Positions 1-64,000 of a stretch of 64,000 bases of DNA are shown piece by piece (positions within the stretch are counted from its first letter, which is position 1; each line of letters begins with the position of its first letter). The stretch spans positions 1 through 64,000 of the forward strand of contig JABFQP010000003.1 in NCBI GenBank assembly GCA_019685655.1. The letters are read 5' to 3'. The position numbers and the translations under genes are program-made. The notes under the pieces were generated by a model. That model saw only the letters and a program-made list of their open reading frames with translations, had not been told where the DNA came from and made no database searches. Source of the stretch: Candidatus Bathyarchaeota archaeon A05DMB-5 (GTDB lineage Archaea; Thermoproteota; Bathyarchaeia; Bathyarchaeales; Bathycorpusculaceae).

Positions 1-598
1 GTCGCAGAGAGTAGGGTCGTCACGCCTAAACCTATTCTCTGGGCAAAGTTTTGAGGTGATATGAAAAAGGCAAGCAGAGATATTGTAGTTATAACCGCTA
101 TGGGTAAAACGCTTTTTATAAATGATGAAACTGCAGGTCGCTTTAATGAGATGCTAAAGACGAATCTAGAATATGTTTCGTCACCGTAAGAGTGTTCGGT
201 TACAAACGTTTCAAAATTTCCAATCTCCCAGCCAGCCACATTTACGGTCTCATCGATGTTTGATGCTGGATCCTTCGAGAAGGATAGTAAGAAGCGTTGA
301 GGTTTTTGTGTTCTAATTCTACGGTGAGTTCATGCGTTTCATATGGATATCGTGTAAAATCGAAAGTTTTTATGAAATCTCCTCTAACTCTATATTCTAA
401 ATACCCTTGCTCTTCATCTGCGTAGATTTCATATTTTGTGGGAAAACCGTTGGTGAACTCAAACTCCTTTACCTCATCTAATCCTATTTCAGAAGAATTG
501 AACCTAAACCACAAGTAGAAATCCAGCTTATAGCTACTTGCAGCTAAATCCACCTTTTCTATATTTACAAGCCAAACTCTAATAGTAATTTCAAGGCT
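1..598 (-). pseudogene. pentameric ligand-gated ion channel homologue, frameshifted, cut at both ends
   Basis: Cys-loop receptor (pLGIC) homologue, a membrane ligand-gated channel. The minus strand first reads an ectodomain with ITIRVWLVNIEKVDLAASSY, then DFYLWFRF and FTRYPYETHELTVELE (beta strands of the pLGIC ligand-binding domain). Near 270-285 the frame shifts by one base. The next frame continues with IDETVNVAGWEIGNFETF, then YSRFVFSISLKRP and the first transmembrane helix (SFIKSVLPIAVITTISLLAF) and the start of the second (RIGLGVTTLLSA), running out of the window at base 1. No signal peptide or start precedes it: its 5' part overlaps the 3' end of the truncated aminotransferase in another frame. 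Family identification is strong. Whether the shift is real decay or a sequencing error cannot be told here. Confidence 0.75.
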
Positions 599-1422
599 TC
601 CATCGTGCCAATGAAACTTATGAATCCCGGCGAGCCGACTTCAAAACGGCTTGCCGTGTCAGAAAGTTTCAAGCTCCAAATGTCCCAGAAATCTATGGTT
701 TCGAAAATTTCTTGCTTCACACTCGCCCAACCGACGAATGTTGGCTCAAATTTTTCGATAAGTTCCTCTTTAACGTAAAGGTAGCCTGTTCCGGGAGGGC
801 TTAGAAGCCACTTGTAACATGCCGTAGCCAAAAAGTCCACATTGTCCCTTTTTACATCTATTGGCATGGTGCCAACTGATTGTATTGCGTCAACGATTAG
901 GTAGGCTCCGTGTTCATGAGCTATTTCGCTTAAAGCCCGCAAGTCATGGCGAAAACCGTTAACGTATTCAACGTGGCTTACTGCAACTGCCACAGTCTTG
1001 TCGTCAACAGCTTTCTCCACATCTTCAAGCAAGATTTTGCCATTTACATTTTTCACGTAATCAACTTTCACGTCTAAACCCTTACGCAGCCAAGGATAAA
1101 CCACTGACGGATATTCCAAGTCGGTCGTGACAATTTTTGAGCCACGTGGATGAGTGAGCACATTTGCGGCTATATTCAATCCCATGGAGGTGTTTTCGAC
1201 AAGCGCGACTTCTTCTGGTTTGGCGCCGATTAGTTTCGCAAAAAAGGGTTTTCCGCCGTCGTTCCATTTAATCGAAGTGTCTCCGAAATTCGAGAATTCG
1301 TCAACGCATTTGCGAAGAGCATCAGCAACTGGTTTTGGAAGAGGCGACTGCGCGGCATGGTTCAAAAACACTTTGTTTTTGGTTATTGGAAATTGTTCGC
1401 GAATCTTCTTTATGTCTTCCAT
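565..1422 (-). CDS. class V aminotransferase / cysteine desulfurase-like, C-terminally truncated
   Basis: PLP-dependent fold-type I enzyme of the class V aminotransferase (NifS/CsdA-like) superfamily. Visible motifs: HAAQSPLPKPVADAL near the start, NTSMGLNIAANVL, the PLP-contact stretch AYLIVDAIQSVG (Asp), and the Schiff-base lysine in ATACYKWLLSPPGTGYLY. The protein is 285 residues and stops after GTMEALKLLLEFGL, where family members continue for roughly 90-110 residues of small domain, so the C-terminus is missing. The stop lies inside the 5' end of the pLGIC homologue, as if a deletion or a wrong assembly join connected two genes. The substrate cannot be told; a desulfurase-like role is a family inference. 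Activity of the truncated form is doubtful. Confidence 0.8.
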   Translation of the reverse strand: MEDIKKIREQFPITKNKVFLNHAAQSPLPKPVADALRKCVDEFSNFGDTSIKWNDGGKPFFAKLIGAKPEEVALVENTSMGLNIAANVLTHPRGSKIVTTDLEYPSVVYPWLRKGLDVKVDYVKNVNGKILLEDVEKAVDDKTVAVAVSHVEYVNGFRHDLRALSEIAHEHGAYLIVDAIQSVGTMPIDVKRDNVDFLATACYKWLLSPPGTGYLYVKEELIEKFEPTFVGWASVKQEIFETIDFWDIWSLKLSDTASRFEVGSPGFISFIGTMEALKLLLEFGL

Positions 1423-1497
1423 ATAGAAAGCTCCTTACCGCATTAGTTAGTAACCCAAATTAATAGCGTTGACTATAAACCTCTTTAGGTTATACAC

Positions 1498-1848
1498 ATG
1501 AACGAAAAAGCTATTGTCGTGGTTACGACACCAGAATTGCCTGGGCATGGAATAGTTAAGGTTTTAGGCGTTGTGCATGGGTTAACAGTGAGAACTAGAG
1601 GAGTTGGCGGAAAATTCGTCGCTAGCGTTGAAGGAATTTTCGGTGGAGAAGTGACTTCTTACACTTCTGAATGCGAAAAGGCAAGAAGAGAATCATTGGA
1701 GAGACTTATTGAGAACGCTAGAGAAAAAGGTGCAAACGCAGTTATAGGCGTGGATTTTGAAACAAGCGACATACTCCAAGGCACAGCTACAATCTTCGCA
1801 GCCTACGGAACAGCAGTAATCGCAAAACCGTTAGAAAAAGGTCCATGA
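1498..1848 (+). CDS. YbjQ/UPF0145 family protein
   Basis: Small soluble protein of 116 residues matching the YbjQ (UPF0145, DUF74) family: it opens with a beta strand (AIVVVTTPELPGH), has the family stretch VLGVVHGLTVRTRGVGGKF, a central helix (KARRESLERLIENAREKGA) and the C-terminal NAVIGVDFETSDI followed by a strand ending AYGTAVIAKP. Family members form homopentamers and are sometimes called heavy-metal-binding domains, but their role is not established. Length is normal. It is transcribed divergently from the aminotransferase gene with a 75-bp gap, so it probably has its own promoter. Confidence 0.85.
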   Translation: MNEKAIVVVTTPELPGHGIVKVLGVVHGLTVRTRGVGGKFVASVEGIFGGEVTSYTSECEKARRESLERLIENAREKGANAVIGVDFETSDILQGTATIFAAYGTAVIAKPLEKGP

Positions 1849-1889
1849 TTTCCTTCAGTGATGAATAAGCCCGTTCAAAGCGTTAGGTG

Positions 1890-2375
1890 TTATCTGAACA
1901 AAGCCAAAATTACTGCTCTAATAATCAAAGAGACGCCAATCAATGCTATTATTGTCGCCCAAAACGAAAACCACATAGCATGAGTTGTCGTTGCGTTAAG
2001 AAAGTTATTTACTAAAAAGCCACCCACAAGCCAAAACACAATGTCTCCTGCGGTATCTGCTTTTTTATTCAGTGGTGAACGAGCAAAAAGGCGCAGTGCA
2101 AGCAAAACTGCAAGGAAGATGCCCCACGAGAAACAGAATAGAGCAGCAGCTGAGTAAACAGCCGAGTGGTTTGCTGGATTTACGGGTGCTGGAAGAGAAA
2201 TATTAAGTGAAACGTTGGGCACTTGGACAATGTTGAAGTCTTGGAAAAAGGCTACGGTGTTGTCGATTAATCCTGATGTTCCAATAAAGAGCACACCTAA
2301 AAGAATAAAGAAGACGCCTGCTGAAAAGATGCTTAGAAATTGTTCCCTTGTCTTCTGTGAAAAATCGGCGCTCAT
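1890..2375 (-). CDS. four-helix membrane protein of unknown function
   Basis: Hypothetical membrane protein, about 161 residues. The sequence shows a short charged N-terminus (SADFSQKTREQ) and four hydrophobic segments: near residues 10-30, 70-95, 105-125 and 135-155. The first loop, between helices one and two, is long and polar (FFQDFNIVQVPNVSLNISLP...) and probably faces outside. I chose the ATG at 2375 because a GGAG lies upstream of it; an ATG seven codons earlier (2396) has no visible ribosome-binding site. Convergent with the UPF0145 gene. I recognise no family. Confidence 0.6.
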   Translation of the reverse strand: MSADFSQKTREQFLSIFSAGVFFILLGVLFIGTSGLIDNTVAFFQDFNIVQVPNVSLNISLPAPVNPANHSAVYSAAALFCFSWGIFLAVLLALRLFARSPLNKKADTAGDIVFWLVGGFLVNNFLNATTTHAMWFSFWATIIALIGVSLIIRAVILALFR

Positions 2376-2445
2376 TTTTGTTTTTTCTCCACGCATTACT
2401 TTCGCTTAGCATGCATATAACATTTCGCAAAATGTCTTAACATGC

Positions 2446-2453
2446 CTTAAATA
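2446..2453 (+). promoter_or_regulatory. TATA-like box for the zinc-ribbon membrane protein
   Basis: TTAAATAC lies about 50 bp upstream of the ATG at 2499. With archaeal spacing, transcription would begin near 2472-2478, leaving a leader of about 25 nt that contains the AGGTGAAG ribosome-binding site. Recognised by eye only. Confidence 0.35.
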
Positions 2454-2498
2454 CTCAATGCGACAATAAGAAACTGAAATGTGTAAAAGGTGAAGTGG

Positions 2499-2900
2499 AT
2501 GCCTGAATGCAAAAAATGCGGTTCCAAAGTTGAAGAAGACATGAGTTTCTGTCCAAAATGTGGAGCACCATTAAAAGTCGAGGCAATTTCTACTGGACAG
2601 CCTCCGACGGCTCAGCGTCCTAAAGACGAAAAAGAAGAGAAGCACGAGAAACATGAGAAACATGAAAAAGAGAAGGCGGAAAAGCACGAGAAGAAGGAAT
2701 ACGCCTTTTTAGGACCGCTTATCGGCGGCATAGTCTTGATTATTATAGGCTTAAGTTCTTATCTTGAAGTTACCGGTGCTCTTGATGTGCAAACAAGAAG
2801 AATGATGTGGGCTTTGTTCATAATCATAATTGGCGTACTCATAATATTTGGCGCGTTCTACTATACAATGACGGCAAGAAAGAAGTATCCTAAGCCCTAG
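2499..2900 (+). CDS. zinc-ribbon protein with His/Glu/Lys linker and two membrane helices
   Basis: Begins with a four-cysteine zinc ribbon (CKKCGSKVEEDMSFCPKCG), continues with a striking low-complexity linker built on EKHEK repeats (about residues 45-70), then two transmembrane helices (GPLIGGIVLIIIGLSSYL and MMWALFIIIIGVLIIFGAFY) and a basic tail. The ATG at 2499 follows AGGTGAAG at good spacing and puts the zinc ribbon at the N-terminus; an upstream GTG at 2490 would only add four residues. Such proteins are common in TACK archaea; the function is unknown. The His/Glu-rich linker could bind metal, which is inference. The last four bases overlap the convergent GH3-like gene. Confidence 0.8.
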   Translation: MPECKKCGSKVEEDMSFCPKCGAPLKVEAISTGQPPTAQRPKDEKEEKHEKHEKHEKEKAEKHEKKEYAFLGPLIGGIVLIIIGLSSYLEVTGALDVQTRRMMWALFIIIIGVLIIFGAFYYTMTARKKYPKP

Positions 2901-4084
2901 ATTACCCAGCCAAAAAACAGCCTAAACAAGTAATGTTCCAAACGCGTTAGAGTATTGTTTCGTCCGACCACGCGGAAATAATTTTTTCCAACAGCTTCTA
3001 TCAAATCTCCTATGTCGTATCTTGGAAACATGCATGAAGATATTATCAGTTTACCCCATTCTCCACGTTTAAGTTCATGCAGCATTTTCACTTCATGGTT
3101 TGTTTGAACTTCGAAGAAGTATTTGTCATAGTTTGGAGAAATGTATGGCAAATCGTCAAGTTGCTGTCCAAAAACGCCTTCAGTGGCGCTGTAGATTTCG
3201 ACAACTGGAACTTGTCCAAAATGCTCTCTTAATTTTGGAGCATATTTGAACTGGATTTTTCGCACGCTTGTACAGAAAAGAGCGTGGAACTTCCATAGTT
3301 CCTTCGGTTTTTTACCGTGTCTCTGTTTGACGTATCGGGCAAAGGCTAAAATGATAGGTGTTACTCCCATCGTGGCGACTACATTCTCATTCAATGCTTG
3401 CTGATAAGCCAGTTCAAACCGTCTTTCCCAGTCCTGCCTAGTGATACCCGCACCCAACGCGTCTATATCTTCTTGCCTGGGCGCAAGGCTAACTCTATCA
3501 AACATGGGGTTAAGCCTCGCGTAGGTGCCTGAACTGTAACCGTAAGTAACCTCACGACCATCCACAACCATCGTGTGAACGCTGGATGGAAAGTTCAAGT
3601 TGAGAATTTTTCCTGTAAAAATTTCAAAATCCTCTTTTCTCAACGCGTAATTTACGAGAGCCCTTGCTCCGCAAATGAAAATTTGCTCTATGTGCGTTTT
3701 TGTTGCGGGAAGCACTTTTGCGGCGCCTGTTGAACCGCGAGTCATGACCCAGCATAAGACGGGTTCAGGAAGAATCGCGTTGTAGTTGCCTTTCACAACT
3801 TCGCTGAAGTATGGGTTAAGCCCTTTATAGTTTATTACTGGAAAGTTTTTCCTAAAGTCTGCGGCGTCTTTGACTTCTGTGGCGTTGTGGTTTTGTCCAT
3901 ATCTTGTTTTGGCGTAAGCGCTAACCAAATCGTTGAGAACTTGCTCTTGATGTTTTTCTGGGGTCTTTAACGATTCGTACCATGAGCCGATTATTGGCTG
4001 AAGTATTCCAAGATTATCGTTTTCACGGAACATTGCGATACGAACTAAGAATTGTGCAAAATCAACTAATATACACATCGCCAC
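2897..4084 (-). CDS. GH3 auxin-responsive-promoter family protein (acyl-adenylate type), short form
   Basis: 395 residues similar to the GH3 family, which belongs to the firefly-luciferase-like adenylate-forming superfamily. Evidence: the family start with EQVLNDLVSAYAKTRYGQNH and DFRKNFPVINYKGLNPYF, the phosphate-binding-loop-like MTRGSTGAAKVLPAT, the EIYSATEGVFGQQ stretch and FPRYDIGDLIEAVG. Plant GH3 enzymes join amino acids to jasmonate or auxin; archaeal substrates are unknown. It ends soon after FRVVGRNNTLTRLEHYLF, about 150 residues shorter than plant GH3 enzymes, so the C-terminal lid is reduced or lost. An internal ATG at 4033 (MFRENDNLGILQPI) is an alternative start. Convergent, 4-bp overlap with the zinc-ribbon gene. 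Confidence 0.7.
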   Translation of the reverse strand: MAMCILVDFAQFLVRIAMFRENDNLGILQPIIGSWYESLKTPEKHQEQVLNDLVSAYAKTRYGQNHNATEVKDAADFRKNFPVINYKGLNPYFSEVVKGNYNAILPEPVLCWVMTRGSTGAAKVLPATKTHIEQIFICGARALVNYALRKEDFEIFTGKILNLNFPSSVHTMVVDGREVTYGYSSGTYARLNPMFDRVSLAPRQEDIDALGAGITRQDWERRFELAYQQALNENVVATMGVTPIILAFARYVKQRHGKKPKELWKFHALFCTSVRKIQFKYAPKLREHFGQVPVVEIYSATEGVFGQQLDDLPYISPNYDKYFFEVQTNHEVKMLHELKRGEWGKLIISSCMFPRYDIGDLIEAVGKNYFRVVGRNNTLTRLEHYLFRLFFGWVI

Positions 4085-4180
4085 TCAAAACGCGATTTTG
4101 ATTTTTCGCGACGGAATAAAATAAAGTGTTATAGCCTCGAAGCTAAAATACTCCTTAGCTGAAAATTAGAAGGTTGCTTT

Positions 4181-4843
4181 ATGCTGGTTGCAGGCGTTGA
4201 CGATGCAGGACGCGGTTCCATAATCGGTCCACTGGTAATTGCTGGAGTGCTAATGCAAGAAGAGGACATACCCAGACTTGTGCAATTAGGCGTTAAAGAC
4301 TCAAAACTGTTGTCTCCACACCGAAGAGAAATCCTCGCAGCAGAAATCAAACGCATCGCCAAAAATTATGCAGTAATGAAGTTGACACCGAGAGAAATTG
4401 ACTATGTTGTTGAGACTGGCAGAAAACTTCACAAGCTCAACCGTCTGGAAGCGCAAACCATGGCGAAAGTGATAGAAACGCTAAAGCCGGACATCGCGTA
4501 TGTGGATGCTTCGGATGTTCTGGAAGAACGATTTAAAGAGCACATTCTAGAGGAGTTATCATTCAAAATACCTATAATATCTGAACATAAAGCTGACAGA
4601 AAATATCCCATAGTCTCAGCAGCGTCAATAATAGCTAAAGTAGAACGTGACAAAGAAATTGCAGGGCTTGCACGCAGATATGGCGATTTAGGATGCGGCT
4701 ATCCCACAGACCAGAAGACACTTGAGTTTCTCCAGCAATGTCTGAAAAAATTTGGCGAATACCCTGAGTTTGTTAGAAAATCTTGGAAGCCCGCCAAAAA
4801 AGCCAAGAAGGAAAATGATTCTCGTCAGGCTAAGCTAGTTTAA
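4181..4843 (+). CDS. rnhB: ribonuclease HII
   Basis: Endonuclease that cuts the RNA strand of RNA-DNA hybrids and removes ribonucleotides from DNA. 220 residues, normal for archaea. Motifs: GVDDAGRGSIIGPLVIAGVL at the N-terminus, YVDASDVL (catalytic Asp), and SEHKADRKYPIVSAASIIAKVERD (catalytic Asp and the following basic helix). The first motif reads DDAGRG where most enzymes have DEAGRG, a conservative change at a metal ligand. It ends with a Lys-rich tail (KPAKKAKKEND). Convergent with the HTH regulator gene, 4-bp overlap. Confidence 0.92.
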   Translation: MLVAGVDDAGRGSIIGPLVIAGVLMQEEDIPRLVQLGVKDSKLLSPHRREILAAEIKRIAKNYAVMKLTPREIDYVVETGRKLHKLNRLEAQTMAKVIETLKPDIAYVDASDVLEERFKEHILEELSFKIPIISEHKADRKYPIVSAASIIAKVERDKEIAGLARRYGDLGCGYPTDQKTLEFLQQCLKKFGEYPEFVRKSWKPAKKAKKENDSRQAKLV

Positions 4844-5787
4844 ACCATGCAGATTATATCTTCTGGTTTTCTGATTTTAGAGAGGTCATCACGGTAAATG
4901 CATGGTATGTCCTTGTTTGGTGGTTTTTGTTTTTCTGTTATCAGTACTGGATGTGCTTTGATTATTCGGCTGACGCTTAAAATTTCCTCTACCCTACGGT
5001 TGAGTGTACGTTCTCGGTCGTTTGCCACTCCACCGATAATTTTCATTTCTTCTTCTGGAACTGTTATGACAAAATCGAAAGGTGCCCTTTTCACCATTGT
5101 GACATGGGAACGCGAAAATTTGCTGCAAATTTTGGCAAGAAGTCTATTTTTTGCTATAACATTTCCAGCCGTTCTCAGCAAGGTACATTTACGTTGATTT
5201 TTAGGTTTCTCGAAAACATTTACTGGCTTGGCAACGGGCGCTCCAAGAGCATAAATCAAATTATAAGCAGTCGCAACTGAAGCTTTAGCCATGCCACGTT
5301 CATAACCATAAAGAGTTCGCCGTGATATACCAATCATTTCCGCCGCTTCGCCTGCAGATAGACCTAGCTCTTGTCTTCTGCGCTTAATTGTTTCACCGTC
5401 AATCTCAACGTAATAGCCGCCTGGACCTGCTTGAATTAGTGGATAGATTTTGTGAAGCACGATGTTCTCGAAAGTTTTGGATGTGACTGCAAAAACATCA
5501 TATCTTTTGTAAACTGTGTCATCTTCTAATGGTTTTTCACGTGTTCTTTCGCTTACAAGAAAATATGCTGCTGAGACGCACTTGGACACGAGTTTAAGCT
5601 CTTGTGAATCATCGAAGGAGAAACTGTCAATGTCCACTTGAAACTTTATGAAAACAACATTGTCGCCCTTTCGCGCTGCATAATCAAAACAACTGTGCCT
5701 AACACAACATTTCTCAGAAACGCTGAAACCCGCTTCTTTCAGCACAGTCTCTGGAGCTTTTTTCTCCTCCCTCTCCCTATAAACCAT
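4840..5787 (-). CDS. archaeal HTH-type transcriptional regulator (MJ0164-like family)
   Basis: 315-residue protein of an archaea-specific family of putative HTH regulators. The N-terminal ~120 residues resemble a restriction-endonuclease-like alpha/beta domain (DNVVFIKFQVDIDSFSFDD; YDVFAVTSK). A Cro/XRE helix-turn-helix follows near residues 130-185 (IKRRRQELGLSAGEAAEMIG then ISRRTLYGYERGMAKAS), and the C-terminus carries an alpha/beta domain ending with DLSKIRKPEDIICMV. Targets are unknown. It sits immediately downstream of the FlpA/Nop5 genes on the same strand with a 66-bp gap, so it could be read from the same transcript. Confidence 0.8.
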   Translation of the reverse strand: MVYREREEKKAPETVLKEAGFSVSEKCCVRHSCFDYAARKGDNVVFIKFQVDIDSFSFDDSQELKLVSKCVSAAYFLVSERTREKPLEDDTVYKRYDVFAVTSKTFENIVLHKIYPLIQAGPGGYYVEIDGETIKRRRQELGLSAGEAAEMIGISRRTLYGYERGMAKASVATAYNLIYALGAPVAKPVNVFEKPKNQRKCTLLRTAGNVIAKNRLLAKICSKFSRSHVTMVKRAPFDFVITVPEEEMKIIGGVANDRERTLNRRVEEILSVSRIIKAHPVLITEKQKPPNKDIPCIYRDDLSKIRKPEDIICMV

Positions 5788-5853
5788 CGAGCGTCACAAA
5801 AAATATCATCACGCTGTCCGATATAAACTATACTTGTCCTCTAGAAGATAGAT

Positions 5854-6552
5854 TCAGTAGAACTGGGCCACTATCATGGCATGCGCTTTATCGTAGGGTT
5901 CCAAATGGACGACTTCTTCGATGTCGAAACCACGGCTTTTCAACACTTTGGTTTCTTGTTTGTAGACTTCTGAGGGTTCTTTTGTTACGTCTATGCTTTG
6001 GGATTTTACGGCAAGCATTACCCATCCGTGTTTTTTAAGGAATAAGTCCGCGTTGTCTGCGAGAACTTTTGCTTGTTCCGGCTGGGCGATGTCGCAGTAA
6101 ATGTCATCAACTTTTCCGCTGATAAACACGGCGTATTTCTCTGGAAACCGCGCGTCTTCAAGAATTGGCAACATGTTAAGTCTATAAGCGCAAACGTTGT
6201 TCACAAGTTCTCTTATGGCTCTGGATGCGAATTCCACACAGTAAACGCGTCCTTTTTCGCTGACAATGTCTGAAATGTGACTGGCAGTGGTTCCAGAGGC
6301 AGCGCCAAGATAAAGCACTATATGATTTGGCTTTATAGGGACAGTTTTCAAATTTTTGTTTATAGCTGCTGCGAGCTTACTGCGGAAAGCATCCCAGACG
6401 CGGTATTCAACGCCTTCACAGCGTATTAACCTCTCGCCATACACGTTTCTTCCAGGCGTAAGATTCCGCGTTGCCAGCCTTTGGGCTCCATCTTCTAATG
6501 TTACTTGGTAGATTGCTGGGAATTGCGGATGAGGCTTAACGTTTACGTGCAC
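5854..6552 (-). CDS. flpA: fibrillarin-like rRNA/tRNA 2'-O-methyltransferase
   Basis: Catalytic subunit of the box C/D small RNP, which 2'-O-methylates rRNA and tRNA using SAM. Visible: the N-terminal domain (FPAIYQVTLEDG, RLATRNLTPG), the SAM-binding motif VLYLGAASGTTASHISDIV, GRVYCVEFASRAIREL, the catalytic Asp in DARFPEKY, DDIYCDIAQPEQA and the catalytic Lys in VMLAVKSQSID. I place the start at GTG 6552 (VHVNVKPHPQ), with GGAG about ten bases upstream; this gives 232 residues, usual for archaeal FlpA. A longer reading from ATG 6639 would add 29 very basic residues inside Nop5. It overlaps the Nop5 3' end by 17 bp, the conserved archaeal pair. Confidence 0.92.
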   Translation of the reverse strand: MHVNVKPHPQFPAIYQVTLEDGAQRLATRNLTPGRNVYGERLIRCEGVEYRVWDAFRSKLAAAINKNLKTVPIKPNHIVLYLGAASGTTASHISDIVSEKGRVYCVEFASRAIRELVNNVCAYRLNMLPILEDARFPEKYAVFISGKVDDIYCDIAQPEQAKVLADNADLFLKKHGWVMLAVKSQSIDVTKEPSEVYKQETKVLKSRGFDIEEVVHLEPYDKAHAMIVAQFY

Positions 6553-7756
6553 GTTTGTTCTTTCTCCACTTTTTCTCTTGTTGAGGTTTCTTTTCTGGAA
6601 TTTGCGGTGGTTCAGTGTATTTTTCGCGGATTTCTTCAAGTCTCTTTTCCAAGTCAGCTTTCAAATCGTCGCCTATGTATCTGCCTCCGAAGGCATCTGA
6701 CCTCGCGGCTATGGCTAGTTTTCCAGCTAAAGCCCGTGCGATTTTGCCTCTTTGCCATTTTTTGGCTTCATGCAAGTAGGTGTGCTGAAAGATTATTCCG
6801 TGTTTTGGCGGTCTTGCTCCAGACTTTAACGAGCGGAATAGGGCTTTTTCTGCTCCTAAAACTTGGATTGTGCTTGCTGGTCGTCTTGCTAGGTTTGTTA
6901 ATCCGCCTGAGATGGCAATTAGGCGTGCGCCGAGTAATGCGCCGACTATGGCTTTCACGTTTGGCGCGACTTCTTCCATGGCTGTTTCTAAGTATTTTTC
7001 CATGTTCTCTCTGAGTTGGTATAGGTTAAGCACGTCTTTGCATAGGGTTTGAATTTGTTTGAGGTCTGCTTCAGCGAGGTCTGCGCCCATAGAAGCTTCG
7101 GCTGTTTTGGCTATTTGTCCAGCTTTTGATTTTGACATGTCATGTTTTTCAAGCGCTTCGACTGTGAAATTTTCTCGGTTGCCAAGCTCCAAAATTAAGC
7201 GTGCGTAGGTTTCGTGCTTGTCAATTAGGCGGTCAAGTTCTGGAAAGTGAATTCCGTACCATTCTCTCACGCGACTCATGAACAAGTTTATTGTCTTATC
7301 TAAATCATCAAGCGTTTGAATGGCTTGAGCAATGATTAGGTCTCTTTTCTCCACTGCGCCTTTGACTCGGAGCTTAGCGATTTCCATTGTGACGTTATGC
7401 GTCCACACATTAAATTCTTCTGCGTTCTTTACAAATCCTGTTTCAACCGCAAACCTTTCCATGTTAGAACGAACCAGTTCGCCAGCGCGTGAAGGCTTAG
7501 CAATTTCTGTCGTGATTCCCAGTTTTTCCGCTTCTTTGGCGAGACTTGCGTTTTCAAAAACAAACTTGTTATAGCCTTTTTTCTTTAATAACTCAATCAA
7601 ACTGGCAACTTCGTCCACGATTTTTCCAGATTCAATTTTTGTAATGGTTTTAGCGGCGTTCTGAGGGTTTTTTGAAAATAAAACTTTCTCAACAAGCGCG
7701 TTTTCTTCGCTAAAAGCAAGTATCCCAAACGCGCATTCAATTATTGTTGCTTTCAT
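6536..7756 (-). CDS. nop5: Nop5/Nop56-Nop58 core protein of box C/D RNP
   Basis: Scaffold of the archaeal box C/D RNP: it bridges L7Ae-bound guide RNA and fibrillarin. 406 residues from the ATG at 7756 (MKATIIECAFGILAF). Features: N-terminal fibrillarin-binding domain, a long coiled coil in the middle (about 120-230), and the Nop RNA-binding domain with APNVKAIVGALLGARLIAISGGL, RRPASTIQVLGAEKALF and HGIIFQHTYLH. A charged tail (EKKWRKNKRARKR) overlaps the flpA start. A further 25 upstream codons are open, but the conserved protein begins at MKATIIEC. Confidence 0.93.
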   Translation of the reverse strand: MKATIIECAFGILAFSEENALVEKVLFSKNPQNAAKTITKIESGKIVDEVASLIELLKKKGYNKFVFENASLAKEAEKLGITTEIAKPSRAGELVRSNMERFAVETGFVKNAEEFNVWTHNVTMEIAKLRVKGAVEKRDLIIAQAIQTLDDLDKTINLFMSRVREWYGIHFPELDRLIDKHETYARLILELGNRENFTVEALEKHDMSKSKAGQIAKTAEASMGADLAEADLKQIQTLCKDVLNLYQLRENMEKYLETAMEEVAPNVKAIVGALLGARLIAISGGLTNLARRPASTIQVLGAEKALFRSLKSGARPPKHGIIFQHTYLHEAKKWQRGKIARALAGKLAIAARSDAFGGRYIGDDLKADLEKRLEEIREKYTEPPQIPEKKPQQEKKWRKNKRARKR

Positions 7757-7864
7757 CGTCTTACGCCTCAGTCCGAATACTATTGACAATTTATCTCCTA
7801 ATAAATGATTACTGAATAAGCTATGCGTCATGCAGTCTTCAGATTATTTAAAGATGCCATTTTG

Positions 7865-8125
7865 TCATTTTTTGATGCGGCGGATTTCGAAGACCACCGG
7901 GTTTTCTGCGTCTGGACACGCATTGCATATCACGTTTTTGTCTTCTGCCCACGGAAACTCTACGCCATAACACATAGCGTAGACCTTCGGAAGAATCACC
8001 ATTAACGCACTGTAGCAAATGTTGCCCTTCACGGATTTGCCGTCAAAAACTATCTTGTCGCCAACCTTATGCCCGAAAGCACATTTGCCTTTTTGGCTTT
8101 TCACGGTAACTTCAACAAGAGACAT
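7865..8125 (-). CDS. TIGR04076-family cysteine-containing small protein
   Basis: 86 residues with the signature of the TIGR04076 family: an N-terminal VEVTVKSQKGKCAFGHKVGD stretch, ICYSALMVILPKVYAMCYG in the middle and the C-terminal CNACPDAENPVVFEIRRI. Five cysteines and one histidine could bind metal or an Fe-S cluster; the family function is unknown. Soluble, no signal peptide. Stands alone between Nop5 and a coiled-coil gene. Confidence 0.75.
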   Translation of the reverse strand: MSLVEVTVKSQKGKCAFGHKVGDKIVFDGKSVKGNICYSALMVILPKVYAMCYGVEFPWAEDKNVICNACPDAENPVVFEIRRIKK

Positions 8126-8258
8126 GCGAATTCCTCAACAAGCGTTTGTAAAGCGAAACATAAAATAAAGCTTATCTCAGGCTCGTCGTGGATGGCTTGT
8201 TTAACAGAACTTTTCTACATAAATCTTAAGTGTTCAAAAACCGAAGTATAACGCAATA

Positions 8259-8495
8259 ATGGATGAGCTGACGCTTATGAGCAATTTTAAAAACATAATT
8301 GAGAAGATTAAATCCTTAGAAGCTGAACGCAAAAATCTTATGTTGGAAATTGAAGAGCTTAAGAAGATGGCGGATTCCAAAGCTAAAGCCTTAGAAAGCG
8401 AAATAAGCATGCTACGGGAAGAAGTGAAATCGTTGCGTGTGCTATTGGGTGCTGAAGAGCCCGAACCTCCCTTGGGACAAAAAAAGAAGAAATAG
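8259..8495 (+). CDS. small coiled-coil protein
   Basis: 78 residues, almost entirely a predicted coiled coil: heptad-like leucines run through NFKNIIEKIKSLEAERKNLM and EIEELKKMADSKAKALESEI to EVKSLRVLL. It ends with an acidic-proline stretch (GAEEPEPPLG) and a lysine tail. No family recognised; prefoldin-like or a structural adaptor are possibilities only. Ends two bases before the convergent HAD gene. Confidence 0.6.
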   Translation: MDELTLMSNFKNIIEKIKSLEAERKNLMLEIEELKKMADSKAKALESEISMLREEVKSLRVLLGAEEPEPPLGQKKKK

Positions 8496-8497
8496 GC

Positions 8498-9187
8498 TTA
8501 AACATATTTTAGCAGCTCAGTCAAATGCCTTATCGAATCCAAATTTGCATGTCCTTTTCCATCTCTGTCAATCAATATAGGCTTTAATCCAGCTTTCCGC
8601 GCGCCTTCATAATCATACTCAACAGAGTCTCCAACAAAAATTACTTCTTCAGGCTTCATGTGAAGTTTTGTAAGTGCGTGGAGAAAAATTTCCTTGCGAG
8701 GTTTTGCCTTCTTGCAAGCGTCAACTCCAATAACGATGTCAAAATAGCCTGTTAAGTTAAGTCTTTGAAGGACTTGTTTGAAGTCTTTTTCTGTTCCGTT
8801 CGTTACTATGCCCATTTTTATTCCTTTATTTGATAATTCTGTGAGAGTTTCTTGCACGTCTGGATAAACGGTCAATTCGGCGTATTCCCACCATAACTCG
8901 TCGATTTTCCGTGCCAAAAATTCCCTGTTTTCCCTTATGCCAAGCCTTTCCAACATCCTCAAGTTCCATTTAATCCAATACTTCTGTCCAAGCCTAGCCA
9001 TTTCTTCAACATCAAGCTCTCTCTGATTTACGCCATGAGCTTCTGCAATTCTGTCCAGCGGAACAATGATTCCATGAGCTTCCAATATTCTTCGGTGAAT
9101 TTCATGAGCATGCGCAGTCTTAACCAGCGTCCCTCCAAGGTCAAACAGCACCGCTTTAATCTTCCTAGTTTCGGGCACAGTCCGCAC
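8498..9187 (-). CDS. HAD-family hydrolase
   Basis: 229 residues with the four motifs of the haloacid dehalogenase superfamily: motif I AVLFDLGGTLVKT (nucleophile Asp; the usual second Asp is Gly, which weakens a classical phosphatase call but is seen in the family), motif II GIVTNGTEKD, motif III lysine in CKKAKPRKEIF, motif IV FVGDSVEYDYEGARKAG. The helical cap lies between motifs I and II. Likely a small-molecule phosphatase or glycolaldehyde-phosphatase-like enzyme; substrate unknown. Confidence 0.85.
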   Translation of the reverse strand: MRTVPETRKIKAVLFDLGGTLVKTAHAHEIHRRILEAHGIIVPLDRIAEAHGVNQRELDVEEMARLGQKYWIKWNLRMLERLGIRENREFLARKIDELWWEYAELTVYPDVQETLTELSNKGIKMGIVTNGTEKDFKQVLQRLNLTGYFDIVIGVDACKKAKPRKEIFLHALTKLHMKPEEVIFVGDSVEYDYEGARKAGLKPILIDRDGKGHANLDSIRHLTELLKYV

Positions 9188-9254
9188 CTAAAGAACTAAG
9201 TTTTATCTTGTCAAAGGGTATAATCTAACTTAAAAGTTTGCGGAGAAGGCACGT

Positions 9255-10175
9255 TTGAAAGATAATCGTTTAACAGTTAATCTGGCTGGTTTGAAACTTG
9301 CAAATCCTACAATTTTGGCTTCTGGAATCTTGGGCTATTCTGCGGAAACATTAGAAAGTATTGTTGCTGGCGGGGCTGGCGCGGTTGTCACAAAATCTGT
9401 TGGTTTAAAGCCGAGAGTTGGCTACGCAAATCCGACGGTTGTTCAGGTGGACTGCGGCTTGATTAATGCTATGGGTCTTCCAAACCCTGGAATTGGCGAG
9501 TTTGTTAAGGAGATTCGCCAAGCAAAAAAAGTTCTGAATGTTCCTCTAATCGTCAGCGTTTACGGCTTTTCTGAAGAAGAGTATGCGGCGGTGTCAAAGA
9601 AGGCAGCAGATGCTGGTGCAGATGCTTTAGAGCTTAACGTTTCATGTCCGCACGTGAAAGAGACTGGTTCAGAAATTGGACAAAAACCAGAAATTTTGTC
9701 GAAGGTTGTTAAGACGGTTAAGGATGCTGTAGATAAACCAGTTTTTGTTAAGTTGTCTCCAAACGTTACCAGCATAGCTGACATTGCCGAAGCAGCAGCA
9801 AAGACAGGCGCGGACGCTTTAACGGCTATAAACACCGTCAAAGCAATGGCAATCGACCCAGAAACAACCATGCCCATTCTAGGCAACAAGTTCGGCGGAC
9901 TTTCCGGCTCGGCCATAAAGCCCATAGCGGTGCGATGCGTTTACGATATTTATGAACGGGTTAAAGTGCCGATAATTGGATGCGGTGGAATCGCAGACTG
10001 GCGTGACGCGGTGGAATTCTTCCTTGCCGGAGCATCAGCAGTTCAGATTGGAACTGCAATAGCGACTAAAGGCTCAAACGTGTTTAGAACGGTCACGCGT
10101 GGATTAAATGCATATTTGAAACGTAAAGGCTTCAAAAACGTTGGTGAGATTGTTGGGTTATCACATCGCTACTAA
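9255..10175 (+). CDS. pyrD: dihydroorotate dehydrogenase B, catalytic subunit
   Basis: Type 1B dihydroorotate dehydrogenase, fourth step of UMP synthesis, using FMN and passing electrons to PyrK. 306 residues from TTG 9255 with GGAG upstream. Motifs: LANPTILASGILGY, VTKSVGLKPRVGYANPT, GLINAMGLPNPG, the substrate loop ELNVSCPHVKE with the class 1B cysteine, PVFVKLSPN, ALTAINTVKAMAID, GGLSGSAIKPIA and the FMN phosphate site IIGCGGIADW then AVQIGTA. The 3' end overlaps pyrK by 35 bp, so the two subunits are translationally linked. Confidence 0.93.
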   Translation: MKDNRLTVNLAGLKLANPTILASGILGYSAETLESIVAGGAGAVVTKSVGLKPRVGYANPTVVQVDCGLINAMGLPNPGIGEFVKEIRQAKKVLNVPLIVSVYGFSEEEYAAVSKKAADAGADALELNVSCPHVKETGSEIGQKPEILSKVVKTVKDAVDKPVFVKLSPNVTSIADIAEAAAKTGADALTAINTVKAMAIDPETTMPILGNKFGGLSGSAIKPIAVRCVYDIYERVKVPIIGCGGIADWRDAVEFFLAGASAVQIGTAIATKGSNVFRTVTRGLNAYLKRKGFKNVGEIVGLSHRY

Positions 10176-10971
10176 CAAACTGAGAACTACGCAAATTCAG
10201 AGCATAAAAACTGAAACGCAAACAGTGAAAACCTTCGCCTTCAAAGATAAGCTATGCGCCAAAGCTAAGCCTGGGCAGTTTCTAATGCTTTGGATTCCTG
10301 GCGTGGACGAAATCCCGTTCAGCATATTAGATGCACGAGAAGATGGAAGTGTTGCCGTAGCTGTGAGAAAGGTTGGAGAAGCGACAAGCGCCTTGCATAA
10401 CAAAAGGATTGGTGAAATTATTGGCATACGTGGTCCGTTTGGCAATGGCTTTACGGCGAAAAAAGGAAAAGTGCTTATGGTTGCTGGCGGAACTGGTGTT
10501 TTTCCACTTTTGTTTCTCTCCAGAAAAATCAAGCCAAAAGCGACAAGACTTGTCTTCATAATAGGAGCAAAAACAAGAGAAGAGCTCTTTTTCATAGACG
10601 AAATTGAAAGATTCTGCGGTAAAGAAAATGTTGTTGCGTCAACCGAGGACGGCAGTTATGGCGTAAAATGCTTAGCTTCAGAATCACTGGAACTGCTTTT
10701 GTGCAAAGAAAAGTTTGACATGATTTACACTTGTGGACCGGAGCTGATGATGCGGAAGGTTTTGGATTTGGCTGAAAAGCATGGAATAGCGTTGGAAGCA
10801 AGTTTGGAACGTTTAATGCGTTGTGCTATAGGCTTGTGTGGAAGCTGCGTCATAGGCAAATACCGTGTCTGCAGGGATGGTCCAATTTTCAGTGCCCAGC
10901 AATTAATTAAAGTTAAGACAGAGTTTGGAAAGTTTAAGCGTGATTTTGACGGAAGAAAAATATCCTTTTAA
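10141..10971 (+). CDS. pyrK: dihydroorotate dehydrogenase B, electron-transfer subunit
   Basis: Ferredoxin-reductase-like subunit with FAD and a 2Fe-2S cluster that hands electrons from dihydroorotate oxidation to NAD+. Visible: FAD domain (KPGQFLMLWIPGVDEIPFSI), RGPFGNGF, the NAD-binding GKVLMVAGGTGVFPLLFL, YTCGPELMMRKV and the cluster motif RCAIGLCGSCVIGKYRVCRDGP-like region with four Cys (three in RCAIGLCGSC, one in YRVC). The start is uncertain: TTG 10141 and GTG 10144 both lie within pyrD; the family-like sequence begins at LRTTQIQSIK. Confidence 0.92.
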   Translation: MVRLLGYHIATNKLRTTQIQSIKTETQTVKTFAFKDKLCAKAKPGQFLMLWIPGVDEIPFSILDAREDGSVAVAVRKVGEATSALHNKRIGEIIGIRGPFGNGFTAKKGKVLMVAGGTGVFPLLFLSRKIKPKATRLVFIIGAKTREELFFIDEIERFCGKENVVASTEDGSYGVKCLASESLELLLCKEKFDMIYTCGPELMMRKVLDLAEKHGIALEASLERLMRCAIGLCGSCVIGKYRVCRDGPIFSAQQLIKVKTEFGKFKRDFDGRKISF

Positions 10972-10980
10972 CGCCATTTG

Positions 10981-11505
10981 TTAATGTGAGAACAGTGTCC
11001 GCAGAATGTGTTTGGCATTACTATCTTGTGAATTTCTATGGCGAGTGAAAATTCTTATGTATTTTCTTGTTAATTGCCTAACTTTGTCTTCATCATTAGA
11101 GTATTTTACGTGCAGCAATTCATGTATTAATGTTGCCCTTGCTCGAGCTTTGATGTAGCAGTACACGTTTTCTTTTTCAGTCTCTTGCATTAGTTTCTTA
11201 CAGAATTCCAATCTTTTTGGATAGATTACAATTTTGCCTTTTTTGTTGAATTTTCCAGCGAGTCCATTCCCGTTCTGCTTTCTAAATGGAAATGCTCTTA
11301 TCTGAATGGTGGTAATCATGTGCTCATTTATGTTTTCTTTTAATATTATCCAGTTTATGAAGCGTTGAAATAAAGGGTTAGTTAAAGTTTTGAAGGCAAC
11401 AGCAGCGTATTTCCTATAAAACTTGATGTCCTTTTCAGGGCATCCCTCAAATTTTTGAGAAACCATGGTTACCTTTATTTTGTTTGATATTTCTTGCCTT
11501 TGCAT
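10981..11505 (-). CDS. SprT-like zinc metalloprotease
   Basis: 174 residues with a zincin motif H128-E-L-L-H132 in ARATLIHELLHVKYSNDED, followed by acidic residues that could supply the third ligand. The preceding strand GKIVIYPKRL and following basic helix resemble SprT/Wss1-type minimal metalloproteases. Eukaryotic SPRTN and Wss1 remove DNA-protein crosslinks; that role here is inference. No signal peptide, so intracellular. The N-terminus (KFYRKYAAVAFKTLTNPLF) is unrecognised. Convergent with pyrK, separated by 9 bp. Confidence 0.6.
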   Translation of the reverse strand: MQRQEISNKIKVTMVSQKFEGCPEKDIKFYRKYAAVAFKTLTNPLFQRFINWIILKENINEHMITTIQIRAFPFRKQNGNGLAGKFNKKGKIVIYPKRLEFCKKLMQETEKENVYCYIKARARATLIHELLHVKYSNDEDKVRQLTRKYIRIFTRHRNSQDSNAKHILRTLFSH

Positions 11506-11764
11506 TACTATTTCAGCCTAAATCCTAATTTATTTCCGAAGAGAAACAGAAAGAAACTGCCTACATCTTCAGATATATACAATAATAATTGCCAATAATG
11601 TATATTAACCTTGTCAGAAGCGTTAAAAAACACGTAGAAAAACTAAGAACTTAGAGACAAGGGTTAACTTACCAGCGATTTTTGTGACCCCTGTAATTTT
11701 CCTAATTGATGAAGAGAGTAAAAATGGGGGAATAGCGTTCGGGTTTTATAAGTTTGTTGAGCTT

Positions 11765-12436
11765 TTAGCTTCTTTTGTGCCTTGTGAAAATTACTGCTGC
11801 TGCCACTATCGCTATTGCTACAGCTACTGAAATGCAGATAGAAAGCAATTCTATTGACAGATTTGGCAGCATTAGCGGGTTTGATGATGCTTGCCAAATG
11901 TTTGTGCTTGTTGCCTTGAAAGTCGCTGATGTTGAGCCTTGGGTTAAAGTTGTTTCCACGAGAATTCCCGTCTGTTTATCCCAACTGCAATTAAACTGCA
12001 TTTCGCCTTGCGAGAAGCTTGCGTATACTGCTGTTCTGCTTGCTCCTGCGTAGATTCCTGTTTTCTCGCCTGCAATCGTCACACTGCCATATCCAACTAT
12101 TTGGATTGTGTCTCCAGTCTTTGAGTTTGCTGGTATAAATGCTTGAAAAGTGACGTTTCCATCGCCACTAGCAACATCCAACGTTCCAATTTCGTTTTGC
12201 TCTGCTCCACTGCTCATATGCATAGTCATTTTAAGAGTTACCATTGTTCCAGTAACAGACAAGCATTCCAGTTTGACCCATTGTGGTGTGTCCTCTGAAG
12301 GAGTGTTGCTTGCTGTAAGTTCACATTTTACCCAGTCACCAGGTTTGATTCCAACTTGTGCGTCTGTATAAGCCAAAGCTGCACTAAGCAAAAACAGCAT
12401 TATGGCAGTTGTTCCAAGGGCAACAGCTTTCTTCAT
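11765..12436 (-). CDS. secreted protein with C-terminal membrane anchor
   Basis: 223 residues: signal peptide (MKKAVALGTTAIMLFLLSAA), a beta-rich extracellular domain (VGIKPGDWVKCELTA, then VTLKMTMHMSSGAEQNE, ending GILVETTLTQGSTSATFKAT) and a C-terminal helix (SICISVAVAIAIVAAAVIF) with basic tail HKRS. This signal-ectodomain-anchor layout recurs across the window. The extracellular domain resembles small beta-sandwich archaeal surface proteins of unknown function. ATG 12436 follows AGAGGGAG; the open frame further upstream belongs to the neighbouring gene region. It lies 14 bp downstream of the broken propeller gene. Confidence 0.75.
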   Translation of the reverse strand: MKKAVALGTTAIMLFLLSAALAYTDAQVGIKPGDWVKCELTASNTPSEDTPQWVKLECLSVTGTMVTLKMTMHMSSGAEQNEIGTLDVASGDGNVTFQAFIPANSKTGDTIQIVGYGSVTIAGEKTGIYAGASRTAVYASFSQGEMQFNCSWDKQTGILVETTLTQGSTSATFKATSTNIWQASSNPLMLPNLSIELLSICISVAVAIAIVAAAVIFTRHKRS

Positions 12437-12450
12437 TTTGCTCCCTCTTC

Positions 12451-14294
12451 TTATTGTCTGCGTTTCACGATTATTACTGCCATTACGGCCGCTACAGCAA
12501 CAATGGCGACAGACAGCATCAGCCACCAATAGCTCAATATGCTTGTTAAGTCTACGCCGCCAATGCCGCCACCACCGCCTTGCAAATGTGCCGTTAATTC
12601 ATGAAAACTGTGGTGGTACTGCACATAGATTTGGGCATTTTTGCCTACTTGGCTTATTTGAAAGTCTATTGGCTGATTGTCCAATGTGACTTTGATATCT
12701 GAGAGCGAGTTCACTATTTCTATTGGAACTGTTATGTTAGCTATGCCTGTTGTGCCGTCTGGACCACCTACGGAAATGCTTAAAGCCATGCTTGTGGAGT
12801 TAAAGACTACTCCTAAAACAGAAGAGTTTGTTGAAACATACATGGTTTTGTTTGATCATTCAAGCGTCATACGAATCCACCCTTCTGGGAGAACCGTGAT
12901 GAAAGCATTCAAGCCTGTAGCTGCAGCCTCAAGACCATCACTTACACCGTCGCCATCTGTATCTGCTTTTGTCGGGTCAGTCTTGAAGATTTTGACTTCG
13001 ACACCGTCGCTGAGTCCATCATGGTCAAAATCTGTGCTTCCCAACCATGTTCCATAATTAATTTCTTCCAAGTTTGTTAATCCATCCTCATCATAATCCA
13101 TGTCAACATCTGTTGGGTCTAATGGACAGAGGGAATTCTGAATTTCAGAGGAGTCAGATAAGCCATCTCCGTCGCTGTCCGGATTAGGTGTAATAGGCAA
13201 TGCAAAATCTAGAAGGTATGGATAGCCTTCTGAAGCTCCATAGTATGGAACTTTAATGTATGCGGCAATTGAGTTGTTAACTGGCAACCATACAAGCCCA
13301 TAGCCTCCGCTGAGAATGTTGTGTCTATTGTTTCCATCCAGATCTACGGCTGTCATATTACCCATCCATGAATCCCAACTTGTGGCGACCCCCCAGTCAG
13401 TTATGGTGCCATTAATTTCTGAGTAAGTTAGCATTGTTCCGTTAGATGTCCAGTCGACAAACGCTCCAATTTTCCCACTAGAAGCTGACGTGACATTGGT
13501 GGGCGGTTCTGCACCGTTTATGTCTACAATCCAAACTTCGTCGCCCACTGCGTAGGCTATTTTGTCGTTTGATGGAGAAGCCTTCAAACTTGTGATAAGT
13601 TTATCTATTCCTTCAAGTTGTAAAATCAGCGATTTTTCATTGGTGGTTAAGTTATATTTCCAGATGTAGCTTGTGTAGTTGTATTGACCGCTTGTAGCAT
13701 TATACATAGTCTCGCAGGAAGCATAAATTAGAAATCCCTCATTGGTTACATCAATGAGGAAAGGTCTTCTCATCGAGTTCACTAATGTGCTGTTCATGTA
13801 GGTTACGAAAGTTGAATCAGTTCCGTCCAAATTTACAGAGAATATTTGTGGAAGCCACTCTGTATTCGGGACTGTCACGTAGAATATTTTTGTTTCGTCT
13901 GGCGAAAAGGCAAACTGAATAATGTTTTCCCATTCGAGTTGTCCTATGTTAATGGAGAAGTTATATGCTAATGCACCGCTTTCAACGTCTATAATTAACA
14001 CTTCCATTCGTCCGTAGGTATGCCATAGAGTTGAGATTCATAAACACGTCCGTAAATCAGCAAGTATCTTCCAGTGGGCGACCAAGCAAGGCTTTTTGCA
14101 TTAATCCACCCATGTCCAATGTTAATAAAATCTCCTTGACGCCACACTATTGTGGGTGTCCAATAGATAAGCCTTGGATTAGCCTCTGCAGTAGGTGCAA
14201 ACGCACTTGAAGGAGGAATTTTGTAGAATCCAAGCATTGTTGTGGCAACTAAAATAGCTATTGTGGCGATGCAGGAAACTTTAGTTCTTGACAT
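12451..14294 (-). pseudogene. TolB-like propeller surface protein with type-3 calcium repeats; frameshift plus in-frame TGA
   Basis: One gene split in three pieces. Piece 1 (14294-13995): signal peptide and start of a WD/TolB-like propeller (SLAWSPTGRYLLIYGRVYES). Piece 2 (14007-12856) restarts in another frame at the same point (EVLIIDVESGALAYN; FAFSPDETKIFYV) and ends with thrombospondin type-3-like DSDGDGLSDSSEI, DEDGLTNLEE, DHDGLSDGVE and DTDGDGVSDGLE. Then GWIRMTLE is followed by TGA and, in the same frame, by SNKTMYVSTNSSVLGVVFN (piece 3), with a C-terminal membrane helix and RRQ. A Trp codon at the TGA would restore the protein. Two lesions suggest real decay, but sequencing error is not excluded. 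Confidence 0.75.
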
Positions 14295-14539
14295 TTTGTT
14301 TTTACTCCATGAATTTATAGCATTTCTTACTAGAGCATACTCTAAAAGGCTTATGAAAAATAATTCCAGATAAAAAATCCTAAAAATTTATCATAATTCT
14401 AACTAAATTTTAAACCAAAATCCTAAAAATGCCATAAAACCCAACCAATCACACAACACTTGAAGACATCATGCTGTTCAGATAAATGAAATAGCAATGT
14501 TGCAACTAATTCCATACGCTTAACACTGATTCAAAAAGG

Positions 14540-14546
14540 TTATATG
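14540..14546 (+). promoter_or_regulatory. TATA-like box for ileS
   Basis: TTATATG, about 50 bp before the ileS start, would place transcription initiation near 14568-14571. Seen by eye; not tested. Confidence 0.4.
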
Positions 14547-14592
14547 TGGCTGTGGCTATTTTGGTGTATTTGCGGGTGCAATGTGATGAAAG

Positions 14593-17500
14593 GTGACCGC
14601 CAAATTCAAAGTTGATTCTAACAAATGGCTCAGCATGGATTATCGCCCGCTTGAACTTGAAAAAGAAACACGTGAATTCTGGACCCAAAACCGCATAAAA
14701 AAGAAGTTAATGGATTTTCGTGAGAAAAACAATAAGGGCGTAACGGGCTGGGTTGAAGGGCCTCCAACGTTGAATGGCATACCACACGTTGGGCACGCAA
14801 GAGGACGCGTAATGAAAGATTTACGCTATCGCTGGAAGACAATGCAAGGCTACTTCATGCCTTTCTGGGCTGGCTGGGACACACAAGGCTTGCCGGTGGA
14901 GCTTGAGGTTGAGAAACTTTTAGGCGTCAAGAACAAGCGGGAACTTCTCGAACGCGTAGGCGAAGAACGCTTCATAGAAGAATGTAAAAAAGCTATTATG
15001 AAATATCACCGTGAATGGGTTAAAGCTGATGAATTGCTCGGAGTGTTCATAGACCAAGAAAAGGCTTACTGGACCTATCTGGATGATTACATAGAACGCG
15101 AATGGCAATATCTTAAGCGAGCATGGGAACAAGGCCTGCTGGAAGAAGGCTACTACGTCGTAGCCTACTGCCCAGGCTGTCAAACTAGCTTAAGTAGCGC
15201 GGAAGTTGGCTACGAAGATTCTTACAGAGAAGTTGAAGACCCATCATTATATTTCAAATTCAAAGTCGCAAACAGCCAAAACGAGTACTTCCTAGTGTGG
15301 ACGACAATGCCCTTCACGCTTATAACGGACATGCTGTTGGCTGTGCATCCCGAGGCAGAGTATGTGAAAGTCAAAGTCGGCGACGAAACATGGATACTCG
15401 TCAAACAACGCGTCGAACCAGTCATGCAAGAATTAGGCATAAACAAATACACGCTAAAAGAAACAATGCTTGGCAAAGAGCTTGAAGGAACAAAATACGA
15501 TTACCCATTCAAAGACTTAATACCCAAACAAGCCGAACTGGACAAGCATCCACTAGTGCATAGGGTTGTCTGCGAAGATTTTGTGGACATAAACACAGCC
15601 ACGGGCGTAGTGCACCAGTCGCCGGGAAACGGTGAAGAAGACTTTTTCGCAGCACAAAAACGTGGCGTTCCAATATTCGCGCCTTTCGATGACGAAGCCA
15701 AATTCACAGAAGAAGCAGGAGTCTTCAGCGGCATATTTGCACGTGACACGGACAAAATGGTTGTTGAAGAACTACGCAAAAGAGGCTTACTCGTTGAAGT
15801 GAAAACTATAAAACATGAGTATCCAACATGCTGGCGTTCACATCACAAGCTCGTGTGGCTCGCCAGAAAAGAATACTTCCTCCGAACAGACAAAATAAAC
15901 GACAAAATCGTCGAGGCTGCCGAAAGAGTTGAATACTTCTTTGAAAGCCCCAAAAACCGCTTCCTCTCCTTCTTAAAAGAAGGTAAACCATGGTGCATAT
16001 CCAGAGAACGCGTCTGGGGCACTCCACTGCCAGTTTGGAAATGCGAAAAATGCGGAGCGAAAACGCTCATAGCAAGCAAGAAGGAATTGCTCGAAAAAGC
16101 TTTAGAAAAGTCAAATGGACATTTTGAGCTGCATAAGCCATGGGTTGACCGTATAAAAATAAAATGTGAAAAATGCGGAGGCACAATGCACAGAGAAGAC
16201 TTTGTTCTAGACACGTGGCACAACAGCGGAGCTTCACCATACGCAAGATTCACCGACCAAGAATTCGCAAAGTACGTGCCAACTGATTTCCTAACAGAAG
16301 GAATAGACCAAACCCGAGGATGGGCAAACTCGCTTCTGCTAGAGCATGTCATATTAACCGGAAAGGCGGAAGCCCCATACAAGGCGTTTATGTTTCAAGG
16401 CTTAACGCAAGACGCTAAAGGAAGAAAAATGAGCAAAAGCCTAGGAAACGTTGTGGAAGCCAACAAGCTCCTAGAAAAGTATTCTGCAGACCTTTGCAGG
16501 TTCTACATGCTGCGGAAATGCGCGCCAGTGGACTTCATGAACTTTGATTTTCAAGAATTGACCAAACGCCCATACCAAGTGCTCTCAACACTATATCACT
16601 TGAACAGATTCTTTTTGCAAAACGCAGAATACGACAATTTCAACCCGCAAGAGCACACGCTGGAATGGGCAAAAAAAGAAAAACAACTCAAAAATCCAGA
16701 CCTATGGCTGCTTTCAAAACTTCAGCAGCTTATAGAAGCTTATACTGCCAAACTCGAAACGTGCGAATTCAACTTCACCCTTGCAGCTTTAGAAGACTAT
16801 GTAATCGAAACATTAAGCAGACTTTACGTGCCAATGGTTCGAAAAGAACTTTGGACAGACGACCCAGAAACACTCAACAGAAGACTAGCCATATACGCAA
16901 CCCTGTGGCATGTTCTCAAAACCGTTACGTTGCTGTTCAATCCGGTTACGCCATACTTAAGCGAGGCACTATACCAGAACGTTTACAGAAAACTCAGCCC
17001 CACATTACCAGAATCGGTGAACTTTGAAAGCTGGCCAGAACCATCCGAGAAACTGCGAAATAAAACTTTAGAAGAAGAATTTGAAGTGCTGTTCAAGTGC
17101 GTCTCGCTTGTTTACTCCGCTAGGCAGTCGGCGAAGCTGAAGAGAAGATGGCCGCTTAACCGAATGATTGTCGTAGCTCCAGAAAAGGTTTGTAAAGCGC
17201 TCAAAAATGTTGAAGAACTATTCCTAGAACTTGCAAATGTTAAAACAGCAGAATACGCTCACGAGGCACCGAAGGATATGGCTCAAAAAGAGTGGGCTTC
17301 AGCTGCTGAAGAAGGCGTACAAGTCTTCTTAGATGTTCACCGCGACGAAAAACTACTCGGCGAAGGTTTAATGCGTGATTTAGCCCGCAGAATCCAATCT
17401 CTAAGGAAGGAGTTAGGCTACGTGCCAACTGACATCCTAGACGCTGCTAATATTGCTGAGCTTGACGACGAAAGCAAAAAATTGCTTAAGCCGCATTTGA

Positions 17501-17622
17501 AAGAAATGGAGGAACTTGTCCGCGTCAAAAATGTGCGCTTATACAATAAACGCGAAGAATTAGAAACGGAATGGCATGAGTACTCGCTTGACGATAAAAA
17601 AGTCTACATAGCCATTTCTTAA
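14593..17622 (+). CDS. ileS: isoleucyl-tRNA synthetase
   Basis: Class I aminoacyl-tRNA synthetase charging tRNA-Ile. 1009 residues, intact. Motifs: the HIGH-type signature in PPTLNGIPHVGHARGR, the catalytic-domain WAGWDTQGLPVELEVE, a CP1 editing domain with TGVVHQSPGNGEEDF, two zinc-binding pairs (YCPGC; CEKCGA and CEKCGG), DTWHNSGASPYARF, and KMSKS in DAKGRKMSKSLGNV. The C-terminal helical anticodon-binding domain is complete. The start is GTG 14593; an ATG at 14635 (MDYRPLELEKE) is a possible shorter start. Convergent with a coiled-coil gene. Confidence 0.95.
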   Translation: MTAKFKVDSNKWLSMDYRPLELEKETREFWTQNRIKKKLMDFREKNNKGVTGWVEGPPTLNGIPHVGHARGRVMKDLRYRWKTMQGYFMPFWAGWDTQGLPVELEVEKLLGVKNKRELLERVGEERFIEECKKAIMKYHREWVKADELLGVFIDQEKAYWTYLDDYIEREWQYLKRAWEQGLLEEGYYVVAYCPGCQTSLSSAEVGYEDSYREVEDPSLYFKFKVANSQNEYFLVWTTMPFTLITDMLLAVHPEAEYVKVKVGDETWILVKQRVEPVMQELGINKYTLKETMLGKELEGTKYDYPFKDLIPKQAELDKHPLVHRVVCEDFVDINTATGVVHQSPGNGEEDFFAAQKRGVPIFAPFDDEAKFTEEAGVFSGIFARDTDKMVVEELRKRGLLVEVKTIKHEYPTCWRSHHKLVWLARKEYFLRTDKINDKIVEAAERVEYFFESPKNRFLSFLKEGKPWCISRERVWGTPLPVWKCEKCGAKTLIASKKELLEKALEKSNGHFELHKPWVDRIKIKCEKCGGTMHREDFVLDTWHNSGASPYARFTDQEFAKYVPTDFLTEGIDQTRGWANSLLLEHVILTGKAEAPYKAFMFQGLTQDAKGRKMSKSLGNVVEANKLLEKYSADLCRFYMLRKCAPVDFMNFDFQELTKRPYQVLSTLYHLNRFFLQNAEYDNFNPQEHTLEWAKKEKQLKNPDLWLLSKLQQLIEAYTAKLETCEFNFTLAALEDYVIETLSRLYVPMVRKELWTDDPETLNRRLAIYATLWHVLKTVTLLFNPVTPYLSEALYQNVYRKLSPTLPESVNFESWPEPSEKLRNKTLEEEFEVLFKCVSLVYSARQSAKLKRRWPLNRMIVVAPEKVCKALKNVEELFLELANVKTAEYAHEAPKDMAQKEWASAAEEGVQVFLDVHRDEKLLGEGLMRDLARRIQSLRKELGYVPTDILDAANIAELDDESKKLLKPHLKEMEELVRVKNVRLYNKREELETEWHEYSLDDKKVYIAIS

Positions 17623-17671
17623 CCATTTTAAGAAGCTCTAGTGTTGCTAAAGAGGTTTTATGAGAAGCGTG

Positions 17672-17986
17672 CTATCTTTCGTCTTGTTGGAAGAAATACT
17701 CGGTTTTTTCTTCCTCTTCTTCTATGTCCTGCGTTATCATGGAGCTTTCAAATTTTTTTCCTTGTTCCTTCAGTTTCCTTTCTAGCTCTGCAATTCTCGA
17801 TTCAAGGTTTCCTACAGCTTCATGCTTAGCTTTCAAATGTTCCTCAAGCTCTTGGATTGTTATTTTTTCTTCGATTATTTTCACTTTTTCTTGTAGTGCT
17901 TTCTCTTTTTCTTCTAATGAGAGTAACTGGAATTCTAGTTCTGCTTTTTTCTTGTGTAAGTCTTCAAGTTCATGCCAGCTGCTCAA
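17672..17986 (-). CDS. coiled-coil protein
   Basis: 104 residues forming a long charged coiled coil (DLHKKKAELEFQLLSLEEKE, then EKVKIIEEKITIQELEEHLK and NLESRIAELERKLKEQGKKF) ending in an acidic tail (IEEEEEKTEYFFQQDER). No catalytic motif. Real coding is supported by the regular heptads. Role unknown. Confidence 0.6.
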   Translation of the reverse strand: MSSWHELEDLHKKKAELEFQLLSLEEKEKALQEKVKIIEEKITIQELEEHLKAKHEAVGNLESRIAELERKLKEQGKKFESSMITQDIEEEEEKTEYFFQQDER

Positions 17987-18136
17987 GCATGTTCACCTAG
18001 GTTTCTTCCATGGCGATAAAGAGATAATAATGTTATGAAGACAAAATCTATATTGGAAATCAAATTTGGAAATGAACAAATGTAGATTCTAGTACTACAA
18101 TGCTAATGCTATTCCATAATAATACTTTGCAAATTT

Positions 18137-18674
18137 TTAGTTATCTTGCGAGCTGAAGGTTGTCTGAAATGAGAAGGTATCTGCGGCGCTATTTTCGATT
18201 GCTGTCAGATAAAACTTCAAATGGACTACTTCGCCGGGAGATAGGCGTATCTTGTCTGGGACTGTGGCGTTTTCTGGTTTAAGCCTCGTTTCGCCCGTTT
18301 CCACTTTTACCAAGTACAATATCCACGAAGAAGTTTCAAATTGAATTGCTGCTGCATTGTAGGATGTAAAGTTTGAGGCTTTCCATGTAACATTTATTTC
18401 AACATTGCCTTCATTTCTGAGGTAAAAATCCAAAATTTCTGTGTCGTCTCCAGAGGACACGTTAAACTCTCCCCAATCGTGACTGTTCAAAGGCTGCGTA
18501 CATGAAGGGTCAAGTATGTTTGTATTTTACCATCACTTATTATGTTGCTTGGTGGTTGATGGTCTTTGTGAAGTATACTGTGGCTAGGGCTGTGGAAAGC
18601 AGTACTATTATGCAGAGCATGGCGAGAAGGCTCAGATGCACTTCTCTGTTGAATACAGTTACGTATTTTCTCAT
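18137..18674 (-). pseudogene. secreted protein with N-terminal helix, two frameshifts
   Basis: Reading the minus strand from ATG 18674: a membrane/signal segment (LSLLAMLCIIVLLSTALATV) and YFTKTINHQAT, then a frameshift near 18540; the next frame gives ISDGKIQTYL, then a second shift near 18515 leads to DPSCTQPLNSHDWGEFNVSSG. The rest (18490-18137) is a beta-rich domain: ILDFYLRNEGNVEINVTW and LSPGEVVHLKFYLTAIENSA, ending FSFQTTFSSQDN. Joined, it would be one exported protein of about 178 residues with an immunoglobulin-like or camelysin-like beta sandwich. Two lesions in 40 bp argue for pseudogene or locally poor sequence. Confidence 0.6.
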
Positions 18675-19820
18675 GTTTATTCCTTCAATTGCGATAAGAG
18701 TGTTTACCTAACCTAAGTGAGTCTGTGAGGGTGAGAATGTAGTGTTTTAGGTGTAGTTTCGTGAGACGTACACCAGCGAATTATCTTTTAGGAGAAGGAG
18801 CAAAGAGTGAAAGTGGTGGTGTGCCATAATTAGACGTGAAAATGCTAAACCCCGTCTGTGTTTTACTATTTTCTAACGTGAATTTTCTTTTATATTCATT
18901 CCTGAGCTCCTAATTTTTCATAACATAAAGATAGAAACGTTAACACAACCGTGTCAAATAAAATTTTATTCTAACAATTCAATAATAAAAATGGGGGAGA
19001 AAGGAGAAAAATAACGGCAAATAATCCTTTTTCCGCGTAACAAATAAACTAGTATTGAAAAATTGTTCAACAAGATATTTTTGATAAGTGAATCAGTGAT
19101 GGTTCATCTCCAGTTTTCCAACAACCCTATACATAGTGTTATATGGAAGCTTAAGGTCTTAAGCTAACTCGCGAACGCTAACCTTAGACCGAACCATGAA
19201 AGCCATTTAGAACAAAAACTTCAAAGAAAACTTTGAATAGGCAAAAACCGTCTCAGTCCTATCGCTGAACTATGCTTGGCATGCGAAGATTTACATCAGC
19301 TGCATTCTAAAAGCAGAGGGTGACGTTGGAAGATATAGTCAACATCATTTAAGGGCTAACTTCGCCCTATAATTTTCCCAGAACATTTGGTTGCTCTTTT
19401 TTTGTTGATTGAGAAAATTAAAAAAGGTCTGGAATAATGCAAAAATCATCCCATCCAAAACATGCGTGATTTAGATATCATTACAAAAATAATTAGGATT
19501 CTCGGCTTAATTATTTCTAGCGGCTATAAAAATTGGATGAGCCAACATTAAAAAAGATAAGAAACAAAGGTACCTTTCTACGCAAAATTGATGTTAAGCA
19601 ATATCGCACATTGAAAGGTTGCTTAAAAAAGCAAAATCCCTGGTGTCACAATACCATTGAAGTAAAAGATAAATTTAAGAGAAACCCATTTATTCATTGC
19701 TTAAATCAAATGAAAAATTGTGAGAAAGAATAGCAACCACAAGGCAACTATAGAGAGAGTTGGAGCGCATATAAACTCATGGATCTTAATTAATTCGATT
19801 AACGAAATAGGGTTTCTAAG
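18675..19820. other. gene-poor stretch
   Basis: About 1.1 kb, A/T-rich with many stops in every frame. I see no convincing gene. A 66-codon frame at 19533-19733 (basic, Lys/Asn-rich) has no homology I recognise and no clear ribosome-binding site. Short tracts near 19150-19340 look like possible eroded coding sequence, but I cannot name it. Confidence 0.5.
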
Positions 19821-20738
19821 ATGCAGATTCCCGAGGAAATTGTCAAAGTTACTATCCAACTGATACAGAAAACATATAAAGTTCCTGATGATTTGATTGC
19901 ACAAGTATTTGTTGCGGAAGCAAATAGAGATTCTGATTTTATAAGTTTTCTTAAAGAAAAGGAGGATTACTCAGAATTCCAAAGAGTTTCAGCTTACAGA
20001 AATTTAATCAAGAAAGTGAAGAGGCGGCTTTACTATAGGCTCAGACGTTATGACACGTTAGAAGCGCAGAATAGGGAGGGTATACTCAATAAATTGAGGC
20101 TTACTATTGAAGAATATGGACTTTGGTCACCACAATCTTTCGAATTGCATCGGGAGATTTTAAAAACACATGTCTCCACTCGTGAACGCCTAGAAGTAGC
20201 TTCTGACCTTTTTCATAGTATTTTCAGAATAACTGGAAAACCACAGAAACTTCTTGATATTTCTTGTGGTCTTAACCCACTTTTTGTACCTTGGATGCAA
20301 ATCCAAGAATGTATTTACGTCTGCACGGAGCTACATGACAACCTTTGCAACTTTATTAATTCTTATCTCAAAATAGTTTCTCCCATTTTAAATATCCAAG
20401 CTCACGTATTAAAACTAGACCTGTTAGAACTATTTGATAGCGAAAACAAAAGAATAGTTTTCGAAACAAATCCTTTGTTAGCAGATTGTTCTGGTGCATT
20501 CTTGTTCAAGGTTTTACGGTCTATGGAAAGAAGAAGAAAAGGTATTGCAAAACAAATATTGCAATGGACACCAGCAGAATGGATAGTAGTAAGCGAGGCA
20601 ACAAGATCATTGGTTAAAAGAGAAGATATAAGAAGACGGGAGAAAATATGGTTGAAAAGATTATTTACACAACTAAACTATTCAGTCAAGGAATTTCTAG
20701 ACTATCCTGACGAAATCATTTTTATTATTGAAAAATAA
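19821..20738 (+). CDS. Arm/Rmt-type 16S rRNA methyltransferase homologue
   Basis: 305 residues resembling the ArmA/RmtB/Kgm (FmrO) family that makes m7G1405 in 16S rRNA and gives aminoglycoside resistance. Evidence: an N-terminal helical region with VTIQLIQKTYKVPDDLIAQV, the linker HVSTRERLEVASDLFHSIF, the SAM motif KLLDISCGLNPLFVPWM near residues 145-160 (the CGLNPL core is characteristic), ELHDNLCNFINSYL, and FLFKVLRSMERRRKG followed by WIVVSEATRSLVKRED in place of VSFPTRSLGGR. Family members occur in aminoglycoside producers and in resistant pathogens. Biological role here is unknown. It stands alone in a gene-poor region, which suits acquisition, but that is inference. Confidence 0.75.
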   Translation: MQIPEEIVKVTIQLIQKTYKVPDDLIAQVFVAEANRDSDFISFLKEKEDYSEFQRVSAYRNLIKKVKRRLYYRLRRYDTLEAQNREGILNKLRLTIEEYGLWSPQSFELHREILKTHVSTRERLEVASDLFHSIFRITGKPQKLLDISCGLNPLFVPWMQIQECIYVCTELHDNLCNFINSYLKIVSPILNIQAHVLKLDLLELFDSENKRIVFETNPLLADCSGAFLFKVLRSMERRRKGIAKQILQWTPAEWIVVSEATRSLVKREDIRRREKIWLKRLFTQLNYSVKEFLDYPDEIIFIIEK

Positions 20739-20933
20739 CCGCTATAATTATAGCTATTTTCATTAATGTTTATCACCTTATTAAAAACTGGTTGAGACGA
20801 AATCGTCTTGCACAACAAGTCGGCGATACGTTGCGCCTTTAAGCCCTCTTCGCTTTGTTCTCGGAATTCTCTAACACTCGTAATCCACGAAAAATATTGA
20901 CACAAGTTCCTGCTAAGAGAAAGGATGAGTCTA

Positions 20934-21205
20934 GTACATAGGCTTGGGCGAATGGTCTTTCGGTCTTAAAATATAAGGGTGATATTGTCTTGTATTTCTA
21001 CTCCACCTTGCGTGTCCCTTAAAACCTTTCTTATTAATTAAATGGGTTTTTTCATTCTCAAAAGAAAACCGCCCTTCCAACACCTATAAAGATTAGCAGA
21101 TACAATATCCCTGCTCAAATCAGTCGCTTTAACAATATCCTTTAGGTTTTTCCATCTGCCAAAATACCTATAAATAAGTCTACGCGAGCCACCATACTTA
21201 CCCAT
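20934..21205 (-). pseudogene. small HTH-like protein, frameshifted
   Basis: From ATG 21205 the minus strand reads MGKYGGSRRLIYRYFGRWKN, LKDIVKATDLSRDIVSANLY and RCWKGGFLLRMKKPI, a winged-helix-like N-terminal domain, then stops at 21038. In a neighbouring frame it continues without gap as INKKGFKGHARWSRNTRQYH and PYILRPKDHSPKPMY to 20934. The two halves read as one protein of about 90 residues. Similar small HTH modules precede larger domains in some archaeal proteins; here nothing follows. Called pseudogene because of the shift. Confidence 0.45.
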
Positions 21206-21345
21206 GAGCGGTCAAATTATATTTGGAAGTGTAAAATTTAAACTCTCTAGAAAATGAACGCGTATGTCAAGACTTAATTTCAATTAAAACAAGTCTAAAG
21301 CAAAAAATAAGCAAAAATTTTGCCTAAAACAGGCTTTTTTAGTGG

Positions 21346-21420
21346 TGGACCGGGGGGGATTTGAACCCCCGGCTTCCGCATTGCGAATGCGGCGTTCATA
21401 CCAGACTGAACTACCGGCCC
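21346..21420 (-). tRNA. tRNA-Ala (CGC)
   Basis: Cloverleaf on the minus strand: acceptor GGGCCGG/CCGGTCC, D arm GTTC/GAAC, anticodon arm CCGCA-TTCGCAA-TGCGG with anticodon CGC, T arm GGGGG-TTCAAAT-CCCCC, discriminator A. CCA is encoded directly after it (21343-21345). No intron. 75 nt without CCA. Confidence 0.95.
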
Positions 21421-21613
21421 AGAGAGGTTTCCTTTGAGAAAAGATGTGTATAGGGTTTTTAGGAATTGTGGTTCGTTTTAATGGCTTATAGCAGAAAATT
21501 ATCTTTTTTTGTAGTGTTCATTTTTAGATTTGTTCGTTAATGAGTTGGGATGATAGAGAAAAATATTTCCTTTAGCTTTTATAGTTTCTTTGCGTAAATT
21601 GTTTTTTCTTGGT

Positions 21614-22024
21614 TTATTGTTCTGGTTCGAGAGGTATGAGTGGTATTGTTGGTTCTTTTGGTGTGCATGTAGGAGTGTATGCGTAAGGTGGTCCAAAGTT
21701 TAGGAAAATTCGTCCGTCTGGCATCGGAAGAGGCGGTTGTTGTTGGGAATTTTCGTTGTTGTCTGTTTCAAAGGAGTTGTCAGTGTATTTAGGAATGTCT
21801 TCTTGAGAGTTGTCGACTGTTGGTTGGTTGCTTGTTTCTTGTTTTTGTTCGTCATATGTGTTCATGTGTTTATCGTTGTCTGCAGCTTTATTTATATCCA
21901 AATCACTCTTCTCAGTGTTTCTGAGTGTTTCTTTGGTTGGTTGAGCATAGAAGGCTAAGCTTGTAGAAACTGCGGCAGTTAAGATGCACATGATTAATAT
22001 TGGTGCTATAGTTTTCTTCTTCAT
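21614..22024 (-). CDS. secreted low-complexity protein
   Basis: 136 residues: signal peptide (MKKKTIAPILIMCILTAAVS), then a polar, disordered body rich in Asn, Asp, Glu, Gln and Thr (e.g. QKQETSNQPTVDNSQEDIP) and a Pro-rich tail (QQQPPLPMPDGRIFLNFGPP; PLIPLEPEQ). ATG 22024 is preceded by AGGAGAG. No family recognised. The neighbouring gene upstream on the same strand also codes for an exported protein, so both may serve the cell surface. Confidence 0.6.
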   Translation of the reverse strand: MKKKTIAPILIMCILTAAVSTSLAFYAQPTKETLRNTEKSDLDINKAADNDKHMNTYDEQKQETSNQPTVDNSQEDIPKYTDNSFETDNNENSQQQPPLPMPDGRIFLNFGPPYAYTPTCTPKEPTIPLIPLEPEQ

Positions 22025-22121
22025 TCTCTTTTCTCTCCTAAATTTTCTCTGGCAACTCTGCCATAAATATTTGTTGTCTTCATGAAACACTGAGCGGCAT
22101 GATGAAGATATGCGAACACGG

Positions 22122-22736
22122 TTATTTAATGGCGCTTGGTCTTTGTTGTCTTTTATCTTTAAGTTTGCGCTTGGAACGTAAGTTGACTCGGAGGTAAATT
22201 ATTCCGATAACGAGAATTGCTGCGCCTATGTATGCGAAGTTTGAGTTTATTAATGGTATGCGATCGGGCATTAAAACTGGCACAAGCTTAACCTCCGTCC
22301 AATTCTTAGTCACGTTGGCGTACACTTCTACTGGAGAGTTTAAAGAAGCATTTTGGGCGTCGAACACGAGATGATATGTTCTGGGTTGTGTTCTTATTTG
22401 GTGTGTCCATGTCATGTTGACTGTGTTTGTGTTGTTTAAGAAGTAATATGTTATGTTTGGTTGTTGTGTTTGGTTAACTATTGAGAAGTTAAAAATTGAG
22501 TTGCTTGTTGCTAAAATATTGAGTGTTTGTTCAATGCTTAACTCAACCGTGACGACTTTGTTTTGAGATTGGTATATTTCAAAGTAACCGTCTATTAGAG
22601 TTTCAGACATTGGAACTAACTGGGATTCGTCTCGCGTGTAGGTGAAGAGAGGCATCGTGCAAATAATAAGAACAGAACCAAGTAAAATCAGCATAAACGA
22701 GATTACAACTGTTTGCGAGATTTTCTTGTTTACCAT
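22122..22736 (-). CDS. exported membrane-anchored protein
   Basis: About 204 residues with a signal-anchor (VVISFMLILLGSVLIICTMP), an extracellular beta-rich domain with many Asn-X-Ser/Thr sites (FNFSIVNQTQQPNITYYFLN; WTHQIRTQPRTYHLVFDAQ) and a C-terminal helix (AYIGAAILVIGIIYLRV) with a basic tail. The start at ATG 22736 (MVNKKISQTV) fits the signal best; the frame is open 33 codons further upstream. Function unknown; the Asn-rich ectodomain suggests surface glycosylation. Confidence 0.6.
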   Translation of the reverse strand: MVNKKISQTVVISFMLILLGSVLIICTMPLFTYTRDESQLVPMSETLIDGYFEIYQSQNKVVTVELSIEQTLNILATSNSIFNFSIVNQTQQPNITYYFLNNTNTVNMTWTHQIRTQPRTYHLVFDAQNASLNSPVEVYANVTKNWTEVKLVPVLMPDRIPLINSNFAYIGAAILVIGIIYLRVNLRSKRKLKDKRQQRPSAIK

Positions 22737-22954
22737 GCGGACTGCCACTTTGTGTTTGTTCTTTAATGGTTGATTAGATAAAAGTTTAAAATAAACATGT
22801 TTGTTTTGAATTGTCAACGTTTTTCTGTAGGTCATGGTAAGACGTTATCGATGAAATGTTTGGAACATAGCCAATAGAACTAAATTCCACAAAATTCAAA
22901 AACAACTACGCATTAATTAATTATGTTCTAAATCAACCGAAAGGAGATAGAAAA

Positions 22955-25111
22955 ATGAATAAATCGATTAAATTGTTAACTGTTGCCCTATCAATGCTAT
23001 TGATTGTAAGCACCTTCGGCGTTGTAATCACAAACAGAGCATATTCTTCACCGAACGTTGTTGAACCCAAAGGAATATATGAAGACGTAAAAACTGCTGC
23101 AATCGATTTTAGCGAACAAGTCGAGCCTCAAGGAGAAACGCATCATTCATATTGGAACCTTGGCGATGTTGCCATTTGGACTGGCTACAACGGATATACT
23201 GGGAGCATCTTCTTGACATATTACACACTGAGCTATATCGGAAACAAAGTCGAAATCTGGGTTCAAAATAACATCAAATACCCCACAGGTGACCCAAGAA
23301 ACGGACCGGGAAACGATCCAGGACCAACAAAACCAACCTATGCCATGTTAGAGTATCTTGCAAACCAATTTGAAACCAATATTTATCCGAAAGAGGCAGA
23401 GTTCTTTGGCGAACCTCTGTTCCATGATGGCTCAAACGCTCAACTACAATATTTAAGCCCAGCCATTCCAGACGATCCAGAATATTACTACGAGCCAACT
23501 GGACGAGCTGTGATATTGGTCTGTAACATCAGAGACAAAAACTATTATGATTACACTTATCCATACTACATAATTGGAGTGCACATAGGTGCCTATGAGA
23601 GTTACTATTACGACAGAAACATCGTAACACTCGACGCAGTAAGCTGGTTCCACGGCCTCGGTCCCGCAAGCATGAATTGGGGAGACCACTACTATTGGCC
23701 AGACAACATCTTCCACAACCACAATGTCCTTTCACCCTACGCGTACGACAGCGCCTTAGCACACGAGTACCAACACCTCTTGCACTACGAGCTTTGTCCT
23801 GGAGACGACACTTTCATGAATGAAGGTTGCAGCATGTACGCAGAATACCTATGCGGATATGGAATAGACCCAGACTATCCGAACAGCTACTTCGCCACAC
23901 CAGACAACTCACTTACAATTTGGGGTGACCAAGGCGACATAAATATACTGGCAGACTACGGTGCAGCAGCCCTGTGGACAATGTATCTAAGTGACCAGTT
24001 CGGCCCAGAATTCCTACAGTACTACTTCACAAGCGGCGGAGGAGGCATTGCCGGCATAAACGCAGCACTCGCTCACTTCCACTACGAAGCCACATTTGAT
24101 GATGTCTATCGTGACTGGAAGCTTGCGAACCTAATCCGCGCTGATTTTCCAGGCTGCCACAAATACAATTACAAGAGCATCAACCTAAACGACCCCGCCT
24201 ACATACCTGTCAGAATTTATGAAATTAGCGGATTGCCCGTTCCATGGACCAGAGGCACAGATTTTGGAAACACAATCACAATTTTAGGCTATGACACAGG
24301 AATATCAATGGTAGCAACCTACGGAACAGACTACATAGCCTTCGAAAACTGGCCAAGAATAGGATTAGGCTTCATATACTTTGACGGAGACGACACCGCA
24401 ACACTTCCACCACCACACTTATGGACGCTGACACCTGACGGCTGGTACTCCGGCACAGGTGAAGACCTTGCAAACGAGGCAATCGGAGCCACCGCTTACG
24501 TAGACCCGTCAGATCCAACTTTAACAATAGTCACTGCCTACGGCCTTGAAACCTACTGGGACTTCGGCTTTGTGCAGATTTCTACAGACGGCGGCAAGAC
24601 ATGGACATCACTTGAAAACGAATACACGACATACGACCACGATCCAGCTGCCCACCCAGACATCGTTGCCAACCTCCCAGGCTTAACAGACTACAACCCC
24701 GACTGGCCAGATTGGACCACCATGAGTTTTGACCTTTCAGCTTATGCTGGAATGACCGTGCTGATTGGCTTCCGCTACATGACAGACTGGGCGACTACCT
24801 ATAAAGGCTGGTGGATAAACAGTGCAACCGTGAGCGGAACAGAGCTAACCTTAGCTCCATTGCCACCAATACTTCCAGAAGCAGACTTCCAAGTAACAGT
24901 TGTCGACGCGCTTGTAATAGACGGCTTGACATTGTACATACCTCATGACATGTGGCTAAAAGATTCCACCGAAACTGGTTTGGCAGTTGGGTACGCGAAA
25001 AAACCAAGCTACGTTATACTAGTTGTAACACCAATTATATCAAAGGGCTTAGCTGACTACTGTTTCCAAGCGACAAAATTTCCATTGCCCCACAAGTGGT
25101 TTGTTCCATAA
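22955..25111 (+). CDS. large secreted zinc metalloprotease (gluzincin, M30/immune-inhibitor-A-like)
   Basis: 718 residues with signal peptide (LLTVALSMLLIVSTFGVVIT). The catalytic site is H270-E-Y-Q-H274 in ALAHEYQHLLHYE, followed about 20 residues later by FMNEGCSMYAEYL, whose NEG..xxxE supplies the gluzincin third ligand. The C-terminal half has beta-sandwich domains as in immune inhibitor A proteases: YWDFGFVQISTDGGKTWTSL and GMTVLIGFRYMTDW then GWWINSATVSG. No C-terminal membrane helix is visible, so it is probably released or held in the S-layer. AAAGGAGAT precedes the ATG. Likely degrades extracellular protein, in keeping with a heterotrophic sediment archaeon; that last step is inference. 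Confidence 0.85.
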   Translation: MNKSIKLLTVALSMLLIVSTFGVVITNRAYSSPNVVEPKGIYEDVKTAAIDFSEQVEPQGETHHSYWNLGDVAIWTGYNGYTGSIFLTYYTLSYIGNKVEIWVQNNIKYPTGDPRNGPGNDPGPTKPTYAMLEYLANQFETNIYPKEAEFFGEPLFHDGSNAQLQYLSPAIPDDPEYYYEPTGRAVILVCNIRDKNYYDYTYPYYIIGVHIGAYESYYYDRNIVTLDAVSWFHGLGPASMNWGDHYYWPDNIFHNHNVLSPYAYDSALAHEYQHLLHYELCPGDDTFMNEGCSMYAEYLCGYGIDPDYPNSYFATPDNSLTIWGDQGDINILADYGAAALWTMYLSDQFGPEFLQYYFTSGGGGIAGINAALAHFHYEATFDDVYRDWKLANLIRADFPGCHKYNYKSINLNDPAYIPVRIYEISGLPVPWTRGTDFGNTITILGYDTGISMVATYGTDYIAFENWPRIGLGFIYFDGDDTATLPPPHLWTLTPDGWYSGTGEDLANEAIGATAYVDPSDPTLTIVTAYGLETYWDFGFVQISTDGGKTWTSLENEYTTYDHDPAAHPDIVANLPGLTDYNPDWPDWTTMSFDLSAYAGMTVLIGFRYMTDWATTYKGWWINSATVSGTELTLAPLPPILPEADFQVTVVDALVIDGLTLYIPHDMWLKDSTETGLAVGYAKKPSYVILVVTPIISKGLADYCFQATKFPLPHKWFVP

Positions 25112-25271
25112 ATAACCAGTAATCATTAAACTTCCTCCTTTTTTATTTTGTCTCTAATTAAAGCAAGATTCATGAGGGAAAGGGAAGGAGAGAAAGGAGT
25201 TTTCTGGAAAAGTATTGTATTTTTCCGCGTTTCCCCCACTCATCTATCAATAATCTAGAAATATGCAACAT

Positions 25272-25530
25272 TTAACTTTGTCTTTCAATTTTCAGCAAAA
25301 TTGCATGCATTGAACTGCTAAAGTAAACGCATTTTCCTAATCTCTTTTCCTTTCTTTCTACTTGAATAAACTTTTTCTGAAGAAGTTTTTTTTAGGTGAT
25401 AAGATAGAAGGTTTGGTTTTATCATCAGAGACTTTTTTAATGTATAGATAGTGTTGTTTCCCTTAGCAATCTCTTTTAATATTTTAACTTCTTGTTTGTT
25501 AAGCGTGTATTCTTTCATTTGCTTTTTCAT
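25272..25530 (-). pseudogene. small winged-helix regulator, frameshift at an A8 run
   Basis: From ATG 25530: TLNKQEVKILKEIAKGNNTI, YTLKKSLMIKPNLLSYHLKK, an archaeal winged helix. At a run of eight A (plus strand T8 at 25387-25394) the reading must shift by one base, after which LLQKKFIQVERKEKRLGKCV and YFSSSMHAILLKIERQS complete the wing and last helix, ending at 25272. Without the shift the protein ends in unrelated residues at 25318. The homopolymer makes a sequencing error quite possible. Confidence 0.6.
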
Positions 25531-25784
25531 AGAATTTCATATGATTGAAATTATATATAAGTATTTCAATTTTGTGAACCGTCTGAAAACTAAAACCATG
25601 TTATCCATCAAGCGTAAATATGTTCTTTGGGGCAAGCCATCAAATGTTAAGGTTCATTGTGTCAATATGATATTCTGAATTTCTAAAATTTGCTCTTGTT
25701 TAGTCGATTACTTTTTTAACGTTGGGTTGTTTTATGCATAAGCCTTATGTATTACATTGTATTCTCTGTATTCTGGGGATAAGC

Positions 25785-26087
25785 ATGACTGAGAAAAGCG
25801 CTGTGGTTACTGTTCGCCTGTCCAAGCGTGATTTGGAAAGGGTTGAAGCCTTAAGGGTTATTGAGGATGTTGACCGTTCCACGCTAATCAAGGAGTTTAT
25901 TGAAGATGGATTGCGCAGAAGAGTTGTTGACCTTTATAGGAAGGAAAAAGTGACGGCTGGGCGCGCGGCTGAAATTTTGGGGGTTTCCTTGCGGGAGTTT
26001 CTTGAGATTTTGGAGCGGGAAGGAGTTCCGGTCAACTGGGATGCGGAAAGTATACGGGAATATTTGAAGGCGAAGTATGGAGATTAA
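25785..26087 (+). CDS. UPF0175-type antitoxin
   Basis: About 100 residues: N-terminal ribbon-helix-helix (AVVTVRLSKRDLERVEALRV; DRSTLIKEFIEDGLRRR) and the UPF0175 helix-turn-helix VTAGRAAEILGVSLREFLEI with EREGVPVNW. ATG 25785 starts the conserved domain; the frame is open 21 codons upstream. Six bases separate it from the PIN-domain gene, the typical antitoxin-toxin order. It likely binds and neutralises the toxin and represses the operon (family knowledge). Confidence 0.8.
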   Translation: MTEKSAVVTVRLSKRDLERVEALRVIEDVDRSTLIKEFIEDGLRRRVVDLYRKEKVTAGRAAEILGVSLREFLEILEREGVPVNWDAESIREYLKAKYGD

Positions 26088-26092
26088 GCCCT

Positions 26093-26638
26093 TTGCCCAC
26101 GGTGGTTTCTGACGCTGGTCCACTTATCCATTTAGCCCAAATAAAAAAGCTACATCTTCTCAAAAAACTGTTCAAACAAGTAATAATTACCCCAAACGTG
26201 AAGCGGGAAGCCGTTGACGAAGGCATCAAACTCAGTCACCCCGACGCTCAAATCATTGGAAAAGCCATAGAAGAAGGGTGGATTAAGGTTGAGGAATTTC
26301 CAGAACGTTTGACTTCGGCTTCTAAAAGGCTGGCTGAAGATGAAAACATATCGCTAACGGATGCGGAGACGCTCATGTTGGCAAGAGAGAGAAAAGCCGA
26401 AATTTTAGTTGACGAGAAGACTCTTTCAAATCTTGCACGAATGTTTGGTCTTAAAACATGGAACACTTGGACTGTGCTGTTAGAAAGCCTAAGCATGGGC
26501 TACATTGAAATCTCCGATATAAAATCAGCCATAAAAGAGTTAGGTGAAAAAAGACATAAACTAAAGAAAGAACAAGCTGTGGAAATCCTTGATGCTGCAA
26601 GAAAAATAATTCGCAAACGAGAAATTCCGAAAGGTTGA
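26093..26638 (+). CDS. PIN-domain toxin (DUF3368/VapC-like)
   Basis: 181 residues from TTG 26093. PIN ribonuclease motifs: first acidic VSDAGPLIHLAQI, the basic RLAEDENISLTDAETLMLA with conserved Asp/Glu, AEILVDEKTLSNLARMFGL with the third Asp. The C-terminal region (KSAIKELGEKRHKLKKEQAV) is helical. Forms an operon with the UPF0175 antitoxin; expected to cleave RNA when freed. The active-site acids look complete. Confidence 0.8.
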   Translation: MPTVVSDAGPLIHLAQIKKLHLLKKLFKQVIITPNVKREAVDEGIKLSHPDAQIIGKAIEEGWIKVEEFPERLTSASKRLAEDENISLTDAETLMLARERKAEILVDEKTLSNLARMFGLKTWNTWTVLLESLSMGYIEISDIKSAIKELGEKRHKLKKEQAVEILDAARKIIRKREIPKG

Positions 26639-26665
26639 CATTTTTATTCTGAACCCAAAAGGTGG

Positions 26666-26741
26666 CGGGCCCGGTGGGATTTGAACCCACGTTCTCCGGC
26701 TCCGAAGGCCGACGCCTTTATCCGTGCTGGGCTACGGGCCC
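26666..26741 (-). tRNA. tRNA-Arg (TCG)
   Basis: Minus-strand cloverleaf: acceptor GGGCCCG/CGGGCCC, anticodon arm TCGGC-CTTCGGA-GCCGG with anticodon TCG, T arm GTGGG-TTCAAAT-CCCAC, discriminator G, with CCA encoded at 26663-26665. No intron. 76 nt. Confidence 0.93.
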
Positions 26742-26834
26742 TTGTGAAAGAGAATTAGGCGGTGAATAATTAAAAGACTTCTGAAAATCCTTAAAAATGG
26801 CTGGTGATAATTAGTTTTGTGCTGTTGGTGTTGC

Positions 26835-26920
26835 GGGCCGGTAGCTCAGCTTGGCTGGAGCGTTCGGCTGATAAGCGTGCAGAAACCGAAAGGTCGAGAG
26901 TTCAAATCTCTCCCGGCCCA
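26835..26920 (+). tRNA. tRNA-Ile (GAT) with an 11-nt intron
   Basis: Acceptor GGGCCGG/CCGGCCC, D arm GCTC/GAGC, T arm GAGAG-TTCAAAT-CTCTC, discriminator A, no encoded CCA. The anticodon stem TTCGG pairs with CCGAA, but 18 nt lie between: the usual 7-nt loop with anticodon GAT plus 11 extra bases, an intron just 3' of the anticodon at the canonical archaeal position. Mature length would be 75 nt. Confidence 0.9.
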
Positions 26921-26935
26921 TTTTTGGTGAAAAGT

Positions 26936-26947
26936 CTTATATTTATA
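26936..26947 (+). promoter_or_regulatory. TATA-like box for mscL
   Basis: CTTATATTTATA sits 16 bp past the tRNA-Ile gene and would start transcription near 26968, about ten bases before the chosen TTG start of MscL. This nearly leaderless arrangement is one reason for preferring that start. Confidence 0.4.
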
Positions 26948-26977
26948 TGAGTGGATAGGGATTGTTTGGTGGTTGTT

Positions 26978-27415
26978 TTGGTTAAGGATGATGAGATTTT
27001 GGAGGAGTTGCGGCAGATTAGGAAGTTGTTGGAGCCTAAGCCTGCGCCGGCTGCGCCGCCGCCGAAGAAGGGTTTGTGGAATGAGTTTGTGGATTTCATT
27101 TCTAAGTATAAGGTGTTGGGTCTTGCTGTGGCTTTTATTATGGGTGTTTATGTTGGGCAGGTTATTCAGTCGCTTGTTAAGGACTTGTTGATGCCGCTTA
27201 TAGGCTTGGCGATACCTGGTCTTGGAAATCTGTCTACTTTTAAGATTGCGGTTCCGCCGACGGCTTTGAATGCTGAAGGAACTCCGATTGATCCGACTTG
27301 GACGGGGCAATTGTTTGGGATTGGAAATTTCATTGTGGCAATAATAACTTTCGTTATTGTGGCTTTCGTTATCTTTTTGATTGTGAAGGTTACTAAGAAG
27401 TGGGGTATAGAGTAA
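26978..27415 (+). CDS. mscL: large-conductance mechanosensitive channel
   Basis: Homopentameric membrane channel that opens under high tension to relieve osmotic shock. 145 residues from TTG 26978: a coiled N-terminus with a Pro/Ala linker (EPKPAPAAPPPKKG), the amphipathic helix GLWNEFVDFISKYKVLGLAV, the first helix with FIMGVYVGQVIQSLVKDLLM, a periplasmic loop of about 35 residues and the second helix NFIVAIITFVIVAFVIFLIV. The usual C-terminal bundle is replaced by a short tail (KKWGIE), so the cytoplasmic helix may have moved to the N-terminus. Codon use is strongly G/T-ended, part of the plus-strand G/T-rich block. Confidence 0.88.
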   Translation: MVKDDEILEELRQIRKLLEPKPAPAAPPPKKGLWNEFVDFISKYKVLGLAVAFIMGVYVGQVIQSLVKDLLMPLIGLAIPGLGNLSTFKIAVPPTALNAEGTPIDPTWTGQLFGIGNFIVAIITFVIVAFVIFLIVKVTKKWGIE

Positions 27416-27441
27416 AGGGCTAAAAGTTCTGTGTTCTTTTT

Positions 27442-27606
27442 TTATTTTGTTGTTTGGTAGGTGTGTTTCTGTGGGTCTGTGGTGTAGTGTTTTAGTCCTA
27501 TGCGTATGAGGTGTTCGATGAATGTGCTGCGTTTTTCTCTTCCGCGTAGGGTTTCGATTTGTTTGAGGAGTTGTGAGTCTAATGTTAGTCCTACGTGGTG
27601 TTTCAT
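27442..27606 (-). CDS. CopG-type ribbon-helix-helix protein
   Basis: 54 residues: strand MKHHVGLTLDSQ, then LLKQIETLRGREKRSTFIEH and LIRIGLKHYTT, the RHH fold. ATG 27606 follows AAGGAGAA. It is divergent from a second RHH gene at 27707 across a 100-bp gap that probably holds both promoters and operators. Likely a transcriptional regulator or orphan antitoxin. Confidence 0.75.
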   Translation of the reverse strand: MKHHVGLTLDSQLLKQIETLRGREKRSTFIEHLIRIGLKHYTTDPQKHTYQTTK

Positions 27607-27706
27607 TTTTGTGTTCTCCTTGTATTCTGTATATTTAGTATACCGAAAAGCTTTATTAGTTTTATTGCACAAATCATACTTGTTTGTGTTGTGGGGGCGT
27701 TTATGT

Positions 27707-28150
27707 GTGAAGACTTTGCGGGTTTCGGATGATGCGCATCAGAAGCTTACGGCTTTGTTGGGTGAGTTAACTGCGCAGACTATGCGTATGCAGACTTATA
27801 CGGATGCGATTGAGAGTTTGTTGTCGCAGTCTGTGATTTTGCCGGCTGAGTTGCTTGGTGAGGTTGAGGGGTTTATTGATGAGAATAGGGGTTTGGGTTT
27901 TACTACGCGTGAGGAGTTTATTCGTGATGCTGTGCGTTGGCGGTTGCGGTTTTTGAAGGGTGAGTGTGAGTATTTTGAGGTTTCGAAGGGTGAGTTTGAG
28001 CGGTTGCAGCAGGCGATTAGGGATTTGGATTTGCCTTTTTTGAGTGTGAATGATTTTTTGGAGCAGCAGATTAGGGGTTTGTTGGAGAGGCATGGGGAGT
28101 GGTTGAGGCAGAGGGAGGCTTTTGAGAAGCGGGGGCGGCGGAGAGGGTAA
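27707..28150 (+). CDS. tandem ribbon-helix-helix regulator
   Basis: 147 residues from GTG 27707 (GGGGGCG upstream). Opens with KTLRVSDDAHQKLTALLGEL and continues with a second RHH-like unit GLGFTTREEFIRDAVRWRLR, then a helical C-terminus (EFERLQQAIRDLDLPFLSVN; FLEQQIRGLLERHGEWLRQR) and basic end KRGRRRG. An ATG four bases upstream is out of frame. Divergent from the smaller RHH gene, suggesting mutual control. Function otherwise unknown. Confidence 0.65.
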   Translation: MKTLRVSDDAHQKLTALLGELTAQTMRMQTYTDAIESLLSQSVILPAELLGEVEGFIDENRGLGFTTREEFIRDAVRWRLRFLKGECEYFEVSKGEFERLQQAIRDLDLPFLSVNDFLEQQIRGLLERHGEWLRQREAFEKRGRRRG

Positions 28151-28214
28151 ATGCTGCGTGTAGCGAAAGGCTGAAATGTGGATTGAGCGTATAATTGTGT
28201 TTTGGTGAGTGTGT

Positions 28215-28505
28215 ATGCCGTATTATGTTTTGTTGTCGAATTTGACGGATGAGGGTTGGAAGACTGTTAGGGAAAAGCCGGAGAGGATTAAGGAGGTTAA
28301 TAGGGAGCTTGAGGCGTTTGGTGTTCGTGTGGTTAGTCAGTATGCGGTTTTGGGTCCGTATGATTTTGTGAATGTTGTGGAGGCGCCTGATAATGAGACG
28401 GTTGCTAGGGTTTCGCTTGAGTTGGGTTCGCGTGGGACTATTAAGATTGTGAGTATGGCTGCTGTTCCGATTGATGGGTTTATTGCTTCTTTGAAAAAGC
28501 GTTAA
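28215..28505 (+). CDS. GYD-domain protein
   Basis: 96 residues matching the GYD family: PYYVLLSNLTDEGWKTVREK at the start, the central AVLGPYDFVNVVEAPDNETV (the family's GxYD motif) and GTIKIVSMAAVPIDGFIASL. Dimeric alpha/beta ferredoxin-like proteins of unknown role. ATG 28215 preceded by GGTGAG. Confidence 0.8.
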   Translation: MPYYVLLSNLTDEGWKTVREKPERIKEVNRELEAFGVRVVSQYAVLGPYDFVNVVEAPDNETVARVSLELGSRGTIKIVSMAAVPIDGFIASLKKR

Positions 28506-28517
28506 GGGCTAAAAGGC

Positions 28518-28799
28518 TTAGTTTTCCCTTTCTTTTTCTTGTTGTTCTTCTTCGTAGTATTGGGCTGTTTCTTGGCTGATTATTAGTTGGTCTTCTACGT
28601 GTGTGAAGGCTTTTTTTATTATTATGTAGATTGCTATTGATGCGAGTAGTACCATGCCGGCGATTAGGCTGAAGGTGGCTAGGAGTGTGAATTGTTTTTT
28701 GATTTGGTCTTCTGTGGTTTGGAATGAGAGGTATGAGAAGTAGAAGGTTAGGAATAGGCATATGGCTACGGATGCGAGGATGAGCGATTCTACTTTCAT
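28518..28799 (-). CDS. two-helix membrane protein
   Basis: 93 residues with helices LILASVAICLFLTFYFSYLS and LATFSLIAGMVLLASIAIYI, then a charged cytoplasmic tail ending QYYEEEQQEKEREN. Convergent with the GYD gene, 12 bp apart. No family recognised. Confidence 0.55.
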   Translation of the reverse strand: MKVESLILASVAICLFLTFYFSYLSFQTTEDQIKKQFTLLATFSLIAGMVLLASIAIYIIIKKAFTHVEDQLIISQETAQYYEEEQQEKEREN

Positions 28800-28955
28800 G
28801 TTTGGAATACTCAAATTTGGAACGCGCCTAACATGTTAAGCTTGGGTTTATGTTATTTTGGCGGGTGTGAGAAAGGCTTTATGAATTCTGAATCGGTAGC
28901 GGAGTTAAACTTTTAGGAAGTGTGAAGGACTGTGGTATGGGCGGTGGTGAGTGTT

Positions 28956-29768
28956 ATGGTTGGGTTGAAGGGAGAGAATCGTATTGAAGTTTTTAAGAAA
29001 GCCGCTGAACAACTTGTTTCTAAGATATCTTCTTTTGATGGTGTGGTTGGAGTGGTTTTTCTTGGTGGTTTGGTTAGGGGGTTTGTGGACCGGTTTTCTG
29101 ATTTGGATGTTACTGTGTTTTTGGGTGATGCGGAAGAGGGTTTGGTTAGGCGTGTTCGTGGGGTTGTTTCTGAGGTGGAGCAGCGTTTTGGTGTTGAAAC
29201 TGACGTTATGGTTCATGTGCTTAGGGATTTTAGGCGTTGGCGGTGGGATGAAGCGGACAGGTGGGAGTTTTCTCGGGCGGAGATTGTTTATGACCCGAAA
29301 GGTGAGGTTAAGCGGGTTTTTGAAGATAAATTGCGTTTGCCGAAGGATTTGTGGACTAAGCGCATTGTGGTTTGTGCGGAGTATCTCCGGTGGTATGCTT
29401 GTCCGACAGAAGAAGGTGTTGGCACGGTTGCTGAGTCTTGGATTGAAAGAGGCGATTTGGCGAGTGCGCATTATTGTTTAGATTATGCTTTGGAACTGCT
29501 GATTAGGCTAGTGTACGCATTGAATAAGGAGTTTCTGGCACCGCCAAAATGGAGAATACATTACGCATACAATCTGAAATGGCTACCAAAAGACTACGAG
29601 AAGCTTGTTAAAGAAGCCATGACAGTTAGAAGTCTATCAGTTAAGGAGTTTAATAGAAGACTAGAAGCTATACGGAAACTGTGGAACAACACGTATCCTA
29701 AAATAAAAGAAGTTACAGGACTGGAAAAAGAACAACTCTCCAAATACTACGTCGAAAAGATACTATGA
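28956..29768 (+). CDS. nucleotidyltransferase-fold protein (DUF4037-like)
   Basis: 270 residues. Nucleotidyltransferase motif VVFLGGLVRGFVDRFSDLDV (G-G...D-x-D) with a third acid in VETDVMVHVL. The C-terminal half is helical (ASAHYCLDYALELLIRLVYA; YEKLVKEAMTVRSLSVKEF), like DUF4037 and other minimal nucleotidyltransferases with a HEPN-like partner domain. ATG 28956 follows GGTGGTGAG. The coding strand changes from G/T-rich to A-rich near codon 180 (29480-29540). Substrate unknown. Confidence 0.7.
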   Translation: MVGLKGENRIEVFKKAAEQLVSKISSFDGVVGVVFLGGLVRGFVDRFSDLDVTVFLGDAEEGLVRRVRGVVSEVEQRFGVETDVMVHVLRDFRRWRWDEADRWEFSRAEIVYDPKGEVKRVFEDKLRLPKDLWTKRIVVCAEYLRWYACPTEEGVGTVAESWIERGDLASAHYCLDYALELLIRLVYALNKEFLAPPKWRIHYAYNLKWLPKDYEKLVKEAMTVRSLSVKEFNRRLEAIRKLWNNTYPKIKEVTGLEKEQLSKYYVEKIL

Positions 29769-29867
29769 CAAACAAATATGTCTCCTAATCAGAAAAGATA
29801 AGGATTTAGTTTCGCTGCTTACTAGATACGTCAAAGACGAAAGACAATATGAGCTTCACGAATTGCT

Positions 29868-30731
29868 TTACCGCTTTATAATTGAACTTGAGAAGCGAGG
29901 CATGGAAAGTAGTTTCTTCCAGATAATATGGATGCAAACTGCAAACCAAACACCCATAAGAACAAATATAATCGTTGATGCTGATAACAAGCTCCAGTGA
30001 TCACTTCTGTATGTGCTCGTCACGTCCACTATTGATGAACCCTCAAATGCTAAAGCAAGTATTGGCGGAGCATGCCACTTTTCTTCATAAAATAATGGAT
30101 AACCAATATTCTCGTTCATTGGTGCCCCGGTAGGAGAAGCATCAACGCGAATCCATTCACCGTCAATTTTGACTTCATTCCATACGTGGTCACCAAAAAT
30201 ATTGACTACAATTCTACACTGATATCCTTGGGAAATGCATAATTCCGCATATAAGATAGCATATCCAGCACAGCGAGCTTGGCCGTAATTGTAGATTTCT
30301 ATAGGGTCAGTATATGCTATCATACTCGATGAGTTGTTCCAACTAAGCATTAAATTCTCCCATTGAATTAATTCAGTATAATTGTAGCTTCTTCCAAGTA
30401 CATTCCTGAAATAGTTTATTTTTTCCGACGAGGTAAGAGTTTGCGCTATACTTTGGTATTTTGTAATCTGAGAAACAGCAAAGACTGGTGTCGCTGCCAA
30501 AAAGGCAATCAAAACATAGACACGTAATATCTTAAAAACCCGTTTACTCAAAAAGTAATAACTCCACATTAACAGCATAAACGCAAGAAGAAAACTGACT
30601 AACCATCCCCAAATAGACATCCATAAACCAGATATGCCTAATCCCCAGATAACAAATAAACCAAAAATAGTGACTAAGGCAATCGTGTAAAGCTGTTTCA
30701 CTAAGTTCAATTTTAGTTTAGACTTTTGCAT
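29868..30731 (-). CDS. membrane transglutaminase-like cysteine protease/hydrolase
   Basis: 287 residues. Two or three N-terminal membrane helices, an extracellular transglutaminase-like core with triad C154 (YGQARCAGYAILY), H182 (FGDHVWNEVKIDGEW) and D197 (RVDASP), and one more membrane helix at the C-terminus (STIIFVLMGVWFAVCIHIIW). Archaeal members of this superfamily are usually proteases or amidases acting outside the cell. The triad is complete. Stands alone. Confidence 0.8.
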   Translation of the reverse strand: MQKSKLKLNLVKQLYTIALVTIFGLFVIWGLGISGLWMSIWGWLVSFLLAFMLLMWSYYFLSKRVFKILRVYVLIAFLAATPVFAVSQITKYQSIAQTLTSSEKINYFRNVLGRSYNYTELIQWENLMLSWNNSSSMIAYTDPIEIYNYGQARCAGYAILYAELCISQGYQCRIVVNIFGDHVWNEVKIDGEWIRVDASPTGAPMNENIGYPLFYEEKWHAPPILALAFEGSSIVDVTSTYRSDHWSLLSASTIIFVLMGVWFAVCIHIIWKKLLSMPRFSSSIIKR

Positions 30732-30871
30732 ATTCTCACAGATATATTAATTATTTATTAGAATATTAGTTTTAGTTGAATCGTAAAAAACTACTACATG
30801 GAGATAATGAGTTCAACTAGAGAGAAATCTTATATTGACATAAGAACAAAGGATAAACTAGAGGTTTACAC

Positions 30872-31600
30872 ATGAGTGAAAAGAAGGTTGTAGAGAGAAA
30901 GTATTACTGTCAAAGTTGTGGTAGACAAATCAAGCCAACAGATACCTTATGTCCTATATGTGGAAAGAATCTAAACAAAGTTGGCAAAAGAATAGAAGTA
31001 ACCGTTAGAGACACAATAGGACTCTCTGAAAACGTTTCATATCAATTGAAAGCTATAAATCGCAAAGAATTAGCTCGCAATTTTCTTGTTAGTTTTGCTA
31101 TTTCCCTTTTTGTAGTTATTGCTATTTTCTTAATATTATTTTTTGTTATCAGACTTTTCCCTGATTATGTAACTATATCAAGTGCGAATGATTTGCTAAA
31201 TAATGTGATTAACGTGGATGGGATTCCTTTGGGTTTTGTGGGAATCGTGTTCGCTCAATTATTCTTGTCGATTATGAACCAGCAAAATGTCCTTTACAAA
31301 CAGATACTTGAGAAACCTGATGAAGCCGACGAAAACATGAAATCTTTTGAGTTTATGGATGTTAGAAAGCATGCACTATCGTTTATTACGGTCAGCATAT
31401 TTGTTTTTTTATTAGGGTCTATCTTTATTTCAATGGCGAATATTGCCCAAAATTCTAAATTTTTACCGACGGATACTTATGCTACTTTTGGGCTTTTGTT
31501 TGGACCTTTATTATGCACCATCATAGCGGTGATACTTCTGACCCTTGCTTTAACGGTTTTGCCTATGAGACCACCCTTTAAAAGGATAAAAAATAATTAA
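30872..31600 (+). CDS. zinc-ribbon membrane protein
   Basis: 242 residues: zinc ribbon YYCQSCGRQIKPTDTLCPIC at the N-terminus, then four membrane helices (FAISLFVVIAIFLILFFVI; GFVGIVFAQLFLSIM; FITVSIFVFLLGSIFI; LLCTIIAVILLTLALTV). No known family; similar zinc-ribbon membrane proteins abound in TACK archaea. Codon use is neutral here, between two skewed blocks. Confidence 0.7.
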   Translation: MSEKKVVERKYYCQSCGRQIKPTDTLCPICGKNLNKVGKRIEVTVRDTIGLSENVSYQLKAINRKELARNFLVSFAISLFVVIAIFLILFFVIRLFPDYVTISSANDLLNNVINVDGIPLGFVGIVFAQLFLSIMNQQNVLYKQILEKPDEADENMKSFEFMDVRKHALSFITVSIFVFLLGSIFISMANIAQNSKFLPTDTYATFGLLFGPLLCTIIAVILLTLALTVLPMRPPFKRIKNN

Positions 31601-31996
31601 CCAGAACTCTAACTATGCTATAGGAACGGTATAATCAACATGAAAAACTTTCTAAATTAAAGTCTGTTACTTTTGGGTTTTTCGCACGGACATGTTAAAC
31701 ATACCAGAACTAAAGGTCAATCATATTCATAAGGCTAGTCTAGTCACTGCAGAAGGCTGAGGAGTGCGCATCTCGTATAAGAGGATTAGAGAAGTTTATT
31801 TGTATTGCTACTGGAAATCTCCTATTCGAGGATAAGCATCTATAGAATTTTGGGTTCTATCTATTTATAAGGGAGGGGTATAGTTTTTGCGAGTGTGCTT
31901 TAGTTTGTTTTGATTCGTATTGTGGGTTCAGAATTTTTTAATAGCCGTTTGCTTTCTCACCATAGCCAAAAACCAACCATAAAAGAAGGAAACATT
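31601..31996 (+). promoter_or_regulatory. intergenic region with TATA-like box at 31864-31870
   Basis: Nearly 400 bp without a gene. TTTATAA at 31864 would begin transcription near 31893 and give the next surface-protein gene (start 31997) a leader of about 100 nt. I see no strong hairpin in that leader. Confidence 0.35.
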
Positions 31997-33502
31997 ATGA
32001 AAATCAAGTACCTATTAGGCTTAATGTTAATCTGCATAACCTTAACCAGCATCCTAACACCAGCATTCCCAACAGACCAACTACTCGCCACAGACTTCAC
32101 GCAAGAAAGCTTCCAAAAAACAATCGACTTCTTCGAATACGCAAGAGCATTCGCAACCGCACACGGAATCCCAGAAAACATACCCTACTACTGGCACGCA
32201 AACCTATACATGACCTACGTAAACACAAGCGGACTACACATGCTATACGCAGGACTAATCAACCTAACCTTCGGCTTAAACGCATACTTCACCATACCCA
32301 TGCAAAGCTTCATAATGCACTACAAAACAGAAAACAAAACACGCGACGTAATAATGGCATCCACCTTCCTAATGCTCCTCGCATTCAATGAAACCGCAGA
32401 CTCAATCCACCCCAACTCACCAGACATGAACGACACACTATGGGCATCATTCAGCATGGGCTTCGACCTAATCACACTAGGCGCAACACTCCCAATCCTC
32501 AACAGCAAAACAGAAACCATCCCACTAACAAGCACACCAGACAAACTCCAATGGACATGGGGAATGCGATACACAAACCTCACAGCCTACTGGTGGCAAA
32601 CATGGATAAACCCAAACGACCCACACTACCAACAAAACTGGCCAACAGCCATAACAGTATACGACGAACTAACATTCACATACAACCTAACCATAAACCC
32701 AACAACCAAAACAGCAACCCTAACAGAAAACCACATCATAGGCAAAATGAACCACCTACTACTCTTCACAGCACCACTCTGGCTATACCTCAACAACACA
32801 GGAACATACCTCCTCGGCAACCTAGTCCCAAACAGCCCAACAATCTACCAATTCCTACAAGAAAACCAAATCAAAATGAGCATCGTAAACTTCCAAACCT
32901 CAGTCCTACTTGACCGCAACACATACAGCCAAACCACCACAGGCGAAAACGTAACAGACAACGAAAAAGACATCAGCAGCTCATCAATCACAACATACAC
33001 AGACGACGGCGAAAAAATCTTCGACGTAGCATTCGGAACAAAACAAACCTACAAACTCTACAACTACACAGCAGACCCAACAGAAACCCAATACGACACA
33101 TACGACTCCACAACCCGAACCGCCAAAATCAACAGCTTCGCAAACAACACAGGCCTATTCACATACCACATAGGCTTAATGAAATTCCTACCCTTCGTCA
33201 CATACAACATGAACCCACAACTATTCAACAAAGCCAAAGACACAATCACAAACATGACAAAAGCCAACTACTTCTACGTAACCGCATACCCAACATACAG
33301 CGGATACAAAATAGAACACGACCCAACATTCACCATCTACCTAACACCATCCGCAACAACCGCAACACCACCAAACTGGACAACCATCATAATCCTAACC
33401 ACACTAATAATCGCAACCACAGCAACCGCAATCATAATCATACGCCGAAAAAAACACGCCCAAACCACACAAACAACACAACCACCAACAAAACCAACCT
33501 AA
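31997..33502 (+). CDS. large surface protein with C-terminal membrane anchor
   Basis: 501 residues from ATG 31997 (AGAAGGA upstream): signal peptide (KYLLGLMLICITLTSILTPA), a long ectodomain rich in Thr, Asn and Tyr with many Asn-X-Ser/Thr sites, C-terminal helix (NWTTIIILTTLIIATTATAI) and basic tail. No domain recognised; the N-terminal part is partly helical (FFEYARAFATAHGIPENIPY) and the rest looks beta-rich. Codons end almost only in A or C: at 32641-32700, 46 of 60 bases are A/C. The bias also drives the Thr/Asn/Pro-rich composition, so those features say little about function. Confidence 0.75.
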   Translation: MKIKYLLGLMLICITLTSILTPAFPTDQLLATDFTQESFQKTIDFFEYARAFATAHGIPENIPYYWHANLYMTYVNTSGLHMLYAGLINLTFGLNAYFTIPMQSFIMHYKTENKTRDVIMASTFLMLLAFNETADSIHPNSPDMNDTLWASFSMGFDLITLGATLPILNSKTETIPLTSTPDKLQWTWGMRYTNLTAYWWQTWINPNDPHYQQNWPTAITVYDELTFTYNLTINPTTKTATLTENHIIGKMNHLLLFTAPLWLYLNNTGTYLLGNLVPNSPTIYQFLQENQIKMSIVNFQTSVLLDRNTYSQTTTGENVTDNEKDISSSSITTYTDDGEKIFDVAFGTKQTYKLYNYTADPTETQYDTYDSTTRTAKINSFANNTGLFTYHIGLMKFLPFVTYNMNPQLFNKAKDTITNMTKANYFYVTAYPTYSGYKIEHDPTFTIYLTPSATTATPPNWTTIIILTTLIIATTATAIIIIRRKKHAQTTQTTQPPTKPT

Positions 33503-34440
33503 AACCTTCCACAACCCCTTTTCTTTTACAATTCACCAAACTTATCCCAAAACAAATAAACCTTCACCTGCAACAAAACCCCACAAACCCTAATCAACTT
33601 CACAAGCTTCTCAACACCCGCACATCTCACCCCCTCAACATACACACTCTTATCCCCAAAAACACAACGCCCACCAAAACACCGCATAAACCGAGGATGA
33701 ACATTCCTAACAAACGCATCCCTAATCTTCTCCAAATCCTCCCCACTCAAACACGCCAACTTACCAAGCAAATAACCCTCACAACCCAACAAATCCCTAC
33801 AAAACCCCAACCTCTCCAAAACCTCCACAACCCTCAACGCCTGCTTACAAGGCAACTGCACAGCCACCCTCCGCATCCCAGCCCTCTCCGCAAAAGGATT
33901 ATACCTAGCCATAACCGCAACCAACTCAACAAAACGCGTACCCGCCAAAGGCAAAGTCTCCCGCACAAGCCTAACACCCAAACCAATCGACCGATACTTC
34001 GGATGCACAACCACACGACTAATAACACTAAAATCCCTCTGCAAATCACCAAAATCTCCTTTCCAAACCCTACTTCTGCCAAACGCCAAAGGCGACGCAA
34101 AACTATAAACAATAACCCCACACAACTCATCACCACGCCTCAAAACAAAAACCTTCCTCGGAGGCGGACAACGACCAGAACGATAATGAAAACCACTCAA
34201 ACACTTATAATCAGCAAAACACCCCTCCTCAACCCGCATCTCCCTCATCAAACTACACTCCCCTGTAGCCTCATTCACATAATACTCCACGCTGATTTCC
34301 CTACCAAACCGCTTATGAACATGCACACTAGGCCTCAAATCCTCAAACAAATCCCCATGAGTCGTCGCCACCACAACCGCCTTACCCATCTGCCTCGCCA
34401 CCTTTTGCAAATTAAAAGCCACAATTTTCGCCGTGTCACG
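32000..34440. other. A/C-rich strand block B
   Basis: Plus strand enriched in A and C through the plus-strand surface gene and on through the last two thirds of the minus-strand ATPase/GNAT gene, so it crosses two genes of opposite direction. It fades near 34440, then reverses to G/T-rich by about 34640-34980. Confidence 0.75.
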
Positions 34441-34968
34441 GTCCAACACGCTGCAAAACTCGTCGCAGATCCACCATTGCTTACGGCTTTCCATTAATTT
34501 CGCGATTCGGTAGCGATATTTTTGTCCGTCGCTTAGTTCTCGAAAACGCCTAACGAATAGGAAAGCGTCGTTTAATCCCGCTTTGCTTAACAGTTCAAGT
34601 GCTTCGTTGAAGTTTTTGCCGACTGTGTCGATTATTGGCTTGTTTGGGTTTGGCTTTATGTTTTGCATGTCTGCTGCTTCTTTGCTTAAGTCGTGTTTTA
34701 TGGCTTTTAATAGGACGCTTTTTCCTGAGCCGCTGTCGCCTGTTATGTAGACAATGTCTTTTGGGCTTATTTTTAATTCAACGTTGTCGTAGATTGGGAA
34801 TTTTTGGGTTTTGTCTATGCCTAAGCCGAAGGTTTCTGCGACGTTAAGTGTGCGTGGTGTTAGTTGTGTGGCTGTTTCGTAGGTGATGTTGAAGGTGAAC
34901 GTGCCTGTTTTTTTGTCGTAGCGCTTTGCCACTTTTGTTATTTTAAAATATTCCTGTTTTCTTGTCAT
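33526..34968 (-). CDS. ABC-type ATPase fused to a GNAT acetyltransferase-like domain
   Basis: 480 residues. N-terminal ABC ATPase: Walker A GDSGSGKSVLL (77-87), signature ELSDGQKYRYRIAKL (144-158), Walker B WWICDEFCSVLDRDTA (D169/E170) and switch His in VVVATTHGDLFEDL. The second half has a GNAT core: VVVHPKYRSIGLGVRLVRET (acetyl-CoA loop, imperfect) and LVAVMARYNPFAERAGM. No membrane partner, so not a transporter; resembles soluble ABC proteins of viral or DNA-linked loci. The start ATG overlaps the terminase stop (ATGA), implying coupled translation. A much longer frame upstream is a composition artefact. Base and amino-acid composition reverse between residues 110 and 175. Confidence 0.8.
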   Translation of the reverse strand: MTRKQEYFKITKVAKRYDKKTGTFTFNITYETATQLTPRTLNVAETFGLGIDKTQKFPIYDNVELKISPKDIVYITGDSGSGKSVLLKAIKHDLSKEAADMQNIKPNPNKPIIDTVGKNFNEALELLSKAGLNDAFLFVRRFRELSDGQKYRYRIAKLMESRKQWWICDEFCSVLDRDTAKIVAFNLQKVARQMGKAVVVATTHGDLFEDLRPSVHVHKRFGREISVEYYVNEATGECSLMREMRVEEGCFADYKCLSGFHYRSGRCPPPRKVFVLRRGDELCGVIVYSFASPLAFGRSRVWKGDFGDLQRDFSVISRVVVHPKYRSIGLGVRLVRETLPLAGTRFVELVAVMARYNPFAERAGMRRVAVQLPCKQALRVVEVLERLGFCRDLLGCEGYLLGKLACLSGEDLEKIRDAFVRNVHPRFMRCFGGRCVFGDKSVYVEGVRCAGVEKLVKLIRVCGVLLQVKVYLFWDKFGEL

Positions 34969-36335
34969 CTTGTTGTGCCTGTGGTTTGGTGTTTTAGAAG
35001 TTTTTTTCTTAGTTGTTTTAGTTTGTGTTTGCCTTTGCTCATTTTTGCGATGACCCAGAATTTGGGTGTTGGTTCTGTTTTTGTGGCGTAGCATGCGAGT
35101 GCTAGTGCCCAGAGGAGGTCGTCGTTTGTGTTGGGCGGGTGTGTGAATTGGAGTTTTCCGGTTTTTGTGTATGCGTATTGTTGGTTGTTTATTTGTTGGA
35201 GGAGTTTTTTGTTGTATGGGATTGCGAGTTTTTGTTGTTCCATTAGGAGTTTTAGATGCGTTAGGAGTTGGGTTTTGGTTTCGTTTGTGAATTTTATGCC
35301 TTGAGTGTTTGGTATGTTTTGGTTTTGGATTTCTTCGAGGATTGGTTCGCCGATGCCTGTTTGGTCTATGAGGGTTTTTTGGATGTTGAGTTTTTGTTGT
35401 GCGTGTTTTAGATGTTGGATTATTTGTGTGTAGGGTGTTTCGAGTGGGAATTCGTGTGTGTAGACAAGTTTGATTGTGTCGTTTTCTTGTTTTTGGGTTA
35501 TTGCTATTGCGGTGTGGCTTTGGAGTTTGCCGAGGTCTATTCCTGCGTAATAGTTGCCTTGTTGTGTTGGTTGTTCGAGGTTTGTGTAGGGTTCTAGGTT
35601 GATTTTTTGTGCGTGTTCTACGCATTTGCGGATTAGTTCTTGTGGGAAGTATGTGTTTTGGGTTTCTGTGAATTCGGCTTCGTATTCGCGTTTGTAGGCT
35701 TCTTTTGTCATGTTTTGTTGCATTTCTTGGAGGAATTGTTTTGGGATTAGTGGGTTTTGTTCTGATTTGATTTTGTATGTGGTGTAGTTTGGGTTTAGGA
35801 AGGCTTGGTGGAAGAAGTGGTTTTTGTCCCATGGTGTGCTTAGGAGGATTGCGGTTCCGTTTGTTGTGCTGAGCATTGGGAGGATTATTTCTGTTATTAT
35901 GTGTTCGGGTGTGAATGCGGCTTCGTCGCAGATTGTTAGATGTGCGGTGTATCCGCGGAGTTGGTGTTCGCTGCATGGTAGTGCGATTATTTGGCTTTTG
36001 TTTGTTAGTTGGATTAGAGTTCGTGTTTTGCGGGTTACGCTTTGGTTGAGTAGTGGGTTGTTTGTGATGAAGTTGAGGATTTTGTCGAACATTATTATGC
36101 TTTGGCGGAGTGATGGAGAGATTATGAGTGTTGTTGTGTTTGGGTTTGTGTATGCGTAGTGTATTGCTTTTGTTGCGATGGTTGTGGTTTTGCCTGTTTG
36201 TCTTGCCATGCAGGCGATGATGCGTTTGGATGGGTCGTTTAGGAGTTGTTGTTGGTATGGGAAGGGTTTGAAGTTTAGGAGTGTTTGTGCGAAGAGTGTT
36301 GGGTTTTGTTTTAGTTTTGTTAGTGTGTCTTGCAT
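34965..36335 (-). CDS. terminase large subunit (TerL)
   Basis: DNA-packaging motor of tailed viruses. 456 residues from ATG 36335. ATPase: Walker A ACMARQTGKTT (42-52), Walker B LTICDEAAF (D137/E138), coupling motif AILLSTPWD. Nuclease (RNase H fold): D267 in YYAGIDLGK, D324 in TLIDQTGIGEP, D405/D406 in NTNDDLLWALALA. All catalytic residues are present. It overlaps the upstream gene by 16 bp and its stop overlaps the ABC-GNAT start. No portal, capsid, protease or tail gene lies nearby, so this is an orphan or repurposed terminase, or a virus remnant. Confidence 0.9.
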   Translation of the reverse strand: MQDTLTKLKQNPTLFAQTLLNFKPFPYQQQLLNDPSKRIIACMARQTGKTTTIATKAIHYAYTNPNTTTLIISPSLRQSIIMFDKILNFITNNPLLNQSVTRKTRTLIQLTNKSQIIALPCSEHQLRGYTAHLTICDEAAFTPEHIITEIILPMLSTTNGTAILLSTPWDKNHFFHQAFLNPNYTTYKIKSEQNPLIPKQFLQEMQQNMTKEAYKREYEAEFTETQNTYFPQELIRKCVEHAQKINLEPYTNLEQPTQQGNYYAGIDLGKLQSHTAIAITQKQENDTIKLVYTHEFPLETPYTQIIQHLKHAQQKLNIQKTLIDQTGIGEPILEEIQNQNIPNTQGIKFTNETKTQLLTHLKLLMEQQKLAIPYNKKLLQQINNQQYAYTKTGKLQFTHPPNTNDDLLWALALACYATKTEPTPKFWVIAKMSKGKHKLKQLRKKLLKHQTTGTTR

Positions 36336-36637
36336 TTTTTGAGCCTTTTTGCGAGTGTGTTTGCTTGGGTTTGGATTTGGCTTAGGAGTGTTGCGAGGTC
36401 TTGGGTTTGGTTTGGTTGTGTGTGGAGTTTTAGTAGTGTTGAGAGTGTGCGGATGTGGCTTGCGAGGGTTTGGTAGTAGAAGGCTTTTTGTTTGTCGTAT
36501 TTTGCGTTTTGTGCGAGGTTTTGGAGTTTGTCTATGATTTGCCATTCTGTTTGGATTAGTTCTTTTGCGGTTCGGGTTTTGTTCTCTGTTTGGTCTAGTC
36601 CCCCCTTATTTATAGGTTGAAGTGGTGGTTCTGTCAT
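36320..36637 (-). CDS. small helical protein preceding terminase
   Basis: 105 residues from ATG 36637. Mostly helical: KTRTAKELIQTEWQIIDKLQ, KQKAFYYQTLASHIRTLSTL, LLSQIQTQANTLAKRLKKC. Position directly before TerL, with a 16-bp overlap, is where viruses keep the small terminase subunit, but I see no clear DNA-binding motif. Small-terminase function is a positional guess. Confidence 0.6.
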   Translation of the reverse strand: MTEPPLQPINKGGLDQTENKTRTAKELIQTEWQIIDKLQNLAQNAKYDKQKAFYYQTLASHIRTLSTLLKLHTQPNQTQDLATLLSQIQTQANTLAKRLKKCKTH

Positions 36638-36642
36638 GTGGT

Positions 36643-36873
36643 TCACGTTTTTTGTGTTATGAATATGCCGGTTAGTGTGCCTGTTAAGCCTGTGATTGCG
36701 GAGAAGATTTCGCTGTTCCATTGTTTTAGTGCGATTAGGTGTGTGATTTCTAGTGTGGTTAGGCTTATGGTCATGGCGATTGTGAGTTTTACGCCGAGGA
36801 CCAAGCGTGGGTCTGGTGGGGTTTCTTGTTGGCGTATTCGTCTTGTTAGGGCTTTTTTAATTGGGTCTTTCAT
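36643..36873 (-). CDS. small membrane protein, holin-like size
   Basis: 76 residues: a charged N-terminus (KDPIKKALTRRIRQQETPPD), two hydrophobic helices (LVLGVKLTIAMTISLTTLEI and IFSAITGLTGTLTGIFI) and a short tail. Size and layout resemble holins, but that is only a resemblance. Overlaps the upstream gene by 17 bp and lies 5 bp before the next, so it belongs to the terminase operon. Confidence 0.6.
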   Translation of the reverse strand: MKDPIKKALTRRIRQQETPPDPRLVLGVKLTIAMTISLTTLEITHLIALKQWNSEIFSAITGLTGTLTGIFITQKT

Positions 36874-37255
36874 GGTTTACCATCTTTTGTTGTTTTATGC
36901 GTTTTGCGCCACTGGTGCGTTTTCCGCCGACCAAGAAGCTGTTTAAGAGTTGCTTAGCATCTTCTGGTGGAACATGCGCTTTGGCTATAGCGGTGACGTT
37001 AGAAGCCCAAGCGACTGGAACAGCCGTATAATCAATGTCGTAAACTCCGTCAGCATAGCGAAAACTGTTCTGAGCAAGAATAATATGCCGATTCTTTTCA
37101 CCTAAAACGCCGAGGAAAATGCCCCAGCTTTGAACGGGAACATCAATACCGCTTAAGCCGCCGCTTAGGCTTTTGCCTATGCTAGCGTCGAACCAGTCAA
37201 CCTTGACTAGGTCGCCAAGGCTTAAACCTTTAACTTGCTTAACAACCTCCTTCAT
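36857..37255 (-). CDS. hypothetical soluble protein, first gene of terminase operon
   Basis: 132 residues: a small beta-barrel-like stretch (GLSLGDLVKVDWFDASIGKS; WGIFLGVLGEKNRHIILAQN) and a basic C-terminus (GGKRTSGAKRIKQQKM). The beta part is of the kind seen in SH3-like or Sm-like folds, which I cannot verify. Neutral base composition, unlike the next four genes. Promoter presumably in the 126-bp gap above it. Confidence 0.55.
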   Translation of the reverse strand: MKEVVKQVKGLSLGDLVKVDWFDASIGKSLSGGLSGIDVPVQSWGIFLGVLGEKNRHIILAQNSFRYADGVYDIDYTAVPVAWASNVTAIAKAHVPPEDAKQLLNSFLVGGKRTSGAKRIKQQKMVNHERPN

Positions 37256-37381
37256 GGCTTATCATCAAAAGAAAACAGCACGAATAGCAAATATAAGGAA
37301 GAGCGAAATTCAGAAATTCACTAATTTGTAAATTGCGAATGTTGGAAGGTGAAAGCTTGCATCTATTTCCAACAATTTTTG

Positions 37382-38272
37382 TCATTTTAAGTTTAACCAA
37401 GATTTCAGCATTTTAGGCATTTCCCTTGTGAATGAAACCAAGATGTTAAGTGTTTCATAGGTTTCATCAAATGTTGGCTTATAGTTATGATGTGCAATGT
37501 TATTTCGTATCTTATTCCACAACGTATCCACATCAAATAGCTTATTTACTGCCGAGTATTTATATCCAAGGTTCTCTAATTGGCGTGGATAATTTCGTGG
37601 CCGTCCCTCTTCAGTTCTGAATAGCCCTCTTTTTTCAGGGTTCCGCGCAATTATCTCATTTACAATGGCATCAATAACTTTCTCCATGATGTTACAGGAC
37701 CAAAGAATTGTCAAATTGAATAGCCCCTCATCAAATAAACTTGCAATGAATCTTCCATCATCTAAACATTCAATTATTTTATCTGCATTCTGGAACTCTT
37801 TGAGCTCATTTTTCCAAATTTCTTTTTGTCTTATGAAAAAATTGTCAGTCAAACCTGCACTTCCGCGAAGAGACATTCGCTGACTTGAAATTATGACGTG
37901 CAAAACAGATATCACAACTGCGATGTTAGAGATAGAAAATAGCAAGCAATATTCAAGAAAATCGATTAAGCCTTTAAAGAAAATCACAAGGGTAAAAGCT
38001 TCCGCGACGACGCTCGTTATCAAAAATAGCGGAGATAACCAAAGTTCAATTGTATGGAATTCTCTCCTAACATTCTTTGCAGGTAAAGCTGATAACAAGA
38101 CAAGTAAGAGAAATAATATCGCGTAGATTATCAATAACTGAAGATTAAACATGAGAAGGATAATCGAATTAATGATAAAGGCTAGCGCCATGATGGGCAA
38201 ACTAAAAGAAATCATTCTTCGATTATACAATCTTTTATCAAGTATCACATGTACAGATTTCGAAAATCTCAA
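37382..38272 (-). CDS. membrane protein with cytoplasmic HEPN-like domain
   Basis: 296 residues. Four helices in two pairs (LPIMALAFIINSIILLMFNL and following; LITSVVAEAFTLVIFFKGLI and following), then a cytoplasmic helical domain with FNLTILWSCNIMEKVIDAIV and WNKIRNNIAHHNYKPTFDET. The R-N-N-I-A-H sequence fits the R-x4-H motif of HEPN ribonucleases and is placed as in HEPN proteins. A membrane-tethered HEPN suggests a stress or anti-mobile-element effector; this is inference. Neighbours are the terminase operon and a divergent rhomboid protease gene. Confidence 0.65.
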   Translation of the reverse strand: MRFSKSVHVILDKRLYNRRMISFSLPIMALAFIINSIILLMFNLQLLIIYAILFLLLVLLSALPAKNVRREFHTIELWLSPLFLITSVVAEAFTLVIFFKGLIDFLEYCLLFSISNIAVVISVLHVIISSQRMSLRGSAGLTDNFFIRQKEIWKNELKEFQNADKIIECLDDGRFIASLFDEGLFNLTILWSCNIMEKVIDAIVNEIIARNPEKRGLFRTEEGRPRNYPRQLENLGYKYSAVNKLFDVDTLWNKIRNNIAHHNYKPTFDETYETLNILVSFTREMPKMLKSWLNLK

Positions 38273-38336
38273 GTTACTTATCCCTCTTTAACCTTATTTA
38301 CTCAGACAAATATTTCAAAGTAAAGGGTTATGAAAT

Positions 38337-39176
38337 GTGTTCCGAAGATTGACAAGTCATAATTTAACGGGATTGTTCACAATTTTCTTAATTCCTGTAA
38401 TTCTTTTCTTTGTTTTTTATTTACCCACTAATATTAAGGAACTGCTAATTCTACATAGGTATTATTCAAATTTCTATGATGTTTTTACAACTCATTTTGT
38501 GCATGAAGAGTTTAGTCATTTAATGTCCAATGTTATTATTTATTTATTTGTAACATTTCTGCTCTATTTTTTTCTCTTTGCTTTAAATGAAAAGAGGCTT
38601 TTCTACAAAGTGTTCCTTGTCAACTGCTTACTAGTACCTTTCTTAATTTCTTTGATTTGGGTTCCAGTGAACCATTTCCTCTGGTTCGGCTCTGTTAGAG
38701 GTTACGGATTTTCTGGGGTAGTTTCATCATTCGTTGGAGCGTTGATTTTTGCTTACGTGTTATTTCTGCATAAAACGCTCAAAGTTAATTCTCTTTACGC
38801 TTACGCATCCTCTGTGACTTTTGTCGCTCTCCTATTCATTATCACCTACTTCACATTCGCAGAAATCACAATAGCAATAATGTTCTTCATCATTGTTTAT
38901 TTCGTGTGGACCACCTACAAAACAATGAAAAGCATAGATTTGAAAGCCAAAAACGAGTTAATCGAGAAAAAAGGACACCCCGTAGTTGTAAACATGCTTC
39001 CACTTAACCTATACCTACTAATATTATTCTTCAGCTTGAGTCTATTCCCAGCACAGTTCATTCAAGGAAACATGGCAATCAACTTTCTCATCCACTACGA
39101 AGGACTCATAATAGGATTAGGCATGGCTTACTTAATACACGACATTGACTCAATGAGAACGAAAAAAGAAAATTAA
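38337..39176 (+). CDS. rhomboid-family intramembrane serine protease
   Basis: 279 residues with seven or more helices. Rhomboid marks: FTTHFVHEEFSHLMSNVIIY (conserved H and N of helix 2), catalytic S126 in GYGFSGVVSSFVG and catalytic H253 in NFLIHYEGLIIGLGMAY. The long hydrophilic loop before the last helices (KAKNELIEKKGHPVVV) is cytoplasmic. The dyad is intact, so it is probably active on membrane-protein substrates. Starts 64 bp from the divergent HEPN gene; possible shared control. Confidence 0.85.
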   Translation: MFRRLTSHNLTGLFTIFLIPVILFFVFYLPTNIKELLILHRYYSNFYDVFTTHFVHEEFSHLMSNVIIYLFVTFLLYFFLFALNEKRLFYKVFLVNCLLVPFLISLIWVPVNHFLWFGSVRGYGFSGVVSSFVGALIFAYVLFLHKTLKVNSLYAYASSVTFVALLFIITYFTFAEITIAIMFFIIVYFVWTTYKTMKSIDLKAKNELIEKKGHPVVVNMLPLNLYLLILFFSLSLFPAQFIQGNMAINFLIHYEGLIIGLGMAYLIHDIDSMRTKKEN

Positions 39177-39188
39177 TCACCGTAGAAT

Positions 39189-39746
39189 CTACAAATCATC
39201 TTCTGTTGCTGTCAAGTTTTTGAATATTTCGAGAGTGTTATCTTTTCTAGCTTCTCTTTTTATAGCCTCAACGTCTACTTTTGTGAATTTTAGTATTGCC
39301 TTTATGTCTTCCTCGTCCTTCACTGCTCTTTCTCGTGGTTTTGTTGCCTTAATCATCCTCAGCTTCGCCAGAATCAGTTCTTCGGGCGTTTGATAAAAGC
39401 ATTGCAATCCCGCAACCGTTCCAGCCCTCTTCTCAAGCTTCCCCTCCGAAAAAATCACATCAACACTATACGCCGTTCTACTATCCTTAAACGTGGCAAT
39501 CCTATAGCCAGACTCCAACGCCCTATCAATCACCCTCTCATCCACAACCAACCCAGCCCTCCCTAAAGCCTCAACAAGCCTAGCCTTCTGCTTAGCTTCA
39601 GCAACCGCAACAACAACATCAACATCCACCGTCGTCCGTGGAGCACCATAATAACTCGCAGCCAAAGCCCCAGTAAACACATAATCCACACCAGCCCCCT
39701 CAAAACCCTTCAGAAGACGCCTAACCAAATCATAATACGCTTCCAA
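39189..39746 (-). CDS. nucleotidyltransferase (AbiEii/MNT-like)
   Basis: 185 residues with YVFTGALAASYYGAPRTTVD-VDVVV: the nucleotidyltransferase G-G/A...D-x-D core. Followed by RIATFKDSRTAYSVDVIFSE with a third acid and FYQTPEELILAKLRMIKATK, typical of AbiEii/DUF6036-type proteins. Six bases downstream of a small helical gene, forming a two-gene operon like MNT toxin-antitoxin pairs. Its coding strand is G/T-ended because it lies in an A/C-rich plus-strand block. Confidence 0.75.
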   Translation of the reverse strand: MEAYYDLVRRLLKGFEGAGVDYVFTGALAASYYGAPRTTVDVDVVVAVAEAKQKARLVEALGRAGLVVDERVIDRALESGYRIATFKDSRTAYSVDVIFSEGKLEKRAGTVAGLQCFYQTPEELILAKLRMIKATKPRERAVKDEEDIKAILKFTKVDVEAIKREARKDNTLEIFKNLTATEDDL

Positions 39747-40350
39747 AATGCATCATCTCCCACGCTTCCGCCATCGCTTCGTCCACTCCAACCTTTCCCT
39801 AAGCTTCTCCATCAACTCCTTCTCTGTTATGTCTGGATACTGCGCCCTAATACCTTCAGCACACACACGCACCATTGACTCAGTCATATCCATCGCCATA
39901 TTCACCTTCACATCAGGCGGCAAACTCCCAACCCGCTCCAAACGCTCCTCACGCGACTCCAAGCCAGACAACCCACTCTAAAACAATAATTATATGCGTA
40001 ACACCTTAAAAACCAATTCCGCTAAACACACCACAAACTCAAAAAACATTACCTTCAATAGCACATGTCAAAACCGCCTACACACGCACCCTTAAATATC
40101 CGCTGTCAACCCAATCCAAACTCGGAGCGAAAACAAAAAATGACAGAAATCCTAGACAACGGCTTAAGAAAAATAGGCATAAGCATAAGCAAACCAGTCC
40201 TCGCAGTTCTCTGCATAATCTTCGGCATCCTAGCAATCGCATGGGAACCCCTACTACGCTTCATAGTAGGCACACTCTTCATAATCTTCGGCATACTCCT
40301 CCTAATCGAGCACATAGACGCCAAAACGCCGCCGCCCCCACCATCACAAT
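39400..40350. other. A/C-rich strand block D
   Basis: Plus strand A/C-rich from inside the minus-strand nucleotidyltransferase gene (about 39400) through the small membrane-protein gene at 40140-40352; a weaker A/C excess continues to about 41900 within the PKD-KaiC gene. Confidence 0.6.
39753..39971 (-). CDS. small partner of the nucleotidyltransferase
   Basis: 72 residues, helical and charged: SREERLERVGSLPPDVKVNM, AMDMTESMVRVCAEGIRAQY, PDITEKELMEKLRERLEWTK, ending RWRKRGR. No domain recognised. Its position immediately upstream of the nucleotidyltransferase suggests a partner or antitoxin. Confidence 0.65.
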   Translation of the reverse strand: MSGLESREERLERVGSLPPDVKVNMAMDMTESMVRVCAEGIRAQYPDITEKELMEKLRERLEWTKRWRKRGR

Positions 40351-40352
40351 AA
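40140..40352 (+). CDS. small two-helix membrane protein
   Basis: 70 residues from ATG 40140: a short N-terminal helix (TEILDNGLRKIGISI), helices VLAVLCIIFGILAIAW and FIVGTLFIIFGILLLI sharing an IIFGI repeat, then a proline tail (KTPPPPPSQ). Similar in layout to small archaeal DUF-type membrane proteins. Function unknown. Confidence 0.6.
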   Translation: MTEILDNGLRKIGISISKPVLAVLCIIFGILAIAWEPLLRFIVGTLFIIFGILLLIEHIDAKTPPPPPSQ

Positions 40353-40538
40353 CCCCTATTATTTCTACTTGCGCATTCAGATTCAAAATCAAGACTACAC
40401 ATTCATAACATTTTATTGAACAAGCAACAATGAAAACGCTGAACTCGCGAGTTCAGAATCTGAAGCCAAAAACAACGCTATTCCACAGACCAACCGCTAA
40501 TCCACACTTCATAACGCGAAAAAGAGGAAAAACAAAAC

Positions 40539-43163
40539 ATGAAAAACAGCAAATCCACAAAAAACAAAAATTCACATAAAACCATACTATGCCTACTCCT
40601 GTTTTTGGCTTTTCTGCAAATTCTCAAACCCAAAACGCCAACCATCGTAAACGCTGACGCTACTACGCTGCAAGTTTACGCTGAAGCCGCCAGCTTTGCA
40701 AGACTAGACGACATCGACCCGTCAGGATGGTTCTACCAAGCCGTACTATACAACCCAACAACCACGCCCATAACAGTCACAGGCTTAAGATGGCACTATA
40801 ATGCCACAGCAAAAATCATCGACGCAGCCAGAAACGTACGATGCTACGACACACGCTACTTCACTATGCCACCAACAACATACAATCCAGACGACAAAAC
40901 AATTTATTGGGAATACACGCCGGGAAGCATAACAGTAAACGTGCCTGCTAAATCTCTCATCATAACATGGATTGAAGTTCCCGTGTGCTCCGTAAACAAT
41001 GATGGAATAGCAACAACCTACAGTGTGCAAGCCTACGACGGCACACGATGGCTGACCTCGCCACTTTATGCTTCTCACAGCGGGCACGACAACGCCGCCA
41101 CAACACTATTTCGCGCAGACTTCAACTTGACAACAAATCCAACAGACGAGAACCACACACACCCGAATCCCAAATGGCTTTTCAACGAAGACAGAACAGC
41201 AATCGCTGGCTTATCAACACGCATTAGGCTGATACCCATAACAATGTCAAGAAACTCGCAGGGAATAAACTACGCTACAGTAAACATAACATTGCCGCAG
41301 GGCTGGACATACATTGCTGGCTCCGCTTACATCCCCTACGGCGATGCAGTAACCTACTATAACGAGAACGGCGTGGACAAGCTCAAATGGGACTTCACGA
41401 AAGACATCCTAAAATACGCATCAAACACTTCCATGGCGCAGAACTATATAGAGTTCAATGTTACAGCACCATACATTTCAGGCGTGCACAACTTCACCGT
41501 AACCGCGACCATAACGAGTTTGGCAGGAAGAACAACAACAGAAAACCAGCAAATCTACGTAGTGGTTAAGACTCCGCCCGCTACAAACTTCACAATCTCA
41601 CCAACCACACCATTAACACAAGAAAACATAACATTCAACGCCACAAACAGCTACGATCCAGACGGAACAATAACCGACTACTTCTGGGACTTTGGCGACG
41701 GCACAAACGCCACGGGCACAACTGCAAACCACGCCTACGCTGAAAACGGAACATACACCGTAACGCTCACACTAACAGACAACGAAGGACTAAAAAGCAC
41801 ACTTCAAAGCACAATCACAATCCAAAACAGACCGCCAATTGCGCAGTTCACAAAATCCGCCCAAATCGTCTATACTGGTGAAACCATACTATTCAACGCA
41901 ACCGCCAGCTTCGACCCAGACGGCACAATAGAGAGTTATTATTGGGATTTCGATGACGGAACAAACGCTTTCGGCGCAACCGTGAACCACTCTTACACTC
42001 ACACGGGAATTTACTCTGTAAAACTTAATGTCTTAGATAATGATGGAGCCTCAAACATTACCACGCAGTTTGTAACTGTGCTTAATCGTCTGCCTTTAGC
42101 GTCCATAACAATAATACCTGCGCAACCAAAAAAGGGCGAGGTGGTGGTTTTTGACGCGTCCGGCTGTTATGATCCAGATGGTGTGATAGTGAATTATGTT
42201 TGGAATTTTGGTGACGGCAACGTAACAGAAACCAGCAATCTGATGATAACGCATGTTTACACTAGTTCCGGAACTTTTAACGTAACCTTAACATTAATCG
42301 ACAACAATGGAGGATACAAAGAAGTAGTTCAGACATTAACGATAAGTGAAGGCAATGATGCTTACGCTCCACCAAGCACGAATTGGATTTGGTTTCTGTT
42401 GGTTGTTCCGCCTTTAATACTGGTTTTTGGAGGAGTTTTGTGGAAAAAGCGAAACTCTGGCAAAAACGCAAGAGGATTTGACTATTTCAAGGAGATAACT
42501 GATGGAGGCATACCTGATTCCTTCTCTGTTTTGGTCACGGGCATGCCTGGTTCTGGAAAGAGCACGTTATGCCAAGAATTGGCGTATGCTTTTTTGAAGG
42601 AAGGGAAAACTTGCATTTACGTTAACTATGATTGTTTTCCGAATGAAGTTAGAGAAGACATGAAAAAGTTTCATCTTGACATCTCTGACTATGAAGAGAA
42701 AAAGAAGTTTCTGTTCATTGACTGCTTCTCTTCTATAGCGAAAGTTAGCAGTAAGGAGAAGTATTCGTTGGCTCAACCGTTTTCGTTAGCTGATTTAGGA
42801 ATAATAATGTCGCAAGTGACAGGTGAAGCTGGGGAATCGCCGAAAGTTTTCTTCGATTCGGTTGTTCCACTTTTAACACACGTTAACCCTTCAAAGGTTG
42901 TTGAATTTCTACAAGACCGTAGTGCACGCATTAAGGGAGTAAATGGCACTTTTGTTTTTACTGTGGGTAAGGAAACGATTGAGCCGAGTTTGGTGAATCG
43001 TCTTGAGGAGTTTGTTGACTGCGTGATTGAGTTGGATGTGGACACTGCTAAAGGAAAGAAGGTTCGTAGGTTGCATGTTAAGAAGATGCGTGGAAGAAAG
43101 CCTTCTGATAAATGGATTGATTTCGAAATAGACGAAAAACGTGGAATAGTGTTTCTTGTTTAG
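40539..43163 (+). CDS. transmembrane protein: extracellular PKD repeats fused to a cytoplasmic KaiC-like ATPase
   Basis: 874 residues. Signal (TILCLLLFLAFLQILKP), an N-terminal beta domain (FYQAVLYNPTTTPITVTGL; INITLPQGW-like VNITLPQGWTYIAGSA), then three PKD domains near residues 345-600, each with the family core (YFWDFGDGTNATGTT; YYWDFDDGTNAFGAT; YVWNFGDGNVTET). A membrane helix follows (WIWFLLVVPPLILVFGGVLW, about 615-635), and a RecA/KaiC-like ATPase with Walker A VLVTGMPGSGKSTLCQELA (near 665-683) and Walker B FLFIDCFSS. PKD domains bind proteins or glycans; KaiC-like ATPases act as switches. The fusion predicts a sensor or motor linking cell surface and cytoplasm, an inference. Confidence 0.85.
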   Translation: MKNSKSTKNKNSHKTILCLLLFLAFLQILKPKTPTIVNADATTLQVYAEAASFARLDDIDPSGWFYQAVLYNPTTTPITVTGLRWHYNATAKIIDAARNVRCYDTRYFTMPPTTYNPDDKTIYWEYTPGSITVNVPAKSLIITWIEVPVCSVNNDGIATTYSVQAYDGTRWLTSPLYASHSGHDNAATTLFRADFNLTTNPTDENHTHPNPKWLFNEDRTAIAGLSTRIRLIPITMSRNSQGINYATVNITLPQGWTYIAGSAYIPYGDAVTYYNENGVDKLKWDFTKDILKYASNTSMAQNYIEFNVTAPYISGVHNFTVTATITSLAGRTTTENQQIYVVVKTPPATNFTISPTTPLTQENITFNATNSYDPDGTITDYFWDFGDGTNATGTTANHAYAENGTYTVTLTLTDNEGLKSTLQSTITIQNRPPIAQFTKSAQIVYTGETILFNATASFDPDGTIESYYWDFDDGTNAFGATVNHSYTHTGIYSVKLNVLDNDGASNITTQFVTVLNRLPLASITIIPAQPKKGEVVVFDASGCYDPDGVIVNYVWNFGDGNVTETSNLMITHVYTSSGTFNVTLTLIDNNGGYKEVVQTLTISEGNDAYAPPSTNWIWFLLVVPPLILVFGGVLWKKRNSGKNARGFDYFKEITDGGIPDSFSVLVTGMPGSGKSTLCQELAYAFLKEGKTCIYVNYDCFPNEVREDMKKFHLDISDYEEKKKFLFIDCFSSIAKVSSKEKYSLAQPFSLADLGIIMSQVTGEAGESPKVFFDSVVPLLTHVNPSKVVEFLQDRSARIKGVNGTFVFTVGKETIEPSLVNRLEEFVDCVIELDVDTAKGKKVRRLHVKKMRGRKPSDKWIDFEIDEKRGIVFLV

Positions 43164-43933
43164 GTAGAGCGTTGCGGAACAAAAGCTGTCTTGTCTACGT
43201 CAACAAGAGGCTCTTCTTCTGCGAAAACTTCAATGCCTTTGCTGGTTATCTTGTATGGGCGAATTTGGTTGTCATGAGCGATGCCGCGCATCTTCTCTAT
43301 TTGTATGCCGCCATGAGCGAGAAATTGGCTTCTCCATGAATGAAGCACTATGACTCCATGCGACAAAAACTCTTCCACGAGCACTTCTCTCTGCAAAGTT
43401 AACGCTTTAAGCTCGGTGGTAATCAGATTGGTTGTTCCCAGTTTTGCGAGAGCCTCAAGCAAATCTAGCGTCGCATTTCGTCTTTCCGCGGCATCATCAT
43501 ATTGAAGGATTAAACTGGCAATGGGGTCGATGACTATGCGTTTGGCGTTTATTTTTTCAGCGTGAGTTCTGATTATTTCTAGAAGGCTGAAAAGACTGAA
43601 GTCTCTCTTGCCAATTTGGTAATCGCCAATTTTGACTTCTCCAGGAATATGCCTTACCGGGGAAGCGTCAATGAGCGCTAACTTGCGGTTTTCTTCCAAT
43701 TTGTTAATGTTCCAATTGAAACCAGCCAACTCTTCCTTTAGCAGTTTTATGTCCTCGTCAAGTGAAACGTACAAGCCGGGCTCATCATGAGTTGCGCCGT
43801 AACATAGGAACTGAAAGCTTAGGATGGTTTTTCCAGAGCCTGGATTACCAATAAGAAGAATGGAGCGTCCAGCAGGTAAACCACCATTTAACATTTTGTC
43901 TAAGCCATCAATGCCTGTAGGTATTTGGCGCAT
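43160..43933 (-). CDS. KaiC/RadA-like ATPase
   Basis: 257 residues from ATG 43933. RecA-fold KaiC family: PTGIDGLDKMLNGGLPAGRS, Walker A LLIGNPGSGKTILSFQFL, catalytic acids in YVSLDEDIKLL, Walker B RIVIDPIASLIL, then TNLITTELKAL and HGVIVLHSW. The C-terminal segment (IRPYKITSKGIEVFAEEEPL) is the usual KaiC-domain beta end. Tail-to-tail with the PKD-KaiC gene, 4-bp overlap; two KaiC-type ATPases side by side suggest a joint signalling role. Confidence 0.85.
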   Translation of the reverse strand: MRQIPTGIDGLDKMLNGGLPAGRSILLIGNPGSGKTILSFQFLCYGATHDEPGLYVSLDEDIKLLKEELAGFNWNINKLEENRKLALIDASPVRHIPGEVKIGDYQIGKRDFSLFSLLEIIRTHAEKINAKRIVIDPIASLILQYDDAAERRNATLDLLEALAKLGTTNLITTELKALTLQREVLVEEFLSHGVIVLHSWRSQFLAHGGIQIEKMRGIAHDNQIRPYKITSKGIEVFAEEEPLVDVDKTAFVPQRST

Positions 43934-44319
43934 GCAATCGCCCATGAATTGCTACGCTTTAACTCTTTAAAATCAATTATGAATTCACACTCTACATTGG
44001 AGGAATAGATTGTTGATTGTCACACATTTCGAGACGTGCATTGAAAAGTTGTCTGACCTTAGTATTTTTTTAGCCCCTACCCCTAGGTTTTTTGTTAGAT
44101 GGCTATTACACAAAAAATGTATTAGCGTTTTTTTGAGGTAGTTGTTTTTGGGTGGTTTTGACTGAAAAGTTTATGGGCTTTTTTGTTGATTTTTGAAAGG
44201 TGCGTGTTTGAGGATTTGTTTTATAGAAGATTTGTGCAGTTAGTTTTATTAGCGTTTGTGTGCATAAATTATTTATTTGATGTTTGCTGTTCTGATTCGG
44301 ATTCAGAGTGGAGAAGGGT
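43934..44319. other. intergenic G/T-rich stretch
   Basis: About 385 bp with no gene. An AT-rich TATA-like tract (AAATTATTTATT, about 44266-44277) precedes the winged-helix gene and would start transcription near 44297. Nothing else recognised. Confidence 0.35.
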
Positions 44320-44589
44320 ATGGAGGAGAGAAGGCGGAGGAGGAGTCGTTCGGAAGTGATTTGTGATATTTTAAGTGAGGCTTTGGGTGGTGTGAATAAG
44401 ACGCGGTTGATGTATCGTTGTAATTTGAATTTTGCGCGGTTTAATCGTTATTTGCGTGAGTTGGTTGAGTCGGGTTTGATTGAGTGTGCGGAGGGTAATC
44501 CGGAGGGTTTGGTTTTGTATAGGACTACTGTTAAGGGGCGTGAGTTGCTTCAGGTTTTGCGTAAGGCTAATGATTTATTGTCTATTTGA
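44320..44589 (+). CDS. winged-helix regulator (HTH_45-like)
   Basis: About 89 residues from ATG 44320. Archaeal winged helix: RSRSEVICDILSEALGGVNK, TRLMYRCNLNFARFNRYLRE, LVESGLIECAEGNPEGLVLY, TTVKGRELLQVLRKA. This is the small winged-helix type common in TACK archaea. A very basic N-terminus (EERRRRRSR) would contact DNA. Target unknown. Confidence 0.8.
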   Translation: MEERRRRRSRSEVICDILSEALGGVNKTRLMYRCNLNFARFNRYLRELVESGLIECAEGNPEGLVLYRTTVKGRELLQVLRKANDLLSI

Positions 44590-44681
44590 TTTTGTGTTTC
44601 ATTTTTAATGTTTTAGTCTGATTTTGAATAAGATTTAAAAGTGGAAATGTTGGAAATAATTAGATTAAGCGGGGGGAACTG

Positions 44682-45038
44682 TTGCCTCGGGAGTTGTTTA
44701 GAGAAATTGAGAAGCGCGTAATCAACAATTTCTTTGATTTCATTGTTTTTTCTGCTTTGACTGGCAATGGTGGGCACATGGGCGGTTATGACTTAATCAA
44801 GTATGTGCATAAGCGCTATGGCTTTCTGGTTAGTCCAGGAACTGCGTATTCGTGTCTTTATACAATGGAGCGGAAGGGTTTGTTACAGGGAAGGCAAGAA
44901 GGCAACAAAAAAGTTTTCTCTCTAACGGAGAGGGGCTTGAATACTTTTAGCTCTGTTAGTAGGCTTAATGGTAGTCTTATGAGGCTTTGGGCAGAGATTT
45001 TCCAAGGCGGCTTTGTGGACCACAGTCAGTTACCCTGA
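44682..45038 (+). CDS. PadR-family regulator
   Basis: 118 residues from TTG 44682, preceded by GGGGGG. PadR winged helix: MGGYDLIKYVHKRYGFLVSP, GTAYSCLYTMERKGLLQGRQ, EGNKKVFSLTERGLNTFSSV. Its 3' end overlaps a convergent small gene by about 60 bp. A paralogue, frameshifted, lies at 62301-62629. PadR proteins usually repress transport or surface genes in response to small molecules. Confidence 0.8.
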   Translation: MPRELFREIEKRVINNFFDFIVFSALTGNGGHMGGYDLIKYVHKRYGFLVSPGTAYSCLYTMERKGLLQGRQEGNKKVFSLTERGLNTFSSVSRLNGSLMRLWAEIFQGGFVDHSQLP

Positions 45039-45177
45039 CTTTTTCTATTTCTTTCATCCATGGAATTTTTGGGATTCCTTCAGTGAGTGCCGTGTATATT
45101 TCTTTTTCTAGTTGTTGGTTTGTTTTTTGTTTGCTTTCTTCTATTAGGGTGATTATTATTGTTGCTTTTTTTGTCAT
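44977..45177 (-). CDS. small conserved protein, paralogue of 60637-60795
   Basis: 66 residues: MTKKATIIITLIEESKQKTN, QQLEKEIYTALTEGIPKIPW, MKEIEKVRVTD. It aligns with the protein at 60637 (MTKKAIIVITLVKES, KIPWLKTVEKVTVT), strong evidence for coding. Predicted beta-alpha-beta. The last 15 residues, overlapping the PadR gene antiparallel, are not shared. Both copies lie beside a PadR- or AsnC-type regulator gene. Function unknown. Confidence 0.7.
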   Translation of the reverse strand: MTKKATIIITLIEESKQKTNQQLEKEIYTALTEGIPKIPWMKEIEKVRVTDCGPQSRLGKSLPKAS

Positions 45178-45281
45178 GGTGTTTTCCTTTTTTGTGGAGC
45201 ATTTGTATTAGTTGAGTTTTTGGATTTAACTTTAATGGAGTTTTTTCCTAGAAAATAATGTGGGTTGTGGTGGTTTGTGTT

Positions 45282-45677
45282 TCATTTGATTTTGTTTATG
45301 GCTATTTCGTTGATTTTTTTGTTTATGCGGATTTCTAGTTCTAGGCTGGTGTCTGTTAGGTTTGTTATTCGTGTGCATTGGATTAGGAGGGTTTGTTGTG
45401 GTGGAATGATTATTGTGCCGACTGCCGTGGTTTGTTGTTGTGCTTGAGCGTTTTGCGGGTTTTGTTCTTGTTGGTTTATTATGAGTGTTTTCCAGTTCTG
45501 GTTTAGTTTTATTTGGTTTGTTGCGGGGTTATGCTGTATTAGGTCTGCTTCTGTTAGGAAGGCGATTATTTTTTGGGCTTTGTCTTTTGGAATTTCTAGT
45601 TTTTGGGTGATTTCGTCTATGTTGTGCCATACGTTGTCTTTGAGTGTGTCTATTATTTTTTCAAGTTTTGTGGACAA
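45282..45677 (-). CDS. winged-helix protein with C-terminal beta domain
   Basis: 131 residues from TTG 45677. N-terminal winged helix (KLEKIIDTLKDNVWHNIDEI; KAQKIIAFLTEADLIQHNPA), a Gln-rich linker (NQQEQNPQNAQAQQQTTA), then a beta-rich end (AVGTIIIPPQQTLLIQCTRI; SLELEIRINKKINEIAI). It sits in the G/T-rich block on the minus strand, so its codons end in A or C. Likely a regulator. Confidence 0.65.
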   Translation of the reverse strand: MSTKLEKIIDTLKDNVWHNIDEITQKLEIPKDKAQKIIAFLTEADLIQHNPATNQIKLNQNWKTLIINQQEQNPQNAQAQQQTTAVGTIIIPPQQTLLIQCTRITNLTDTSLELEIRINKKINEIAINKIK

Positions 45678-45800
45678 GGAGTTTTGGCCCTCTTTTGTTT
45701 TTGAGGGAAGGGTGTTATATTTTGTTGTTTTTGCATATAAAGTGTGTAGAACGTTTGGTCTAGTCTTTTGGTCTAGTTTTTAGACCTATTTTTGGCGTGT

Positions 45801-46559
45801 TTATTCTGGTCCTATGTAGGTGTTTGCGACTTTTATGCAGTCTGTGTAGAATGTTACTTGGTTTGGTGGGTGGTAGGCGCAGCCGTGGTAGTTTGCTATG
45901 TAGATTCTGTTGGCTGTGTGGCTTGAGGTGTCTATGTTGGTTAGGCGGAATTCTGTGAGTTCTGTTCCGTCGAGCCATGTGTGGTATTCGCCGTTTGTTG
46001 GGTGTTGTGTGCGTTGGATTTCTATGCAGTGCCATGTGTTGGTTGTGAGGTTTTGGTTGCTGTAGATTATGACTGTGTAGCCTGAGTGGTATGCTATGAA
46101 GACGAGTTCGGCGTTGGTTTCTGTTAGGCCTATTTGGCAGAGTATGTTTTCGTTTGAGGCTATTGTGCCGAGGTAGGTTTCGTGTGGTTGCCATGGTGCG
46201 TAGTATGTGGATAGGTAGACGTAGAAGCGGAGGCTTATTGTTGCTTGTGTTGTGGGTAGGTCTTTGTAGGCGTATGCGGATGTGGATAGGAGTGAGCCGT
46301 TTATGATTGCTATGGCTTGGTAGTTGCCGTGGTGTGGCGGTGTGGTTTGGTTTGTTGCTGTGACGCATGTGAAGGATTGTCCTTGGAATACTTGGACGTG
46401 GGTCCATGCGGAGAAGTTTCCTTCTTCGAAGCCGTTTTCGAAGATTATGGTTGGGGTGTCGCTTATGATTGTTCCTGTGTTTGTTATTTGGGTTTGGAAG
46501 CTGGTTTGTGCTAGGGCAAAAATTAGGAAGATTGTGGTGAGTGTGGCTGTTTTGTGCAT
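45801..46559 (-). CDS. secreted LamG/jelly-roll-like protein
   Basis: 252 residues. Signal peptide (MHKTATLTTIFLIFALAQTS), a NTGTI segment just after it, then a concanavalin-like beta sandwich: IIFENGFEEGNFSAWTHVQV, SLRFYVYLSTYYAPWQPHET, NTWHCIEIQRTQHPTNGEYH, TWLDGTELTEFRL, VTFYTDCIKVANTYIG. This is the LamG-like pattern used for glycan or protein binding. Its ATG lies one base after the stop of the gene at 46561, so the two are coupled. Confidence 0.75.
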   Translation of the reverse strand: MHKTATLTTIFLIFALAQTSFQTQITNTGTIISDTPTIIFENGFEEGNFSAWTHVQVFQGQSFTCVTATNQTTPPHHGNYQAIAIINGSLLSTSAYAYKDLPTTQATISLRFYVYLSTYYAPWQPHETYLGTIASNENILCQIGLTETNAELVFIAYHSGYTVIIYSNQNLTTNTWHCIEIQRTQHPTNGEYHTWLDGTELTEFRLTNIDTSSHTANRIYIANYHGCAYHPPNQVTFYTDCIKVANTYIGPE

Positions 46560-46560
46560 T

Positions 46561-47019
46561 TTATGCCAGCTCGATGAATATGTTGAATGTGAATGCGCCT
46601 TGGTGGTTGATTGCGTCTGGTTGGGTTGTGAGTTCGAATTTTACGTGTAGCCATTGTGCTTGGTTGATGGTTGTTTGTTGTCCTTGTTGGAGTTCTTGCC
46701 ATGTTTGGTTTGGTAGTTGTTGGTACATTTTTAGTGTGAGGTATGCGGGTGCGTTGTGGTGCCATGTGAGGTTTGCTGGGGTTGTTACGGTGCTGTTGTT
46801 GTATATCCATCTGTAGTTTGCGAGGGTTTGGTTTACGCGGATTTCGCCCCATGTTATTGTGTAGCTTTCTGTTGTTTTGTCGTCTAGATATACTTTGACT
46901 CCGTGGGCGACTATTGTTCCTGTGTTGCTTAGTGGGACGGTTAGGTAGATTGCGGCTAGGGATGTGGCGAGGAGTGCGAGTAATGTGGTTGTGAGTGTTA
47001 TGGGGATGGTTTTTTGCAT
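46561..47019 (-). CDS. small exported beta-sandwich protein, pilin-like
   Basis: 152 residues from ATG 47019 (AGGGG upstream). Signal peptide (TIPITLTTTLLALLATSLAA) followed by IYLTVPLSNTGTIVAHGVKV and an all-beta domain (ESYTITWGEIRVNQTLANYR; WLHVKFELTTQPDAINHQGA; FTFNIFIELA). Length, hydrophobic leader and all-beta body resemble camelysin/TasA-type fibre subunits of the neighbouring operon, though the W-x-D motif is absent. Translationally coupled with the LamG-like gene; also shares the NTGTI segment. Confidence 0.6.
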   Translation of the reverse strand: MQKTIPITLTTTLLALLATSLAAIYLTVPLSNTGTIVAHGVKVYLDDKTTESYTITWGEIRVNQTLANYRWIYNNSTVTTPANLTWHHNAPAYLTLKMYQQLPNQTWQELQQGQQTTINQAQWLHVKFELTTQPDAINHQGAFTFNIFIELA

Positions 47020-47179
47020 TTTGTTTTTCCCCTTTTGTGTATTTTTGTTGGTGTTGTATACAGTTAGCATGGAGAGTAATAAATATTACGTCTTACGATA
47101 CGCTTGTCCTTTCTCAATCCTACAAAACACACTCTTGAACTAAGTTCGATAACTATTTTCTGAAATTTTCTTCTATAAC

Positions 47180-48856
47180 TTGCTTCTATTGGTTTATTCC
47201 GCAAGTGATAAGAATTTGCGTTTGGTTAGGAATGTTGATGATGCCGTGAAAACGATAAAGCGTGTTGTGCTTTTGCTGTTGTTGCTTTTTTCGCTTGTTT
47301 GGGTTAGCTTCTGCTTTGAGTGGAAAACGTTTGTTTCTGGCCAAAGCCCTAAAATAATTACTGTGGGTGTCGGTGGCGATTTCGGCTCTATTCAAGAAGC
47401 AATTAATGCGGCTGAGAATGGTGATACTGTTCTTGTGTATGCTGGGGTTTATTTTGAGAATGTTGTTGTGAATAAGAGTGTTTCGCTTGTTGGTGAGGGT
47501 TGGGAAAGTACGGTTGTTGATGGTGGTGGAAGTGGGCATGTGGTTTTGGTTGAGGCGGATAATGTGACTGTTTGTGGTTTTACTTTGCGGAATAGTGGTG
47601 TTGGTCCAGTTACTCCTTATAGTGGGATTAGTTTGAATTTTTCTGATTTTTGTTTGGTTTGTAATAATAGTGTTGTTGGGAACGAGTTCGGTGTTTGGTT
47701 TTCGAATTCAGCTAATAACACGTTTTTTGGTAATGTGGTTGCGCATAACAGTGGCATTTACGGCGTTAGGCTTTACGGGTCGAGTGGTAATAATTTGAGT
47801 TGTAATCGTGTTTTTGATAATGGTTATGGTGTTTATCTTTATGCGGGTTCTGATGGTAATGTGGTTAAGGGTAATGTTGTGTCTGATAATTCGTTTGGGG
47901 TTTATGTGGCGCATTCTACGGGTAACGTGATTGAAGAGAATGTTGTGGCGAATAGTAGCATGTACGGTGTGACTTTGAGGCTTGCGGGTGGGAATGTCCT
48001 TTTTCATAATGATTTTGTTGGTAATCATTGGCAGTTTGATGTTTCTGATGCGTCTGCGAATGTGTGGGATGATGGTTTTCCTTCTGGCGGTAATTTTTGG
48101 AGTGATTTTTTGGAGCGGTATCCGAATGCTACGGAGATTGATGCTTCTGGAGTTTGGGATACAGCTTATTTTATGAATTCTGGTAATGTGGACCTTTATC
48201 CTTTGGTTAGGCGTTTTAATGTTGCGGTTTATGGGTTGACTGTTGGGTCTAGTGCTGGAGGGTCGACTATGCCTGCGCCGGGGGTTTATAATCTTACTGA
48301 GGGTTCGGTTGTTTTTGTGCATGCGGTTGCGGATGTTGGGTTTTCTTTTGATTATTGGTTGTTGGATGGTGTGGTTAGGCGTGAGAATCCGGTTAGTGTG
48401 GTTATGGATGGTGTGCATGTTTTGTGGGCGTTTTTTGTTGATGATGTTGCGCCTTTGGTTGGGGTTCCGGTGCGGGTGCCTTCGGGTGATGTTGAGGCTT
48501 TTGTGAATGTTACTGTTAGCGTTAGCGTTGTGGATTTTGGTAGTGGCGTTTGTAATGTGAGTTTGTGGTTTAGGGTTGAAGGTGCGGAGGATTGGGTTGT
48601 TGTAGGTATGAGTCATGTTTACTTGAATGATTATGAGGGGTTTATTCCTGGTTTTGCGGATGGTACGCGTGTGGAGTTTAAGGTTGTGGCTTTTGATAAT
48701 GCTGGGAATGTGGCGGTGAATGATGATGGTGGTGTTTTTTTCAAGTATAGCGTTGTTTGGGAGTTTTCTTCTTTTGGGTTTGTGTTGCTTTTCATGGGTT
48801 TGTCTTTGTTTTTGTTGTGCGTGTGGAAAAGGAAAGTTTTCAAGAGAATCATGTGA
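47180..48856 (+). CDS. NosD-like right-handed beta-helix surface protein
   Basis: 558 residues. A hydrophobic signal (VVLLLLLLFSLVWVSFCFEW) and then the NosD/pectate-lyase-like start ITVGVGGDFGSIQEAINAAE, DTVLVYAGVYFENVVVNKSV, VSLVGEGWESTVVDGGG. Many parallel-beta-helix coils follow (FFGNVVAHNSGIYGVRLYGS; NVVKGNVVSDNSFGVYVAHS). A second beta domain and an Ig-like region (APLVGVPVRVPSGDVEAFVN) lead to a C-terminal membrane helix and KRKVFKR. Probably binds or cleaves polysaccharide at the cell surface. The true start is uncertain (several GTG/TTG codons). Val/Gly/Phe-rich composition reflects the G/T-rich strand. Confidence 0.8.
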   Translation: MLLLVYSASDKNLRLVRNVDDAVKTIKRVVLLLLLLFSLVWVSFCFEWKTFVSGQSPKIITVGVGGDFGSIQEAINAAENGDTVLVYAGVYFENVVVNKSVSLVGEGWESTVVDGGGSGHVVLVEADNVTVCGFTLRNSGVGPVTPYSGISLNFSDFCLVCNNSVVGNEFGVWFSNSANNTFFGNVVAHNSGIYGVRLYGSSGNNLSCNRVFDNGYGVYLYAGSDGNVVKGNVVSDNSFGVYVAHSTGNVIEENVVANSSMYGVTLRLAGGNVLFHNDFVGNHWQFDVSDASANVWDDGFPSGGNFWSDFLERYPNATEIDASGVWDTAYFMNSGNVDLYPLVRRFNVAVYGLTVGSSAGGSTMPAPGVYNLTEGSVVFVHAVADVGFSFDYWLLDGVVRRENPVSVVMDGVHVLWAFFVDDVAPLVGVPVRVPSGDVEAFVNVTVSVSVVDFGSGVCNVSLWFRVEGAEDWVVVGMSHVYLNDYEGFIPGFADGTRVEFKVVAFDNAGNVAVNDDGGVFFKYSVVWEFSSFGFVLLFMGLSLFLLCVWKRKVFKRIM

Positions 48857-48943
48857 ATTTGTTGAATGTGATTGAGAGAAGTTTGTGTGTAAGTGTGGTT
48901 TTTTGGTCTATTCTTTTGTTCTAGTCCATTGTTCCATAGGGTC

Positions 48944-48951
48944 TTATATAC
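48944..48951 (+). promoter_or_regulatory. TATA box of the fibre operon
   Basis: TTATATAC, centred at 48947. Archaeal spacing puts transcription start near 48972-48975, exactly where the first hairpin of the leader RNA begins. Confidence 0.55.
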
Positions 48952-48971
48952 TGATAGGCGGTAGAAATAGT

Positions 48972-49130
48972 ATGCGGGTAAACTACCGCATCGGATGAAA
49001 CCTACGTGCTTGGCTCGGCGGCACGTTAAACTAATGCTGAGTCCGGGGGACTAACAGGGAGCCCCCGTTAAAGGGTGAAGTGCCTTTGTCCGCGCGCGGG
49101 GCTGCTTTGCCTGATGATAGCCCAAATATG
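48972..49130 (+). ncRNA. structured 5' leader RNA with predicted pseudoknot (riboswitch-like)
   Basis: Between the TATA box and the first fibre gene the sequence folds by eye into consecutive elements: P1 48972-48977/48986-48991 (ATGCGG/CCGCAT) with two more pairs past a bulge; P2 49004-49009/49021-49026 (ACGTGC/GCACGT); the P2 loop 49012-49019 (GGCTCGGC) pairs with 49036-49043 (GCTGAGTC), an 8-pair pseudoknot with two G-U; P3 49044-49049/49062-49067 (CGGGGG/CCCCCG), directly abutting; P4 49070-49074/49083-49087 (AAAGG/CCTTT); P5 49099-49103/49119-49123 (GGGCT/AGCCC). The ribosome-binding site AGGAGG follows. A competing hairpin, 48958-48964 with 48983-48989, exists if transcription starts earlier. 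It matches no riboswitch class I can recall. Function inferred: control of fibre expression. Confidence 0.65.
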
Positions 49131-49154
49131 GAGAAAGGAGGAGGTTGACAAATC

Positions 49155-49844
49155 ATGAACAAGAAGTTTATTGCTTTGTTAGTGCCGCTTATGCTGCTTC
49201 CTATGGTAGGATTTGCAGCTGCTCACTGGTATGACTATATTTACAAGCAGTACAAGCTGAAGGCTGGATGCGTGTGCGTTGAAGTTACAAAATGGCACGT
49301 CTTGGGAACAACAAGCTATGACGTTGACTGTGATGGCATAGTTTTCGGAGACGAATTGCAAATTACCAATTTGTGGGGCACGAACCCATGTGACGATGTA
49401 AAGAAAGTGGTTGGTGTACAGATACTTGCTAACCCAATATTCCCATGCTGGGAACTAACGCTCGAAATGTTCGTTTACAACAAAGGAACACTAGCAGTCA
49501 AAATGGACATTCCAAAAATCAACTTCAGTGGACCACTTAAAGACGAGCCTGATTGGACACCAATACAAGGTGGATCAATACCGGATTACTTCCAATACTG
49601 GACTAAGGCATACATATGGAAAGAAGATATCGGTGAGTGGGTACAAGTTCAGCCGACAACGTTCGTTCTGAAGCCTTGCGAAGAAGTGAAAATTGTTCAG
49701 TATATACACTTCATCGGACAGGAGCATCCAGAATTGCAGTGTCACTGGTTCAGACTTGACGTTCTATATCCGTTCTTCCAGTACGTACCTGAAGGACCAC
49801 TAAGCAGCTACACATGGCCAGTTGTAACGCAAGGACCAAGTTAA
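49155..49844 (+). CDS. TasA/camelysin-like fibre subunit (SipW-type signal), probable major subunit
   Basis: 229 residues. Leader MNKKFIALLVPLMLLPMVGF followed by AAAHWYDYIYKQYKLKAG: this G-x-A-x-x-W-x-D then strand then AG pattern is that of SipW-dependent signals, as in TasA (AYFSD...AG). The mature protein is all-beta with Cys at about eight places (CVCVEVTKW; PCDDVKK; FPCWELTLEMFVYNKGTL; LKPCEEVKIVQYIHF), which may form disulfides. It ends YTWPVVTQGPS, like its paralogue at 50580. Very strong ribosome-binding site AGGAGG, a long structured leader and neutral codon use amid skewed genes suggest high expression. A T-run (49893-49898) follows, so it may be transcribed mostly alone. Confidence 0.8.
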   Translation: MNKKFIALLVPLMLLPMVGFAAAHWYDYIYKQYKLKAGCVCVEVTKWHVLGTTSYDVDCDGIVFGDELQITNLWGTNPCDDVKKVVGVQILANPIFPCWELTLEMFVYNKGTLAVKMDIPKINFSGPLKDEPDWTPIQGGSIPDYFQYWTKAYIWKEDIGEWVQVQPTTFVLKPCEEVKIVQYIHFIGQEHPELQCHWFRLDVLYPFFQYVPEGPLSSYTWPVVTQGPS

Positions 49845-49946
49845 GTGGGTAGAAATCGCTAACAAGCAAGCAAAACCATATCTATTTTCCCCTTTTTTGG
49901 GATTAAACAACAAAATAAAAATAAAAAAGTTGGGAAACGTGAAAAG

Positions 49947-50576
49947 TTGAAAAGAACCAACCATAACAGTAACCGAAACATCCAAGTAATAATTTTATTA
50001 GTCATCCCCCTAATGCTCATAATCCTAGGCAGCCTAGGCTACGCCGCATGGACAGACCAAATCACCACAACAGCCGAACTACAAGCAGCCGAATACAACA
50101 TCGAACTCATCAACGTCTGGATACAACACTACAACGGACTCGGCTGCCAACTCCTATGGGAAGAAGGCGGAAAAGACATCTCATTCGCAGACGAAGCCCT
50201 ATTCCCAGGATGGAACCTCACACTAATCAGCCAAATCCACAACAAAGCCCTAACAGAATCATGGGTAGCCACAGTCAACTACACACTATACTACGAAGAC
50301 CCACAAACAGGCAACTGGATACAATGCACAGAACAAGATCTCTACAACCTATTCCGCATAAAATACACAGGCGCATTCTACCTAGGCCCAGGACCAGACC
50401 AAACATGGGACACACCAGACGACACCCCAATGCCCCCAGACTACCTATGGATACCATGCACAATGGTCTACAACAAACAAAACCTCTACTTCGACGCCCA
50501 AGACCGCCCAGACCTAGCAGGCACCAGCTTCACCATCAGAGTCGCAATAATCGCAACCTACCCACAGGAGGACTAA
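49947..50576 (+). CDS. TasA/camelysin-like fibre subunit 2
   Basis: 209 residues from TTG 49947. Leader VIILLVIPLMLIILGSLGYA and the motif AAWTDQITTTAELQAAEYNI (W-x-D), then an all-beta domain (WNLTLISQIHNKALTESWVA; VNYTLYYEDPQTGNWIQC; FTIRVAIIATYPQED). W-x-D after the hydrophobic core marks it as a substrate of the SipW-type peptidase encoded six genes on. Three bases before the next gene. Codons end in A/C. Confidence 0.75.
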   Translation: MKRTNHNSNRNIQVIILLVIPLMLIILGSLGYAAWTDQITTTAELQAAEYNIELINVWIQHYNGLGCQLLWEEGGKDISFADEALFPGWNLTLISQIHNKALTESWVATVNYTLYYEDPQTGNWIQCTEQDLYNLFRIKYTGAFYLGPGPDQTWDTPDDTPMPPDYLWIPCTMVYNKQNLYFDAQDRPDLAGTSFTIRVAIIATYPQED

Positions 50577-50579
50577 AAA

Positions 50580-51290
50580 ATGCAAACACCAAAAACCAAA
50601 ATGCTCACACTCCTCATCATACCCTTACTACTCATCCCAATAGTCAGCGTAGGCGCCGCACACTGGTACGACACAATCACCAAACAATACAAACTCAAAG
50701 TCGGACGCCTCGACACAAAAATAATAAGTTACAAAATCCTCGCCCCATGCGACGTCCTAATCACAAAATGGCCACCAGACTGCGAAATGCCAACCAAAAC
50801 AATCTCAATCAGCACCAAAGTCTTCCCAGGCTGGTACTGCTGGATAGGACTAAAAATCCAAAACTTCGCATCAGTCCCAGTATCCATCGACGGACCCACA
50901 TTCAACGTCTACGACCCCAACGGAGTATGGCAATACTTCATCCACCAAGAATACTACTACGGACAAGTAATAGACGGCAAATCATACGGATGGTCACCAA
51001 CAGACGTCCCACAAAACGTCTACGCATGGGTCAAACTCAAACCAAACCAACCCTGGCAAGTCGCACCCCCACCACCAGGCAACATCACAGGACCAGTCAC
51101 CCTCGAAGCCTACGGACCACACACCAAAAACACAATGATAATGTGGATATTCCTAAAACTACCCAAAAACTTCGACTTCAACTGCTACTGCAAATGCTTC
51201 AAACTCAAAATCTGCCTAACAATCACATCAACAATGTGCGACGGACCACCAAACACAATATCCAGCTACACATGGGAAAGCCCATCATAA
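50580..51290 (+). CDS. TasA/camelysin-like fibre subunit 3, paralogue of 49155
   Basis: 236 residues. Leader MLTLLIIPLLLIPIVSVGAA and HWYDTITKQYKLKVGRLDTK, nearly the same as the first subunit (HWYDYIYKQYKLKAG). Cys-rich beta domain (KVFPGWYCWIGLKIQNFASV; FNCYCKCFKLKICLTITSTM) ending SYTWESPS. A proline stretch (APPPPGNITGP-like VAPPPPGNITGPV) lies before the last third. Ribosome-binding site AGGAGG overlaps the end of the previous gene, so translation is coupled. Likely minor or alternative subunit. Confidence 0.75.
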   Translation: MQTPKTKMLTLLIIPLLLIPIVSVGAAHWYDTITKQYKLKVGRLDTKIISYKILAPCDVLITKWPPDCEMPTKTISISTKVFPGWYCWIGLKIQNFASVPVSIDGPTFNVYDPNGVWQYFIHQEYYYGQVIDGKSYGWSPTDVPQNVYAWVKLKPNQPWQVAPPPPGNITGPVTLEAYGPHTKNTMIMWIFLKLPKNFDFNCYCKCFKLKICLTITSTMCDGPPNTISSYTWESPS

Positions 51291-51322
51291 AACTAACAAA
51301 ACATTTTACCACCAGAATATAA

Positions 51323-51330
51323 TTTATAAA
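51323..51330 (+). promoter_or_regulatory. internal TATA-like box in the fibre operon
   Basis: TTTATAAA in the 60-bp gap after subunit 3. Transcription would start near 51352, at or next to the GTG/ATG of the next gene, which would then be leaderless. Confidence 0.45.
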
Positions 51331-51350
51331 CAATAGTTCACCAAAACACC

Positions 51351-52037
51351 GTGATAAGAATGAAAAGAACAACCAACCCCTCAAAACATGCACTTCTAAT
51401 TTTAGCATTACCCCTGCTCACAATAACAATAATAACAATCGCCTACGGAACATTCCACGACCAAATAACCACTCAACTAACACTAGCCACCACACCAAAA
51501 CCAACAATCACCACAGACATTCAACTCATAAACGCTCCAAACAACGACATCACAATAATCGTAAACAGCGAAAACAAAACAATCCTCGACACAGACCCAA
51601 CAACACTACAAATCCTCACAACAATAACAAACACAGCACAAACCCCAATAAACGCACTAACAATAAACACAACCATACCCAACAACTGGCAATGGACACA
51701 ACAACTCACAGCAACACTAATTACCACAGAAACAACAATCCCAATCGACGAAACCCAGTACACAATAAACCACGACCCAACCACCCAAACCCTACTCATC
51801 ACAATACCCAACATCAAAACCGCAACCGGACAAAAACTAAACCAAAACAACCAACTAACTATAACCTACCACATCGAATACACACTAAAAGGAGAACAAA
51901 TCCCAGAAGAATACCGCTTCAACCCACCCACATACGAAACCACCACAACAACAACCGCTATGACAGAAACGGAAGGCTGGAAAAGTGACCCCACACAAGC
52001 AACATTATACTTCACAACGCATATATATTTGCTTTAA
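51351..52037 (+). CDS. TasA/camelysin-like fibre subunit 4
   Basis: 228 residues (GTG 51351, or ATG 51360). Leader HALLILALPLLTITIITIAY, then GTFHDQITTQLTLATTPKPT, the F-x-D version of the SipW motif. The mature domain is Thr/Asn-rich and beta-predicted (LQILTTITNTAQTPINALTI; NNQLTITYHIEYTLKGEQIP; ATLYFTTHIYLL) and resembles the DUF11/conserved-repeat beta sandwiches that decorate archaeal surfaces. Could be a tip or anchor subunit. Confidence 0.7.
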   Translation: MIRMKRTTNPSKHALLILALPLLTITIITIAYGTFHDQITTQLTLATTPKPTITTDIQLINAPNNDITIIVNSENKTILDTDPTTLQILTTITNTAQTPINALTINTTIPNNWQWTQQLTATLITTETTIPIDETQYTINHDPTTQTLLITIPNIKTATGQKLNQNNQLTITYHIEYTLKGEQIPEEYRFNPPTYETTTTTTAMTETEGWKSDPTQATLYFTTHIYLL

Positions 52038-52074
52038 TACGTGGTTAACAAACCACTAACGAAGGGAAAAAAAA

Positions 52075-53178
52075 TTGTCACGCAAAAAAACCAAGATATT
52101 ATTAATCTTTTTCACCCTACTCACAATCGCATCACTCATCTTCCTCACATACGCATTCCAAATCCCAACACAAGAAACCCAAACCGAAACCCTATGCACC
52201 TACACTCAAGACCTAACATACGACTACACAGCCAAACTCCAACAACCCAACTACATATACGACAACAAATCAACCATAGGACCCAACGACGGACCAATCT
52301 ACATACTCATAACCGAACACCTCAACATCACATTCACATACACATTCGAAAGCACCCTAACCGCAAACACAACCATAAAATACACAACAACAGGCTACAT
52401 AGTCACCGCAAGATGGATAAAACAAAACTTCACCATACCACAAAAAACAGTAACCAACAATTCAGACACAACAACCATCACTGCCGAAATCACCAAAATA
52501 GACGTAAAATCCATCCAAGCATTCGTCGCCAAAATCAACAGCGAAGAAATAGGCGTATCCACAGGCAACTTCAACATGACAATAACAACAAACATAATCC
52601 TAACCGCAGAAACCCCAGCAGGCACAATAAACGAACCATTCACAGCAACCCTCAACATCGCATTCCTAAGCGGAGCACCAGAAGGAAACATAATCCAAAT
52701 CCAAAACCTCCAAACCACAAAAAACGGCGCAATCACCGAAACCCAAACAATCACCAACGACAACGCAAAAACCCAACAACTCGCCTCCTACGGCATAACC
52801 GCAATCGCCATCGGCGGACTAATAATCTCCACATTCCTACACCTCAAAACCAAACCACCAACACCACCATCCATCGCTGAAGAACTAATCAAAGAACTCA
52901 GAGAACCCTACGAAGACATAATAATCGAAGCCGCCGAAGAACCACCACCACGCGGACAAACAACAGTCATAATCAAAACACTCGAAGACCTAGTAAAAAT
53001 CGCCGACATGCTAACAAAACCAATAATCCACTACCAAAAACCACCAACACCACCAACCACAGAACCAACCCACACATTCTACCTACTCGACGCCAACACA
53101 CGCTACGAATACAACGTCACCCCATCACAACTCAAAACAGCCAAAGAACACGAAACAATTGAAACAGAGGAAGACTAA
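52075..53178 (+). CDS. DUF5305-like membrane protein
   Basis: 367 residues from TTG 52075. N-terminal membrane helix (TKILLIFFTLLTIASLIFLT), an extracellular beta domain (DLTYDYTAKLQQPNYIYDNK; HLNITFTYTFESTLTANTTI; EEIGVSTGNFNMTITTNIIL), a second membrane helix (YGITAIAIGGLIISTFLHL) and a cytoplasmic tail with Pro-rich and charged stretches. DUF5305 genes sit beside signal peptidase and SipW-signal genes in other archaea, so a role in fibre export or anchoring is likely. Overlaps the next gene by one base. Confidence 0.7.
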   Translation: MSRKKTKILLIFFTLLTIASLIFLTYAFQIPTQETQTETLCTYTQDLTYDYTAKLQQPNYIYDNKSTIGPNDGPIYILITEHLNITFTYTFESTLTANTTIKYTTTGYIVTARWIKQNFTIPQKTVTNNSDTTTITAEITKIDVKSIQAFVAKINSEEIGVSTGNFNMTITTNIILTAETPAGTINEPFTATLNIAFLSGAPEGNIIQIQNLQTTKNGAITETQTITNDNAKTQQLASYGITAIAIGGLIISTFLHLKTKPPTPPSIAEELIKELREPYEDIIIEAAEEPPPRGQTTVIIKTLEDLVKIADMLTKPIIHYQKPPTPPTTEPTHTFYLLDANTRYEYNVTPSQLKTAKEHETIETEED

Positions 53179-54053
53179 TGACAACCCAACCAAAACCTTC
53201 CCGAACCGCAGACATACTAACAGCAATCCTACTCTTCACAGCAGTATTCGCCCTATGGCAAGTCTACTGGCAAATACTAGAAACAACAAAACCCTCCTAC
53301 CCATTTGACATAATGCTCTTCCTAATCTTTCCATGCATCTTCATAGCCATATACGCAGCAACCGTAATACTAAGAAAATCAACATTCAAAAGAGAAGGCT
53401 TCAGAAAACCCACAACCATCAACACAAAGAAAACAATCACAATAAGCATAGCATGCATAATAATCTACATATTCATGCTCCTAGCCCCCGGCATAACCGC
53501 AGTCATGTCAACAGGCAACCTCGCCGACGGCTACTCACTAACAGAATACTTCCTAACACCCATACGAATCGCATACAGAATAGTCTACGGCATAGCATAC
53601 GCAGCAACCTTCAGCCTAGCATACGAAGCCATCTTCAGAGGAAACATCTTCAGAAACCTAACCCGACACTACGGATTCTTCACATCCCTCTACGCATCAT
53701 CAATAATGTTCTGCATCGCACGAATAGGCGACCAAATATCCATCAAAAACCTCCTCGCCATGTCCACACAAAGCCTAGTAACCTTCATCTTCCTAAACAT
53801 CCTAACAGTCTTCGCCGCAGGCCTATTCCTAGGCTACTACTTCTACAAAACAGGCTGGAGCCTCCTCGGCCCAATAACATTCCAAATCGGCACACTCTTC
53901 TTCCTATGGCCAGACCCACTAGTCGCTTCAACCTCACTATGGTGGATAACCCTCACCTTCCAAATAATCGGCTACGTCGTCCTCATCCTAACAGTCGACT
54001 CCCTAATCAAAGAACCAGCCTTCATAAAGAAAAAATACGGACTAGAAAGCTAA
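53178..54053 (+). CDS. CPBP-like membrane protein with lost catalytic motifs
   Basis: 291 residues, about eight helices, with the layout of CAAX/bacteriocin-processing (CPBP) intramembrane proteases. The three catalytic motifs are altered: EExxxR reads Y-E-A-I-F-R (150-154 region, AYEAIFRGNIF), FxxxH reads F-C-I-A-R (IMFCIARIG), and the last His is Gln in GPITFQIGTLFF. So it is probably a pseudoenzyme, perhaps a chaperone or anchor for the exported subunits. Its place between DUF5305 and the signal peptidase supports a role in fibre biogenesis (inference). Confidence 0.7.
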   Translation: MTTQPKPSRTADILTAILLFTAVFALWQVYWQILETTKPSYPFDIMLFLIFPCIFIAIYAATVILRKSTFKREGFRKPTTINTKKTITISIACIIIYIFMLLAPGITAVMSTGNLADGYSLTEYFLTPIRIAYRIVYGIAYAATFSLAYEAIFRGNIFRNLTRHYGFFTSLYASSIMFCIARIGDQISIKNLLAMSTQSLVTFIFLNILTVFAAGLFLGYYFYKTGWSLLGPITFQIGTLFFLWPDPLVASTSLWWITLTFQIIGYVVLILTVDSLIKEPAFIKKKYGLES

Positions 54054-54072
54054 ACCGGAAGCGCAACCCCCA

Positions 54073-54606
54073 ATGCAAACAAGGCACAAGAAAAAGAGCT
54101 ATCTTAAAGACGCTCTTTTCCTAACAGCAGTAATTCTTTCTGTCATCCTCATATACGTTGGACTACGCCTATCCCTCGCCACAGACACGCCGCTTGTAGC
54201 AATAGACAGCGGAAGCATGACCCCAGCACTCGAAGTAGGCGACCTACTCATAATAAAAGGCGTAAAACCAGAAGAAATCAACATCGGCGACATCATCGTC
54301 TTCGACCCACCAACACAAGGCATGGGCAGAACAGTCCACCGCGTAATCACAATCCAACCCTTACCAAACGGAACACTAACCTTCAAAACAAAAGGAGACG
54401 CAAACGAAATAGAAGACACATACACCGTATACCCACAAAACATCCACGGACGAGTCCTATACCGAATACCCTACATAGGATACATGGTCATAAACCCAGC
54501 AATCCCAATAACAATCATAACTGTAATCATCATAGCAATGATAATCTGGCCAGAAAAGAAAAAAAGAAAATTCCGACACAAACCCAAAACACACATAAAA
54601 GGTTAA
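54073..54606 (+). CDS. signal peptidase I, Sec11/SipW type
   Basis: 177 residues: an N-terminal helix (FLTAVILSVILIYVGLRLSL), catalytic S48 in IDSGSMTPALEVGDLLIIKG, H89 in MGRTVHRVITI (His, not Lys, as in Sec11/SipW-type enzymes), acids in TKGDANEIEDTYTV, and a C-terminal helix with a basic tail. This is the class that processes TasA/camelysin-type proteins. Five bases before the next gene. Most archaea have a separate general signal peptidase; this one is likely dedicated to the operon products. Confidence 0.88.
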   Translation: MQTRHKKKSYLKDALFLTAVILSVILIYVGLRLSLATDTPLVAIDSGSMTPALEVGDLLIIKGVKPEEINIGDIIVFDPPTQGMGRTVHRVITIQPLPNGTLTFKTKGDANEIEDTYTVYPQNIHGRVLYRIPYIGYMVINPAIPITIITVIIIAMIIWPEKKKRKFRHKPKTHIKG

Positions 54607-54611
54607 ACAAA

Positions 54612-57203
54612 ATGAAAAACCCAAAAACAAAACTCGCTACACTTCTTTTGACATTAACAATACTCTTACTAACTCAACTCCCACAAAACCCACACCAAAC
54701 CATGCACGCCTCCGCACAATCCACACCCGTAACAATATCACAGTACACACAAAACGTAACCACACTAGAAGCCTACCAACGCAAAACCTTCTTCGCCAAC
54801 GGCAGATACTGGGCCTTCTACGCACACGCCGAAATAAAATACAAAACAAGCACAGACGGCATAACCTGGACTGCCGAAACCGCAATATGCCCAGGAGGAC
54901 CAGACGGAGGCGTCTTCTCCACATGGTTCGACGGAGCCTACGTCCATTACGTAAGAAGCACAGGCATCCCCACAGAATCCCTAAGATACAGAAGAGGAAC
55001 ACCAAACCCAGACGGAACAATAACATGGAGCACACCAGATGAACAAATAGTCCTAGAAGTAGCCGACCCAATAGCCCTCCACGAACCATTCATAACAGTA
55101 GACTCAGAAGGCTACCCATGGATAGGCTACAGATGGGGAACAAACGGCGACCGCTGGCCAAACTGCACAAAATCCGCGTTTAACAATGGCACATGGCAAA
55201 CAGCCTACGGATTTCCATACCAGCTCTCCACATTGTCCGTATCCAACTGGGCAGTCTCCATAGTCCCACTAACACAACAAAAAATGTACGCAGTTTACTT
55301 GAGCGTCGGAGCAATCAGAGGAAGACTCTGGAACGGAACAACCTTCGAAAACGAAGAACTAATCGCTCCAGCTTCCGTCTGGCCCCCCAGAACGAGATTC
55401 GCCCACTCAGTAGTAGCACGAGAAAACAACGTCTACTTCACATTCCTAAACGTAAGCACTACAACCAAAATCCTATTCTTCAACCGAACCTACCAAACCG
55501 GCTGGAACCAACCGGAAACAATAGAAACAGGCATAGGCGAAACAGCCTTTCCAGTGCTTTCAATCGACCAAACAAAAGGAGACTTCTACTGCTTCTGGGC
55601 TGACAACGACATCATATACTACAAAAAACACATAGAAGGCGCATGGGACCAAAACGCCACCGCATGGCTAACAGAGCCTAACATGAGGGAAGACTCATTA
55701 ACCTGCTTCTATCAAACAGGCGGCTCCAGAATTGGAATCATGTGGATTCGCGGGCAACCATACGTCTTCGACATACGATACTGTAGCCTAAAAGCAGGAA
55801 TCCTACGAAAACTCAACCTAAGAGTTTTCATGAACGACATGCTCACACCACTAAGCTCAGCTACAGTCACAATGAACGATGGGCTCGACAACACAATGAC
55901 AACCAACTCGGAAGGTTGGGCAAACTTCACAGAAATAACCGCGCCCAACGTCACTGTAAAAGTGAAATGGCAAGACAACTGGGTGAATGGCACATTTGCA
56001 GTAACAATGGACAGCGACAAAACATTAAATGTCCAATGCAAAGTCTACCACATCTCTTTCACAAACACTTTCAAAGACGGCGACGGAAATCCATTATATG
56101 CACCCCCGCAAACTTTCAATCTAAACTGTCCCAACGGAACAACTCTGCAAGGGCTACTTGTTGGCGCATATTACCTTCAAAACGGTACTTTCCACATTGA
56201 AGATGTAATGTGGCAAGGAACTAACGTTACGCCTCCAAACACCAATTTTAATCCAGAAAACGGTGACCCATCTGTGAACCTTAGCATATACTCGCCGGCT
56301 CTGCAAGTTCTGCAACCAAATGACGAACCCTTCACAAATTATTATATTGACATGGAATTTCCGAATGGCACGGTAATCAAGAATCAGCATCATTCCTCTG
56401 CGCTCATAGAATTTAATCAAATCCAAGCTGGGACGTACCACTTTAACATTACAACTTTTGATGGAGAAAAAGCCCAAGTCAACTACACACTTTTAATCGC
56501 TTCTTCGCAAGAGCTTTATAACATTTCAACCACGGCATTAAAACTATCAGAATATGGCATTGACCTTCCAAACGCCAAAATTTACCTCCGACTCACATTC
56601 TATAATGGCACTCCTGTTCAAAACGGCATAATAAATTATGCTTCTCAAAACGCAACCACAGACAATGACGGATGGGCAACTTTCAACTTGAAAGATTTCT
56701 CAAACATCAATTATCTTTCAATAGCGTATGGCGTTAGAAGCGCTTCCGGAATCACTTACAAAATGCAAAATCAAAGCATTCCCATCGCCAAAGTATCACA
56801 CGTCATATTGGAAAGCGACTTGGCAAACATAACAACGCTAGAATACAACGCCACAAGCTACACGTTGACAATAGTAGCCACTGACAACGGAACAAAAACC
56901 ATAAGAATTCTCGGAGAAAAACCATTGAACGTTACAATTGACGATGTCTCCTATGCAGAAGGAACAAAGTGGCATTATGATGTAAACAACAAAATCACAA
57001 CCATAACGGATGCTTGGTCAACCAAAACAATAAAAATAACATGGGCTCCTCCACCAGAAATCAATCCATTTTTGATGCTGATTTACTATATTGCCGCAAT
57101 CGTTGGCGCTTTTTCACTAGCAATTATACTTGTGGCTTTTTATTTGAAGAAAAAGAGCAAGAATACGCGTTCTTTAACAAATAAGACTAATATAAATCTA
57201 TAA
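54612..57203 (+). CDS. large surface protein: sialidase-like propeller plus Ig/carboxypeptidase-like beta domains
   Basis: 863 residues. Signal (LATLLLTLTILLLTQLP), an N-terminal six-bladed propeller of the BNR/sialidase type (EIKYKTSTDGITWTAETAIC; HEPFITVDSEGYPWIGYRWG; SVVARENNVYFTFLNVSTT; FPVLSIDQTKGDFYCFWADN), then carboxypeptidase-regulatory-like beta domains (LNLRVFMNDMLTPLSSATVT; IYLRLTFYNGTPVQNGIINY) and a C-terminal helix (LIYYIAAIVGAFSLAIILVA) with KKKSK. No catalytic sialidase residues recognised. Likely a lectin or adhesin. Last gene of the operon. Base use is A/C-rich to about codon 180, then neutral. Confidence 0.75.
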   Translation: MKNPKTKLATLLLTLTILLLTQLPQNPHQTMHASAQSTPVTISQYTQNVTTLEAYQRKTFFANGRYWAFYAHAEIKYKTSTDGITWTAETAICPGGPDGGVFSTWFDGAYVHYVRSTGIPTESLRYRRGTPNPDGTITWSTPDEQIVLEVADPIALHEPFITVDSEGYPWIGYRWGTNGDRWPNCTKSAFNNGTWQTAYGFPYQLSTLSVSNWAVSIVPLTQQKMYAVYLSVGAIRGRLWNGTTFENEELIAPASVWPPRTRFAHSVVARENNVYFTFLNVSTTTKILFFNRTYQTGWNQPETIETGIGETAFPVLSIDQTKGDFYCFWADNDIIYYKKHIEGAWDQNATAWLTEPNMREDSLTCFYQTGGSRIGIMWIRGQPYVFDIRYCSLKAGILRKLNLRVFMNDMLTPLSSATVTMNDGLDNTMTTNSEGWANFTEITAPNVTVKVKWQDNWVNGTFAVTMDSDKTLNVQCKVYHISFTNTFKDGDGNPLYAPPQTFNLNCPNGTTLQGLLVGAYYLQNGTFHIEDVMWQGTNVTPPNTNFNPENGDPSVNLSIYSPALQVLQPNDEPFTNYYIDMEFPNGTVIKNQHHSSALIEFNQIQAGTYHFNITTFDGEKAQVNYTLLIASSQELYNISTTALKLSEYGIDLPNAKIYLRLTFYNGTPVQNGIINYASQNATTDNDGWATFNLKDFSNINYLSIAYGVRSASGITYKMQNQSIPIAKVSHVILESDLANITTLEYNATSYTLTIVATDNGTKTIRILGEKPLNVTIDDVSYAEGTKWHYDVNNKITTITDAWSTKTIKITWAPPPEINPFLMLIYYIAAIVGAFSLAIILVAFYLKKKSKNTRSLTNKTNINL

Positions 57204-57275
57204 AAAACGTCTAGAAGATACCTCCAGAACTGATAAATTAGTGCATACCAATTTCTTCGGTGAAGGGAGAAGGGA

Positions 57276-57959
57276 ATGCTAAAGTTTTCCACTTCAAAAA
57301 GATTCACAATCATATGTGTTGTGACACTTATCACCGCCTTAACTTTTGCTGCTTACATTAAACCTGCAAAAGCTTCTGAAGCCACGCTCATAGAAATCTT
57401 TAATCACCTAGGCTTCACAAACATAGCAGCAACCACCATCGAAACCTTTCCATCTGGAACATACAGCATAACCTTATATGCTGAATTTGCAGCATACCGC
57501 GACGAAAACGAACTCAGCCGCTATGACGTAGAAACAGGCGAACTAACCCTAATTTTTGCTGGGCTGGAAGGCGGATCTGGCTATATTAACCCCCCAATCA
57601 CCAGAGCTTTTACTGCAAATGCACAATTTGGTCTTTCAATGCTTTCGCCGGGACCGCACAGATATTTCACTGAAACGGGAAAGAATCCTGATGGAGAGCA
57701 GCATGCAAAGATCTACATAAACCTCGATGACCCTAGCATGTTTTTGATTGGTTTTGAAAACTTGTATGGTGCTGGAGACAGAGACTACAATGATTTAGTG
57801 TTGTCTCTTCAGAAAGTGAACGATCCGGCGGTTGGTGGAACAGAAGTGTTGGTTCCTTTTTTGGTTTCTGAGAGTCATTTAGCGTTGTATATTATGATGA
57901 TAGCAACCCTAGGCATGTCAATGAGTTTGACTAGAAATAAGAAGAGACGGTTTATTTAA
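57276..57959 (+). CDS. DUF4114-domain surface protein
   Basis: 227 residues. Signal (IICVVTLITALTFAAYIKPA), then a domain ending GFENLYGAGDRDYNDLVLSL, the DUF4114 calcium-binding-like signature (G-x-x-D-x-D-Y-N-D). C-terminal helix (LALYIMMIATLGMSMSL) and basic end KKRRF. Related proteins have PEP-CTERM-like tails in bacteria. ATG preceded by GGGAGAAGGG. Convergent with the caspase-like gene, 8-bp overlap. Confidence 0.8.
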   Translation: MLKFSTSKRFTIICVVTLITALTFAAYIKPAKASEATLIEIFNHLGFTNIAATTIETFPSGTYSITLYAEFAAYRDENELSRYDVETGELTLIFAGLEGGSGYINPPITRAFTANAQFGLSMLSPGPHRYFTETGKNPDGEQHAKIYINLDDPSMFLIGFENLYGAGDRDYNDLVLSLQKVNDPAVGGTEVLVPFLVSESHLALYIMMIATLGMSMSLTRNKKRRFI

Positions 57960-58818
57960 TCCGTTTTTTCGCGTATCCTGTAACAATGTATGCGAGGTGG
58001 GGTTTTTCAGCAGTGCCGGGGCTGTTGAGAAGCGTATAATTGCTTGATGTTGTGGGGTAAAAAGCCAGCTGACTGTGATAGTTTGGGTCGGAACCCACCA
58101 CGTTCATTGTGTTGTTAACCGCATCTGCTATTGTCTGGTTTTTTAAGACCAAGTTTCGTATGAGCTCGCTCGTGGCTGTATCTGTGTGTCCGGGAGATAC
58201 TGGGCCGTTCCAGCTTATATAGGCTTTTGCTCCTTTTTCAACATAGGCACTCGCCATATCAGTTGCTGTTAATCCGTCACATCCCATCATTATTATTATA
58301 GAGTTTTTGCAAGCGTCTGAGTTTCTTACGAATTTGGATGTGATTGCAAAGTATATTGGACCGCCTGAGACATATTCCACTGCGACTACTTCGTCGTTCA
58401 TTTGTTCCCAGTAGTGTGGCCATTGACTGTGGGGTTCTGACGTGTAGAGGCTTGTTAATCCTGAATATTGACCTACGCCAGAATGTACTCGTAGGATTAT
58501 TAGACTGTATCGTTTTGAGGGCAACTGCTTGTAAAAATCAACAGTCACTTCCGAATAATTATAATAGTCAACACTAAAGCCTGCAGACGTTAACGTTTCG
58601 TTGACGCTCGTAACAAATGCGACGTTTGAATGGGTAATGGCTAATTGGTCAACTATCGCGGCTGTTTTTGGTACTGCTTCATAAACAGCAGGTGCTTTCG
58701 GAATGAAGAAATAGTAAATTAGCAATCCTGCAAGTATTGAAACGACTGTTAATGCCATCCATTTGCTTCTTAGCACTTTTTTCCATGCATGCTTCTTTTT
58801 TCTAGTACTTCTTTTCAT
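57952..58818 (-). CDS. membrane-anchored caspase-like cysteine peptidase
   Basis: 288 residues. An N-terminal basic stretch and signal-anchor (WMALTVVSILAGLLIYYFF), then an extracellular alpha/beta domain with the caspase-fold dyad: H112 in YSLIILRVHSGVGQYSG and C180 in SIIIMMGCDGLTATDMASAY, followed by GAKAYISWNGPVSPGHTDTA. This is the H-S/G and C-D pattern of C14/C25/CHAT-type peptidases. Displayed outside the cell, it could mature or remodel surface proteins. Identification rests on motifs only. Confidence 0.65.
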   Translation of the reverse strand: MKRSTRKKKHAWKKVLRSKWMALTVVSILAGLLIYYFFIPKAPAVYEAVPKTAAIVDQLAITHSNVAFVTSVNETLTSAGFSVDYYNYSEVTVDFYKQLPSKRYSLIILRVHSGVGQYSGLTSLYTSEPHSQWPHYWEQMNDEVVAVEYVSGGPIYFAITSKFVRNSDACKNSIIIMMGCDGLTATDMASAYVEKGAKAYISWNGPVSPGHTDTATSELIRNLVLKNQTIADAVNNTMNVVGSDPNYHSQLAFYPTTSSNYTLLNSPGTAEKPHLAYIVTGYAKKRIK

Positions 58819-58912
58819 GTGTTTTCATCTGTGTTTTGGTTAACCCGTGTCAGTAAAGTGCAAGTGCTTTCCTAAAAATGTTAACATAAACAAAAAAGAA
58901 AAAGAGGGAAGT

Positions 58913-60478
58913 TTAGTATTTCATTTTGCGTCTAGCTACAGCGATTGTTCCGACTGAAATTGCGAATCCTAAGAATATCCACGGCGCAATCAATGTCAGT
59001 ATGTTTGGTGGTACTTCGTAGCCTCCCACTGGTTGAGGCGGGCCTTCTGGCACAAGCCTAATCGTTATTTCTGTATCTTCAGAAACTTCAACCATCACTG
59101 ATGCTGGTACATAGCCTGTTTTTGAAGCACCTACCGAATAGCCTCCTGCCAAGAGATCTTCGAACTTCACTTTTCCGTCAAGACCAGTGAAGTCTTCACG
59201 ATATTCAGGTCCATTTGCTGTTACCATCGCACCAGAAATTGGGTCTAACGTGTTCGCGTCGATTACTTTGACTGTTAGGTCGTATTTTGCCACCGGAGGT
59301 GCTGCCTTTTCTAATGTTAGAAGCGCCCAACAAGTAGGCAAGATATAGTCGTAAGCCCAGACATCATAGTTCCAATTGCCTGCTGGGAACTGCTCTGCTA
59401 GTAATGCATCGGCCATTTCGTTGAACCAATCGTGTTCTGGCGTATTGTCCCCGTCTAAATCTAATAGGTTTATGTTGAAGGCTTCAAACCCCTTCATTGT
59501 TGTGTACATGGCTTGCTTGTGATTGGGCAGTGGATTTCCTTTCCAACCAGTACCATAGTAATCATACCCGAAATCATTCCAGTGTCTTTCGATGTAGTCT
59601 ATTGCGTCTTGTACTCTTGGAGTAGCTAATGTGTCGCCGACAAATGCCATCTCCTGTAACAACGTGCCGGTCTTGAGTATGTTAACCCACGAGTCAGGGT
59701 TATCATAACCTGATCCTCCGTCCATGTCGTCGCCGTTAACGTCGTTCTGGATGTAGTCTATCCAGAAGTTAAGTTCGTCTTTGACAAATTGCGGAATCGG
59801 TATTCCAAATCCATGAGGCGGCGATGCCTGTGCATAGATCAAACCTAACACCAAGTATCCCGTGTTAGAGTTGTCACTCCAACCGTAATTTTCAATGTAT
59901 CCCCAACCGCCTCATGGCCAATTTGCATCGTTCTGTCCGAAGGCCATGTAATCCACGGTGTCATCAACTACTTCTAGATACGTCCACCCGTCCACGGGGC
60001 TTCCCGCAACCGAAACTGCCAGGTCTGGATGAGTACATGCTGCAATTGCCATCGTTGCAATTCCAGTACCGTAGGTGTAGTGCCAATTGTCTTGGTTAAA
60101 CCTTACTCCAATTCCGTCGCCGTCAGAGTCTGGGTTGCCAGCAGGTTGACTAGATATCTGTACAATTTCAGCTCTGGTAAAAATGAAGTTCAGTCCATTT
60201 CTGACTTGGTCGTAGTATTCATAAGCTGGATTAAGAGGGTCTAAGCCCAAATCTACTGCTCGTTCTTCAAATTTCAATACAGCCATAGCTGTACTAGAAA
60301 GGTCACCAGACCACGAACCATCAGCTTGCTGTTGTGCGGCTAACCATTCAAGCCCCTTAACTATCGACGCTTCTATCTGTTCCGGGGTTGCCGCTTTAGA
60401 ATAAGGTACACACGCAAATACTGATAAGCAAACAGACACCATAAGCAATGCTAAAGCTACTCTTAGAATTTTCTTCAT
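58913..60478 (-). pseudogene. exported prenyltransferase/terpenoid-cyclase-fold protein with in-frame TGA
   Basis: One frame of 522 codons interrupted by a single TGA (59912-59914). Before it: signal peptide (LALLMVSVCLSVFACVPYSK), then alpha/alpha-toroid repeats (GLEWLAAQQQADGSWSGDLS; FNQDNWHYTYGTGIATMAIA). After it, in the same frame, GGWGYIENYGWSDNSNTGYL and LLAEQFPAGNWNYDVWAYDY, a carboxypeptidase-regulatory-like beta domain (LTVKVIDANTLDPISGAMVT) and a C-terminal helix. The reading NWP-stop-GGWGY is clearly continuous; Arg (CGA) or Trp (TGG) could be ancestral. Either one mutation, a read error, or readthrough. The toroid probably binds rather than makes terpenoids. Confidence 0.75.
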
Positions 60479-60636
60479 ATTCTCCCTTCTCCATATTTAC
60501 ACTTACCCTTACCCTTTTTTAACTATTTATGCTAGTAAGAACCTTAGGGCTAGAACAAAAGACCATAAACCCTTTACTAGAGTAAGATTCAAATTCTAAA
60601 AAAGCATAAAATATGGCCTCTTCAGAGGCAGAGTAC

Positions 60637-60795
60637 ATGACTAAAAAAGCAATAATTGTCATTACTCTTGTAAAAGAAAGCGCTCTAACAGGAAACAAGC
60701 AAATAGAACAAGACATTCTAAACGAACTTTCAAACGAACCAGCAAAGATTCCATGGCTAAAAACAGTCGAAAAAGTCACGGTAACTGAAGAGTAG
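60637..60795 (+). CDS. small conserved protein, paralogue of 44977-45177
   Basis: 52 residues from ATG 60637: MTKKAIIVITLVKESALTGN, KQIEQDILNELSNEPAKIPW, LKTVEKVTVTEE. I chose this ATG because the paralogue at 45177 begins with the same MTKKA; another in-frame ATG lies at 60613. Predicted beta-alpha-beta. Convergent with the AsnC-type regulator gene, 14 bp apart. Confidence 0.7.
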   Translation: MTKKAIIVITLVKESALTGNKQIEQDILNELSNEPAKIPWLKTVEKVTVTEE

Positions 60796-60809
60796 AAGAG
60801 CGCACGCGT

Positions 60810-61925
60810 TTAAAACTTTCCGAGCTTTGCGCTTCCTGTAATTTCGCGAAGCTTCTCCATATGCCTTTCATGGTCATAAACCCACGAGCCATCCTTAAAG
60901 TACTCGTAAGAAATCGTCTGCGCAGACCGCACATCAAAATCCTCAATCAAATATTCATACTCACGCAAAAATCCCCTCTTAATAAGTTCAGACAAGCAAC
61001 GCACAAACCGTCTAAACTCGTTTCTTGGAAGATACGCATGCGCAATCAACGAATTCTCGCCATAAACCTTCCCAAGCGAATGCAAAAACGGCTTATCCAA
61101 CAAAGAAGACGCAAACCGCGCCATCCCAGCACTATCGTCAAACTTGAATATAAAAACGAAAAAGTCAGACTCCGACTTGTCAAAAGGCAGCAAGAAAACC
61201 TTAGACTTCTCAAGCAAACCACGCTTCAAAATATGATTCTTAAAATGATACGCCACCGCCTCCGGCGTCAAATTAACAATTTTTGCAAGCTCACGAAAAC
61301 TAACGCTTGAATCCACCTCTAACTTCGCCAAAATACGAACATCAACATAATCAGCCTTAAGCGGAAAATCTTTAGACTCAACTAAAGTGTAGGGCAAACT
61401 GGTTTCCTCGTTCGGTATCTCCTCCATCCACTTGTCCCAACGAAAAACCCACTGTCCAGACTCAAAATCAAACCAGTTCTCCGTTAAATTCGCAGAATAC
61501 AAACACGTCGACCACACCAGCCGCACGTTTCTCGCAATCTCCGTCGCTTCCAGTTGACTCACAAACTGTTCAAACTCCGGCACGTGCTCTTTTGGAATGG
61601 CGTAGATTCCATAGCAGCCCTCAAACCTACCGTAACAACGACCAACATAAAGCCAAAAGTCATTGGCTTTCAAACTCTTAAAAAGTACATCTTCATAACC
61701 AGGCACGGCATCAACAAAAACAAAAGCTTTTCTAAGCCCGATATTCGTATGATAAACATTCGCGTGAAAAGATATAGAAAATCGGGAGATTAAGCGTTTC
61801 ACTCTTTTCCGCGCTGTTTCTATTGGTATGCCAAGTTTTCGAGCTATTTGTGAGATGTTTCTTGGTCCGTATTCGCCGAGGCACTCTAATATTTCAACGT
61901 CCAAGAGGTCAAACGTTTTGTTCAT
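60810..61925 (-). CDS. AsnC/Lrp-type regulator with two HTH-sensor units
   Basis: 371 residues containing a duplicated layout. First HTH: LDVEILECLGEYGPRNISQI, ARKLGIPIETARKRVKRLIS; then a ferredoxin-like region (KAFVFVDAVPGYEDVLFKSL; FEGCYGIYAIPKEHVPEFEQ). Second HTH: DVRILAKLEVDSSVSFRELA, KIVNLTPEAVAYHFKNHILK, with another sensor domain. Archaeal tandem winged-helix proteins of this type are common in Thaumarchaeota and Bathyarchaeia. Target genes unknown; the nearest candidates are neighbouring surface-protein genes. Confidence 0.8.
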   Translation of the reverse strand: MNKTFDLLDVEILECLGEYGPRNISQIARKLGIPIETARKRVKRLISRFSISFHANVYHTNIGLRKAFVFVDAVPGYEDVLFKSLKANDFWLYVGRCYGRFEGCYGIYAIPKEHVPEFEQFVSQLEATEIARNVRLVWSTCLYSANLTENWFDFESGQWVFRWDKWMEEIPNEETSLPYTLVESKDFPLKADYVDVRILAKLEVDSSVSFRELAKIVNLTPEAVAYHFKNHILKRGLLEKSKVFLLPFDKSESDFFVFIFKFDDSAGMARFASSLLDKPFLHSLGKVYGENSLIAHAYLPRNEFRRFVRCLSELIKRGFLREYEYLIEDFDVRSAQTISYEYFKDGSWVYDHERHMEKLREITGSAKLGKF

Positions 61926-61992
61926 CTTTTGTTTTCCCTACATTAGGATATTGTTGTAGTTTTTTTTAAATACTTTAAAGTTAATCTTCAAT

Positions 61993-62193
61993 TTAAGGCC
62001 ATCCTCCTCCTCTGTCGTCACCTAACAGTTCTACTGCACTGTTAAAGTCTGTAGCACGTAACGTTTCCTTGTTTGCATATGTTGTCGTATTTCTGGGTAA
62101 AGCGATTTCTTTGAAGGCTAGTGTTGCTGCGCTGATTATGGCGGTTGCGGCTAAGACGATCAAGAGGAATGAAATGGCGTTCTTTAACATCAT
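61993..62193 (-). CDS. short exported peptide
   Basis: 66 residues: a hydrophobic leader (MMLKNAISFLLIVLAATAII), then a polar chain ending ELLGDDRGGGWP. Coding is supported by an excellent ribosome-binding site (AAGGAGGTGA) eight bases before the ATG. Could be a secreted peptide or a small membrane subunit. No relative recognised. Confidence 0.6.
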   Translation of the reverse strand: MMLKNAISFLLIVLAATAIISAATLAFKEIALPRNTTTYANKETLRATDFNSAVELLGDDRGGGWP

Positions 62194-62300
62194 CTATTGT
62201 TTCACCTCCTTTTTTAGTTTTTGCACTGCAAATAAAATATAATGCGGTGAAAAGTGAAAAAGGTTTATATGAAAAACACTTATAGAAGTAATTTCTGTAG

Positions 62301-62629
62301 GTGCCTCAGTTGGAATCAGAAATTCTAATGCAACTGCATAGGCGAATCCTAATGGATTTTCTCGATGTTTTAGTCTTATTAAAGCTGAGAAACGGAATGT
62401 TAAGTGACTATGAGATTCTCTCTTACATCCAGAGAAGATTTAACATGCCAATGACTCCAGGAATTGTTTATTCTTGCTTGAATCAACTGCAAGAAAATAA
62501 GCTAGTCAGAGAGGTGCATCAGAGAAAGAAAAAGTCTACGTGCTAACTCCAGCAGGAAAAAAGAAAACAAAAGCTTTGTTGAGCATGCGAGACAAAATTT
62601 TAGGGCTTGTGGCGAATCTCTTTATTTAA
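62301..62629 (+). pseudogene. PadR-family regulator, frameshifted
   Basis: From GTG 62301: RRILMDFLDVLVLLKLRNGM, LSDYEILSYIQRRFNMPMTP, GIVYSCLNQLQENKLVREV, a PadR winged helix like that at 44682. At an A-rich stretch (about 62520-62535) the frame must shift; the next frame reads EKVYVLTPAGKKKTKALLSM and RDKILGLVANLFI, ending at 62629. Without the shift it ends at TAA 62544-62546. Homopolymer context makes sequencing error possible. Confidence 0.6.
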
Positions 62630-63528
62630 TTGCCCAACGTTGTCGTGCTACATATTTCCTTTCTCTTGATGTGCAACGCAATAACCGCAGTAGTGGTAAA
62701 TACAAAGATGAATGTAATTGTGCTGGTAGAAAATTCAAAGACCACCTCATTCACATAGAACATGTGTAAAACGTCAGCGATCAAGTTTACTGCCAAGTTA
62801 AGTGATTCTCCACAGCGGTTCCGAAATGTGAGGTTGTTCCAGTTGTAGTTTTGATCCATCCAAACGCATGTTAAATCGCCATTTGCATCGAATGTTGTGT
62901 CGTAGGCAAGCGTTAAAGTAGCGTTATAAGCGGAAATATTATCTAAAACGCCGTCAAAACTTAGAAAAGTATCAAATTCATCGTTGTAAGCGTTTGTTCT
63001 CTCGTTTACGTAGGTTTCGTAATCGCTGTGGTGAGTTTCTGAGCCCCAATCTGTTTCACTGCCCATCACATGACCGAACACGCCGACATAGGCAATGTAA
63101 TGGCTCATTATCCCAAGAGTCTTTACAGCCATTGCTATGTTGCCAGTTCGCATGTAATTAGCGGCCTTGTTATATTCAGCTTGTGCTCGGACAGCCGCGG
63201 CATCGTCTTGCACACTTCCGTTGGCCCAGTAATAAACGTGGTGTGTTGTTGTGTCGCCGATGCCGTCTGGGGCGTTACCATTGTCGGGTAATTCAGTGCC
63301 ATACAAGTAAGTTGCTAAATTGTCTAAAATGTGCTGTTTTTCTTCGTTTGGTAGCCAGTCTATAGCGTGTTGCGCAATCCAATCGTGAGTTCCGTAATCA
63401 GGATGTTCTGGAGTCGTAGAGTATCCTCCGTTGCTCCAGCAATGGGCAGTTATATTTTTCGGGTGCGCATTTAAAAGAACGCTTAAGGAAGCAGCAATCA
63501 ACAAGAGTTTCAAATATCGTTCCTGCAA
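62626..63528 (-). CDS. exported zinc-dependent phospholipase C / S1-P1 nuclease-fold protein with membrane anchor
   Basis: 300 residues. Signal (YLKLLLIAASLSVLLNAHP), then motifs of the zinc PLC/P1 fold: AHCWSNGGYSTTPEHPDYGT with HDWIAQHAIDWLP (N-terminal Trp and His ligands), DTTTHHVYYW, and LGIMSHYIAYVGVFGHVMGS followed by ETHHSDYETYV (later His/Asp ligands). C-terminal helix (TITFIFVFTTTAVIALHI) with basic tail. Probably a membrane-anchored hydrolase of phospholipid or nucleic acid. Its stop overlaps the end of the frameshifted PadR gene. Confidence 0.75.
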   Translation of the reverse strand: MQERYLKLLLIAASLSVLLNAHPKNITAHCWSNGGYSTTPEHPDYGTHDWIAQHAIDWLPNEEKQHILDNLATYLYGTELPDNGNAPDGIGDTTTHHVYYWANGSVQDDAAAVRAQAEYNKAANYMRTGNIAMAVKTLGIMSHYIAYVGVFGHVMGSETDWGSETHHSDYETYVNERTNAYNDEFDTFLSFDGVLDNISAYNATLTLAYDTTFDANGDLTCVWMDQNYNWNNLTFRNRCGESLNLAVNLIADVLHMFYVNEVVFEFSTSTITFIFVFTTTAVIALHIKRKEICSTTTLGN

Positions 63529-63587
63529 GATATCTCCGCTATGCTATTGTTGTGTTTTAGATTTAAAAATTGTTGGAAACTGTCCTT

Positions 63588-64000
63588 TTAATTTCCGATT
63601 TTTGTCAAACTCATTTTTGTGCTATAACCCGCCATTGAGGTTGCTTCAGTGTAAGTTACTCTTACGGGCAACCAGTCAACATACCACGTTTTTATTGCCA
63701 AACCAATCAAAGCGAATTCAGCATTTTTGAAAAAGTTCCAAGTTTTGCCTAGAAGTTTCTCTAATGCTTTTGCGTGCTCGTTTTCAAGGCTTATTATGAA
63801 GTAGAAGAAATCCTCGTAGTGTGGTTCTAACTTCACGTTGTAAACTGCGCCGTTATACTTTGATTTTTCAATTTTTATTATAGGCACATTTATCATTTGT
63901 CCCAAATGCAAGTCAACCAGTAAGTCTCCTTCTCTTAATTCTCCACATTTCGTTCTGCCATCATGCGTGGGACTGCAAACTTCATGATTTGGAGTAACGT
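63588..64000 (-). CDS. C-terminal part of a Hint/intein-like protein, cut by window edge
   Basis: Open from the window edge to 63588 on the minus strand, about 137 residues. It reads VTPNHEVCSPTHDGRTKCGE and LREGDLLVDLHLGQ, the T-x-x-H and L-x-x-GD pattern of Hint-domain block N3/N4, then KYNGAVYNVKLEPHYEDFFY, similar to the later intein strand. A helical stretch follows (HAKALEKLLGKTWNFFKNAE) and no standard C-terminal HN splice motif is seen. A self-cleaving Hint domain in an exported or toxin-like protein is one option. Most of the protein is outside the window. Confidence 0.4.
   Translation of the reverse strand, partial: VTPNHEVCSPTHDGRTKCGELREGDLLVDLHLGQMINVPIIKIEKSKYNGAVYNVKLEPHYEDFFYFIISLENEHAKALEKLLGKTWNFFKNAEFALIGLAIKTWYVDWLPVRVTYTEATSMAGYSTKMSLTKIGN

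Follow-up and report, generated by a model that had tools for sequence, protein, structure and literature searches.

Gene content and order

The operon at 49155-57203 raises the question of what its exported products build at the cell surface and what determines how much of it is made. The window, which is the whole 64,000-nucleotide stretch of Candidatus Bathyarchaeota archaeon A05DMB-5 that was analysed (contig JABFQP010000003.1, positions 1 to 64,000), carries on its forward strand genes for fibre subunits 1 (49155-49844), 2 (49947-50576) and 3 (50580-51290), a same-genus subunit 4 (51351-52037), a DUF5305 protein (52075-53178), a CPBP-fold pseudoenzyme (53178-54053), a SipW/Sec11-type signal peptidase (54073-54606) and a large exported membrane-anchored protein of 863 amino acids (54612-57203). 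An earlier note, made from the sequence alone, had named these orfs, and every one is present where it was placed; the short spacing that it described also stands, except that the gaps are 3-102 bp with a 1-bp overlap at 53178, rather than 0-103 bp. The best explanation of the whole, to which we give a probability of about 0.7, is a donor-strand fibre locus controlled by a cis-regulatory RNA of a new archaeal class.

The gene order is conserved. In a genome of the same genus (G001) the locus is collinear with that of the window (92.6%), and in a genome of another family of the same order (G095), subunits 1-3, the DUF5305 protein, the CPBP-like protein and the peptidase follow one another as they do in the window, each gene having its positional counterpart there as its one-to-one best match (39% over 114 amino acids for subunit 1, E 7e-29 for subunit 2, E 3e-13 for subunit 3). 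The locus of G095 contains neither subunit 4, which has a short similarity to its subunit 2 (E 0.002), nor the 863-residue protein, for which G001 provides the sole other locus among those read. The proposal of a distinct locus with four subunits and a propeller adhesin is thus upheld for the core order, which recurs in both genomes, but subunit 4 and the supposed propeller, found only within the genus, are not supported as parts of the system.

Identity of the exported subunits

Behind a hydrophobic leader, subunits 1 to 4 begin with AHWYD, AAWTD, AHWYD and GTFHD, respectively, confirming the W/F-x-D motif that had been taken as the mark of SipW-processed fibre proteins. Individually the four have no family match in Pfam or NCBIfam. 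A profile built from 17 subunits, taken from the window and from four related loci, matched AbpX in the PDB (9sj2 and 9rhp, E 8e-12 and 2.6e-9), and beyond AbpX nothing below E 0.2. The alignment opens at the mature N-terminus, where QWSETLSLSATISTG of AbpX is set against HWYDYIYKQYKLKAG of subunit 1, so that the subunit motif falls at the start of the mature AbpX chain (QWSET). In chain 9rhp the same strand is placed at the C-terminus, which we read as an engineered donor-strand construct. AbpX (as ABPx) is described, for Pyrodictium abyssi, as a fibre that resembles ABP and is built by donor-strand exchange (PMC11952670).

The AlphaFold2 model of subunit 1 is all-beta with moderate confidence (pLDDT 74), and its top Foldseek match is the TasA fibre 8aur, although the match is weak (E 0.0097, TM 0.24). 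Subunits 1 and 3 have a donor-like strand, KQYKLK, in common. The relation to AbpX, a solved donor-strand fibre protein, supports, at the level of sequence and profile, the assignment of the subunits to the TasA/ABP kind, as had been proposed. The kind itself is already known and the locus is new as a variant of it: compared with the AbpX protein, with which the subunits share the profile match and the [W/F]-x-[D/E] N-terminal strand, the window adds several subunits, a DUF5305 protein, a CPBP-like protein, a peptidase and a leader RNA. The tapA-sipW-tasA operon of Bacillus likewise provides its fibre subunits with a SipW-type peptidase of their own, and subunits of the camelysin family are found behind the same archaeal RNA, but sequence identity between the Bacillus proteins and those of the window is very low; we know of no CPBP protein, DUF5305 protein or comparable RNA leader in the Bacillus system.

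We infer that the subunits form fibres by donor-strand assembly. After export, the SipW-like peptidase would cut immediately ahead of the [W/F]-x-[D/E] strand; once freed, this N-terminal strand would insert into the next subunit, leading to polymerisation. Alternatively, the exported proteins might be ordinary S-layer or adhesion proteins that form no strand-exchange polymer; the divergence of the subunits, together with the association of the leader RNA with some exported genes other than fibre subunits, would fit, but the AbpX profile match that begins at the mature N-terminus and the camelysin/TasA matches of genes behind the same RNA make this improbable. Within a donor-strand fibre, the major subunit is probably subunit 1, the first product of the mRNA. 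A strong C-richness marks genes 2-7 (their relatives in G095 show it only mildly), and the gene for subunit 1 is the least C/A-biased of the operon; its balanced composition against the skewed genes behind it fits such a role.

The peptidase and its probable membrane partner

The peptidase matches the archaeal signal peptidase family TIGR02228 (E 6.5e-32) and has the Ser/His dyad of the S26 family in the correct places (S48 and H89). As a query in the viral scan it returned no match. The protein encoded directly upstream is a degenerate member of the CPBP/Rce1 proteases (PF02517), its Rce1-like match scoring 25.6 bits against a Pfam cut-off of 22.4; where these proteases have their catalytic residues (EExxxR, FxxxH and the third-motif His), which it has lost, it has YEAIFRG, FCIAR and ITFQIG. 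The earlier note was therefore right about both proteins. The motif residues are also altered in G001, G095 and a contig labelled Thermoplasmata (L063).

Another departure from the known CPBP proteases is that in at least nine related loci (orfs in L053, L059, L013, L063, L116, L118, L119, L120 and L121) a single fused protein combines the CPBP-like domain with the peptidase. In L063 the CPBP half scores over the Pfam cut-off, and TIGR02228 recognises the peptidase half. The other eight fusions are orfs of 385-476 amino acids located between or behind fibre genes, and their N-terminal halves are too diverged for Pfam; aligned with the window CPBP protein by hhalign, the fused N-terminal domain of the Bathyarchaeia loci gave E 5e-4 at a probability of 32%, with a score exceeding those of 40 shuffled decoys. 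Such natural fusion suggests that pseudoprotease and peptidase work together. The CPBP-fold pseudoenzyme is probably the membrane partner of the peptidase, and would assist it in cutting the precursors. The fusion gives this pseudoprotease family a likely role and suggests a defined module for fibre export.

The DUF5305 protein was correctly named (PF17231, E 9e-23). Its AlphaFold2 model (pLDDT 84) has an N-terminal transmembrane helix, an external beta domain with long strands, a second transmembrane helix and a cytosolic alpha/beta domain, and the closest folds, with weak scores, are Ig-like or LEA14-like sandwiches. A sequence search of the PDB gave no relative, and a search of the open-access literature found no paper mentioning DUF5305. 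The simplest role suggested by the model is that of an Ig-like protein that spans the membrane and serves as an anchor or in assembly. The 863-residue protein does not bear out its description as a sialidase-like propeller: it has a single Asp-box-like motif (STDGITW), no match in Pfam, NCBIfam or PDB sequences that names a propeller, and no relative in a PDB sequence search. It is a possible adhesin.

A structured leader RNA

Upstream of subunit 1, a conserved RNA spans 48972-49128. Transcription is predicted to start at about 48970, from a TATA box (CTTATATA, 48943-48950, seven of eight positions matching TTTAWATA) that lies 54 nt upstream of the hairpin B region, after which the leader would fold; a Shine-Dalgarno sequence read at 49137-49144 (GGAGGAGG) precedes the start codon. 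TATA-like 8-mers and SD-like purine stretches accompany most other copies of the RNA as well. The prior claim that the leader is structured is supported by comparative evidence and not by single-sequence folding energy, which gave no signal (z -0.6).

The RNA begins with a weakly supported hairpin A (48972-48991, ATGCGG/CCGCAT), read from the sequence and identical in the same-genus relative, followed by two modules. Module 1 (49005-49043) consists of hairpin B (49005-49010 with 49020-49025), the joint GTTAAA and pseudoknot 1, in which the linker at 49036-49043 pairs with the hairpin B loop at 49012-49019. Module 2 (49044-49128) consists of hairpin C (49044-49049 with 49062-49067), the joint TTAAA, helix D (49073-49080 with 49105-49112) and the tail GATGATAGCCC; pseudoknot 2 would join GGG of loop C (49057-49059) to CCC of the tail (49121-49123).

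All six pairs of hairpin B show two-sided changes, as do nine of the twelve pairs of hairpin C and helix D. The strands of pseudoknot 1 differ fully between genomes and yet remain complementary (GGCTCGGC/GCTGAGTC in the window, GATCTAG/CTGGATC in G156, AATCAGA/TCTGGTT in G095), and helix D occurs as GGGTC/GACCC, GGATCC/GGATCC, GGGAAC/GTTCCC and GCTTAC/GTAAGT. In permutation and shuffle statistics, which ignore relatedness and apply to segments chosen by hand, the pairing of pseudoknot 1 with its own partner beat all 20,000 permutations (n=11), none of 20,000 was as good for helix D (z -7.4 in a subset of one copy per lineage), and hairpin C and helix D together exceeded shuffles and slid controls by all measures; the corresponding count for pseudoknot 2 was 111 of 20,000, making this pairing no more than suggestive. 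Helix D had been drawn in model R1 with GGGTTA pairing to TAGCCC, since replaced by the proximal pairing, which is backed by several copies, G211, G436, G400 and G464 among them. Both pairings would use one and the same strand, and a switch between them is possible. The leader has both the covarying helices and the constant position before a start codon that are expected of a structured cis-regulatory RNA.

Distribution and possible function of the leader RNA

The leader sequence of G001 is almost the same as that of the window, and G095 has a recognisable counterpart; further copies were then recognised in G156, in G120 and in a second, camelysin-type operon of G095. Searches with a covariance model gave hits in 8 of 163 genomes from the order and in 11 of 257 from the class; a core model reached 16 of the 257, two weak matches among them being taken as false, and brought in copies outside the class from a phylum sample of 398 genomes. 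The accepted set (models R1 and R2) comprises 24 copies from 22 genomes, which represent 11 families. Matches above E of about 1e-4 were judged false by motif and context (G256, G202, G307, G332, G291b, G329, G266, G496 and G454), with one copy at 2e-4 (G305) retained by eye. Model R3 found no further copies in the class of G560, and none in the genomes of L063, L060, L061, L056, L058 and L055 or the viruses L064 and L065. One genome (G053) has two short copies, weak by score, that consist of module 1 only and lie upstream of fibre genes.

A readable orf follows 23 of the copies (two of these orfs being very short, at a contig end); in every case the RNA is located 5-28 nt before the start codon and the orf encodes a strongly hydrophobic N-terminus, compared with 30 of 178 background orfs. 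The downstream genes are 12 ABP/TasA-like subunits, four members of the camelysin family (in G052, G014, G239 and the second operon of G095), six other exported proteins, which we count against the preferred reading, and two genes cut by contig ends too soon for typing. In two loci (L116 and L121, of G436 and G560) fibre genes diverge from either side of the RNA, the opposite strand encoding DUF5305 and one subunit, which suggests that the region exerts control in both directions.

Because the RNA recurs before genes for surface fibres and other exported proteins across the phylum, it probably governs the amount of fibre produced: the folded two-module leader, with its pseudoknots, would set operon expression by controlling the translation or stability of the fibre mRNA, the direction and trigger of this control being presumptive. 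An alternative, to which we give somewhat less than an even chance, is that the leader senses nothing and serves only as a 5′ structure that stabilises and so protects very abundant mRNAs. The targets are all surface proteins, likely to be abundant, and the RNA is GC-rich; however, the unpaired joints GACUA, UUAAA and GAUGAUA are conserved over 11 families, and the RNA seems to form two pseudoknots; plain stability would need neither.

The same conserved unpaired core, in two modules of hairpin, UUAAA and pseudoknot placed 5-28 nt upstream of the start codon behind an SD-like stretch, invites comparison with ligand-binding riboswitches that act on surface fibres in the way of bacterial c-di-GMP riboswitches. 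The leader would then be a new archaeal class with tandem pseudoknot modules, coupling an intracellular signal to TasA/ABP-type fibres and other surface proteins. The general layout resembles, as a lead only, that of the crcB fluoride riboswitch, which has a hairpin, a UUAA-type joint, a second hairpin, a UGAUGA joint and a loop-tail pseudoknot. The loop sequences and target genes are different, the Rfam crcB model (RF01734) has no match to the leader at E 10, and the gene content gives no hint of a ligand, leaving the riboswitch a tentative and rather doubtful proposal.

Rfam scans of ten loci found one tRNA elsewhere and no family match to the leader, and in focused scans of the leader all matches stayed below threshold, the highest-scoring one being Thermales-rpoB with 21.9 bits against a cut-off of 77.3 (L103). 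With no match in Rfam 15 and no describing paper found in a search that was thin on subscription papers, the leader appears to be an undescribed class. To our knowledge, few classes of cis-regulatory RNA have been reported from archaea, and little has been learned of how these organisms control their biofilm fibres; with an RNA that, in 11 families, precedes fibre genes of the ABP type as well as the camelysin type, this control becomes testable.

Surroundings of the operon

Remnants of a head-tailed provirus occupy 27500-36721 of the window, including an RHH protein (27500-28150) and a large terminase (34965-36545; PF03237, E 4e-15). The operon might be regarded as virus cargo of a degraded provirus at 27-44 kb, given this terminase and the presence of DUF5305 on two viral contigs (L064 and L065) and a provirus (L048), but these three have DUF5305 without subunits or peptidase, and most fibre loci read in other families have no viral flank, so that an origin as cargo is highly improbable.

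On these contigs of archaeal head-tailed viruses, the lone DUF5305 gene is on the strand opposite to the virion genes; a viral DUF5305 protein could possibly interfere with host fibres. L065 also carries the small HTH pair that is found beside the operon of the window (44308-44589 and 45282-45677), and a connector-like gene is kept near the fibre operon of G001 (L067/L011). Islands of extreme strand composition skew, with GC skew up to +/-0.6, extend over 26647-57000; the skew is independent of coding direction at 44-49 kb, flips near 49-50 kb and is near zero in the rest of the window.

An exported protein with a SipW-type leader and a conserved PRTIGFWKxQF domain is encoded in some other fibre loci (L054 8989-9873, L057 1294-2172 and the start of L058). 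In the window, more exported proteins, among them DUF4114 and repeat proteins, adjoin the operon at 45801-47070 on the reverse strand and at 57276-60478. By eye, a protein encoded behind the leader RNA of G120 (L079) seems related to the family at 58913-60478.
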